This document shows positions 1 through 64,000 of a stretch of DNA of 64,000 nucleotides, one piece after another. Made by a program: the position numbers and the translations under genes. A model generated the notes under the pieces. It was not told the origin of the DNA and searched no databases. It was given only the letters and a program-made list of their open reading frames with translations. This DNA comes from Dromaius novaehollandiae (lineage: Eukaryota; Chordata; Aves; Casuariiformes; Dromaiidae), in NCBI RefSeq assembly GCF_036370855.1, contig NC_088098.1, positions 140,884,721 through 140,948,720 of the forward strand. Reading direction: 5' to 3'. Position 1 is the first letter of the stretch, and the number at the start of each line of letters is the position of its first letter.

Positions 1-3000
1 CAGTTAGAGAAACTTCACCCTTTCCCTCCTCTACAGTAGAAGATATGATAAGTTTTTTTATGAACTGAGAGGCTTGTGCAAAGGTTTCTGAGGACAGACA
101 GTAGGAGAATGGAACCAGACTGGATTGCCTTACAAGCAGGTAGGAATTTTTCAACTTTATTTTTTCTTTTAATGAATCAAGTTACCTACAGCAGCAAAAT
201 TGCCATCATACAAAGACTTATTTAGAAAAAAATCTCAGGTCCAGGATGGCATTTCTGGTAGAAGACTAGGCCTTTCCCAGAATAGTCACTGACTTCACAT
301 TTAGACAATGGTCTTAATTCCAAACCCTGCTTGGCCTCATCTGGAACAGATTTCAGCTCAGATGAGCTCTGCCTCAGCTAAAAACGTTCATCATTTAGCT
401 ATATGGGCATATTTCCACAGTTTCTGAGAGAGGTAAGCTATTTAAATGCCACTACAATTTAATTTGTGAATAAAGAAGAAAAATGTTAGGGAGATGGGAT
501 GCAATATGACTAAACAGGAATTTTTATTTCTAGAATTTGCATCTTAGAAATATTTAGAAAACCCTAGCACTAAAAACATAAGTTAATTGACGTAAGCAGA
601 GTGTGTCTTAATCCTTTTCACACAGGTCTTATTTAAACTGTTATAGCTTCAACCTCCCTATACTCCACACTAGTAAGATTTCCACCTGTCCTATTGATTT
701 CTCTGACAGCTGCATATCCTTGAAAACTCAGCTTTTATTATTTCAGAATATCTTAAATTAGCCAGATTATAGTATTATTGCATAGCATTTCATCAAAAAA
801 AAAAAAAACCAAAAAAACCTGCTTTATCAGGTTAAAATCTTGATCTCTTGACAGATAATGCTATCAGAAAAATCCCACTCTGTTCACCTTTACTTCTCAG
901 AAAGATTCAGTGGACCTGTCAGAAAAGGTTGCTATAGCAGTCACATTTCTCAAAGACACAGAAACTGGCAGATTTGATTTTCCAGTTTTTCAAGTCATCA
1001 GACAGTTTAAAGTAAACATTACTAAACTGCTGATATTTCACAAACCTTCCTGTCAGGCATCAGTTCCTCACTAAATTCCCTTGACTCTGCTAACTGTTAT
1101 CATTATTTTGTAGTCATAGCTGGAAAGGGGAAGGCATACACAAAATATTTGGCACATGAATTTCGTGCAAGCTGCTTTGAAGGACTGAAAAGTTACACCT
1201 ATTTTTGCCTCCTTTTCTGTTTGTTGCATTAATGTATCATATTTATACAGAAGTATCAATTACAACATCTCCAGGTCATTCACACACACACTTACTGTAA
1301 AAGTGCAGTGTTTATATCAGACTGGTGGTAGCATCCTAAGAAAGGAAAGCTTCTGCAAATTAATCATATTTATAGCTTCACTCTACTTCTATCTTAGATG
1401 AGAGCAGAGGTTAAATATGACTTTGATACACTACAGTCATTTAGAAAGAGCTTGAATTAGCAAATGTTGTTTAATAGCTTTTAAGTATTGCTGCAAGGAA
1501 TCTTTACAATAACATCTTTTGCTCATTTTACAGTGTTGGAGATGATTTTAGCTTGTAAAGTAGTTTAACAAAACAAAACAAAAAAACCCTCAAGACATAT
1601 TTTATATATAGACACATATTCTTCCATAACAGTTTTGTGCCAATCTACAGATTAACCCCAATGGTATTAAACTGGGAATGATGTTGACTTCTTATGATGC
1701 CACAGGGCAGCAGAATAAGATACAGCAAGATACAGTGCACATTCCTATTCTTAATGAAACTGAAAACTATTCATGCACTCTTCCCTATCACAAAAAACCT
1801 TATCATAAGGTATACCTTATACATGAGCATGAGCAATTGCAAAATGAACAATACTGATGGTTTATTTGACGATCCCTGTGCTTGGACTTTGTAATGTTCA
1901 CACAACTTTTGTACAAAACTCACCAGCATCTCTGACCCTGAACATTTTTTAGCAACTACATTTTCCATAATTACTTTCTGATGAGCTATAATATTCCAGG
2001 AAGTATTTGAAAATATGTTGATTTTTTTTCTTTTCTTTCTATCCTAATTGTTGTATTGTATAAATATCTTGTTTAATTGCAGTTTAGCAATAAACTGCCA
2101 TTTCATAATTTTAATGGTCAAAGATATGCATTATGAACAATGTTTCTTCCTCAGAACTCAAAGGCTAGACTCGAAATCTCTTTAAACAAACAACAAATTA
2201 TGGAGTACAGATCTAATCATTCACTGACAGATATAGTACTTAATCAAAGTGATTTTGTGGCAGGGATTTTTAGCATTGCCTAAGATTTTCATTGCGTAGG
2301 TAAAAAGGGAGATTCTCCTACATTTCAAAGATTTTTGAAAATCACATTCCATTTTTACACTAAGATGTATGGAGAGCTCACATACATAATTAAGACACTT
2401 GGTTAGCAGAGGTATGAAGAATTTTCAAAAAGAAAAATAAAGATATCTAGGATAGCTAGATTCCATAAGTAGAATGTTCATTTTTTGGCGATAAACCTGA
2501 CAGCACAGCTGAATGAGATTTAGATGGCATATGAAACATGAATCCCATACCAGATTGTTACAACATTGTGAATTTTTATTCAGTGAGACCAATACCGGAT
2601 GAAGACTTTTAAATTGTTATGACAATGCCAGTAGGTAGCTTGCTTACCAGCCTAAACAAACTGGTTAGAAATCAACAGCACATCTACAAATTTCCTTCAT
2701 TCTTTTGGATATGTTGCTTCAGAAATAGCATAGAAGCCTTTTACCTTAGCCTGAATGTACTGCTATTCTTACATTGCAGGTCAGTAGAGCTAAAGTACAA
2801 CTCAGAAGAGACAGATGCAATAGTTAATGAAATAATTCAATATCAAATGTGGCAAAACAGATCAAAATATGAACAGGAATCCGGATCATTTTGTCTTCTG
2901 TCTCCTCCTGAGCACAGAATCTCCCATTCAGTCTTACCAAGCCTTTTCCTACTACCTCGCTCAGCACATTTTCTCTTGCTTTGCACTGAACTTGCCATAA

Positions 3001-4716
3001 TTCCTTGCAAAAAGTTTATTTTTAGATACAAGAAGGATGTTTTGTCAGGGTGAATGAACAAACTAACTTTGTCCTCTCAGTTGAGTATGTCTTGCCCACT
3101 AAAGGAGACATTGAAGTTAAATGTCAGTGATGATCCAGTTATATAATATGGATGCATAGTGTGCAGAAATCATTTTCTTTTGAGGTATGTTACCTGGTGA
3201 AGGACAGGACAAGTCACTCCGGTCTCTACATACCCCTGGTGAGCACTTTGAGACCATGATGATCTATCACACACTGCCTGAATTGAAGGAGAGCGCTATG
3301 TTTTTACAAGGAGGGAAGGCAAATAGGTCATATGGCGATCAAAAGTGGCCTGAAAAAGCTCAAGTGATTATTTATGTCCTTATTGAGAGTGTTTTTTCTC
3401 AGTATTTTTTTTTTTTTTTACAAAGATCAGTATTTCTGTCCAAGTACAGGATTCAAAGTCTTAAGTATTCTTTTTACCTCTCCATTCAAAGAAACACAAA
3501 ACAAAGATGAAAATTCTTTTTGATATTTTGAGGGCTCCATTTTAACCTCCAAACAGTTTGGGTCTACAAACTCAATTATGACCATTTTAATTCTGAATCA
3601 GTAGCTACAAAGAATTAATGAGGTTTAACTAATCTACTTCATTAGTCATATTCCACCATTAACTAATTTTCCTAACTGTCCCTACATTGACAAATGCTTA
3701 ACACAGACTATGAAATTGATAGAAAGCCTTTTTCAAAAAATAAAGTGGCAATTTGCTTAATTAGGCACAGAGAAACAAATGCTGTTACAAGCAAGTTTCT
3801 ACCAGGAAACATTATATTTAGAAATTTCACATGCAAAATGTACTGGATACATGGGAAGGATTTATAAATGGATATGATGTAAGGATGCTCATTACATTTT
3901 CAGCTGTACATGCTTTCATTTGGTTTAATGTGTGAAAAATAAGGAAGACGAGATAAACAATGAGAAGGTGAGATAAAGGGTCAAAGGAGAACAGATGGCA
4001 AGATGGAAAAGCAGACAAAAAAGATGAATTATGGTAACTGCCTATCCAAATACTGATCTGCATATTATACAATTCAGGGAAGTTATCAAAAGTACAAAGA
4101 CTTTAAAATGCTATTGCAATTATATAAATCCACATAAAAACTCTTTTTGCAGAGGAGGGTACAGAACAAGAAATAAAAGGTAATTTCAGAGAAAATCACT
4201 GGCAAAAATTTAATGACTTATTAATCTGGTAGAGTTTAAATATTAGGAAATGTGCAGGAAGCAAAGCACTTACCTAGCTACTTGGGTGTTGAACTGGAAC
4301 TGCAAAGGAATAGAAGAAGCCTACACATCAAAAGAAATGATTATAAGCTGCCATTGTTTACAAATACACCTCTTCTCATGCTTACACTGAGACTCATTTA
4401 TTCATATTCAATAAAAGAAACAACAAAGCAACATCTACAGAAGGGTTTTCAGAGGAAGTGGTAAAGAAGAGTATGGGCAAGTCAGCTGTGAATCTGAAAA
4501 GGGACATCCACACAGGTATTGGGCTTCTGGACAGTTAATTCATCTCACCTCAGAACTTCAGATGATGGCGGACTTGGCATTTGGCAGCAGAATGAGCCTA
4601 CTTCATTGCCAAGACAGAGATTCATTTTGCCAAATTTCAGACATTTACTTCTGAGGAGGTTTTCTTAGATATCAATGTCAATACAGAAAAATAAGGAGTT
4701 TTAGAGAAACTATTTT

Positions 4717-4803
4717 CAGTGAAGAGAAACAGACTTTTTTAGAAAGGAATATTGTCTTTGGGATGAAATGAATTCCTTTCTAAAAACATGTTTCTCTTCA
4801 CTG
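4717..4803. repeat. Near-perfect 87-bp inverted repeat (hairpin)
   Basis: The arms at 4717-4750 and 4772-4803 are reverse complements. There are 15 matched bases starting CAGTGAAGAGAAACA, a small asymmetric internal loop (four bases against two), then 15 more matched bases ending AGAAAGGAAT. The terminal loop is about 21 bases. Size and shape fit a microRNA precursor or a palindromic miniature element. The outer ends read CAGTG, but the flanking 8 bases (actatttt and accattaa) are not a clean target-site duplication. Function is unknown. Confidence 0.8.
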
Positions 4804-5162
4804 ACCATTAAGGCAGCTTAGAATGACTAGCTCAAATATCTATGTCTAGAACGTAGCCTACGCCTGTTTTACTCAGATGAATCCCACCCAAGATACCAAG
4901 AAACAAAGAGAGGAAATGTAAAAAAGTCTGGTTATATGAAAAAAAAATCTTATTTTTTTTAGGTAAGCATTTATTAAAGATGCAACTTCTAATATCAAAC
5001 AACATGCATAACTTTGGGTTACTTTTATACTTTGGGGTATATGAAAAAAATCCTCATTTTGGGGAGATTAGAGACCACTGGGGAGATTAGATACCAAGAC
5101 TGCTTCTAGATTGCCTGACAAAAATCTTCATTGTCACTTATGTCTTTGGTTTCAGCTACAGT

Positions 5163-5190
5163 AAAAACAAACAAAACAAAACAAAACAAA
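5163..5190. repeat. (AAAAC)n simple repeat
   Basis: A short run of imperfect then perfect AAAAC units. A similar tract occurs at 55485-55507. Confidence 0.85.
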
Positions 5191-6381
5191 GTCACTACCC
5201 CTGTTATGACTGCTGTTAATTTCAGAAAATATTACTATGTTTTGTCTAACATAAGACTCCCAGAATTTTTTTTAAAGACAATTTGTAACATATGACAAAT
5301 ATCTGCTTTGCATTTGTAGATTTATTATCATTTCTTGGGTGTTCCCCCACCACCCCAAAATAATCCTCTGACAATAATGAACATATCTTTTTTATTATTT
5401 TTATTTAGAAAAGATTTGCATTTCTGCTGATTTCTGGTGGACTCCCTGGCCAAATTAATGGTACTATTGGACTGGAAACTCAAAAAGGTAAATGCACTTG
5501 TGGTGTACTGCCACGCTGATCTACGAAGTCAGACTAGACAAACAGCAGCACCATCTGCTGTTTAGACTGTAATCTCAGAAACTCCTGAAAGCTGGAACAA
5601 GGTACATTATGTATGGTTTACAGTAGAAAATCCACACAAAGAATCACTTTCTGTAACTGATACACCGTGCCTTAAAATATTAAGTTTAAAAGCAAAATTA
5701 AAAACAGACAGCTGAGATGTCTGTCATCCATTTCTGCATCATTTTTTCATGCAAATTATTCCAATAATGGAAATAAGAACTCTAAAAACATTTTTAAATT
5801 AAGCAAATAAACTGGAAAGCCAACTGCTTTTACAATCAAATGGTTCTTTGATTTGTTACATGATTTTGGAATGTATCAACGCATCATATATCTATATATA
5901 TGTATATGTTTGCACACACACAGCATGAAATGGACCAGCAGACTGATTTGTATTCACAAAATTTATGACCTGATGCAGACAAGTCCTGAAAATTGTGTCA
6001 TTTTTCAGATTAATAGCTAAAGGAACCCTAATGTGTTAGCAGATCTTATTTGAAGGAAATGTTTGTAGTGATATTTTTAATAAGGTACTCAGGAACAGCT
6101 CTTACTTTGGAGGTAGTGGGTTCCATCCCCACAAGAACTTTATAACCCCCCAGTAAAAGCTTTGAGTCTCATTTCATTCTTACGTTAAACAGAGGGGCAT
6201 GGCACACACCAGCATGGAGTATGACACCCTGGATGTCAGAAGCAGAGGTGCACTGGGCCCCTGCACTGGCCCTCAGTGGGGATTTCCCTGGCTATGCTCT
6301 CCCCTGCCCCAGGCTGAGTGTGAAAACTAGCCCATAAGAGAAAGTTATTAGGTCCTTCAGAAAGCAATGAAAGCAATGACC

Positions 6382-6409
6382 TTTTTTTTTTTTTTTTGGG
6401 GGGGGGGGG
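6382..6409. repeat. T16/G12 homopolymer junction
   Basis: Sixteen T are followed directly by twelve G on the + strand. It is one of three such T-run/G-run composites in the window (also 8400-8418 and 51474-51503). Confidence 0.9.
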
Positions 6410-8399
6410 AGGGTGCCTTAAATCACATATCAGCTAGTTTTCCCATGGTTTGTATTTTAGCTTACTTATAGCCGTATCACTGCTGCTTAAATCAAGTAGA
6501 AGCTGGTCAGCCTGCAAGTTATATCATATAAAGTATGTTACATTGGATATGCCTAAACTTGATCAAATTAATTCATGCTTGGAGTGAACTGGTAAGGTTC
6601 AACAAATCTAACCATTTGAAAGTGTTAGTTAATAATAAATCAATGTATTCTAGCACAATACTTAAAAAATATTTTGCTTTATAGAAACATTCTTGGGAAA
6701 AGTGCCCATGCATATGTTTAGAAGCTTTAGCTCAATCAGCCAACTACTTAAGAAACTCAGAAAAGACCAGAGAAATAGATAATCTGGCTGATATTATTCT
6801 ACCTGTTTACTCAGGGAGGCTGAGAGTGTTAGCCTTCTGCCTGGAATGATTTTCTTGGCTAAAAACAAATAAATAGGACAGCTGTCTCACACTTTTTTTT
6901 TTCTTTCTGATTGCATCTGAGATGGCAGATCACAAGGCTGCGTCTGTAAAACATTTGTTCAATGGACTTCCGGCAACCTATGATCCATCTTTCCAAACTC
7001 TGTCTTCGGGACAACTCCTACATTTGTTCCTTCTGCGAACTTTATCTCCTGTAACCCATCCCTCTTTGTGTCACTTTGTTTGGACAGTTTACCTGTGCAC
7101 AGAGACTCTGCAAGCAGGATATACACAGCTAAAAGTATAAAGCAAATATTCATTAGCTATCATACATACAATAGCTACCATACATACAAGCTACTAGGCT
7201 AAGCTTTAACATGCTCACTGCTCCTTATAAGATGCCCAAAGATACTTTGCTAGCCAGGCAGTCAGTCAGGAGAACAACGGTCAGCTCCTGGAATGGAGCC
7301 TCAGTGCTGCCAAACGGCCATCTTCTGCCACCCTGTATTTTTTTTTTTTTTAATTTTATACTTATCCATGTTGGTGTTTCTTCCTTGTCTTAGTTCTTAG
7401 CTCTGTCTGCAGTTTTACTGTTCTTATCTCACATGGTAAGAAACCTTTCCTACCTCACCCTCTACACTTTCTGACATTTTTCTTTACAACTTAGGTATTT
7501 CCTCAGAAGTCCAAGCCATGGTTATCTAGCTGTGCAGTATCAGAGATGGGCCTTGGACCCCTGGAGCAGAGAGTTAGAGAGAGAGGCAGTTTCATTCTCT
7601 TCCAGCACGTGAGATGACTGTGACACAGGATGTAAGGATTAGATGGCTAAGATTTAGGATAGGTAGCTACCATACAGACCCATAGGTTTGAATGTCAGCT
7701 ACTCAACAGTAACTTTCTATGTGCTCTGGCCTACCCACAAATGAAAAGCTCATCCTTTTCCCTGTGATACACCATTAGATGTTTCTGCAAATCCTGGTAC
7801 ATTGCAATAAATCATTATTTTTTATTGAATTTTAGTTAGTTTTCAATCCATGTATCAGCATTTGGATCCAGGACAATTTGAATTAATGTTGCAAAATGCT
7901 GCACTAAATCCTTCAATGACATCTGTCCAAAATCAGGATCTTATATCCTCTCCATGAAAATACAGAGCTCATAAGAAAGAGACATTCAGTAGCAGACATA
8001 TTTTTAAAATATATATACTTCTGAATAATATGCATCACATTTCTGTCATCAAAAAAAGACTTTCCAGGTAACTTTTACTCTTATTTTCCTTATACGCCTT
8101 CTCATTTTCTATATAAGAATCAATCTGTGAAATAAGAATTCACAGTCTTACTGGCAAAGACACATCACAGAAATCTTGGGACTAACCAACTTAATCATGC
8201 TGACCAAAACTGTAACAAAGATAGAGTCATATTACCAAAAACCTCCTTTTGCTGCTGTGGCTAGCCTTTCCAGGCAACTGATTTTACATACCTCCAATTA
8301 AGCTGTATCTTAACTACTTCAGTGCTTCAAAATACCTGTTTTGGCAAACATCATATTGCAAAGTTATTTAAATTATTATGCAATCTATGTTAGTGTTGG

Positions 8400-8418
8400 T
8401 TTTTTTTTTTGGGGGGGG
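8400..8418. repeat. T11/G8 homopolymer junction
   Basis: Eleven T run straight into eight G, the same orientation as the tracts at 6382 and 51474. Confidence 0.9.
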
Positions 8419-11400
8419 TGCATTTTCTTCTTAAGAAAATGGCAAAGAACTATGACTGACTATAAATGAACAAAGACTAAAAGATCTATGTCACGCTATA
8501 CAATGCTGAATATGGACAAATTTATCTAAATATTAGCACACAGCAGGCAAAAGCTTTGACATTTTAAGGATAGGGGTCTGATCTACCCTGATCTCTAGCA
8601 AAAGAGAAGGGATGGGCCAGAGATACAGAGCTGAAGAACCAGCCTTATTTGCACTTGCTGCTAAAAGGACAAAAGAGAGATGAGTGACAGCTGCAGAGAG
8701 ACAGACAGACAGACATACTCCATCTCCCTAACAGTATACTGTCTTCAGCAATTATTTGCTTTGCCTACACTTGGACCTAGCCCTGATTACACATTTTATT
8801 ATCACCAAAACAGAAACCTTAATCTATATTAGTATTTTTCCAGTGTATGAATAGACCAGACACAGTGCAGAAGGAACAAGAGGCTAGCTACTATACTTTA
8901 ACACATCTGAAAGGATGAGCATTCAAAGGTTGTTCCTCTTGCCATTTTTGTGCCTTTCCTACCTGCCAAAGCTGTCAACTAAAGTATCAATTTAGATGGA
9001 AGTGTGGTCTTAACAACATGAATGCATACTACACATCAGAACAGGAATCCTCGGTCTATAATTAAAGCTAGATTTTTTTTTATACAATTAAGGCTTATCA
9101 GGCTTTGTTGTCTACAAGCTCAATCTGTAAGTACGGGGAGACCAGAGCAGGGTGATGGAAAGAGAAGGCAGTAACTCTGCCGTAAGAGGGTTTGGCTACT
9201 GTGTGCACTTCAGTAGCCAGAAGACAATCCCAGATCTCCATGTTTTGCAACTCCTTTTCCTTTACTGTGCATTTGGGCTGCAAACCAGTTGCTATTGCTG
9301 CTGCTTCCTCTTCCTGTCCACACAAAATATCTGCAGTGAATTTCAATGTGAATAAATTCCCAACCAACCAAAAAACCTCTGCTTTTGTAAAGTATTAAAG
9401 GATTATTCTTTATAAATACACAGAAAATTCAGAAAAAATAGAGCTTTATGCACAAATGTTTTAGTATAACTTCCATCAGTTCCATGGAATTTGTTCCTCT
9501 GTTTCATTGTAAACTGAAATTTACTTCCAGTGGAGAGTCACTTTGTTTTCTTCACTTCTGTAAGAAAGCTGAATGCAGAACTTTCTAATTTTGCAGGGAA
9601 ATATAGGCAACCCTATATGCAGGCTATTCAATGCAGCAATTTTTCTTTGGGGATGGGCTTATTTTCTAACTGCATGTGTACAAAAAACAGGTTTAATAAA
9701 ACGTTGTGGTAAACAATGACTTAAAGGAAATCAGCGTTTATCTATGACTACAGTTGTGTTAACATAGTAAAATAAGAAGTTCCTTTGTTTCTGAAATACT
9801 TGCCATTTTAAAATTCCCTTCCTGAGCAGGGAGAGCAATAAAATATTTTATTGAATCAGATGAAGTGACATCTGGTATTGCTAATCATGGTAATCATTTA
9901 AATTAACAAAAGAATGGGATAAAAGCCAGGAGTAACAGCCACATGAAAAGGGTAGAGAGAACGGGAAGAGAAATGGGGAGTCGATTAGTGGATGGTGTAC
10001 TCAGGTCTACGTTCTTCTTTCTCGTGTCTAGTTTTTACGGACCACCAATTGTGAGAAAGTGTCAGAGGTCCAATCTTTATGTTCCCGTGAAAACTGGGCC
10101 TGAACTCTCAGATATTTCTGCATTGCTCTAATGAGAAGCATACCTCAGGATTATGCCACTGATGATTAATTTATTTCTCTTCTTCCTTCCTTAGAAACAA
10201 GATTTTAACTTACAGACTTAGCACTACCTGTGATACAGAAAAAAATCCAAGGCAAGCTATAAGACTCAAAGTAAGCAATTCCAAAGTCGTACTAAATAAA
10301 AAGATGCCTATAACACTTCCAGAAATATTTTGTAAACATAAACATTCATAACTCACTAGCATGAGTCACATTTAATATTTCTTTTCCTTACACTGACAAG
10401 CAGTATGTACATCAGTCTTCCAGTGCTCAAATACACAGATGTACATTTGGTGTTCTCATTTCTAACCATCTTTAAGTTGCTGATGGCATACATACATACA
10501 TAATAAAAGTGAATTTTCCTGTGATTTGTCTTTTAAATACAGCATTTGTCTTCAAAACTAATTTACGCTAATTTATGATTCATAATAGGTCAGCAGGTGC
10601 AGTTCTATGTTATGATACAATAGGCTTTGCAGCTTCTATACAAGGAAATATATTTTGCATGATTCTATGTAGAAATTATCCTACAAATTTTTATTCACGT
10701 ATTTTCTACCTTAGGATACCACCATTACAAACTTATGAATATTTGTAAGATGTTAGGGTGAAATTAATTAATGAAAAACATACATAATTTTTATCTGTAT
10801 CTTCCATTTCTCACAGGCATGTCTGATAAGCAGTAAGTTAAAAGTCAAAGACCCCGCAAATGCCCAAATTTCGAAAGTAAAGGTGGATATTCTTTAATTC
10901 TACACTGTCTGAAACAAACTGAAGCACAAATTAATACTTTATTATTATTTATTAAACAAGCACTTTAATGTAAGGGTAGGAAATTTAATAGTTGAAAAGA
11001 GGGCCAAATAAAACTGGATAAAGCTTCTCAACTTGTTTTCAGCATTCCTCTCCAACAGGCATTTGCCTTGTTTCAGAACACTTGTTCACCTTAAAACTGT
11101 GTGTAATTTTCAAGTGTTCCCCAGCCACTTCCAATGTTTTAGTGCCTATGCTTTTAGGTCTAAACTGTTAAAAAAGCAGCTCCTTTGAGACACGACACAG
11201 AATATTTTACAAAGAAATTGCATATATTTATAACCTTCAGAAAATAACAAGACACTACATGTGTTTTAATTGTGTTATTGCATTTTTCTGTAAGTAACAG
11301 TAATGATTTCTACCCATGAAGCCAATTTTTTTAAAATTGCCAAAACTAATCAATTCCATTTTACATACTAGAAACTAAAATCCATTAATCACATTTTACA

Positions 11401-12139
11401 AATTGGAAACCAAATTTCAGAAAGATAGAGGCCAAATGTAGCATTTAAAATGCTATAACCAATCTCACCAGTGTAGCTTTAGTAAACTAATACTGTATTT
11501 TACTAGACCCATGTGCAGTCCATTGCAATGAGCACAACCCAGGTTCCCCTAAGGCACCCCTGAAATGACACAGCTCCTTATCTTATATTGCTGTTTACGT
11601 ACTTTATGATAACTGAATTGGAACAGAGGTGCACTAGAAGAATCATGTCTCATATGGTCTTTTCAACTCTGTATTACTGGCTCTGACTTAGCTCAGATCA
11701 GCAATGGCTGAAAACTGATTCTGTACAGTGAATTGTTGCAATAAGATGATCTCCATTACTAGACTTCCAAAAGGAGCACCTACCACTGAACATCAAAGCT
11801 GGGATTCATCTTGCCAACTTTTAGTGTCGGCACACTGGGTGTCTTATGTAAGCAAGCTGTGCTGAAATCCTTCTTGATCTTGGGACAGACAACCACAGAA
11901 AGCAATTCAGCCCAGGAAAGATGCCTGATGTCACAGCTGCACACCCACTTTAAACAGCCACAAGCTAGCCGGCTGGTTTTCCCCACAAAAATAGTTGCAC
12001 CCCCTTGTATCCCAAACCTGTGCCCACCCCTTCCAGGTACCAAGTGCAGAGGTCACACAGGCGAAAGAGGCTAATAAGCTACTATATTTTTCCGCCCTGA
12101 GGTCGCTCTTTCTGCCTCAAACCCCTAGGTAGCGCTGGC

Positions 12140-12770
12140 TGCCTTGAGAAACTCCCCTCCGAGGCCAGGCCAGACACTCATCTGCCCAGCGAAACGGGGC
12201 CGCCGCAACTCATCTCGCGACCAGCCCCTAAGGGCCGCCGCGCCCGGCGGGGCAGCGCCCGGCGTACCTCAACGGCCGCAACGGTTGCTCCTGACCCCCA
12301 CGCGGCGACCAGGGCCGCCCCCGGCTGCGCACGCGCGAAGGCGCCCTCTTGCCGCGGTCCCGCCGCGGGAGCGCGGCAGAGGCGGAACTCGGAGCCGCTG
12401 AGGGCTGCCGCCTCGCGCCTCCGCTGCCGGGCTTTCTTGGGACGCCCCCATCGCTGCGGCGGCGGAAGTAGCGCCCGCGGGCGGGTGGTGTTTCCCCCCC
12501 CCCCAATCTCGCGAGCTTTCGGGTGGGGAGTGAGCGACCGCAGAGGAGGGGGATAGGGAGGAGGAGAGGGGGGCGCGCGCCGTCGTCAGGTGCGTCAGGG
12601 CGTTTCGGCACGCGCGGGATAGCCGGGCCGTGCGCGAGGCGCGGCCAGCGCGCGCAGAGGCCCGGGCCCAAGCCGGCGGGGCGGGGCGCAGTGCAGTGCA
12701 GGTGGCCGTTAACGAGCGCGGTGGGGTGGTGCGTCCGCAGCCGTGTTGCTGACGGTGGGGCGCTGAAAGG
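12140..12770 (+). promoter_or_regulatory. PNPLA4: CpG-island promoter, probably of PNPLA4
   Basis: This is the only strongly GC- and CpG-rich segment in the window, against an AT-rich background. Visible elements are an NRF1-like TGCGCACGCGC at 12326-12336, an ETS-type CGGAAGT at 12473-12479, a CCAAT at 12503-12507 and a TCTCGCGAG element at 12507-12515. A further ETS-type ACCGGAAG lies at 12876-12883. I see no TATA box at a sensible position. This pattern is typical of broad housekeeping promoters. Linking it to PNPLA4 is inference: it is the nearest promoter-like sequence upstream, and the first + strand exon candidate follows 1.3 kb later. It could also fire in the minus direction. Confidence 0.85.
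12480..12589 (+). other. PNPLA4: Possible non-coding first exon of PNPLA4
   Basis: A good splice donor, CAG followed by GTGCGT, lies at 12587-12595 just after the cluster of promoter elements. It could end a short untranslated first exon that joins the acceptor at 13894. The start given is approximate because I see no defined transcription start. A second donor candidate (CAG/GTGGCC) sits at 12699-12707. Confidence 0.35.
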
Positions 12771-13893
12771 GGCAGGGAACTGGTGTTATCGCGTAGCCCG
12801 TGTTAGACTTGTGTGGGTCTGAGGCAGGAATGTGCCACCTGGGAAAACTAAAGTGGTTTGGGCTGTGAAGTTAAAACCGGAAGGGATGGGGCCGGCTTTA
12901 AAAATCGCCCTTGCGTTACTTTTTTTTCTTTTTTTTTTTTTTAAAGCAATGGCGTTTCTTTATTTTACGGTCACTTAAGTTGTCACTTGGCTTTTTGTGT
13001 TTACTGTACTAAAAAGCTGTGTTTCACAGTTTTGCCAGTGTTTTGTGTGCTACTATTAATTGTTTACAAAAAAAGAAAAGGGAGAGGAAAAATCAAAGTG
13101 TGGGCCACATCTCATGGCACAAACGATGAAGTGGAAAACCTGAAACCCACTAATTTGATTGAGATTAAATTTGAAATTGATAGTGATCTGAGACCTTGCA
13201 TAAACAGAATGACCCCTTCCTGCGCACGTGTGTGTATGTACACACACACACACTGCTAATCAGGGCAATAACTTGTTTTTCTTTTCATGTGAGCAAGTTC
13301 ATTTTCATCTGTTATACTTCACTGTCAAAATCTTGCTAGGTGTGAATCAGTCTTACGGTTTGATTTGTGTGTCACACCTCTGATTGCCTTGTAGCATAGA
13401 AAATTACAAGATTTACCTCCTACCAGGGAGCCTGCTTGACTTTTCTTTATTAGGCTCTGACATGGAACTTTGTGAACACTTGATTTGAAGACACCAGAAC
13501 GGTCCTTTTACATTATTCAGCTGAGATAGAAGTAACAGCATGTTCATGTTGTTAATTACAAGGATTTTTTTTCTCCTTTGTTCTTTGCATGAAATAATAA
13601 TATTAGTGCTTCCTTTTTCCAAAATGAACAATTAATTTTATGGAGGTGGATAGCATACTGCCAGGTCATTGCTGGTGAGAGAGAGAAGTGCATACTAAAT
13701 ACTTAAAACTGCCAAGAGTTGTTTCAGTTTCAATGTTATATCAACTGTTAATCTCAAACCATCAATGTTTTAAATCGTGATTCCTTGAAAGCTGACCACG
13801 TGAAAGTGTTGTGAAGAGGGTTCTGTTACAGAATCAGGGCCTTAGTGTACAACTACTTTTTGACTACTCAAATTTTTTTATGTTTTTAAACAG
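12590..13893 (+). other. PNPLA4: Putative first intron of PNPLA4
   Basis: It begins in CpG-island sequence and turns AT-rich after about 12900. It contains a T-rich run near 12920-12942 and a short TG/CA alternating stretch near 13227-13253. No coding exon is apparent. Confidence 0.4.
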
Positions 13894-14217
13894 GTTATAT
13901 TTAGAAGAGGAGAAGTGTCTATTGTATACTTTGGTGGTGTCCAGCAGCTCATCTGTTGATACTTTATGTACTTCCTTTATAACTCCATAGTAGAACAACT
14001 TCCAAAAGTGTCTGTTTGGTTACTGCAGCATCTGGATCCAGAGGTTATTTTTAAGAAAATGTGGACTGCTAAAACTCTTTGTAGTGCTCAAATACAATTG
14101 CTTCAGCTGACAGAAGGCAGATTATGTAGTTGCATATTTCCAAAAACTCAGCAGTTCTGGATTGGTATTCTAAACTATTGTACCATACGGGCACCACATA
14201 ACCAAGTTAAATGCCAG
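13894..14217 (+). CDS. PNPLA4: Upstream spliced exon A, possible N-terminal extension of PNPLA4
   Basis: A pyrimidine-rich acceptor ending in ACAG precedes base 13894, and a consensus donor (CAG, then GTAAGT) follows 14217. An open frame starts at the ATG at 13966, nine bases after an in-frame TGA, and runs 84 codons to the exon end in phase 0. The first ATG has a poor context (T at -3). An in-frame ATG at 14059 has A at -3. The translation is unlike any family I recognise. It may be a 5' untranslated exon with a chance open frame, or the start of a longer PNPLA4 isoform, since the next exon and PNPLA4 itself stay in frame. Confidence 0.45.
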
Positions 14218-15037
14218 GTAAGTATATTTTTGTGGTGCTGTAGGTGTGTATGGTACAGATTGATCCAAAGATAATACCCTTTGTTTTAGAAGCTACAGGG
14301 TTAAGCTTTTGCACTTGCAGACTTACTCATGAATTGAAAATGCCTTTTGTAAGTAAGGTTAGGTGGCAGGCTGCAGAAAGTTGCAGGAGACCTAGTGTTG
14401 CGGTATAAACTTTTTTGTGTGTCTTGCAGTTAACTTTTAATTAAAATATTGTTTGATTTATTATATGTATTTATTTATTTGTTACTTGTTACTAGTTTTT
14501 TAGGTTATGCTGTAGACAATATACAATGCTAACTGACAGACTCATTCAAGTGACAAGCCTCTAGTGAAGAATAAGATCAGAGTTCTCTGGAAAACCATTT
14601 GTACTAATACAATATTGTAGAAAGGACAAAAACAGTCAGTTTCTACTGGATTGGTAAAAGAGAATAGAAACATACGAGTCTGTCTATAAAAAAAGAAAAT
14701 CTGTCAATATAAACAAAAACTATAAAAACTATATAAAATAATATAAGATTAATCTTAGAGACCAACAGTTCCAAGTTGGAGTGTTTGTTCTTTTCTAGAA
14801 GTATGTAGCTGTATATAGTTGAGTGAACCTTTAAAAATATAAATAGCTGCATGCAATTTTTAAATAATAGAATATTGTGTTTTCCAGTTAGTTTAACGGA
14901 GGCGAAGCAATTGTGAGGAAGTCTAGATAATTTTACAACTATTTTAAATAGATTAACAAGGTCTATTAAGGATATTTTTTCCTATATATGCCTGCTGCTT
15001 CTCTTCTAAATAATAATATTTGACTGTATAATTGTAG

Positions 15038-15164
15038 GTTTCCAAGATAAATGATGAAGAATCAGTAGTAGATACAACAGCTGCTGTTAGTCCACAGGGA
15101 CCTAAAATAGCTACTGGAAAAAGTCTCAGTGGAATAGGCAATGGAAAACACCGTTCATTAGAAG
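15038..15164 (+). CDS. PNPLA4: Upstream spliced exon B, possible N-terminal extension of PNPLA4
   Basis: The acceptor ends TTGTAG before 15038. The donor after 15164 is weak (AAG, then GTATTT). The 127 bases continue the frame of exon A from phase 0 and leave phase 1. The first exon carrying the PNPLA4 start begins at 21330, and its first two bases complete an alanine codon, followed by a lysine codon and then the conserved ATG at 21335. The translation is polar and Ser/Gly/Lys-rich (for example VSKINDEESVVDTTAAVSPQ at its start), more like a linker than a domain. No homology is recognised. Confidence 0.45.
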
Positions 15165-17504
15165 GTATTTAATCTTTCCTTACCCTTATTTTAAAAAGCA
15201 GCCCCTCTCCATCTTGTCTTGATAGCTCATATTAATGATCAGGATGGTCTAAACTATCAACTTTAGTTTTACATCATGTGTTGTTTTTTTGTTTGTTTGT
15301 GTCTTAATGACTGGATTGTGCACTGATATTTTTAATAATTATTTTTTTTTTTGACTCCAACTTCATTCAACTCTCAAAATGCTTATTCAACATGACTGGA
15401 CAGATGCAAAACTTGTGGCTTTCCCACCTTCCCCCATCAACTGTAGTGACTTTAAGAAAGCAGAACACAGTCTTGTTGGATGGGTAATTGTTTTGTGAGA
15501 GCCCATTTTGGACTGGGAGAATCAGTTCTTTGAATATTCACTGAAGCCTGTAAATGATCTTTGACGTCAGTGAACTTTTTGACTGGTTCTTGATGCTTAA
15601 AACAGAAAAACATTCCTGTGTGGGTGGAGATTTCTGGTTTGGGGGAACTTAATGATTCTTGTGTAACTTAAATATGACCTTTATTTTAGCAATGCTTCCT
15701 TGCTAAACAGTTCTTTTCTTCCCATGACCTTGCTTGTTTTCTTGTTCCTAGCTCAAAACTAATCCTCAAATGTGGCATTTTGCATCATACATCTTTTATC
15801 TTAAGCTGCTTTAAAGTAGCTTTTAGCTCCTGTGCTTCAGGGTGTTTGGTCATTCTCATTCTATGCATATTTAATTCTTGTTTGTAAAGGTTTTCTAGTT
15901 AGTTGCTTTAGGCATTTCCAGCTTTCATTTACAAACTGGGTGACACTGAGTGTAATTATAACTGGTTAAGACACTGAGATTATATACTGCTTACATAATT
16001 ACATTGTCCAGAAAACAGCAGTAAGAGAAACTGTTGTACTATTTGTTCTATGTGACAATTAAGAAGACAATACTTACCCTGAAAAACTTGTTTCTTTATA
16101 TATACTGTGTTGCATGTTTGCATTGTGAATGGATGAGATGCTATTAAGTATACAAAAACTAATCCCCCCACACAGCTTGAAGTATAATGTTTTTTTCAGC
16201 ACCACTGAATCCTGACAGATGTGACAATCTTTTAAATATAACTGTTAGGGCTATGCTTATTCCTGAATGCTCTTGCATTATCCATAGAATAATGTGATTG
16301 AACAGCCCCAGTGCCCTTGTTTGTTTCTTGCTGCATGTAGCTTTTCTTACACTTTTAGTTTTCTTGCTAGACCACAAAAACATACCTATACCCTTAGCCA
16401 GTTGAAATCCTTAGATTTTCAAATTTGCCAGTTGTGTAATTAACAATGTTTTTACAAAGCAGCATCAGAAGTATTTGCTAGGTCTTGCATGAGTTGTAAC
16501 TCTACAGCATACACTGTCTAGTTCTCTACTGAAATATATTTGCGCATCTTGGAAAGTGCATTATAAACTGTTCTTGGACATGTCAGTATCATAACTTTTA
16601 AGTTACTAGATGATATCGTTAAAGATATCTTTAACTTACATTTAATCCTCTAAGAATTTTTGTTCTGATGTCTTGTGGAACAGATGTTTTGTACTAAGAT
16701 AACAAGATTTCTGCTGTTCGATCAGTCAGCTGAAAAAATGTGATCTTGTTCCACGTCCCGGTGTGACTGCATTCCCATTTTTGGTACTTTGTAAGAAATT
16801 CCCAGGGAGTAGTCATACTGTACTTTAATTTCTCTGTATGTCTTGAGAGTTTTTACCACCCTACTATTCTTTTTGATCAAAAAAGCAGTGATATACCGGA
16901 TCATAAGAGGAAAAAAAAGTTTTTGACTCATATTGTCTCTGAGATATGTCATTCTAACTTGCAAATCAAGTGTTGCCATGACATTTGCAAGATTCAAAAG
17001 AAGTGGGAAGCTTTATATTTTTATGAAACAGAATATCTTGGTTCCTGTCTCTTCCTTTTCTGATTTCACAGGGCATTCATTCGTCTAATGAATGCTTTCT
17101 CATCTTTTCCTCTTACACAGAGAATTCTCTGAAAGGTGAAACAAGACCTTAACTGTCAGTAAGAAGCCTGTTTGCTGGATCTGCATCTATTAAGCAGATA
17201 GTTCCTTATAGAACCATGATTTTTGTCCTTCATCTGTATCTGTCTTCTTTGTAGGTCATCTGCCTTGTTACAGTCTTTTTTTTTTTCCCACTCCCTCATT
17301 TCAATCAGTGTACAAAACCTCCCTGCAGGTAGATATATAGCGCTGAATGAAAATGTCTCTCTTCTGTTGTTCTGTTCTCTTTTCTATAATGATGGTGATT
17401 TGTAATACTCCTTTCATTGTATTAGTCTGAACAAAAGAATTTTCAGTAAAAATTCACCCAGATACAGTAACTGACTATCACTTACGAAGTTAAACATTAT
17501 ACGA

Positions 17505-17635
17505 TTTTTCAAGACCAAACTGGATAAAGCCAGTAGCAACCCTGTCTGATTGATTTAACCTCAAAGCTGACCCTGCTTTGAGCAGAAGGTTGGACTAGAG
17601 ACCTCCTGAGGTCTATGATGCAGTGATATTTTTAC
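17505..17635 (+). mobile_element. Degraded CR1 LINE 3'-end fragment
   Basis: The stretch retains the diagnostic CR1 tail wording: a 'caagaccaaactggataaag' block, then 'gctgaccctgctttgagcag', then 'ggttggactagagacctcct'. It is truncated and does not end in clean octamer repeats. Non-LTR retrotransposon of the family dominant in birds and reptiles. Confidence 0.8.
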
Positions 17636-19124
17636 TCACCATTTACCCACTTAAAGGGTTGTTACACGTATGTGCAAAACCCATTTTTCAATCTTGCAAC
17701 TAGATGTAACCACTGGTTCTGCCATTTGAACCTGAATGTCATCTGCCAAATCAGATTTGTACTAAAGTACTTTTAGATGCAGTTTATATGTGACAATATG
17801 TAGCTTAGGCCTGGGAAGTAGCACTAACTAATCAAAATGTAATGCCCTGATAACAAAGATATGCTGTTAGCTTTGATTTGAAATCTGCTTGGGGAATTTG
17901 TAAAGCAATGTTGTATTGTGTAACATATCCAGTGGATCAGAAATTGGGGGAAAAAAAGATTTCTTCGGCTGCTTTTTGGATTGCGTTAAAATAATACATT
18001 TACCTTTTTAATGTCACAGACTACTCCTACCAAAGTTCAAGCGAATCTAGAGGCATGCTTTAACAGTATTCCTTTAATTGAAGTCTGCATGATTGCTTCT
18101 CTTGTTCCTCGTTTATCTCTCACTGAATCCTTCTGTCAGTCAACAAAATGATGTGAATATTTTTCTTTTTTTTGGAGGGAGACGAGGAAGGAGGGAAGAA
18201 GGAGAAAGAGAAGTAAGGGATCTGAATGTTAGTTAAGAAATTACCTGATATTAAACAGTGAATACCATGTATCCAGACACTTAAGAAAACAATGGTTACT
18301 CAAAATAGCTGATTCTTAAATAGGACTAAAGGTCACGTACGAAAATAAAACCCTCAAGAAGCATTATAACAAAGGGAAGGACTTTTGACTTCAATGTTTT
18401 TTAGCAGCTTGTGATCTTAGATTTGACATCTCCTTTCCTATTCTTCTTGCTTTAAAGAAAATGTACCAACCATTTCTGTACACACTGTAGTATGGTATCC
18501 ACAAATGCAGAAGCATTTGTAGAGCTTTTTTCTTTTTTAAAAAACTTTTAATCTAAAATATCTTACTTTAACTATGCTATATATACTCTTAAGTTTTCAT
18601 CCTTTGATTTGTGGACCTCTAAACATCTTCCAGCAGGGAGAGATACCTTTTAGAATCATTTGTAGATGAGCTTTGTAGAAACATTAGAAGATGTATATAT
18701 GCATGTACAGAAGCATACATAAGCTTGTTTAAATAAACTTGTGTTTCTTAGTTACCTTTCATAGGTGCATTAGAAGTAATCCTTGGGATCTGTGAACTCT
18801 TTTACTTTGCTTGTGTATCTTCTGACCAAACAGCTAAGTAAACATAGCCCTTATTTTATATAATATTTCATAATAGCGTGTTTTCTTGAAACCTTTTTGG
18901 ATTAAAATAGGAGTTAATGCTGTATGGAAAAAACAAATATCCTAATCAATGTGGTATTGAAAGACAATGTCAGATGTATAGGTAATTCCAGCTTTCTGAC
19001 TGTATGATAAAAAGAAGCACTTTTTTTTCCCTACCTGTTGTTTTTATAGCAATGTAAGCAATTATTTTCCCAAACTTGGTTTTCTTGCTGTCTAATAACA
19101 AAACTGCTTTAACTAACTTCACCT

Positions 19125-19138
<14 letters not shown>

Positions 19139-19157
<19 letters not shown>

Positions 19158-19182
19158 TTTTTTGGCAGAGTGCCCCTTTATT
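19139..19182 (-). other. Minus-strand AATAAA signal followed by A25
   Basis: Read on the minus strand, an AATAAA at 19182-19177 is followed after 13 bases by 25 consecutive A (19163-19139) and then an A/G-rich stretch. This is the arrangement of a retroposed polyadenylated transcript end. The sequence upstream on the minus strand (19183-19350) shows no coding remnant I recognise, so the parent is unknown. A chance A-run next to a random hexamer is the alternative. Confidence 0.4.
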
Positions 19183-21329
19183 TAAGTGCACTTTTGCCCC
19201 TAACTTGCAGGAGGCAGGTGGTAGTTGGTTAACTTCAAAAGTTTAGCTAGCCTCAAAGGAAGCAAATCACTCCATTGAGTTTCAAAGTCTGTTTTAGTTT
19301 TTTTTTCCACTCTGTATGTTATACGTTAAAATCTTGAAAGTATAATTATGTTGTTTGTTTTCCAGGAAATTTCCAACAAATTCCTTCCATCTTCTCTGCA
19401 GTGTGGTGATTTTTGTTTTTTAATTAAAAGAGCCTTTTGTTTTGAGAGCAGTATGACAGCTTATCATTTGCTTCATTAGAGATGTCTGTCTCATATCCCC
19501 ATATACCAAAATCAAAAACCAACCTGAAACCCATTTTGTCGGTACAAAATATCGTAGATTTAAGCTGCAGGTATTATTTACTAATGGATATGCAGGCATT
19601 TCCCTGTGTGAAAGGGATAAAGGTGATTAACTACCTTACGATAATGTAAGGTTTTAGCAGAATGACTGACCTTTTAATGCAACAAACAGTATGCCCTAGC
19701 ACTATGAGATTTGCTGTTTTGTTTTTTTTTCTCTCTCCTGCAGATAGATAAATTGAGTTTTTAAGCCATTCTGAGGTTACAAACATTTTCACTGGTCCTA
19801 GTTTTGATTTACTTTACCAGAATTTCAGCCTTATAACTGCATTGACGAGATATTGGCTTGCATTTCTAATGTCTAATGTTAAATATGACCTACAGAAATT
19901 GTTAAAATCCTTTAGTTCCTTGAATTTATTCCATGAGCCCTATTCAGTTTTCTCTTTCAAACTGCTAGTTGCTCTTTCAATGTGCTGTGACCTGTCATCT
20001 AAAAAAGAGGCAGTGGCTGGGTTTTTATTGTACGTCTTTTTTTTTTTTTTTTTTTTAAAGGAAAAACAGTAATCCTTCCAGTTGGACTGGCAGAGAACAA
20101 AACCCACTTGCGGCCTGATTCTAAACATACCCTGGCTAAAGCAGTTGAATTTAGCTTGTCTTCCTATTGAATGTTTTTTCAAAGCTGCGTCTTACCCTCA
20201 TTTTTCTTACTCCTCCCACTGCTGGGCTGAATAGACAACTTATAAAATCCGTTGCTGTATGTGTCTGCTTCTCATTATTAGAGTTTACACGACAGTATCT
20301 GTAGGTGGTTGCCAACAGACACATCTAGCTATCTCATTATGAACCGGAACAATCAAGTATATTCCTGAATTTACTGATTTAATTAGTCCTGTTCATATTG
20401 ATACGTACCCAAATATACTAGGGATTTATTTTTAATATGCTATTAAGATAATAAGTAAAATAGTGTATAATATCTTGCTCTCATAATTGTAGTTATTTGC
20501 AAAAACAGAGTTAATAAAATGCATGGCCTTAGTGAAGTGGCTTATTTTAAAAACAAGCAAACAGAAAACCTAACAATCTTAGCTTAAACTTCCTGTTTGT
20601 GTTTTTTGTCATTTTCAATTCCATCCTTGAGACCTGTGTGTGTGTGTGTGTACATGCGGTGTGTATTTTACTTAAGTGTTTTTCCTTTCTTATTCCTTTT
20701 AAGAATAGCAGTGATATCTTTTATGTTTTCCTTTTTTAAAATGAGAAATTACTTCTGTATAAATTGTGGAATATATTATTGAATGCTAATAGTACTTGGT
20801 AAGTAAATGAGTTCCAAGGATGAATTGCTTCTCTAGAGGACTATGTTAGGTTGAAGGCTGCACATGTCATGTGAGTATGACACTTACAGCAATTTTGTAG
20901 TTAAATTTGATTTTGACTCAAGGTAACTAACAGTGTTATCTCTCTTTAAAATAACAATGCAAAATTTCCAACAGCATTTTTTAACACCTTTGAATAGCTA
21001 CTTTTATTTTGCATTTCTTTGACAAATTAGTTGAAATATGCAGTTATATTGTATATAAAGCTTTATTTCCTGATGGAACAAGAGATATGAAACAACATTG
21101 TGTTAAGGAGTATTTCAGAACAGTTGTTTTCAGTCTTGGAGATGCTAAAATTTTAACAACTACTTGTTTGATATATTTGGTAATCAAAAGTGCTTGCTGT
21201 TCTTAACAAAGCTGCTTTTTGTTATATAGGTATTATACTATATTATATATTCTGTGCCAAAAAGTAAATGTATGTTATAAGATCTAATTAACTGATCCTT
21301 TTCCTGACTGCAAAACTTTATTTCCACAG

Positions 21330-21514
21330 CAAAAATGAAACATCTAAACCTGTCATTTGCAGCTTGTGGGTTTCTGGGTATTTACCACTTGGGGGCAGCA
21401 GCTGCTCTTTACAGGCATGGTAAGAAGTTACTGAAAGTTGTGAAAGCTTTTGCGGGAGCTTCTGCGGGATCACTGGCTGCCACTGTCTTATTAGCAGTAC
21501 CAGAAAATATAGAG
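21330..21514 (+). CDS. PNPLA4: PNPLA4 coding exon 1
   Basis: The acceptor ends CCACAG before 21330, and the donor is GAG/GTAAAT. The ATG is at 21335. It encodes residues 1-60, including the glycine-rich loop and the GASAG nucleophile elbow with Ser43. It leaves phase 0. The five bases before the ATG are in frame with upstream exon B. Confidence 0.96.
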
Positions 21515-24500
21515 GTAAATTAATAAACTCCTAGGTATAGGACATGATCATTTTCAAAGGATATTTTTAAGGATTTAATCATCTACTGTAAAGTTTTTTT
21601 AAAATGAAATATTTTAATTGTTGTTTTTCCTTCAAAGTCCTACTTCTTATAAAGGAACAGGACTCACATATGTGTTTTTCCTCAAAGAAAATTGTGAAAC
21701 CTAGACAAAAAATGTTTATGAAGCAAATATTTCTTTAAAATCTGTGTTCAGTTTATAGTAGAAAATCATGTGGACTTTCTATTTACATAACTTAAAACAT
21801 GAAGTCCATATGTGTGTGAATATTGAGTTATATGCAACCAGATGTACTTTATTTCTAGTATATGCGCTTTCCATAATCATTGTGTATTACAGAGGGTTGT
21901 TATCTTGGCTAGAGGTTTTAATCATTGTCATCTTGTCTAGAGGTTTTAATAGGCTTTCTTAAGCAAATGTATAGTCGCATCCTGTTGTGAAAGTCCATCA
22001 TCCATAAGAATGATGGACTGTATCTTAAAAGTAGGAAAGCAACGCACAAAAGCTTGCTGAGTGCCAGTGGAGGATTAACCCTAACAAATTTCTATTCTAA
22101 TATTCTTTATGCATGTTTTCTTTCCAGAGGTGTAACCCTTTCCTTGCCATGGAAGTAGTGTCATAATCCATAAGATCTCACAGCAAAGCAATCTTCAGTA
22201 GCACTTTCATAAAAGATTCTCTGGGAGGGCAGTAGCTTTGCTTTTTTTTCTCCTCCTTAGCTTAAGGCTGCTTTGCGCTCCTGAAGTACCTTTAGAAGAT
22301 CAGGAGTCTTAATCTATTGTCTAGTATATGACACACAACAATTATTTAGAAGATTTATGTATTTATTTATTTATTTTGAGTCCTTTTTTAATTTAAAAAA
22401 TACAGTAGCCACTAAGTGGTTTGTTTTCATGCTCTGACTTGGCTTTAATATATGTAGAAGACCAGGCCTTGCTAAATGTTAAGATGAAATGTTTCTTTAA
22501 TATTTGGAATTACAAGATGCAGCATTCTTTGGGTAAGTGAAGCTGTTAGATAAATTTTTATTCCAAGTACACTTAGGTTTCAGCTTTCAGTATTCCTCAG
22601 ATAACCTTTACCAGGCCTCACTGGTAGAACTTTGACCATTTTTCATTCAAATGATAGTCACAGGCAAGAGCTCATTTTACCACTGACATTTTTTCCTGCT
22701 AGGATACAAACTTAGCTTGCAGAGTTATCTATACTTCTGTTGCTTTCATTAGTACATTCTTCCCTGACATCTTTCTTCTTTTTTTTCTTCTTTTTTTTTT
22801 TCCGTTGCATTTTGTATGTGACTTGATATTAGGCAAGCTCTTCTATGTTGTGCAGAGAACCTTATTTGTATTCTCTTCAGCTCTTCCTCTTTTTCTGTAG
22901 CCTTTGACTAGTATTTCAGTTTCAAATTTGCTTGGTATAATACAGACTTTTGAGCTTAATTTCCTATATGACGAGCACAGCAGCTAGCCTTTTCTTAGCT
23001 CAAGGAGATTATTCTGCTTATTCTTGGCTTCTGGGTCTGAGTATTTATTCCCAGCCTAGTCCTATTTACGAAGTACAAATTCTAAGTTAAAAAAATTCTA
23101 AGTAAAAAAAACCTGAGTTTTTACTTTTTATATTTGTGGAAATGAAGTCTGTATTACATTGTCTGTTTTTTTTTCTTGAAAATGTCATCATGTTAGTATG
23201 AATTGAAAAATGTCCTGAAATTCTTAGCCTTTTAAAATTTTTCTAATAACTTTTTAGTCATTCTGTCATATTGTTTAAATGGAAAATTATGAGAACTCTC
23301 TGCAGAGGGGAGGAAAATACTCCTCAGTTTTCAGGGAATTTAAGTAAAGGCAGTGCTGTCTACCAATAGAAAATACTTCATTTTGATGTTTTATTTTCTT
23401 TGAAATTTGTATTAACTTTTCCTGTCAATATAATTACATCATCAATTATTACAAAAAAACCCCCACACTGATATATAGGGAACATTTCTAACCATTGAAA
23501 TATTTGATATCCACAAATATAACTTTCATACCAATTAGGGTTTTTTTCAGAGATGGTTAGACAAGCTATAATTAGGGCTTTCTCCATGTTCCAGTCTCAA
23601 AGCTGTAATACATCCTTTTGTGAACTTTGAGTCTAACACCAAGAATGGCTTGTTTTGACTATTGCTTTTCTATCACAACAGCTTGCAAACGTCCTTCAGT
23701 AGTATCTTGAATTTTTGTTGCTGTTGAAAAGGCAAGGGACTTGAGAATCCTAGGGACAGATTTTCAGATGTATGGAGGCCTACAAAGTTGTGGATAAGTA
23801 CCTATTCCATTCAGAAGTACCTGATCAGGTTAGATCTCAAAGGTTGCTTAAATCAGTGCAAATAGTTGCCATTTCTAAACATGTTATCAGTCACTATTTA
23901 AAATTTCGATGCTTTGTTTAAAGCTTTTAGCACTGACAATTATAAACAATTCATAGCTGTAAGTAGAAGTCGTCCCTTTTGGCAGCAAAAATTGAAAGTC
24001 AAGGTATGATTTGTTCATAACATGTGTGATAAGGAAGGTAGTTTTCTGTTATTCTTCTAGGTCTGGATTCATCCAGCTTCTGTTAGCCTTATTTCCCTGC
24101 TACTTTAGTCACTTTATTAAGGCACTTTAGATAAAAGGATAGTAATTCTTAGGTGTTTCTATAATCTTTAGGGGTTTGTGAGTTTCTTGTCTCTATTGAG
24201 AGAGAGAGAGAGAGGTGCTGAAGATTTGAATCATGGTCTGAATGTGCCTCTTCTCCTCCTGGCTGACCTTGGAGGAGCCTAACATTAAAGTGGAATGCAT
24301 TCAAGACCTATTGCATACTCCTAGTTTTATGTATTTGCAGTGAGAAGCTGGCTTGGAATTGGCAATGACGAGTAAAGCACCTGCTTCCTGGGGTAAAAGT
24401 ACAAATCTAACTCAGAATCTGATGGCAGCTTCACGTATGTGAAATGAATTAGCATGAATCACTGTAGTGATTATTGCTTTAAGAGTATGTACCTCTTATC

Positions 24501-27500
24501 CCTGACTAGCATTTTGAAATATCTTTTAGAAGGCTATATAAGGAAAGTGGATGCAGGGACCATTTCTGTCTGTCACTTAGGTGAGCACACTGACATACCA
24601 CTGATACAAGGAAGTTAAGGTGCTCCAACCAATGTTCTCTTTATCTTGTAATATACCCTACCCCAACTTTTTCCTGTTTCTCCTTCCGTTATGTCTTGTG
24701 ACCTCCCTCCTGGATAGGGCACAACAGCTTGTCTTTTTTCTTTTTCTTCCCCCTCTGCCCCCCCCACCCCATGATGTCGATCTTTTATTTAGTTACAGGA
24801 ACATATTTAGTATGTCTTCATTCAATAAGCTAACAAGCCCAAACCGAGATATGTGCAGTTCTTATATCTTGTAAATATGTGGTTGTTAGGTGCATGTGAG
24901 TGCAATATATTTATTGAATAAACCACTTTCAGAAAGTCAAATAAGATTGAATTGTAGGGTTTTTTCCCTAAGTCAGTAAAATTGGAACAGAAGTCTTCAT
25001 GAAAGGGCAGAAAAATGTATATGAATACTGAATAGTGAGTCTTAAGCATTCAGAAGCACAATTCAGGTTTTTAGAATCTTTTTATTAAAAAGTAAACACT
25101 ACGTATTCTTTCACTTTCCTTTCAGAGTTCTTTTGGCTCCTGTTTCAAGCTATTTTTCCACAGTCATTAAAGTCAGGTGTTTCAGCTTGGTTAAAAGAAG
25201 TTCTCTGTGCAGTGGAATCTGTAGCCTGGTTTCCTGCAGTTGTCTTTTGTTTCTTTATCTTCCATCAGTTTTAGTCGCATTCATTAAATGTGTGTATTTG
25301 TGAGTGGCGTGTTTTTTGCTTTAGTGCAAACCTTTTTAAAGTTTATAGTCACCTTGAAATAATTATGTCTATGTTTAGTACTGAGGTAATGTTTAACATA
25401 TATTGTGGCTGTAGACTTGAAATACAAATTGTCGTTCCTGTAAAGATGTGGTTCAGAGAATTGATTATCTAGCAGTGGTCATACATAGCAAAATCGCCTT
25501 TAACTTTCCTCGATTGTTAATAAGGGATATTCTTTTTTAAATTTATTTATTTAATTAGGGATCTTATATATGTTTTCTTGCAAATTAATTCTTATAGAAG
25601 GATCAACAATTTATTATGCATATTTTGTTACAACCAAGCACATATAGAAAAATATCTTAGTCTGATCTTGTAGCTCACTCTTGATTGAAATTTTAACTGT
25701 TAGTACGTTTTAAGTACTACAGTTGGACATGCTTTCCATAACTAAAACATCCTTAATGGTGAATATTTTAATTTTCAGGAATGTAAGCAGTTTGCCTATG
25801 AGTTTGCAGAGGAAATTAGAAAATTGGACTTTGGTGCGGTAACGCCTGGTTATGATTTCATGAAAAGACTTAGGTACCTGTCTTAATATATCTCTTAAAA
25901 TTCACTTTTCTGTGAAGGTCTCTAAATTAAAATGAAGAGTGCAGATGCTTTTTCTATACTCTGGGGAGCTGAGCACTCTTTCTTTCTCCCCTAAAATATT
26001 TATAAACTTTTTAATTAATGATGGTGAATAATGTTTATCATTTTCTTTACTTTAGGGGAGGCATAGAATCTATTCTTCCTTCTAATGCTCATGAGATAGC
26101 TGAGAACCGGCTCTATGTGTCAATCACTAACACCAAAAATGGGGAAAATTATTTGGTTTCAAGTTTTGCTTCCAGGGAGGACCTCATTAAGGTAATGAAG
26201 TTGCATATTGCTTCTTTAAATAAAAATGCATAAGTGTCTTCAAGGCAGTATGTTAGGGAGTATGTTATTGTCCATGGGGTAAATCATCATTTTACTGAAG
26301 TAATCACTTAGATTACAGTGGCGCTACCTGCATAAACAACAGAAGCAGAATTTGGTCCTGCAGTTGTACAGACTTTGCTAAAATTAATTTTTTTGTATTT
26401 CCTTCAGCTGCCTTGAAAGTATTACTTTATAAGCAAATTCTATTCAAAAAAAAAAAAAAAGAAAAAGAAATAACAGGGCGACTAATGGTTACAGTAGATC
26501 AAAATCTCCAAATTTGGTCAACACTTCTATAAGTCTTTTAATATGTTCTGTCACAAAAGAAAGTAAACAAAAGGAAGTTCCTGTTTTTTGGAGGTTTGTG
26601 GGGTTTTTTTGTTTAGCCTTTCCAACACATCCTACAAATCCTTTGGAGGAAAGGGTGTATTGTAATGGTAAGTCCTATATATAAACTGTATATACAGCTG
26701 GAAAACATATCTTTTTCTTTTACTCTTCATCCCTTTTCTTTTGAGTACTACTTTTAAAATTTGGATCAGGATTGTAAACTTACTCTGATGTTGAAAGGTA
26801 GGAGGAATGCAGATGTATGTATCTAGAGGAGATGTTCTTTCCTTTCTGGAACCTCTTAATTTTAACAATTGATTATATTTTAGAGGAGGGTATCAGGCAA
26901 TATAGCACAAATGAAGGAGGAAATGGAAAAAGTAGGGAGCTTTGAAGAGGAATTCCTTCTTTTCCTATCTTTCTGGACACTTGGAATTAATGGGAGGTGC
27001 TTGATAATTAACACTCTTAAAGAAAAAAAAATTCGTTACCAAAATCTGAAGTATACATCAGAAGTCTGTCTTTAAAATACAATTTTTTTTTAATTTTGAC
27101 CCTATTATGTTTTACGCAGTCCGTCAATTTTCAAAATTGGTAGTACTCAGTCATGCAAAGATAATTATGCAAACAGTTCATTTCAAACTATGCCCTTGTG
27201 ATATTTCTAGTTAAAATAGCCAGCAGTGACAAGCATAGACACTGTTCTGTAAATTTATGTTCCTTTCCAGTGAAATCTTCTAACCTGAAGACAATTATAG
27301 TCTTCAAAACAATCGTGAATAGATATATATTTTATATTTATATACATGTGTGTATATAAGTATATTTATATGTGTGTGTGTGTGTGTGCGTGCATTTATT
27401 TAGTTAGTTTTTCAATAGTTCTTTTGTTGACTTAAATATTTCTGTACCATTTTGTTCCGTATGCTAGCAGTGGAATGGGTTGGAATGAGAATAATAAAAG

Positions 27501-30500
27501 TTCCAATCAGTTGCTTTTTGGAATACATTCATACGCTTGCTTGTCTGTTCTTTTGCTGTATCTCATAATACAGGGTTTTGTAGATGCCTTCAGAGGTGCA
27601 TGTATCATTTTTTCATCAGACTGAATGTTAGTTGCTGCCTTGGTTCCATAGAGAACAGAGCTGGAGAGGACCTTGTTAGTTTATGTAACCCTATTATTTT
27701 GCCCCAAAGCATAATCAAGTGTATCCAAATCATGCTGGACAGACAGTGTTTTATAACAGCAAAATTTCCGTGCACTCTGCCAGAGATCCTTCAGCCTCCA
27801 TAGGTAATTGGTTTCAATGCTTAACAAGCCTTACAGTTCCGGATTTTTTTTTCCTAATGGCTAAAGTGAGTATCTGCTGTTGCAATTTTAATGTCGTCTT
27901 GTCCTTTTCCCAGTGGACCTGGAAAGTAGTTAATCTTCCATTTTTGAAACAGACTTTACATGTGTGAAGAGCGTCATCATGTACCAGCATTCCTAGACCT
28001 GCAGTTCTTAAGCTGGATGTGAGAGAGAGGCATGTTACATGTTCGAGAGGGAACAGCACACAGAGCTCTATTGTATTTAGTCTGAAATCACTGGAAAATG
28101 GAGGAAGCACTGAATGGGAGTTCACATTGGTCTGTTAGGGTTAAGAAAACGCTGAAAGAGTTAGTTCTTTAGACTTATCCTTCCTCTCCTCATTCCTGAG
28201 GCCTAAGTTACTTTATAAGGTGGGCCAACTGCTTTCTGCAGACTTCTTGAAAAGAATTGGCGGTTTGCAGTGGTCATCTGTTTTGACTCTGTTTTCTTTC
28301 ACTAAACCTTTTCTTTTTCTTTCACTAAACCTTTTCTTTTGTCCTTATTCCTCCTAGTATAGGTGGGCCAAATTTAGTGGGATAGAACTGAAAGAGAGAG
28401 GAGAAAGGAAGATGGGCAGCAGAATACATTGGGCTCTTAGGAACCCTGCAGGATGTCACTTTTAAAGGTCTGAAGAGGAATGGGTTTAAAGTGGACATTT
28501 TCTTATGGTTGTGTGAGGGAAAGGCCTGTCTTAGAGAAGAAGCTACAGTTTCACATTTGAAAAATAAGAACCTTTCTGTCTGAGCCCAGGCAAAGCCCTG
28601 GGGCTTCAGGACATTGGGTAAAGTAGGCAAGAAAGAATTCTCAAACTGGGAGTTAAGCTTTCATTTAGAGCCTTGATTGGAACTTGCTTGAGGGGGAAAG
28701 ATGTTTAATACTGAAAATAACTTGTTGTAAAAAGAAGTACAATTATACCTAAAAAGATCAAACATTATTTTTCATAATCTCCATATTTCTTTTGGACCTG
28801 ATTGGCTTGCACACTGTATGTACCCCTGTCTGTGACCTGCTTGTGTCCCAAATTTGTGTCTCATGCCTGCATGCAAGCTCATGCATGCATATATATGCAC
28901 CAGAGTCATATATATGAAAATTTCTGACATATTGCACTTCATGTGCACATCTCCCCATCCTCTTTGAAATGCTGTATACTAACTGCAGCTATATATATGC
29001 ATACTATATATATGTAGATATTCACATGCGCACACACAGAGATAAATTGTTATGAATTGGTAGAAGAGGGGTGTGTATGTGCATCCATATGTAACAGAAG
29101 AGATGCCCCAGTTTGAAAAATTTAAGAACTGCTGTAGACAGCAGTCTAGGCTTACAGTAGAGCAAACAGTAATTTGTTGATACTTGAGCATATTCAATGT
29201 AAAGTGTTGATGCTGATGAAAGTATATATGTGGATTTTCAGGCTGTTTATAGTATTTTGAGCATGTTGTATTACTTACAAAATCTGATTTATTAGAAGAG
29301 AAAGCACTGTATGTATGTATATACCATACCAGTGAAGTGATTAGTTCAGTTTCTTTTTTTTGACTGTATATTGTATATACTGTACTGGATATTGCATGTT
29401 TTTCAGTATGTGTATATTTGATTTTTATAAAATGATAGATTTACTTCACATTGTATAAGGCTAAGTTGACGGTCTTATTCAATAATAAGATAATTGATTT
29501 GTGATATTTTGTTTTCTTTGAGAGTTGTTATTGTCAAGTGATTAAAAAACAATAGTTTTAATCACATTTTGACATAGCACAACAGTTTGATGCTAATAAG
29601 ATGACTGGTTTTATATGAAATTAATATGTTGATTAATTCTATTCATCTAATAGAGATAAATATGTATGAAAATATTTATTGGTTCAGAAATATTTTATTG
29701 CCTTTTCTTCACTCCTCCACTCCTCCCTCTTTCTTCTTTCTAGGTCCTGCTAGCAAGTAGTTTTGTGCCAGTATATGCAGGAATTAAGCCAGTGGAATAT
29801 AAAGGAGAGGTAATTTTTCATTCTGTTTACATACTTATAAATATTTTTTTTTGCAGGAGAATTCTTTGTTTGCGAGGTAACTTTGATCTCGAGGAAGGGT
29901 AGATGAGAATTACAGTACTGTATCCAGTAGAATAGTTATTGCTTCTGCAGATGCTATAGGTAGACATATATCGATATCATTCATATTGATTGTTCTTACA
30001 AAATTGTGGGTGCTGAAACTGAAGTGGTCTGTAGCATGAAGCTGTTTCATAAAGATAATCTGTGTGGTGCTTAACCATGGGAAGAAGCTTCTCTTGATAG
30101 AGACACTTCTCATGATTATCTGTGTTACCAATGTAAAATGGTCTTTGCAACTTAAAGATGAACTGTTCTGCTTTTTTTTTCTTTTTTTTTTTTTTTTTAA
30201 TGTTGGAATGATAAAGGAGATCTTGGCTGGTCTTGGGAGATTGGACACTGCTGGGGTAAATTGGTGTCTCTGTGTATGCAGTGTAGTTCTGTTGAGGACA
30301 TAAGAACAATGGTTTATCAGCCACCCTCAAATCTGTTACCTCTGGACAAAGATTATTTTTGTGTCACACAGAGTCATGAAATTTTGAGAGGCATACATTA
30401 ATACAATAAAACCGTCTCATAGTTGCCTGTACTTGATTTAGCTCCAAGAACTTTTTTGTCTTTTTTTACCTAAATGTATTAACATTTTAATAATTCTTTC

Positions 30501-33500
30501 AACTGTTTAGTCTGTTTGCAATCATTTCCCCTTCTAAAAGTTATTACTAGATACTTTATCTTTTCTTGAGAGGTATCAAAATGATGCTTTTAGAAAATCT
30601 TTCATCCTAGCAGATTCTCCATCACCACCCCGCAACCCCGCTTAAAACCCCTTTTCCTAGTATTCATGTACATTTGTCTCTAGCAATTATATTTCTAAGT
30701 AGCAAGAGGGAGTTATGTCAAAAAGCTTGTTACCTTTAGAATTATATACAGCAGTACATAACAACTAAAAAGTCTGAAGGGTTCACATCACCATGCCTTC
30801 AAAGTTCCCAGGGTTTAGATATTTTGTTGATTGGCATCTTTAGTATGTTCCTTGTGTAGTTCATGGGGTGCATGTACGTGGATGTTTGAAGTTCATTCTG
30901 CCATTATTTAAGGGAACATTGTGTCTTTGTTAAACTTTTTGTGCTGTTTTTTCAATTAAGAAATTGAAAGTTTGGGTCAGAGATTAGTTGTCCAAAATGT
31001 CCTGGTAGATAGCAAGTTGATCATGAGCCAGCAATGTGCCCCTGTGGCAAAGCAGACAAATGCTATCCTGGATTGCGTTAGGCAGAGTGTTGCCAGCAGG
31101 TTGAGGGAGGGGATCCTTTCCCTCAGTTCAGCCCTGTTGAGGGGCTCGAGTACTTGAGTACCTTTGGGGGCTTCCAACTGCAAGAGAGATACGGAGCTAC
31201 TGGAGCAAGTACAGTGAGGGACACTAAGATGATTAAGGGACTAGAGCATCTCTTTTATGAGGAAAGGCTGAAAGAACTGGAGCTGTTTAGTCTGGAGAAG
31301 ACTGAAGGGTAATCTTATCAATGCATATAAATACCTGAAGAGAAGGTGTAAAGAGGATGCAGTCAGACTTCTCAGTGGTGCACAGCAATAGGGCGAGAGG
31401 CAACAAGCAGAAACTGAAACAGAGGAAGTTCCATCTGAACATAAGGAGAAACTTCTTTACTGTGAGGGTGACTGAACACTGGAACAGGTCGCCCAGAGAG
31501 GTTGCGGAGTCTCCTTGTTTGGAGATAATCACAAGCCATCTGGACAGGGTCCTGGGCAATGTGCTCTAGGTGACCCTGCTTCAGCAGGCCATTTGAACTA
31601 GATGATCTCCAGAGGTCCCTTCCAACCTCAACCATTGGCTCATACTGAAATTAGCTAGCATACCTGTAGTGTGCACAGCTGGAGACTGGACTTCTGGGAT
31701 GAACCAGCTAAATTTCGTGATAACGCAGACATAGCATCAACCTGTTTGTAGTATGTTTTGTTCTGGTTTGATAAGCCTGAAAATAATCTGAAGGAAAAGG
31801 AAGTGTACGACCAAGATAAGTTAGGCAATCTGTTAATGGTGTTACATGACTGGGCTATTTCTGCATTTGCTCTGGCTATTTAGGTGCCCTTGGCCTAGGT
31901 TTCTAGTAACAGGGGTGCAGTACTGAGCTATGCATAGAATTGGCTCTGTGCATACCGTCTTGTATTGAAACAACCTTTTCCTGGATGCAGTAGGACTACA
32001 TTCATGTAGTCATGGGCAGAATTTGTTCCATGCAAAATTACCTTTCTTTCCACTGGTTTTATGTCCCCAGAATCTATAACAAGGTTAGTCTTTGACCTAG
32101 ATAAATCATCACCAGATAACTGAGTTGACTGTATCTGATGATGACACTGTAGTTCATGATGCTGTAGTTCTTACAAGGTGGCTTTGCAAATCTATCTACA
32201 GTTACTGGTAAATGTAGGTTCCACAAGGTCCAGCCTACATCCTCAACTTCAGTGTCTGGCTCGGTTTTCACTGCACGTTATTTCAGAACTTTCTCTGTCT
32301 TTGCACCATGTTACAAAAAGGAACTAATTCAGAAGTTACCAGGAATATGCCTCCTCAGCTAAGAAACATTTTTCAGGATTGATTAATAGAATCACAAGAA
32401 GCTAGGATATTAGGTCTTTTTGTTTAAAGTATAGAAATTGGGCGCCTGTGTGCCACAAGGAACTCTGGAGTCAAAATATTTTCAAATGAAAGGCAGCTTC
32501 TCCCAGGTACTTGAAAAAAAATAAAAAATAAATGGAGGGCATCAGACAGGAAGAACAGAATCTGCAAAAGATAGCGCTTAATAAATAAAATACTGCCCTT
32601 GGTAACATTAAATGTTTTGATTAAAAAAAAAGTTGAAGATACGTAAGAGAAGAAAAAAGCTAAATAATCAGAACAAAAAGCCAATTTATACTGCAAGGAA
32701 TGTTGCATCTAAATCAATAATAAGCAGCTATTTATAGGAAAGAAACAATAAAGAATAGGTTCAATGTGATAAGCATTGTTGTTAGCAGTGTTGTGGCTTT
32801 AATCATAGGAGTCATAGTAATGATGTAATGGAATTTGAGGAATTTGAAAGATCGCTTTAGATAGCTTTATGATTTTTTTTGCAGGTTTTTAGTTTGTTTT
32901 GCTTTCCTAAGACAAAATATTCTCAATGCTAAGCATTCAGAAATGTGATTTTTGTAGGAAGTGAAGGAATTCAATGGTGGATAGTGGTTATGGACATCAG
33001 GAGCTTTTGTTGTGAGTCAAGCTCTCAAAACATACCATGAAATAAGAGGGTGAGAAGGGCCATGAAGACTATTGAATGTGAAAAGTAATAGCTTATATTT
33101 TAATTTCAGGAGTGTAAAAGAAGTGGGAAACAGCAAATTTTGTCTGAGTGCATGCCATGTGGGCATCTGGCAAGTAGAAAAGTGAGAAAGTGGGGGTAAT
33201 AATAATGAAAAGGTGGTTGCAATATATCCATGTGAAAAAGATTGAGTACATGTATCAGCAGGTATGGGAGTTGTCAGTGGAAGGAGGGGCAAGCGATAAA
33301 AACATCATGTGGTTACATGAACTCAGAAATGTGGCACTGAGAGAAAATCTATACCTATAGAATTAAAAGAAGGCTTGCCTTTTAAGCAGCTGAGAGGTAT
33401 CTGTACAGTCGAATGACAGACCTCAGGGAGTCTCAGGGGCTTCTGTAGAACAAATACTCTACCCTGAGATAACGCTTGTTGTATGCTAATCACTGCACAG

Positions 33501-36500
33501 AATACTAGTGTCTTGCCAACAGTTGAAGACCTAATTTAGAGGCAATAAACAATTTCCAGATAGTATACTTTTTCAGGAGGTGATTTCTTGCTACTTTTGT
33601 GACTTAATTCCTGTGCCATTTTCCGTAAGAATTTTGCATGAAAACTTGCATTGTTTTGCCCTTTCATAATGGTCACTTAGAATAATACATACAGCAAAAA
33701 AGCAGTCTTCTGCCTGATTGGTGCTGGAGAGTACGAGTGCAACTTGCCTTTTTTTTAATGATGCTCTGTATTGATAAATAATGAAGCTTGAAGATAGTTT
33801 CCTGCAGTATTCAGTTCACCTTTGGGGAAGTCAGACCCTTAAGAAATACAGAAATGCATCTTGTAATATTATTTCTTAGTGTGTTTCATCATGGCTAGCT
33901 TCAGGTATCTGCACTAGTCTATATCTCACATAGTCAGTGTGTTTCCTTTGATTAATGGAGAGAAGAAAGCGCCTTTTCAGCATAGTTCAAATCAAATGTA
34001 AATACCTACTTTTGGATAAAGTGAATCATGCACTAGAAGTGTTTCTGCATCCTTGACTGTAGAGGGGGTGTAGGATGACTAATTTGGCTGTAGATGTGTA
34101 AAGTTTGGTGACATTCATCTGATCACCAGACCTCATGTACAATGTCAGCAGATGCATCTAGCCGAAAGACTGCCGTTGAGGTTTGGTTTATGCATCTAAG
34201 TATAAAAAGAAATACTGTAAGCATATTGGAGAGAAGATAAGAGAATCATATTTAATATAATGTTACAATAATGGTTATTCTAATAAATACTATAAATTAT
34301 GGTTATGAAAATGTTTATTTAAAGAAGAAACTGTGAAAAGAACTATGCAAACATATTCGAAGAAACAGTTTATTTGTCATCTTTAACTTTCTTTGTGTTT
34401 TTATACTGGAAAAATGAGATAACTGTTTTTGGCAGCTGTTTTTTACTTTCTGTAAATACCCTGTTGAGGTTGTGCAAAATCTCTACATTACTGATAAAGT
34501 ATTTCAAGTGCGTAACTCTTAACATAGCAGCTAAAAATTACACAACCAGCAAATCAATATGATGTGTATGCAGATGAAAACTTGAGGGATGTTTATAGCT
34601 GTCCCCGGTTATGAGGAGAAGAAAGTTGGCTGTGGTTCCTATTGAGATCAGGCCTGTGCCTCTGGACAGTCTGTAGATCTAAGCAGTAGATGGGACTCTA
34701 AAAGAACTTCACTGTTTTTTGTTTGTTTGTTTTTCCTTCCTATTCTCTTCTATATTCCAGTCCTGTAGCAGACTTGATGTCTGCTTCCTCCCAGGTGCCA
34801 GAGATGTCCAAATCTTCCCCCCTTTATCTTCCTCTCTTTTCAGCTATTGCTGTCTTTCATTGTGGTTGATGGCTTTTTGTGCGCAAGAAAGCAAGAAGTT
34901 CTGGGAGATTTGATCTGGGAGCTTGTTCAGTCAGTTTACCTGCACGTACAGATTGTCCAGCTCCTAGTCTGCAAAAAAGTAATTTTTTATAGAGGTACAC
35001 ATTATCTAGTATGGTTGCTGTGTAATATTAACAATCTTGTCCTTTCATGTGTGTGTTCAGAAAAAAAATCTGTGTTTTTAAGCTGAAAAAGATTTGTGTT
35101 TTTTAAGCTATATAGGGCTATTTTGTTAATAGATTGAACAAGCTGTATCAGTAACCTGTTAAAAACATCTAAGGGTCTGGGAAGCTTGAAATATGTTTGT
35201 AGAGTATATCAAACACTTATTGATTACATACTGAATATGTAAATTACAGTTCATTGGTTTTCATGCCTCTTGTGCTCAAGCTGCTTATTCATGATATTCT
35301 GAGAAGGAAACTTGTAAGTTTTCTTGAGGATGGGATGGAGGAGACAGGGACAGGAAGGATGAAATATTCAGTTATGACCATACTATACTAAGGTTTCCTT
35401 GAAAATGTCTTTATTTTCTGATAGAAATGGGTTGACGGTGGCCTCACCAATGGCCTTCCTATCTTACCTGTGGGACGAACAGTGACAATTTCTCCTTTCA
35501 GTGGTCGATTAGATATCTGTCCACAAGATAAAGGACATGTGGATCTTTATGTTAAATTTGCAAAACAAGATATAATGGTGAGTTCCTTGTTTACTAAATA
35601 ACTTTGGATGAAGGAAAGGTAGTTGAGCAGCTAACTTTATGCTTAATTTTTAAGAGTTTATTTTGTGTTTATATATCATGTTTAAGTAATGTGATATCTT
35701 GGTCCTTTGTGTTGTGCATATGGAATATAACTTGTCCTTAAATGCAGGGGAAGAAAAAATGTAGTATAAAATTTGCAAGAAAGATAGAAAACCTGTGATC
35801 TGGTACAAAATTGAGCAGCTATATCACAGGCTATTAAATTTAATCTTATTAAATAATGTAGGCTTGATTAAAATATCATCTGTCTTTGGCTAGGCTGAGT
35901 GTTTCCAGAAAAATAAGACTTCTGTAGAAGACCTCAGGAGAGGAAAACTCCAGAACACCCCTTCATACTTACTTGCTGAAATAAGCTGCTATAACTGAAT
36001 TTAAAAGGTGAATTTAAGCTTCACGTATGAAATGGTGTACAAGGACTTGTCACCTCATTGCTCAAGAAAGTTTATATTAAATTTTTGAACATTGTGACCA
36101 CAGCACTTCCAGAAATCTTGTTAAATGTTTGAGAATGTTTCTGTATATTGAAACATAGGCTAAGACTGATTTTTATGACCTCCTTTTCATCATTGGCATT
36201 TCTGTCTTTGCAAGCTTTTTCCCACAAAGTCTGACCACAGTATTGTTTCTTTTCACATAAGGAAAGAAAATACTGAATAGCAGTCGATCTAGCATTGATC
36301 TCAAAAAAACAGCCCTGCTTAGCAACAATCCTTCATTATTTGCTATATTTTTTGAAGTTTCATTTAGATGGTTCTTGATGTGTTTTATTAATTCTGAGTA
36401 AAATTAGTGTTACATAATGTCATTCTAAATTGAATGAGTTTCTGAATTTTTGTAGTGTTTCGCAGGGATTTAAGCATGATAATACTTGGTAAATGGTCAT

Positions 36501-37709
36501 GAGGTATGAAATTAATAATTTTACTGAAATATATGCATCTCTTGCTTTATATTTCTTGGTTGTGGTTTGCATCAAATATCCATCTAGAGGGGAAAAATGA
36601 GCTGATAAGCAGATTAATTTTGAGATAGAAAATTAATTGCAGAATTACCTTCTATGATTCTACAGCTGCAGAGTTGTGGTGCAGAATCTCTGGCATCATT
36701 TTAAGTAGTTCTATTTGAAACACCCGTAGCTTTTAGAGTTTTAAAAATTCAAAATAAGAATAAACTTTTGCAGCAGTATCCAAATCTGCACAGCATGGAG
36801 AGTTACATATATCACTGTTTACCTAGATTGGAATGTGAACAGTCTTTTGTCTCTTTGGACCTCCTCCATTCATTAGTGTCAAAATTTGAATAATTGCTTA
36901 GTTCAAATAATGGAGTGATTTTGACGGTATGTTGCAAAATTGTATATAAGTAAGTATGTGGCTTAAAGATATATCAAGTTAATCATATAAATGAAGTGTC
37001 CAGATCTTTATTAAATTTAATTATATATGTAATTTTGTTTTAAGCAATTTAATACATGTCTTTATTAAAGAACAAACTTTGAAGTCTTTTTACGCCATGA
37101 AAGTAAGTGACCAGTTGAGAACCTGAGTAGTTCTTAATTTGTTGGAAACACAAGCTACATTTATACTCATATATTAAATGTTTCCTGGGAATGTTCCCAA
37201 GAATGTGGTTATTTGTGCTAGTAAGCTGTCAGAATATTTCCTGGGACAAGTTTAGCATGTGGCAGCTACCACTCCCCCAAACAATTCTGGGAATGTTTTT
37301 GTAGTTAAAATGTTTCAGAAACCATGAGCAGTTTTACAGGCAGACAGTGTGTATTGGAGGCTGTGAGTTTATTAGTGTAGATGCAGACTATTTGTGCCAG
37401 ATCATCTCAGTGCTCAGTAAATCTCCTGGGCATGATTAATTTACTGGTATAGACATAGCCACGCTGGCCTTTTCTACATATGCTATATGAAACAGATGAT
37501 AGGACTGATAACAACACTGTGAAGTGTAACATAATTTGCTTTAATAAACCAATTTACAGCACCTCTCTCTGTTGCAGCTGTCTTTGGCCAACCTGGTAAG
37601 ACTTAATCAAGCTTTGTTCCCACCAAACCAGGAGAAAATGGAATTGCTGTACCAAAACGGATTTGATGATGCTGTACACTTTTTACTTAAAGAAAACTGG
37701 TATGAATAG
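21335..37709 (+). CDS. PNPLA4: Patatin-like phospholipase domain protein 4 (six coding exons)
   Basis: Joining 21335-21514, 25779-25873, 26056-26191, 29744-29809, 35425-35577 and 37578-37709 gives 253 codons plus stop, the length of known PNPLA4. PNPLA4 (GS2) is a small patatin-fold lipase with reported triacylglycerol and retinyl-ester hydrolase and transacylase activity. The N-terminal glycine-rich oxyanion loop is at about residues 9-20 (AACGFLGIYHLG). The nucleophile Ser43 lies in GASAG, and the catalytic Asp163 in the DGG motif. The protein is nearly all patatin domain, with no signal peptide or membrane segment visible. All introns have GT-AG ends and consistent phases (0, 2, 0, 0, 0). 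The start at 21335 matches the family start (MKH-NLSFAACGF) and has A at -3. No damage is seen, so the gene looks functional. Confidence 0.97.
21515..25778 (+). other. PNPLA4: PNPLA4 intron between coding exons 1 and 2
   Basis: About 4.3 kb without a supportable exon. It includes a 28-base-period tandem duplication at 21902-21950, a 10-bp-stem hairpin at 21992-22019 and a short AG run near 24200. Confidence 0.85.
25779..25873 (+). CDS. PNPLA4: PNPLA4 coding exon 2
   Basis: Encodes residue 61 to the first two bases of the codon for Arg92 (ECKQFAYEFAEEIRK and FGAVTPGYDF blocks). The acceptor ends TTTCAG, and the donor AG/GTACCT leaves phase 2. Confidence 0.95.
26056..26191 (+). CDS. PNPLA4: PNPLA4 coding exon 3
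   Basis: Encodes from the last base of the Arg92 codon to Lys137, including the conserved RLYVSITNTKNGENYLVSSF and SREDLIK blocks. The acceptor ends ACTTTAG, the donor is AAG/GTAATG, and it leaves phase 0. The intron before it is only 182 bases, the shortest in the gene. Confidence 0.96.
27371..27388. repeat. (TG)9 dinucleotide repeat
   Basis: Nine perfect TG units followed by CGTGC, embedded in TA/TG-rich sequence from about 27320. Confidence 0.9.
27640..27990 (-). mobile_element. Old CR1-type LINE fragment, antisense to PNPLA4
   Basis: On the + strand this reads as the reverse complement of a CR1 3' region: 'gagctggagaggaccttgtt', then 'catgctggacagacagtgtt', 'taggtaattggtttcaatgc', and 'cttaacaagccttacagttc' followed by a T-rich 'tttcctaatg'. 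Many substitutions indicate great age. Boundaries are approximate. Confidence 0.75.
29744..29809 (+). CDS. PNPLA4: PNPLA4 coding exon 4
   Basis: A 66-base exon coding residues 138-159 (VLLASSFVPVYAGIKPVEY and following), the conserved patatin segment just before the catalytic Asp. Long pyrimidine tract and CTAG acceptor; GAG/GTAATT donor. Confidence 0.96.
29810..35424 (+). other. PNPLA4: PNPLA4 intron between coding exons 4 and 5
   Basis: About 5.6 kb, the largest intron inside the coding region. It holds a T-rich run near 30172-30199 and the best-preserved CR1 copy in the window (30972-31640). No supportable exon. Confidence 0.85.
30972..31640 (+). mobile_element. CR1 LINE, 5'-truncated, sense to PNPLA4
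   Basis: The copy spans the end of CR1 ORF2 and the 3' tail. Recognisable blocks are 'agttgatcatgagccagcaa', 'tgccagcaggttgagggagg', 'gaaaggctgaaagaactgga', 'cataaggagaaacttcttta', 'gaacactggaacaggtcgcc' and 'gatctccagaggtcccttcc'. Better preserved than the other copies, so probably the youngest here, but ORF2 is interrupted. The usual terminal octamer repeat is missing; it ends near 'caacctcaaccattggctca'. Confidence 0.93.
35425..35577 (+). CDS. PNPLA4: PNPLA4 coding exon 5
   Basis: Encodes residues 160-210. It opens KWVDGGLTN, which contains the catalytic Asp163 in DGG. It is followed by the PILPVGRTVTISPFSGRLDI core. GATAG acceptor; ATG/GTGAGT donor. Confidence 0.97.
35578..37577 (+). other. 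PNPLA4: PNPLA4 intron between coding exons 5 and 6
   Basis: Exactly 2 kb of AT-rich sequence. I see no exon or recognisable repeat family in it. Confidence 0.8.
37578..37709 (+). CDS. PNPLA4: PNPLA4 coding exon 6 with stop
   Basis: Encodes residues 211-253, beginning LSLANLVRLNQALFPP and ending KENWYE followed by TAG at 37707-37709. The acceptor is a CT-rich tract ending TTGCAG. Confidence 0.97.
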   Translation: MSLANLVRLNQALFPPNQEKMELLYQNGFDDAVHFLLKENWYE

Positions 37710-38445
37710 ATTGTACATAGCCATAAAGTTTAGTTAATTTTCTGTCAAAACACAGCTACAGGCATCCTGCAAAATCTAAGGGATTGCTGTCAAAATTTCT
37801 GTATATCAAAATAAAAATGCCAATGGAATTACATCTGCTCTTGTGAAGAAAATATGCAGATGTTCTGGATGGAATTCAAAAGCACGCCAAAGTGGGAATT
37901 GTACTTGTGTGGTAAAAGATAGTTGTCTTGTTTTGAGGAGATTCAATTTTAGATCTGTTTTGCTTCAAAGCAGGACTTTATTGTGAAATTTGTGAAAGCT
38001 CGTGTTTTCATGCTTACAGAAATTTGAAAATTTTTTTCATGTTACTTGAGAGACAAATCCAGTGTGTACCCAAAAAATTACAGTCTATATTATTCACTTA
38101 ATAGTTGTGCACACTAATCGAATGCTTGCAGTATTGCTAGTCTTAGGACTCTAATGCATCTCTCCTGCAGTGTTCTGCAGGACTTGAGCTCTAAACAGTA
38201 GCCACAAAAAATAAAAAATTTGCACTCTTTTACTGTGATACTGTGTTTTTCACATTAAAAGCTCTTGTCCTTCTCAGTGAATGTAGTCTTTTTAAATTTG
38301 AAATAGTATTCTAAAATTTGTAGTAGTGTTTTTTTCTCCATGAAAATATCTTGTAAAAGAGACAGTAAGGAATATTTATATTAGTTATGTTTATTATGTT
38401 TTCTTCCTCATCTAAAATTGAATAAATATATTTTCTTGAAGCTTT
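37710..38445 (+). other. PNPLA4: Probable PNPLA4 3' untranslated region
   Basis: AT-rich sequence after the stop codon. Candidate polyadenylation signals AATAAA lie at 37810-37815 and 38421-38426. The second is followed by a GT-containing stretch and is the more convincing full-length end. The end given is approximate. Confidence 0.5.
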
Positions 38446-41400
38446 GTCAAGAGCTTGTTTATAAATTTCTCAGAATGCTATAACAACTTGACTATTTACC
38501 CAGATCAGTCTATTGGAGGGGAGCTAAAGTAAGTTAGCATGTAATGAGTTCAGACTCTTGTGTCTTGTCTCTTACTATTCCCCTTGGTTTGACTTCAGGT
38601 TCAAGATTTTTAGTCTTAATACCTAAGTTCTAAAAGATGCAACTGTTTGTTATAACTTTTACGGCTTTTAAGGTGAATTCGTACAAAAATTTGAAGTTGA
38701 ATTATGTCCTTATGGATGAAAGTATAGCATTCTCCAAAAACAATGCTAAATGTCTGTAAATTCTGGAGAGGGGGAGAAGGGAAAAGAATCTGGAAAAGGG
38801 GAGAAATTAAATATATCTGCTGTAGAAATTTGAAAGCTTCTTCAGCACATAACTACCAGATTTATATTCAAATACAGACTGTATTGGATTAGCATTTGTG
38901 CAGTGGGGATTGAATTTTTTTTTTTACCTTATTTGCTAATAAAAGAAATACTAAAAAAAAAATAGTATTCTTTGCATAAGCTATTTTTATTTCTAGCTGC
39001 ATGAGGTTCTGTAAACAGTGGAAATAGGATATATGTGTTACTCCCACATCTGTAGAACAGCATTTCTGCATGTAGAACATGGGAGTATTCGAGAGCGCTA
39101 TGGAAGTCCTTCTTCAAACAGTAGTATCCTCCATAATTAATAACTTATGAATGATCCACTGCTGGTTCTGTCTCTCCAACCCCTGTGTATCTATGTGTAC
39201 CTGTTCTATGTAGACAATAGAGAGGTTAATCCTGAGTCAATTTTCTTAACTCGAGCTTGTGTCAATAGCTCAGCTTTTCCCATAAGAACACAGATAGTGT
39301 GAGAGTTCGTTCCACAGGGAGAAAGAGGTGCTCACCTCCAGTAACCTAAGGCTGATCTAAAGTGCTGTAAAATTGTGACCAAGACCCCTGGAAATGCCCT
39401 GTTATTTATTGGATGACTTGTGGAATGAGGAGAATGCAGAAAAGGGATATTCTTAATGACCTCTGTTTCTAAGGACGTTACTATTACATTTTCAATAGAC
39501 TGAAGATCCTAGTAATTTTGATCCAAAATGCAGTTGTATTGCAATTGTAGCCTTGAGTCTCTTAACATTTAGGCTTCTGGATTCATTGAAGCTTGAACTA
39601 CAGTTTTGAACTTCCTACCTTGACATACTTGGGCAGGGTACCAACCCAACAGTGTTTTTTGTTGTTGTTGTTTGTGTGTTTTTTAACACTTCATTCTAAT
39701 CTAATGTAAATTTATTATTTGAGATATTTTAAAGAAATCCTTATTTCCTTTTTGAGGTCTTAAACATGCACATATGTAATGCTGCAGATGTTTAAGAAGG
39801 AAGTACTACAGCTTTGGTTTCACTTTTGGTATGGATGTGCCCTCTTTCTCTGATATCATGCAATTGAGCCTAAAAAGGCAGTTTGCAGCAAGTCTTTAGT
39901 TAAAAGTCTCCATATGTTCAGGCCAACAGGAATACTTCGCATCTTTTTCATCCTATTGAGGAGGATCACTTCAGTTCTTGAAACAGAAGAATCTTTGTGC
40001 TTATTCCTGCCTGGAAATCTCTGAATCAGATGGTGGTTGGAATGCTGCTTTAAATTAATGCCTCCGTTCTTGTGTTTTGTCACTTTTCTTTTTTCGTAAG
40101 TGTGATTGATTTCTATCTGTTCACTGCTCTGAATCTTTGTACACCTGTCAGATATATTCAGGAATAATGCTACCTTTGCTTAGAGCCACTGTTTTTCCAG
40201 AAAGATTTTGAACCTACTCTAATCTTCAACTTTGTGTGTGCGTGTAGACTTGAAGTGAAGATCATTATGAGTATGCAACAGTTATTTTATTGCCTAATAC
40301 AGACAGTGATTGGTTGGGACTAATATGCTACTAGGCTAAGCGGTAATGATTATTACCAAGATGCAAGTACTCTATGAGTCCCTGATGCCTAGGCAGTAAC
40401 TTTATATCTTCAAAATCAGTTCTTCATATGAACATCAATGCCCATCCTTTTTCTCTTCTCTTTCTTTAAAATTTCACTTTTGGGTACTTCTGATGTTTAA
40501 AAGAACCAGGAACTATCTGTAATTATTGTTAAATAAACTCCTAGCTGAGCATATATTTAATAATCTTTAATATCAGATAAAGGAATTGGAAGTTACTGTT
40601 TCAGTTAGTATTTTCCTTTAGCTTAGCTACACATTTCCTGTCAGAGTACATATTTAAGAAATTTGAAGTTAAAGTTTAGTCCTACTAAAATTAGCAGTTT
40701 TGTCTCAATTTTGTCTCCATAGGGCTAAAACTCCATCCCTCATATATTGGGTCATGAACTTGAGGCTCTTGTTTAAAGTCATGTGAAGTTGAAGATGTTC
40801 ACCTTCTTTGTAGCATGAGGCTTTCATTTAAATACTAATATCCCTAACACTACAACATGCGCTTTGTAAAAAGGCATAAATTAGGTAAACTAATATTTTA
40901 CATGTTAAATATTACAAAGTGCTTGTGCTATAATTCATTCTGAATCCAGTCCTGGTGTTTCATTCTGTGCTAAGATGCTGTAATAATTCCATGACCTTGC
41001 TGCCTACACCAGAACAGATTATTTCTTTCTACTATACATGTTCTGTTGGGTTTTGGTGGTGACACATAGTAACTATTACTCATTTTCAGTACCCCATAAC
41101 TTTCTGAATATTTAAGTTTTCAGACTGGAAGTTTGTAGGTTTACTGTCTGTCCTAAAGATAAACTTCTTGAAAAAGCGTGCAAAAAAGTACAGAAAATGT
41201 TGACCTTCATTTGAAGGGCCATTGCTCTGAAGTGGATAGAGGCAGTGTTACAATGTGAAAATAAAACAGCCCTGTATGAATTGTCTGAATGAGATCCCTT
41301 TTAAATCCACCCTCTAGTTATATCTGCTAGATTAGATATGAATTCTTCTTGTTTTTTTTTTCAAAATGCCAGGGCTGGAAGGTTTCACTGAATGCACTGA

Positions 41401-43869
41401 CCTCACTGTGCTCCTTCTACTTGAAGGTGACTTTGGGTCAGTGACATCTGCCTTCAGTTCATTTCTTCACAGAACTGCATCTTTGGCTCAGATAGACTTC
41501 ACACATTGCATTTTAAAGGATGGAATGGCTCTTTCTCCCTACTCTAAAGCTATATTTTAAAATATATAGATATTTCCTGTATTTAACCCCCTTAATATTT
41601 AATCCAGTTTATAGTTTTAACTTTAAAATGAAGAGTTAAACGTGTATTATATAAAACTAGGATTTTATTTTTAATTTGTGTGTAATTTAAAAAATTCCAA
41701 ACATAGGAAACTTGTGTGTCTGATGTCCTTGCTGCAGAGCTAGTTTCTCTAGTAAATAAATGACTTGCATATTTATATCCACAATTGTAGGTTATTTACT
41801 GACTCTGGAAATCTAAATATGTACAACTACAATTGCCTTCAGGACCCAGTTTGGGTAGATGAGGAGGGAAGACCATTATTTCATTCCTGTTGTGTAAATT
41901 AAAAAAAAAAAAAAAAAAGTGATTTTTTCAAGACCTGATTATCTTTCCCGTAGTCTGTCTGTCTCTCTGAAGGTCACAATTCACTTCTTCTTTGTGTATC
42001 AGCTAGCAGTTTCATTTAAAAAAGTTGAATACTTAGTTTCTTAAATGAAGATGGTTTTTATTGGCATCTTTATTCATAGAATGCTTAAAGAGAAGATAAA
42101 TGTATAATAACCTGGAAAAGTTCCACAGAAAGCCTTGCTAAGCTGGCAATAAGTTTGATGTTATAGAATATCGTACAATCATTAGACTTTATAGAAGGGG
42201 AAGATGTATCTTTAATTCACAGCAGAAAACATGGTGCTCTGGGAGCATTCAATTTCTTTTTCATATCATCTTCCTTCCAGTGTCAGTGAAAGTCCTTATT
42301 AGCGACATGTCTACATATTCTTGATTAAACCCATTGTTTACTGGTCTGGATGGCTTGTCGTAAATCCAGTCACTTGGTGAGGTGGCGCTGCTATCTGTGT
42401 TTCTTGACCTGTTCTTGCACTTTTTACAGCCCTGATGAATCTGTTGCAATATTTCACAAAATAAATTGTTAAGCAGTAAAAATGTGTTTTTGTCAGATAC
42501 CCCATCTTTTTAAAGAATGCATATCTAACTTAACTCAGATAGCAACCTCCCTTTTTATTATGAATTGTTTGTAATGTTGTTATGGATATCACAGTCAAAA
42601 TGAAACGTGAATACTAATTTTAACCACATCTTCATGAATTGACAAACTATTCGTTATTCTTCTGAATAAATTCTAGTAATACATTAGCTAAGACACTATA
42701 CCTAAGTAGTTAACGTTTTCTGCCTTATCTGGTTCCAGCTTTGCAAATGAGTGGAATATGATCAAATGTAGCACCATTATGATATATTAGAACCATTACG
42801 GTATGTTTTTTATTTATATAATTTGTGTAAAATTACAGTAATAACTAGTATTAAACAGTGCTAAACTAATATATTTATTTTGGTGAATTGGCTCCTTCAA
42901 TGCTGAATTCTAAGTCTTTGCAGGTAGCAGAAGAAAAGTAATTCATATTGTACTGGTATGTTCGAGAAATAGGTAGAAAATCTGTCTGTATACCAATGAC
43001 TACATTAAATACTTCTCCAATCCCCAAAACTCTCTTAAAGTGTATGTATATTGTTACTTCAGAAAAAATAGTGTGTGGCAGGAGGACTTTTTTTGTTCAT
43101 TCTGTATTCTTAAGTAGTTTAAACAAGTTTTTGGAGAGCAGATGAGTGTCTTCTCTCAGGGAAAATCCACAAGTGACAGCTATAACTTTTTCTCCACAAA
43201 ATAGATACAACTATCATGGAGCTTTCATTGGAATATCACATTGCTGTGACTCAGTCTAGACTTGGAAGCTGAATAAGCACAGAAAAAGTTTGACAGAAGT
43301 AAGAATCTTACCTCTAGAAGAGGTTTATTGCTGTGAATCCGTAAAAAATTTATATTCTATGCTGAGATCTGAGCACTTTAGTCTTTGAGCTAGGGTGAGC
43401 TCTCACTCAGTATGTTAGCTTTCGCAAGTCCTCTTTTGAACTCTATTTTTTCTATAGGAAACTTGGATTGAGAACTCCTGAAGGTCATGGGGTGCCTATA
43501 ATTAAATATTACAACATAGGGCAGGATATAACACCCCCCTCCCTTTGTAAAAATCTGGGCATAAGAATACCAACAAGTGGGAACAACTGAGAGTATTTTA
43601 GACTGCTTAAGAAAAGGCAAGTCTGATCTCTCTTAGGAAACATGAACTCCTCATAGAAGTTGCCTGAAGGATTCAGCCAGCCATGACATACTGGATTTAA
43701 GCCATGGCATATAAGGGCCAAAGGGCCTTTGGGTCATGTAGTCCCCTTTTCATTATTTCACACTCTTATTTTGACATAATATATTTGCATGACATGAAGC
43801 ATTTGTCATTTAGTAAAGAAATGACTTTTAAGAAGTTATAAACTTCCTAACTTTATAAACTTCGCTGCC

Positions 43870-43903
<34 letters not shown>

Positions 43904-43948
43904 TCTGCTACTGCTAATTGTACTCACAGTGACTCATTTCAGGAAAGC
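38446..43948. other. Intergenic region between two convergent genes
   Basis: AT-rich spacer between the 3' end of PNPLA4 (+) and the 3' end of the immunoglobulin-type gene (-). It contains A18 at 41901-41918 and T26 at 43870-43895. The part nearest 43948 is probably the 3' untranslated region of the minus-strand gene. A minus-strand AATAAA at 43329-43324 is one possible signal. No other coding sequence is supportable. Confidence 0.6.
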
Positions 43949-44137
43949 TTAAGTGGGCTCATTCTGTATATTCAGATCTGAGGCTGCTTTTGACAGGCTT
44001 CTGCTGCTGTTGTATCTTAGCAAGGTTTGACTTTTTACCTCTTCTCTCACTGGCTTGAGTTTACTCTGTCTTACTAAGTACACATCCCTTGTTCTCCTAC
44101 TGCCTGAACTACGTGAACATTTCTGGTTTTGATATGG
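43949..44137 (-). CDS. IgSF gene exon 4 (probable): cytoplasmic tail
   Basis: This open stretch enters in the needed phase 0 after CCTCAAAG and encodes 62 residues (169-230) to a TAA at 43951-43949. It is strongly basic next to the membrane (KCSRSSGSRRTRD), fitting the positive-inside rule. It contains Tyr170 in YQNQ (a Y-x-N, Grb2-type pattern), Tyr188 in DVYLV and Tyr210, but no canonical ITIM or ITAM. A stronger-looking upstream acceptor ending TTTAAAAG would give only an 18-residue tail. An extra exon between 44137 and 46160 is also possible. Confidence 0.5.
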   Translation of the reverse strand, partial: PYQNQKCSRSSGSRRTRDVYLVRQSKLKPVREEVKSQTLLRYNSSRSLSKAASDLNIQNEPT

Positions 44138-47100
44138 CTTTGAGGTAACAGTACTTAACAACCAGCTTTTAAAGAAAACAAAACCCAAACCTTACTTGAC
44201 CTAGAACAATCAGATACCTTAAATGTCCTTGCAAGTCTTGTGACTTACTAGTCATTGATGCTGTGTCTTTTAATAATGAAATTTTGGGCTGTGCAACAAT
44301 ATCAGCAGAGAGGGACCCATTGCCAAATTCAGTAATGCTTATGTAATCTCTTTAAACTGTGAAGAGTGAGAAAGAGAAGACAAGATAAAGCAGGCCCTGC
44401 CTCTGAGTCAGGGCCTAGGTATCTGAAAGATCTTTCTTTCTGGACTTAAAATAGCCACAATTTTGAAACCGTGTAGAGTCCCCAAGAACTAAATTTTCTT
44501 CTTGTGAACCTGTTTAGTTTGGTTCCTGTCCCCTCCTGGTCCAACTTAGGCAACATTTACTAACTTCTAAGGCACTTTGCAATGCTGGTTTTTGAGGGGC
44601 AAGGTTGTTGGTGAACCATGAGAAACTTTTTATGTCTGTTTTAAATGATAATCTTTGAACTACAGTTGCAAGTAAGGAACCTGTAAATATGGAATAGGTA
44701 TAACTAGAGTACATTGTACTTTTCAAGGTTAGGAATGAGGGTAGCAAAGCCCAATATATATACCATGCTTTCAAAGATTGTGTGATGCTAACTGTACAAT
44801 CGAATCAGTTCATCAGTGTTAGGAAAAGAGAAGCAACATTAAAATAAAGAACTTTTTGTGTCGTGATCAGCAGTCCACACCAGATAATGTTCTCTGACCA
44901 CCTGTAGCTAAGATTATTCAAAAATACTCTTTGTTGATTAGGATCCAATATTAAAACACAAATAATTTTATCGAACTTGCTGGGAAGGAGGTCATGAGCG
45001 TATGTAAACTGAGGCTGAGATGTAAGTGAAGCAGAAGTTTTTAAAATATTATGGCGTGATTTCATCTTTAATCTAGAACCTTGAGTAGAAGAAAAGCCAC
45101 CTAGAGGCTTTGGAGGAAATCACAATCAATGGAAAGCAGTCTTCAGCCTATCATGAGGTGGGTAAAACATGTTTGCATTTTGCGTTGGCATTGATGGTTT
45201 GGTTTAGATGGCTGTTTGATCTATGGATACCTAAGAAAAATGACTACTTTTATTAAATAAGGGGGGGAAAGGGAGATGGGAAGTTGCCTTAATGAAACAG
45301 GAACAGACCAAGAGAATTGAGACACGATGCCCTAACATTAGAGAGGGTGAGCCTACCAACAGGAATACTGCTCTGGCAGCTATTCACTAGTAGGAAACGC
45401 ATCATTTGCATCAAATTATAGCATACCTCAGACTTTTTCAGCTTAAGTTAATTTCAGTCCAAAAGACTTCATTTACATAAAGAAGGTTCCCATATAGGAT
45501 CAAAATACAGCTGTTGATTAAAAGCTGTCTTTTTAGTTTTTGGTTTCATAAAAAGTAATTGAAAAAAAATTGAGAAAAAAAGAAAATTCGATTACAGATT
45601 AAAAAAAAGATATTTCTAAGATATTTCTATTATTTCTAAGTAGGAAACAGAACCTGCTGTATGGAAAGAGGGAAGGATTTCTAAAGTACCATAGGAAGCA
45701 TAAAAAAATTGTCCTGAGTTTGGACTGAGTTGTTTTAATGAAAAAAATATTTTCTCCTTCTCTTCCAAAATATTTCTACATTTTCAGCTTGTCCCTAATC
45801 AGAAGTTGCCAGTGTTCTTCACTGCTGGCCAGGTAAATGCCAGGCTTTGGCTGGAGAGTAGGACATACGGACTAGTGGTTGGGAGTGGGCATAAAACCCT
45901 GGCATGGTTGGTTTGTTGGAACATGAGCAAGACAGAACATGAGCAGACATTCATGTATTTCCAGAGGAATTAATGAAATTAGGAGCTTGCGCCTGGAAGT
46001 ATGAAGGGAGCAGGACTCTTCAATCTTCAGTTAAGAGAAAATAGAGCAACTTTTTACTTTGCTATGGGTGCATATTCAGGCCACTCATTCGTTTCTTTCT
46101 GTCAGAAGATGTCACCCATATTTATGTTTGTAGTATTTATTTTGGAAATTATTACTTACAATGAAAGCTATGATAACTGTGGTGACAAAGATGGTGTATC
46201 CAAGAAGAAGAAACCAACCCCACCAGGTCTTGTCTGATCTTATACAGTCTTTGCATTTTAAGTCTGAAATAAAGAGGAAGTAAATTAAATATTTGAGGAA
46301 CAAAAATTTGCTTTTCTGATTGAGGATTGACCAGGCAGCAAAGTTGTCCTTCTATTCATTTTTATTACATTTTCTTTCACTTTTTTTTCAGGCTAAAAGA
46401 TTAAACTTCTCTTGAGAGAACTATTATCTTCTTTTACTTAAGACTTGTGAAATTTGTGAACCTATTTTAAACTATTTATTAAATTGATAGTAAACAAAAT
46501 TCTCAGTTTATTAGAAGAACAACATCCGCAAAGAACTTTGTTATGTAGTACAAACTTAAGTAATGATGGAAAAAGCCAGTTTAAATGACAGTTATCTTAC
46601 TAAGTTTCAGAATTTTTTTTTTTTTTTTTTTTTTTTTTTGGAACTAAACCAAAGTTATCCTTGTGGTGTGATAATAGCCACTGACTTGTTTTTTAGGTCC
46701 TCAGAGGAATTGCATTGGACAATTGCAAAATATAATGTGAAATCAAGAGTTAGGGAGACGCTTTGCAGTTTTTAATGTATGTGTAGTCAGATTTATCTGG
46801 AAAGTCTACATGGGGAAAACCTGGCTCATCTAAAATAGCGTATATCTCAGTCACTGAAGTCACAGTCCCCATCAGGATTACAGATTTTGTTTTCATAATA
46901 TGAGGATGGAGAAGAGTTTTAAATTATCAAAAATGATTTTACAGTTAGAGGGAAAGAATCTTTCACTTCCACATATCCCTGCTTTCACACACCCTTTTTC
47001 TTAAAACCCTTCCACTGCTTAATTTACTGTTGATTTTTTTACTAAATGGAAAGACAAACTGCCTTCTTCAGACAAGATCATTGGCTTACAAAGACTGATG

Positions 47101-49238
47101 AAAAGGATATGAAAGGTTGTCAAGGATTTGTGAATTTTGTATAGAGTAAAGTAAAGATCCAGCAAGTGTTTGTGGAGAACTTTAAGAAAATGTGTTTAAA
47201 AGTCTGCTATAAAAATGGATAATATTGCTGAAACAATCATTGTTCTACTGCTCAGTGAACTGCTTCAGACCTAAAGAAAAGTCTCTGTCCCTGAGATGTG
47301 TCTGTCTAGTTGTATAAATTGCTCAAGCAAAAGACTGACTTTTCTTTATTAACCTTTTCTCTCTTACTCATACGACTGTAGGCTGCTTTTCCCCACCCTT
47401 CTCCTGACCGAGGTGAGTGGTAAGAGAGAATAAAATTGAATTAAAATTTAATTCACTTTACGTACATCAAATCCATTTCTGTGACTCCCAAGTGCTCCTT
47501 ACCATGTACGGTCAGGTTGGTGCCACTTCCACGTTTGCTCTGGACGTTCTGAGTTAGTGTCACATCACAGAAATATGAATTACTGGCACTGTGATCAACA
47601 TTGCTCAGTTTCAAGATGGAGAATCCCTTGAGTACGTTCTTTATAATGCGTACATGCGGCCTAGCAGCTCCAGTGCTTGACTGAAGACTCTGCAAATTAT
47701 TGTAGTCAGGGCCCTTCCTCCAGTACACGACTGGCATCTCGTTCTCCTCCTCTGGGTACTCAAATACACACAGCATCCACACTGTTGAGTTAAGAAGCAC
47801 ACTGGCATCTTCAGGGTATTGCACAACTGAAAGTTCTGGATCAGTGCTAGCTGTATGGTATAAATAAAGTACAAGTAAGTAAGCAAAGATACGCTCTTTT
47901 GGGAAGGTTTGTCTTCACCAGCTGAATATATGGGCATAACAGATATCTGGACATACGGGTAAGCCACAGCTGTAAGCGTATATAGTGAAATGTGCACCCA
48001 AGTGAGGCAAATGACAGTTTTGCCATTGTCTTCAAAGAAACTAATGTTTCATTCAGTGTTCAAATACAAATTAGTAAAGCTTTAGAAAGAGAGTTCATAA
48101 GCTTTGCCTAAGGAACACATATCGAATAAATTCTGTGGAACATATACGAGTTCCAAGACCAGGAAGTGATAAAGTAGGAAGAGTTGTGAACAGAAGCTTT
48201 GGACTAGATTAAATTTGCATACAGTTCATGTTATTCTTAAACTTTAGGGATGTCCAATACCAAAGCTTTGCTCTGGGAAATTTCAGGCAATATTTTCAAC
48301 TTTTAAAAGTTAAAGAAAATATAAACATACTTGTATAAACTTAAAACATTATTATCTAAGTAGCTAGACCTGATGTAAATTTTGTATTTCCTATGTATAC
48401 AATGTTTCATATGAAAATGAAGGGTGACATTAAAACTCATTCTGGCAACAATGTAATGAAAAAGCTCTGCAGAATATCCTTATTCTGATCAATGTGCAAA
48501 ATTTAATCGCTCTTTTCACAATTGCTCTTTTCACAATATTTTTAATGAAGGAGTTATACCACAAAATGCCTATTGCCAATAGCACAGATATGATTTACAA
48601 TATAAAATTGTATATCCATGCTGGGAATTTGATGCAGATCTGGGAAAAAATGGCATTTACAATCTTCCTAGTAGTGATGAAGAAGGCTAGATTCATATTA
48701 AAATGGAGTGAGATCGAAGGAAACTAAAGATCAGTATTATCTTTATTAAGAGCAATTTCAATACTGCATTCTATTATTTCAATACATCATTATTTAAGTA
48801 TTTGTGTATAGTCATATTTTGTAGCCCTTTATTATGGGCAGTAATCCTGGAAGACAAGAGAACACAGTGATAACTAAATGGAATAAAAATTAAAAATTAA
48901 ATAAACATAACAGTAGTGGGTGCTTTGGGGATAAGAAATTCTATGCTTGTATTAAAATAAATAAAAGGAGTAATCAAGCTTACTCAAACTCACTGTTTTT
49001 GATATTTTCTACATAATCTTAGTAACAGGTTCAATTTTCATTCTTCAATTTCTGTCATTTTTCAGCATTTAAAAATAAAGTTAAAACTGAGCAAATGACA
49101 CTTTTATCTTTGATTGAAAATTAGCACTGCTTTTCTCAATCAGTTAAAGTTTAGAAACTTCTGTGCTAAAAAGAAAATCCACTTACCTGTAAAGTGAACA
49201 CAGTAATATATCATAATTAATATACCAAGCTGCAACAT
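43949..49238 (-). CDS. Unassigned single-V-domain immunoglobulin-superfamily membrane protein
   Basis: Model on the minus strand: 49238-49187, 47850-47503, 46263-46160 and 44137-43949, about 230 residues. Exon 1 is a hydrophobic signal peptide. Exon 2 is one V-set domain: Cys45, the WRKG tryptophan Trp61, then Tyr110-x-Cys112, and a J-like G-S-G-T-N-L-T-V strand at residues 125-132. Exon 3 gives a stem with Cys137 and Cys140 and a 22-residue membrane span (147-168) without charged residues. Exon 4 gives a basic, Ser-rich tail. N-glycosylation sequons are at Asn38 and Asn129. Phases are 1, 1 and 0, normal for the family. The architecture recalls CD28- or NKp30-like receptors, but I cannot assign it. 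Absence of a charged membrane residue argues against pairing with ITAM adaptors. Exon 4 is the least certain part. Confidence 0.75.
44138..46159 (-). other. IgSF gene intron 3
   Basis: About 2 kb with no exon I can support. It would also include any additional cytoplasmic exon that I have missed. Confidence 0.5.
46160..46263 (-). CDS. IgSF gene exon 3: stem and transmembrane segment
   Basis: The acceptor TTTATTTCAG precedes 46263, and a GTAAGT donor occupies 46159-46154. The phase 1 entry makes Asp134. The exon reads DLKCKDCIRSDKT, then the membrane span WWGWFLLLGYTIFVTTVIIA ending FI. The stem cysteines could support dimerisation, as in the CD28 family (inference). Without splicing, the frame would stop 16 codons after the membrane span. 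Confidence 0.8.
46264..47502 (-). other. IgSF gene intron 2
   Basis: 1.24 kb between the V-domain exon and the membrane exon. It contains a T27 run at 46613-46639 and nothing else of note. Confidence 0.75.
46613..46639. repeat. T27 homopolymer run
   Basis: Twenty-seven consecutive T on the + strand inside IgSF intron 2. No polyadenylation signal is adjacent on the minus strand. Confidence 0.9.
47503..47850 (-). CDS. IgSF gene exon 2: V-type immunoglobulin domain
   Basis: The acceptor is a T-rich tract ending ATACAG, and the donor is GTAAGG at 47502-47497. The exon is 348 bases, phase 1 at both ends, as expected for one V domain. It encodes residues 18-133: B-strand cysteine in VWMLCVFEYPEEE, C-strand VVYWRKG, a D-x-SA-x-x-SYFC F strand, and GSGTNLTV for the G strand. 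Confidence 0.85.
47851..49186 (-). other. IgSF gene intron 1
   Basis: 1.34 kb of AT-rich sequence between the signal-peptide exon and the V-domain exon. A short tandem repeat of GCTCTTTTCACAAT lies near 48509-48538. Confidence 0.75.
49187..49238 (-). CDS. IgSF gene exon 1: signal peptide
   Basis: The ATG at 49238-49236 has A at -3. It encodes MLQLGILIMIYYCVHFT, a hydrophobic leader, plus the first base of an Ala codon, and ends at a perfect GTAAGT donor (49186-49181). Phase 1. Cleavage probably falls near Thr17-Ala18. A 5' untranslated part must lie above 49238, but its start is not visible. Confidence 0.75.
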
Positions 49239-49899
49239 AATCTTGGGATTGCTAATGCAGAGATTTTAAAACCTCAGCCAGGACTACTGATACCACACTC
49301 AGCAACTAGGAGAGAAGTAAATTAAAGCTCTCCTAAAAACATATTTTTAACCTTGTTTCTAGGGGGAGGTTCTTGCGGTTTTACTCAGTGTAGCTATTTC
49401 CCTTTCTGCCATCACACATCCTGGACCTTGCAATAGATTAGCTTCTCAGCGTCGCAGTTTCAAATTGAACTCCATCAGGACTCTTTTTCATTCTGAGGAT
49501 TTTTTTCAGGCATGCTGGAAGGAGGATCAGTTTTGTGTGGCAAATATACCCAAAGCTTGCAAAGCTGCCCATCTGAAAAGAAAATTCATTGAAAGCAGCG
49601 ATTACAAATTTGTGATAGGCATCTGTCTCTGACGCTCTTGGCCAAAGTCCTGACAATGCCTTCAGCACTCATGATGGTGAATGATGATGCTAAATGAAGA
49701 TGACTTTGCTCCACCCACTATTGGTCCCATTAGACAAATAAAATATACCATGGAAATGCTTCAGAAGTAATATCAATTCTCTTTGCAGAAATGTTGCTGA
49801 ATGTATAATTATCATCCTGTGATCCAAGATGCATGAAAATTAGCTGCAAAAAGCTATGGTGTGGCAAAGAGGGTAATGTAGTTACCCTTCTAGTAAACA

Positions 49900-50340
49900 C
49901 CTATTAAACTTACCAGAGACCATTAGGTCACCTATTCTGACCCCTTGTATAGACTATTATAGATTTCTACAGACTATAGATTTCATCCAGCAAAGTTACC
50001 TCTGGGTTTGGCTAAAACTTGATTTCATCCAGGTAAACTGCCTACAGATTTGAATGTCTCGGTTTGACTAAGATATAACTTCCTGAGAAATGCACAGTTT
50101 TGATATGAAGGCTTTGAGAGGTGGATAGTCAACCACTTTTAATGGTTAGTTGTTGCAATGACTAATCACTCTCACTGTGAAACGTTGTCTCTTCATTTTG
50201 ATTTTTGCGTTCGTCTTCAGCTTCTAGTTACTGAAATGGCTTTTGCATCTCTACTGAAGTGCCCTTTAGTACCATATATGTTTTCCTTCATGATGATATA
50301 CCTTGTATAAGATAATCTCTTGATATTCTTTTTCAAAAAA
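49900..50340 (-). mobile_element. Ancient CR1/L3-like LINE fragment
   Basis: Read on the + strand it matches the reverse complement of an old amniote CR1/L3 tail: 'gaccattaggtcacctattc', then 'tgaccccttgtatagac', 'atttcatccagcaaagttac', 'gtttgactaagatataactt', 'aaccacttttaatggttagt', 'aatcactctcactgtgaaac' and 'cttctagttactgaaatggc'. Heavily diverged; boundaries are approximate. This older layer is distinct from the better-preserved CR1 at 30972. Confidence 0.7.
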
Positions 50341-51473
50341 ACAAAATATCTGGAAGTCTCCTGCTGTAAGACATTTTCTCCAGTCCTGGAGTAAGGTATG
50401 ATTCTTTTTCTTGTGACCTGCATACTTTACAGCTAGATACCTTAGAGCCCATTTACACAAAGTTAAAGTCAAATTCTTGCTCTTCCATGCCCCGTCTTGT
50501 TTATAGATACAAGGGTAGCCTTCATCTCCCTCCACAGAGTCCTTCTGGGAGCTCATGGTCAGCTGACTACTTTAAAAATTATGTCTGTTTTGGGAGTCAC
50601 AGCTTTCTTAAGGAGTACATGTATATCCTGTCTTCCTTGAATAGCATCAAGAACCAAACCCTCGGCTTCCCAGAAGAAGAAACATTTAATGATATGTCCC
50701 CTGTGGTACCTTTTTGAGATATCTACTAATCAGATCTTAAATCACTAATTGTATGGTCTTACTGTTTTAATTATTTTCACTTATTTCTTAAAAAAATGCA
50801 TTCTTTTAATTTGCATATATTCAGAGGGTTGTCTTAGAACACACACTTGCAGACTATCTAAACTTGCACATGCAGACATATTATCTATCTTAGTTAACAA
50901 TCAATTAACTAAAATTAAAATTAAAATAGGGCAAAAATTGTTTTATAGAAATAACCAGATAGCCAGTTATCACTTAAAGGAAATAAAAGTGGCAACAAGA
51001 TAGAAAGTAAAATTTTATTCCTTAGAAGAGACAGAGAAAAATAATTTCAAAGACAATATATTATTAAAGCTATGACAGAGACTTTACCTCTTTTTGTTAT
51101 TGACAGATAAACAACTGTATTTAATTATGTTTACTAATGTTTGAATGTAAGAATACCTAAGAAATTAGGTATGATAGTTATCAATCACATCTGATGCCAA
51201 TCAGGTGAAAGAAGAAAACATAAAAAGTGGAAAGCTTTTCTACGTTTCTGTTTCTAGATAGTAAGTCCTCAGAAAACACTCTATTTTGATCTATAACATT
51301 TTGAACAACAGTGATAAAAGCCCTTAAAAATACTGATTTGAATAGGAAATATCTGATTCAGAGAAAACTGATTACAGACATGCATTAGTAATTTAATGCA
51401 GCTGGCTTGGGATTCAAACATGCATTTAAGCAGCTAGTCAGTATCAGAAGAAGCAATTTTCTCTCTCTCTCTC

Positions 51474-51503
51474 TTTTTTTTTTTTTTTTTTTGGGGGGGG
51501 GGG
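51474..51503. repeat. T19/G11 homopolymer junction with CT run
   Basis: About six CT units (from 51461) run into nineteen T and then eleven G. It is the longest of the three T-to-G composites in the window. Confidence 0.9.
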
Positions 51504-53261
51504 AAATGTGTTTGTTTAATCAGATACTGATGGAGTTATTCTGTTATCTAACTTAGTGTTTATCTCAATATCTTGATCCAGTGAATTTTGGCTCAACAAA
51601 AGTTTAACCTATTTTTAATGAAACATAATTACAATCTACTATCAAGTAGATTTTCAGGCTGTAAATGAGCACTGGCTTTTTGACTAAGTGAGTATTCAGC
51701 AAACAGGCTTGCCTACAGTTGTAACTAGCTAAGGCATTGTGAAATTCATATTTTAGTTGTGGTGAAGTTCGTGTGTTAATATTATACAAGGAAACAACTG
51801 TCTTTTAAAAATAGTACAGAAAATTGCTAACCAGCTGAAATCAAATGCTGCCAGAGACCTGAGTTTCAGCTAACCAAAATATTTATGCTCATGCTTAGTG
51901 ATAAGCATTTGCTTAAGTCTATTTTGATTCATTAAAGGTGTTTGAGAAGAAACATATGTTCCATAGGAGTCATGTGTGTATGCCATAAATGCCTTGATGA
52001 ATAAAATCAGATTACTATTGTACTTTTCTGCTCAGTAGCTACGTAAGTGAAACTTGTCCCCAAGAAAACACGAGGCAAGATTTGAAATAATGAAGAGCTT
52101 AAATAAGATCAAGTACAAAAATGTTTTTTATGGCATACAATAGGAACTGTTACAGTGCCATTCTATGAAGGGTGTTTTTACTCTCTAGCATTGAAGATGT
52201 ATTAATCTTCAGATCTTTTATATTCTTCCTGTGTGTGAAACAGCTGACAAAGAAGAATTTTAAGGCCTGAAATTTAAGAGAGGTTAAGAACTGCACCTAC
52301 AATGATGGTTGAACTCTTAAAATAAGTACATAACTTTGAGTTCTCTAAGCATTAGGTGATGCTGTGTAGGACGTTCTCCTGTTAGTGAAAATAAGAAGCA
52401 GCTCTATTAAAATATTAGAGAGATACCTACATAAAGCCTATGTGAGTACAATCAGATTTAGACTTTGTCAGTCCTTGGTGGCTTCTTAATATCAGCTTTA
52501 AATGTAATTTCAGGGAGTTTGGAAACTTCAGACCGATTACTTGAAAAGTATCTTTTTAATTATCTATTGAAGTAAGGACTATATTTAAGACTATAATAAG
52601 GAATATACTTTCAGAAGAGGTCTAAATGTCAGTTGATTATCATCCTTCCAGAGGACTGGAAAAAAGATAGATGGATTTCCCTAAGAGGCTGTAGCTCCTC
52701 TGCTAGCAGCATTACATACACTATGTTAAGAGGTTGTGCCATCCAGTTTTGTGAAGAGGGAGAGTTAAGTGCGCAACTGAACAGCTTTCTCACATGTCTT
52801 GTTGTTGCATATAACAAAGAGGAGTGGGACAGTGGAAGTAATATCTGAATGAAAAATAAATACACAGTCTGTTTTGAAAGGTATAATGGTATCACCAAGA
52901 TATGAGAAAATAAATATTGTGCCTTTCTCCTACTGAAGCAATGAAAATGGATAATAAGACATGAGGGAACAGCCAGACAATCTCAGACAGTGTGTCTCTT
53001 CACCAATCTTTATTTGGAGATATTTATCCAAGAAAAGCAATCAAGCAATCAAGAAATGGAGGTGAATATGGCTGTGTGAAAAACAACAATGCCTCACAGT
53101 TCAGCAACTACCCACAAATAGCTACTTCAAAATACAGAACTGCTTAAAGCAGGCATCTCCTTAGTTTATCTTCAACAAGTAGCATAACTTACATCCGGTT
53201 TATTGTTTACATTTATTCAGCATAATTTTAGAGTCCAACAAAGCAGGCAAACAGTATAAAC

Positions 53262-53400
53262 AGTTTCCTAATGGTGAAAGTAGCAGAACACTGGAATAAA
53301 TTCTCTGGAAGGCTGAAGAAAGATTAGACAAATGTGTCAAGAATGACATGAATATAGTTGATGCTGCTTTGAGAAGTAATGATCTGTTGGTGGCTTCAGC
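53262..53400 (+). mobile_element. Probable old CR1 LINE fragment
   Basis: It keeps the order of CR1 tail motifs: 'agaacactggaataaattct', 'gaagaaagattagacaaatg', 'tcaagaatgacatgaatata' and 'gttgatgctgctttgagaag'. Highly diverged, with no clear 3' end. Confidence 0.55.
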
Positions 53401-54568
53401 CTATAGCCTCAGGATTTTTCTGTTTTCTAAACAGATGTACATGATGTGATAAGGCCATCACGATAAAGTCATCATAATGCAGACAGAGACAACCTACCTG
53501 ATCTGAGAAGCTGCTTTATGTACAGTCTGTGTTCCAGAAAGCTTTAGCAAAATTCATCAGTTAATGCAGATTATGCTAACTCTTGCTGGGTGTCTCCATA
53601 ACAATTTATTCTTTAACCTAGTAGAAAGTTACAGACACTGCAGGATCCCTGTTAATAATATCCAGAATGAAATAGGAATAAAAATGGATTTCAGAAAGGA
53701 AAAGCAAAAAATGTAATGGCAACCTACATTCACAATTAGGAGAGAAACAGGATGAATGTAACAGGTGACATATGCGAAGAGTAAGTATTCTCACTTGACC
53801 AAAGTGACAAGCTTAGTTTGTTTGTTTAGCAGGTCCTAATTCTTACAGCCAAGAGAGGAATTTCCAGCAATACCAGAGTATTTACTTTGTGTATTGAATT
53901 AAAAGTGCCGTTAATCAGTTGGAGTCTAGAGTCCAAGCTTATGCACTGTTCCTTCTGTAAGCACATATGGACAGATATGCCAACAGCGTGAATCAGTAGT
54001 GGATCCGCAGCTTGCAAATTGAAGTTATATCAAGTTGTTTATGAAGTCAACTGATTTCAGATCCCTGTAATGTTGTGTGTTATCACTAAACAGGAAGCTA
54101 AGGAAAAATAGCTTTACTGGACGTAAAAAAATAAATATTATATAATTAAGAAAACTATTCTTAACATGGATGAGTCTTCACTTCTGGCTTAGTTAGAATA
54201 GTTGGATATCAGGAATTTGAGAAATTTCCATGCTTGGTTTTGTAAAGGAATCTGGAAAACACTAGCTATCCATTGCTCTCCATGGACATATCCATAAACA
54301 GAGCTGTTTTTCAGTCTGTGATGAAGTGTGCTTCCATAGTCTGGAGGTTTCTTCCATATTCTCTGAGTAGGAGTGGAATAGGCTTGTGATTAAAACACTT
54401 GAACTTTGGTATCTACATGTATATTGAGTGTTTGAGCTGCCACTGTATGTAGACAATGGAGATCGAGTCAATATCTCCAATGGAGTCTATGGTAGGCTGA
54501 GAGGACTTACTCTTCCCAGGAATGCTTTTCTTGACCCTGTTGGAGAGATGCAAAATAGTAGTTAAATG

Positions 54569-54571
<3 letters not shown>

Positions 54572-54601
<30 letters not shown>
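54572..54601. repeat. A30 homopolymer run
   Basis: Thirty consecutive A on the + strand. No AATAAA lies in the preceding 40 bases, so it does not look like a retroposed transcript tail. Confidence 0.9.
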
Positions 54602-54605
<4 letters not shown>

Positions 54606-54976
54606 GGATAGTGGCACTGATGCATTGAAATGTTTCTGCCCAAATCAACATAGCTGTTCAATGTTCTCATCCTGGACATAGCCAGAAGTGCTAATTCCAT
54701 AGTTTAACTACTCGCGTACATTCCTCTGAGATCTCCTGTGTAACCCCACCCCATTTATTTACACGTGCTCAGAGGGTTCTTAATGCACATGGTCAGCTCA
54801 GAACCCATCTCAAAAATGCTAAAATGACCACACTTTTTCTTAATGTCTTGCAGAACATGCAAAACAAATAAATAGAAAACAGCAGGCCTTCCTCAGCTTA
54901 TTAAGGTGGAATTTTGCTTTTCACCCAACCCCAAAGAGCGCAGTAAGAATCAAGCTATTATGGAGTAAGAACACCC

Positions 54977-54982
<6 letters not shown>

Positions 54983-55044
<62 letters not shown>

Positions 55045-55059
55045 TCTCTCCCTCTCTCC
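54983..55059. repeat. (TC)n microsatellite
   Basis: Twenty-nine perfect TC units (54983-55040) continue as interrupted units to 55059. The minus-strand frame through it translates as an Arg/Glu repeat and is not a gene. Confidence 0.97.
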
Positions 55060-55484
55060 TGCCTCATCGCCCTTGCTCTCCTCTCCATTGAAGATTGTCT
55101 CCTCTGGCCCAGAAATATTTTTCTTCTTATTAAATTGAGGAAGTTCTAGTGCAGTGCTTTTCACTGTAAGTTACTGTACTATAGAAAAGAAACAGTTTAT
55201 CAAGTAGGTGGAAAGCAAACTATTTTGGTTTTTATAGATCAATACCAACACTTTAAAATCCATCCAGTGCAAAGCACAGGGTTCTCATATTGTATTTTCC
55301 AACTGACAAACTGATTCAATAAGCCAGCCACAGATTTTTTACACTGGCTTTGTTTTCTAAGCTGTCTTGACATGTAACTCCATGTAGGCTGGGTGCCCTG
55401 CAGTAAGCTAGTCTTGTGAAGGCAAAGGTCCCAGTAAACCAATGAGAAAATCTCTTTAGGTGAGAGTTATCATATTTAGGTTAA

Positions 55485-55507
55485 GACAAAACAAAACAAA
55501 ACAAAAA
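55485..55507. repeat. (AAAAC)n simple repeat
   Basis: Four near-perfect units, similar to the tract at 5163-5190. Confidence 0.85.
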
Positions 55508-58500
55508 GCAAAGAAAAAAATGCCTCTTTGCAAATCCTGTTTGTACAGTGGCGATGTAAGGTTCATGTAAGCTTATGTAACAGTGGGCTGGAAATCTTAC
55601 AAATTGATTTTAAAAACTGAAACCATACACTTCCAGTGAAATCCTCACCTTGCCTTCTGCTTTGAATCATCTATCCTACCAATTATATTGCAATTTCATC
55701 TGGACTGAACTTCAGCTGCTGAGCTGCTACTCAGTGATTTGTTAAGAACGTGATAGCATCCGTAAGTCTTTCTCAGTCTGCTGAAAGCTACCACCACGGT
55801 GAAAGCGCTGGAGTTTATGCTCCCACACTTGACGCTCCTGCTAGCCAGAGAAAAGCCTAAGCCAGACATAAGACAATCCTCACATGAGATACAAAAGAAT
55901 GTTTTATCAGAACGACTTTTTGAAACCTCCAACTGAAAGAACAAGTCAACGGGTCTTTGTGCTTTCTCATACCAAGAGTAGGCAACTCACTTCTCAAATG
56001 TAATGTAAGTGTTCTTCCTCTGTTGCCAGGAAGAGCGAAAACAAGATGAGATCTTTCTACACTATACTTCAGTGTCAGTTTGTTAAGACATATGCACTCT
56101 GCCTGGAGCAATCTCATTAACAGAAGCTGATAACTTTCCCCATTAAAGAAAGTAGTTCATTACCTAGTGATAAATCTTACTTTTTGTCTGCTGTTACCTT
56201 TACAAGCAACTTGAGGTAGAGGGTATAGGTCTGAAGTACGGCTCTGTTTCTTGAAGTGAGGTTAGTTTCTCTAGCGCTTGTGTCAGTATGGTTGGACCTA
56301 CACTGAACAAGACAATCGCTCTGACTTAGAAAGCGCTGGGTTAATGACCTTCAAACCCCACAGACGTTATCACAATATTTAGATATTCTACCCTTCAGTC
56401 ATGAACATTTGTCTCTATGGAAACTGTACTTTATGCATGGAGGTAGAAAACAAAAAGCAGGAAAGAAGAGAAAGGAAATATTAAAGGGAGGATAAAAAGA
56501 GAAAGAGAGTATCCTAAAGATAAATGTAAAAACACTGACTAATTTATATATCTTCAGATTTTTGGTCCCCAACCTACAGCTCCGAGACAAAAGGTTTCCT
56601 CTAAGACCCTTTGATATTTTTCATGGCTGCACACATGAAATTACTTGATCAGTACTGTTTAATCATATGAGGTATAAGGCTCCAAAAACTAATGATGGTT
56701 TTGCAATCAATAATGAAAAATTAATTGTGAACCTAATATCATTTTGTTCCTGAATGGTGATTTATCTGTAAATCAGCAAGCAAGATTGTCAGAAATTATC
56801 TTCTGTTTGATGGAGATCTCAAAACATAATTCTAACAGCTGAATAAATAGCCACATTTCTTTATTTGCCCAAGGCTCCTTGTAATTCAGAGAGATTTTTT
56901 CTCTTTTCAGTGCTGTAGAGCTGATGAAGAAAATGTACTTGGTTTATGCTAAGGAAATAAAGAAAATGAAAATGGAAAACTGGCTGGCTTTTGAGGAATC
57001 AGAGCTACAGATTTTACTGTTAAAAAAAATGTGAAATGAATTTTTTAAAAATGACTTTAATGAGTGCCCTCAGGGTTCTATATTTCACCCAGTGTAAAAC
57101 TCCAGATGCTGGCCATATATCTGGAAAGTGGAGCTCATGGCAGTAGCTTTTTTGCTAATTCCCTTGTGACTGATTCATAAATTGGAAAAAAAAAGAAAAA
57201 AGAATCATGAATGAAGGAGAAAAAATTAAGCCAGAATTGAATTATATTGACAGAGTGATACAATGAAGCTTATACTCTGACTACCAGTCTTTATCTCTTC
57301 CTTTAATAAATTTATCAAGAGTTTCCAGTGTTGGCAATCTTCCACCTTCTTCCAGCATTAAATTCCCTTCTAAAAGTAAGGAACTGAAAGCTAGTATGAT
57401 TATTTTATGAATCCTGCATATTTGTCCTCAGCCAGCAAAAATTGCAGGTGTTAATAACAGTGAAGCAACTAAATTACTGTTTTCTATCCCTGTGGAGAAG
57501 CCAGCAGCAATCAAGGAAACAGATGGGCCAACAAGGGTGGTAATTCAGATTCTTAAACAAATAGGAGACAAGACTGCAGAATAGTTGGTTCTTACGTTAA
57601 TCAGCAAATGTTTTATATGTAACAATGTCAAGCTGAAACAGTGAAAATGCTAAGTGTTTTAAACCACCAACAGCGACCAGAGAGATAAAACTTCCTCTTT
57701 TTAAGCTGCTGAAGGGTAGGAGAAATCACAGAACAAATGCTGCTTTCTACTACTTGTTTTTTCTTTTAATTTTTAAATAAAAATGAAAGAAGATAAATAC
57801 ATAGTGCACACTCTAAAGAGTAGTATCATTAGGAGTGACATCATGAGATACCTGGGGAAACAATTTGATTGGCCAGTGTAATCTCTTCCTTTAATATTAT
57901 ACATAATCAGCTCCTTCTGAAAAAAAAAAAAAAAGAATATATATTTGTGTGTGTATATATATATCCAGGAAGATGGGAGACTTACAGCATTTTTGTAAAG
58001 TGTTGCCTTTTGTAAAGCTTTTTATTGGTTTTGGATTTGGTGACAGTTTTCCTTCCTTCCACCCAGTTCCTTTCCACTTTATGGAAATATCCTTTGTAAA
58101 CAGTTTTCAGTCTGAGTAAATGCTTAATAAGGACCAGTATCTCAAATATCATGTAGTCATCTAAAGTGTAATTAAGGCAAAGTTTAAGCACATAAGTCAA
58201 CGAGAGAGTTTTTAAAAATTCTGCTGAGCTTGTTAAGGTCCTGAATGATTCTAGAAAGCCAATCTTGGCTTAGCTGTTCCTTTTCTGAGATTACATAGTC
58301 TGCAAACTAAGTGTCTCTCTGTGTAAGTAAAGCTCGCGAAGGGCCCCACTTAATCTGAGCATGACATAGACCAATGTTATTGAGTCCAGTGTACACAGAA
58401 GCACCCACCACAACTTTCATTCACTAACAGAGCCAGTGAAAGGGAAGATACTGCAACCCACATGGTGTAACAGTCAATTTCTAGAAAATCTACAGAGGAA

Positions 58501-58625
58501 ACGAGGGATCAGGGTTCCAAGTTTCAGTCTGAAAGTGTCGTACTGTAACTGAAGATCCGGCCACATACATTCCCCTGTTCTGGTTAGCTTAAACTAAATT
58601 TGGAAACAAGTGAACCAAGACATGA

Positions 58626-58657
58626 AAAAAAAAAAAAAAGAAAGAAAGAAAGAAAAA
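58626..58657. repeat. A-run with (AAAG)n
   Basis: An A run followed by four to five AAAG units. Confidence 0.85.
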
Positions 58658-60962
58658 GGACCCTAAAGCAAGGCAAAGCAAAGTCCTTTTCCTTCTCCAC
58701 AAAACTTACAGTGGTATAAGCCATTTTGAATAGTATATGTTGTTTGAAGTAAGGGCATATTTAGACACCTGCAGATGTCTTCTCTGTTTATTGGACTGTA
58801 TCCTCTGCTTATTGTAACAAAACCACAGAAAACAAAACTGAAGAGTTTTAAAAATCTCAAAGAAACCAGTTCATTGTCCAATCTTTCTGAGCACCAGAAA
58901 TTTGAAGGACTGAATCTCTACTATGTTATAGTGGTTTGTTCTACAGAAAGCAGAGAAGACAGTTTCAGAGTCAGACTTTATACAATTTTTGAGCCGTTGA
59001 GGCCAGCCACATTGTAGTCCAAAAGGATAAATCAGTAAGGGTCCAATAAGGGTAGACCTGAAAGGGAAAAATGAAGTTTTCATTCTAAATGTCCCTGTTG
59101 TAGAATCTCTCTTTCTACCCTGGATCAGCACACTTGCATTTTTCATTAGTAGAAAACCACTGACTGCAGCAGCACCTCTCCTGGTGCTTTAGGAGCTAAG
59201 GCACAGATTCCTCTGATGTTTGCAGGTCCTGGTTTTCAAGAGGAAGTTTGGACATTGTTGAAATTCTCTTCAAAAACATGTGATCATGAAAGGTGGCTGA
59301 CCAATTCAATGACAAGTAAGGTAATCATTTGGGGGATGACTGAGGAGGTTGAAAAAGATAAAGGGTAGATAACCACTCACTTATCTTTCTGTCCTTCTCC
59401 TTTTTGTGTGTTTCAGTTCTATTTTATACTTTGTACAGGATGGTTCTGTCCTGTTCGAACTGACAAATGTGGGAAAATTACTAGATTCCACATAGTTATC
59501 TCATTCTGGTCTCTTACATCATGGGCTTTTTAATTATACTGACTGTTGATTTGATAAATATTAAAGGATTGTTTAATATTAAAGTCATATAACTTAAATT
59601 TATGGGTTTTGGCATAACACATCATATTGTTATGAAAACTCACTTAATTCTATCACCTATAGCGCATTTGGTTTATGATAACCACACTGTATTGCTTAAT
59701 TTCTTCTTATTTACTACATATATACAAGTAAATATACAAATACATATGTATTAAAACAGCTGCTTTTTTGCCTAGCTGTTTTTATCAGGTTTGTGTTGTA
59801 GATGTATGGAGAATGATCTGCAGAAGATATATAGGGACATTTCATCATAAGCAAGTAACTAAAAAACATAATTGATACATAACCTTTATTCAACCACTTA
59901 AACTTTTGTGTCTCAATTTATCTTTTGTAAAATTGGAGAAGCAATCATTTTGTTTTCTTTTGTCATTGCTTACATTTCTAAGGTTTTCAGATCAGCAACT
60001 ATTATTTATTTATATATTATTTGTTCGTATTTATTTGTATTTCTAACATGGACGACAGAGGAAATTCTTAAAAATCTGTAGTCAACAGTCTGAGTCTTTA
60101 GTACTTCCTTTATTTTATCACTTGTGTTGAAACAGGTTTTCATTTTTGTCTTTGAAACTTGAATCGAATACTCCTCTCAAATGAGAAATATTTTAGGGAC
60201 TTCTTGCTTTATAAAGCCAGTCAGGTTAGGAGGCAAGTCTTCTGCAGCAGGTATAGTAGCAGAATGTTTTTTCATTCAAGTTCTGCCTCCATTTGCTGAA
60301 CCATAAGTATCTGATAAATGGCAGCATTTGAGCATCATGATGCATCAGCAACATCATTCTCAGGTGACATCCCAAAAGGGTGGCAGATGGTATCTAAACC
60401 AGCTGTCAGACCCAAATAAATAGAGGTCAGAACAGCATCTGTCTCAGCTACCGCGCATTTGCTGACATGCAGCAATCTTACTGTATGGTTTATGCAGTCT
60501 AAAGCCAAGTTGCAGATACTGTTAAGAATTGTTTGATGTAGGTGCATGCCCAAAGATCTTCATCAGCAGCTTGATAAAGCCCCTAGATGGTCTCAAGATG
60601 AGACTCAAGATTTCTAGTGAAATAGTACAAGCCTCAGTATTATTTAATGAACATGCCTTTTAAAGTGTCACCCAGACACTCTGGTTTTTATGTAAAAAAA
60701 TGTAGTTCAAAGGCAGAATAAATCCAGACAAATTTGGTGACTTCTGAATGCCAAATATGACTCTTGAATAGTCCCTGCTACATTGTTATGTCTGCCTGTT
60801 AGTGTTAAAAGGGGTCTATTCCCCAGGATTTTTCAGTTTTAGAGGTTGTAACAGGTGTTTGTACACTGAGAAAGTCGAAGCTGAATTAAAGTGTAGGAAA
60901 TTGTTTCAATACAATACCTACCACAATTTTTGTGTGTGTGACCTTCCCTTTTCAAAGTCTGT

Positions 60963-61070
60963 GGGGAGGCGAAGGGAAGGGAAAGGAAGGCAAAGGAAGG
61001 GAAAGCAAAGGGAGGGAAAGCAAAGGAAGGGAAGGAAAGGGGCAGAATAAAGAAAGAAGGAAAAGGAGAG
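60963..61070. repeat. Purine-rich (GGGAAA/GGCAAA)n tract
   Basis: About 100 bases almost entirely of A and G, built from GGGAA, GGAAA and GCAAAG units, imperfect but clearly repeated. The opposite strand translates as a Ser/Pro/Leu/Phe repeat, which explains the long minus-strand open frame here. Confidence 0.85.
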
Positions 61071-64000
61071 GAGCTGAGATGAAAAGTGAAGAAAAGAACA
61101 GAAAAAAGTGTCCTATAAATGATGGAGGGTCGACAAGACTTTTCAAAATGACCAGGACCAACTGCTGAGGAGAGAAGTTGCATATTGAATTGCACTTCTG
61201 TGTCCTAGATCTGTGAATTATATTAACGGGAAACCTAATGCTTTTAACTGTCTTTACGAGTTTTCTATATTTCTCTGCTGTGATGAAACTGGAACAGGTG
61301 TTAAACTTTTCAAATATCCTTGAATAGGCAGTCCTACTTTTTGTTAGAGATTTTCTATAAAAGATCATTCTGAAAGCTTTAAAGGTGGGGTCATGATTCA
61401 GCATGTTTGAGCATGAGCTCCTCTCTTTCAGTGCAAAGGGGATGCTGCCAGCCTGGCCATGGGATGTCATTTTCCAAATTCTGAGGATGACTTGACAGAG
61501 CTAATCAGCAGGTGGTAAAAATTTCCAAAATGCTGCTTTCTGAAGAAATCTGCACTCACTGAATTTCAGTTCAGACCTTTACCTTCTGCCATTGCTATTT
61601 GTCCTGGTGTAACATTGTGATTGATTGCAAACTATTATCATTTTTTTTACTATGTCTTATAGTAATATTTCTTTTCCTCTTGATCACCACTGCAGCAGCC
61701 TAACGTTTTCTAATGTAGCCTGTTATTGCTGCATTCAACTGGCAGCCTGCCTACATTGTTTTATTACTAATAGCAGTTGAGATATGAGAAATATATGGTT
61801 CCCAATGGTGACAAAAGTAAACAGAAAGCAAATAGACCTGTCTGTGAAACCCTCAAAAGAAACACACTGCTAACCAAAGAAACCACATGACCTTCATGGG
61901 GACCTAAATGAGAAGGCCTCCATTTGATCTTTTACCTAGTCTAGTACTTTTTACAGTTGTCAGGACAGACTGTCTTAAAAAGTCTCAGAGAAAGATATCT
62001 CTTTTCCTGAGACAGAATAGTAATTTTGTGGCTATTTCATCGTAATGGGCCATATTACAAAAGCTCACTTTGTGTCATGTGGCAAAATACTATTACAATG
62101 GGAATCATGTTGTATTTCATAACATGAACATATTATCTTTTCCACTTTATCTAATATCCCTTTAATCAGTGAAAATTTGCTGGGTATAACTGTAATATTT
62201 TTTGATGAAAATCGTAGCAAATTAATACCACAGTTTGTCCTGGTCAGCAGGCGTTGTTTCAGACACAGGTGCCCTCTAAACTCTCCACATCCTTACACCC
62301 ATGATAAAGTAGCTTTGCTATGAGAATGCTCTTCCTCCTGCAAGTTGCTTCTGGGTGAGATTCTGACTGTGCAGAAGCTAGGATGAGCTATTACTGCTTT
62401 GGTTAAATATAGCAGAGAAGCATCATGAGTGTTTTCATGAGTTGTCATAGAGATGTGACCCAGGAGTTAACAGCTTTCCAGTGCACAGCTGGACCTTACC
62501 CTGTGCTCAGGTCTTGCACCATCATTTGGACTTGTTTCAGTTGCACAGGCAAAACTGAATGCGCCACCCCCAAAAGGGAGAATAAAATAACAGAATACCC
62601 TAACGCCTGCAGAGCTGCTCCTTACAGCAACAGGAGAAAGAAGAGTTTGGCAGTGGGAGCACGTGTGAGAGGAAGGCGTAGGGGCTGGCTGCGCATCTCT
62701 CACATGCTCCCTTCCAGCCTCTGCTGGGGAGAAGCACATCTGTGCTATTGCAGGAGGAGAGGCGCTAAGGATGGCTGGCATGACAGCAGCAGGGTTGTAG
62801 CTGTCCATTGCAGGGTCTGGAAGACCATTAGTCTCAGTATTTGGTTTTGATGGAGGATCCCACTCTTTTGTCACCTTTCTCAGGGTCACGCTGTGATGAG
62901 TCTGTTTCCCCAGCACTTTCTGTGTAGCTGATCCCTATACTCAGCTTTGGTTCTCCACCTGTGCTTCAGCTCAGGACCAAGATTAGAGCAGGTTAGTGCC
63001 AGGATCTAAAGTGCTCCCTAGGAGCCGCTCACCAAGAAACTCAGGAGATTTACAGTCAGTGCATGCACATCACCTGAAATGCCATAGCATGAATCAGCCA
63101 AACCAGCCAGATCCTCACTGAGAAGGTGCCAAGGACAAAGGGGTTATGAGCACTTGGCATTGGAAACTAAATCCTGCTGCAGTGTTACCAATTTTTTTAA
63201 ATAGGGAAGGAGAAAAAGTAACATCTGTAAATTGCCTTACAAATGATGTCATTCTCAATGTTGAGATCCAATTCTAATAATTTTCCTTTTCCATTTCTTT
63301 CCTTGTGCTATGAGATTACATATTCAAATAGCTACTTTTGCACAAAAGCTTTTCTTTTCAATGTGTTCTATACCACAGATTAGAGAGAGATTTCTGGGAG
63401 ACTATCCTGTGGCAGTGTATGAGACTGTGGAAAAGGCATAGGGCAAGTAGGCTGTTGTGTTGCATGTCATTTCTAATTTTTTAAGGCATTCAGCTAGCCC
63501 CTTTTCCTGTTACTGCTCCATCCACCTGACTATTTTTCACATCTTTATACTTTCTTTTCTAAGTTTATTCACATTTGCTGTTTCTGCATTAAGTACTTTT
63601 GAAAACAAATTGATCTATCATTTAATACACCTATACTTCATAAAGAATAGACATTCTCTGCCTCTCCAGCTTCCTTCAAGCACACAGATCTCTGCATTAT
63701 TCTGAGTTAGGATTTGTTAACAAAACAGTAAACTTTCTGAAACCAATAGGCCTTGCTAAAATAACACCCAGGTATTTTTTGAGCTGAGTAGGCCTTCAAC
63801 ACACAAGAATGATATTGTAGAATTAATGAAAAAGGAGCTTATTCAGCAGTGAGAATGAAAACAAATCCTGTTCCTTTTCCTGATTCACTGTTCTTAAGTT
63901 TTGTCATTTCTTGACTTTTGAATGCTGACCTTTGCTGCCAGAATGTTCCCTTAATACATTTAGTTTTAATTTAATTTTATAGTTATTTTAAAGAACACTG

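Follow-up and report, generated by a model that had tools for sequence, protein, structure and literature searches.

A probable positional orthologue of CD28X with an altered ligand loop beside PNPLA4 in the emu

A V-type receptor gene convergent to PNPLA4

The DNA analysed here, called the window below, is a stretch of 64,000 nt of the emu (Dromaius novaehollandiae) genome (NC_088098.1, positions 140,884,721 to 140,948,720). Its plus strand carries the coding exons of PNPLA4 (21335..37706), found by tblastn as six matches of 71–87% identity and used as a synteny marker, and convergent to them, on the minus strand, there is a receptor gene with a most likely extent of 42261–49238. A GC-rich stretch at window positions 12001–14000 (50.6%, against 32–41% in the other 2 kb steps) precedes the first coding exon of PNPLA4 by 7–9 kb and is possibly its CpG-island promoter. 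No Rfam family matched anywhere in the window at the gathering threshold.

The receptor gene is real. The frames of exons 1 to 4 are open, GT-AG is found at every joint, and the phases run 1, 1, 0. Exon 1 (49187..49238, minus strand; coding part 52 bp) supplies the start codon and the signal peptide MLQLGILIMIYYCVHFT and ends in phase 1 at CAG/GTAAGT. Exon 2 (47503..47850, minus strand; 348 bp), with phase 1 on entry and exit and 10 pyrimidines out of 15 at its acceptor, encodes an Ig V-set domain, and exon 3 (46160..46263, minus strand; 104 bp), entered in phase 1, left in phase 0 and preceded by 13 pyrimidines out of 15, encodes a stem with C137 and C140 followed by the transmembrane span. 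The predicted exon 4 (42261..42440, minus strand; 180 bp including TGA) would encode a cytoplasmic tail (IHQGCKKCKNRSRN...NQEYVDMSLIRTFTDTGRKMI) and has an alternative phase-0 acceptor starting at 42431; with exon 4 at 42261–42440 the predicted product has 227 residues. Beyond the stop codon, candidate poly(A) signals on the minus strand (42062..42216) were found by motif match only, ATTAAA at 42216 and AATAAA at 42074 and 42062; they lie 45–199 nt past the stop, and hexamers of this kind occur often in the AT-rich window.

The V domain matched the Pfam V-set profile with 30.7 bits (cut-off 26; E 3.7e-7). Its only cysteines are C45 and C112, so that there is no second cysteine pair; W61 is the tryptophan, placed as expected within YWRK, and the domain closes with a J-like strand, GSGTNLTV. 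By six-frame motif scan and alignment, the F strand, CDR3-like loop and G strand (YFCDVTLTQNVQSKRGSGTNLTV; 47507..47575, minus strand) contain GxG and lack PPP. A V-type ending of the form YxC..GxGT occurs just once in the six frames of 194 kb. AlphaFold2 gave the V exon alone a mean pLDDT of 40.9, and a sequence search of solved structures returned nothing significant. The membrane span is uncharged, with its hydropathy peak at residues 151–169, and within it YTIFVT (residues 156–161; 46181..46198, minus strand) fits YxxxxT, the motif for dimerization in the CD28 family (PMC11599192). A preliminary description of this gene had proposed the joints 49187 to 47850 and 47503 to 46263, a V domain with a J-like strand, a cysteine-bearing stem and an uncharged span, all of which are borne out by these data.

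Genomic position and related receptors

CD28X is a CD28-family gene reported in 2024 by Quiniou et al. (PMC11599192). According to that report, it is carried by sharks, rays, sturgeon, gar, turtles, birds and crocodiles, whereas teleosts, squamates and mammals yielded no copy (the latter being interpreted as a mammalian loss), and it has been lost in several lineages; it shares a block with pudp, sts, anos1, nlgn4x and pnpla4, and its motifs are YxCx6PPPx4/5GxG, a cytoplasmic EYEDM and sometimes YxxxxT, its function being left to future work (PMC11599192).

Searches of the emu genome with human query sequences placed all five cd28x synteny markers on the contig that holds the window (C1), at 140.367–141.903 Mb, that is, within 1.54 Mb. 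ANOS1 lies at 140.367–140.495 Mb, PNPLA4 and the receptor at about 140.906–140.934 Mb, STS at 141.16–141.25 Mb, PUDP at 141.303–141.351 Mb, and an NLGN4-type gene at 141.787–141.903 Mb; the last had 84–89% identity and the best E-value of 24 matches, although the NLGN4X query by itself does not separate NLGN4X from other neuroligins. Two side observations concern sulfatases: a tandem group of STS-like matches lies on the same contig as STS, at C1:143.676–143.748 Mb, and the same sulfatase match, with equal score, was found at C33:45405916 and C35:59110024, which may reflect sex-chromosome homologues or an unpurged haplotype.

A second copy of CD28X was sought by motif in 194 kb and by V domain genome-wide. 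At E ≤ 0.001, the V exon matched a single place in the 1.47 Gb genome, namely itself (8 of 8 first-look candidates scored), and YxCx6PPPx4/5GxG was absent from all six frames of the scanned 194 kb portion of the ANOS1–NLGN4 block. Relatives were not confirmed among the 12 pattern stretches from viral contigs or the 75 from prokaryote genome contigs.

CTLA4, CD28 and ICOS, told apart by motif reading, lie together on another contig (C7:39.08–39.15 Mb; ICOS at 39.086 Mb, CTLA4 at 39.11 Mb and CD28 at 39.15 Mb), and the receptor is therefore none of the three. It resembles CTLA4 in the GxG strand and CD28 in YxxxxT (YSTLIT in emu CD28), and the V and membrane exons, to which this comparison was confined, have the same phases as those of CTLA4 (351 and 110 bp) and CD28 (354 and 119 bp). 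It differs from both, however, in that the MYPPPY loop and the second V cysteine pair are missing; this pair is present in emu CTLA4, CD28 and ICOS. The three emu proteins also pass PF15910 (V-set_2, ICOS), whereas the receptor was not listed there at E ≤ 10 or E ≤ 1. Pairwise V similarity to CTLA4 was not above that of shuffled sequences (Z −0.1), its profile scores overlap those of non-members, and a wider profile puts four non-members higher. At the level of sequence, the V domain by itself is not enough to assign the gene to the family. The ICOS V exon itself (C7:39085782–39086108) seems to be without the first core V cysteine, reading KLIFHNPK where human ICOS has QILCKYPD.

Another V-set exon, with a PPP loop (YMCQAACLIPPPY), was found at C1:98360000–98360460 on the plus strand (36.3 bits). 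Its PPP loop resembles CD28H in the position of the latter's IP motif, and the exon had the best score of the non-members against the CD28-cluster profile (34.3 bits). It runs into an in-frame stop shortly past the end of the V domain, and a rough scan for a membrane exon came up empty, so that this may be either a divergent gene of the CD28 family or just a fragment. Open-frame fragments resembling gag/pol of an endogenous retrovirus lie near it, at about C1:98.367–98.371 Mb.

The tail exon and the identity of the gene

The preliminary description placed the whole gene within 43949..49238, in four segments. Its exons 1 to 3 hold, but its exon 4, which ends at 43949, was probably mis-chosen; judged by its coding content, 42261–42440, beyond that interval, appears to be the better tail exon. 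It codes for a 59-residue tail (IHQGCKKCKNRSRNTDSSATSPSDWIYDKPSRPVNNGFNQEYVDMSLIRTFTDTGRKMI) and a stop, with a basic stretch and NQEYVDM. The tail exon was sought through tyrosine motifs in the minus-strand interval from PNPLA4 to exon 3 (37.0–46.16 kb), where 15 [YF]xxM sites were found, three of them with tyrosine; the site at 42317 alone combines an E-Y-x-D-M setting with a phase-0 acceptor that fits. The motif, EYVDM (42306..42320, minus strand), is of the YxxM type (PI3K) and is the sole case of EYx[DE]M in the six frames of 194 kb. Controls were made by dinucleotide shuffling (300 shuffles, with a minimum of 8 or 6 pyrimidines out of 15 at the acceptor). With at least 8, a filter that the real exon 4 passes via 42431 only, a YxxM tail arose in 99 of the 300 shuffles, Yx[DNE]M in 17, EYxxM in 2 and EYxDM in none; with at least 6, where 42440 passes too, the counts were 148 for YxxM, 6 for EYxxM, and zero for both EYxDM and EYx[DE]M. 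YxxM alone is therefore worthless as evidence, and it is the published EYEDM context that makes the tail motif strong.

The acceptors of the predicted exon 4 are weak (6 of 15 pyrimidines at 42440 and 8 of 15 at 42431, both CAG). Because they are no stronger by pyrimidines than those of the exon first proposed, the choice of 42261–42440 rests on the tail motif. That other exon, an 80-codon open frame with a basic, Ser/Arg-rich product, has phase-0 entries at 44137 (9 of 15 pyrimidines) and at 44122 and further in (6 of 15). Taking it as the true tail exon is extremely unlikely in our judgement, even though its acceptor at 44137 has at least as many pyrimidines as 42440 or 42431, given that this acceptor has an A at −3, that no signalling motif, and in particular no tyrosine motif, was recognised in the product, and that it is 42261–42440 that has the motif expected at a CD28X locus. 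It is also conceivable that exon 3 is read through its donor at 46159 into a short basic tail (VSNNFQNKYYKHKYG) devoid of a signalling motif, as the sole form or as an isoform; the reading frame continues for 15 residues beyond the donor before it meets a stop (frame 46112–46351), and there is an AATAAA at 46141. Yet exon 3 ends at GTAAGT, a compatible exon bearing the motif lies downstream, and CD28X is described with a conserved tail motif (PMC11599192), so we hold read-through to be very unlikely.

Given that all five markers of the block are present, and taking this together with the exon phases, the V-set domain, GxG, YxxxxT and EYVDM, we consider it probable that the receptor gene is CD28X by positional orthology, though with a changed ligand loop, and that it encodes a dimeric, PI3K-coupled lymphocyte receptor. 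On this assignment it is a known gene in an unusual variant. The likenesses to CD28X comprise the ANOS1/PNPLA4/STS/PUDP/NLGN4X locus, the architecture of a single V domain, membrane span and tail (the tail exon being predicted), the GxG of the G strand, YxxxxT, and a YxxM set in E-Y-x-D-M. The differences lie in the emu loop, YFC-DVTLTQ-NVQ-SKR-GSG, in which YxC and GxG are retained, NVQ stands for PPP and the spacer of three is 1–2 residues shorter, and in the tail motif, EYVDM instead of EYEDM, where the flanking E and D are kept and the +1 residue is changed. The preliminary description called the receptor unassigned, and suggested that it might be specific to sauropsids or fast-evolving. 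Neither of the first two can be maintained, since position and anatomy fit a gene described in 2024 and that gene is also reported from sharks, gar and sturgeon (PMC11599192); the altered PPP and EYEDM motifs appear compatible with fast evolution.

The receptor might instead be another single-V receptor of the VJ type, like CD79, NKp30 or CD8, that happens to occupy the CD28X locus. A V domain with a J-like GxGT ending is indeed shared with CD79B and NKp30. An ITAM is characteristic of CD79B, a charged membrane residue of NKp30 and a stalk of CD8, and the genes for these proteins lie at other loci; the emu receptor, in contrast, has one YxxM and no ITAM in its tail, no charged residue in its membrane span and no CD8-type stalk, and we regard this explanation as highly unlikely. 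A CD28X gene in decay, with its frames open but the ligand site of its loop lost and on the way to a pseudogene, is a reading that we think unlikely, although it would account for the lost PPP and the shortened loop, the change of EYEDM to EYVDM and the weak exon 4 acceptor, and would accord with the loss of cd28x reported for several lineages (PMC11599192). Against it stand four open exons, GT-AG throughout, both V cysteines, the core tryptophan and the retained YxxM, all of which chance erosion would seldom leave in place.

Possible function of the probable emu CD28X

As a CD28X orthologue, the gene would encode a type I membrane protein with a signal peptide, one V-type Ig domain, a short stem, an uncharged span and a YxxM tail. 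In the mechanism that we infer, which presupposes that the gene is expressed and that its transcript is spliced to exon 4, the protein would form a homodimer on the lymphocyte surface through its stem cysteines and YxxxxT, as suggested by the CD28 family, and its V domain would bind a ligand on the opposite cell. Phosphorylation of Tyr210 in YVDM would then recruit PI3K, and the protein would act as a co-receptor, probably a co-stimulatory one like ICOS. Because PPP is missing, ligand contact would not be of the CD28, CTLA4 or ICOS type; with the loop also shortened, it may be of a different kind or weakened. PD-1 and human CD28H are family members that have ligands and no PPP. It is possible, and we put this forward tentatively as something short of probable, that CD28X has here given up the proline loop that holds B7 while keeping an intact single-copy gene, a dimer motif and a PI3K tail, which would amount to a switch of ligand; one genome cannot tell such a switch from early decay.

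In summary, with exact coordinates for its exons and a predicted signalling tail, the emu gene would make CD28X directly testable in a bird. Its altered loop may serve as a natural test of whether binding by CD28X needs PPP, and hence of whether a B7 protein is its ligand in the first place.
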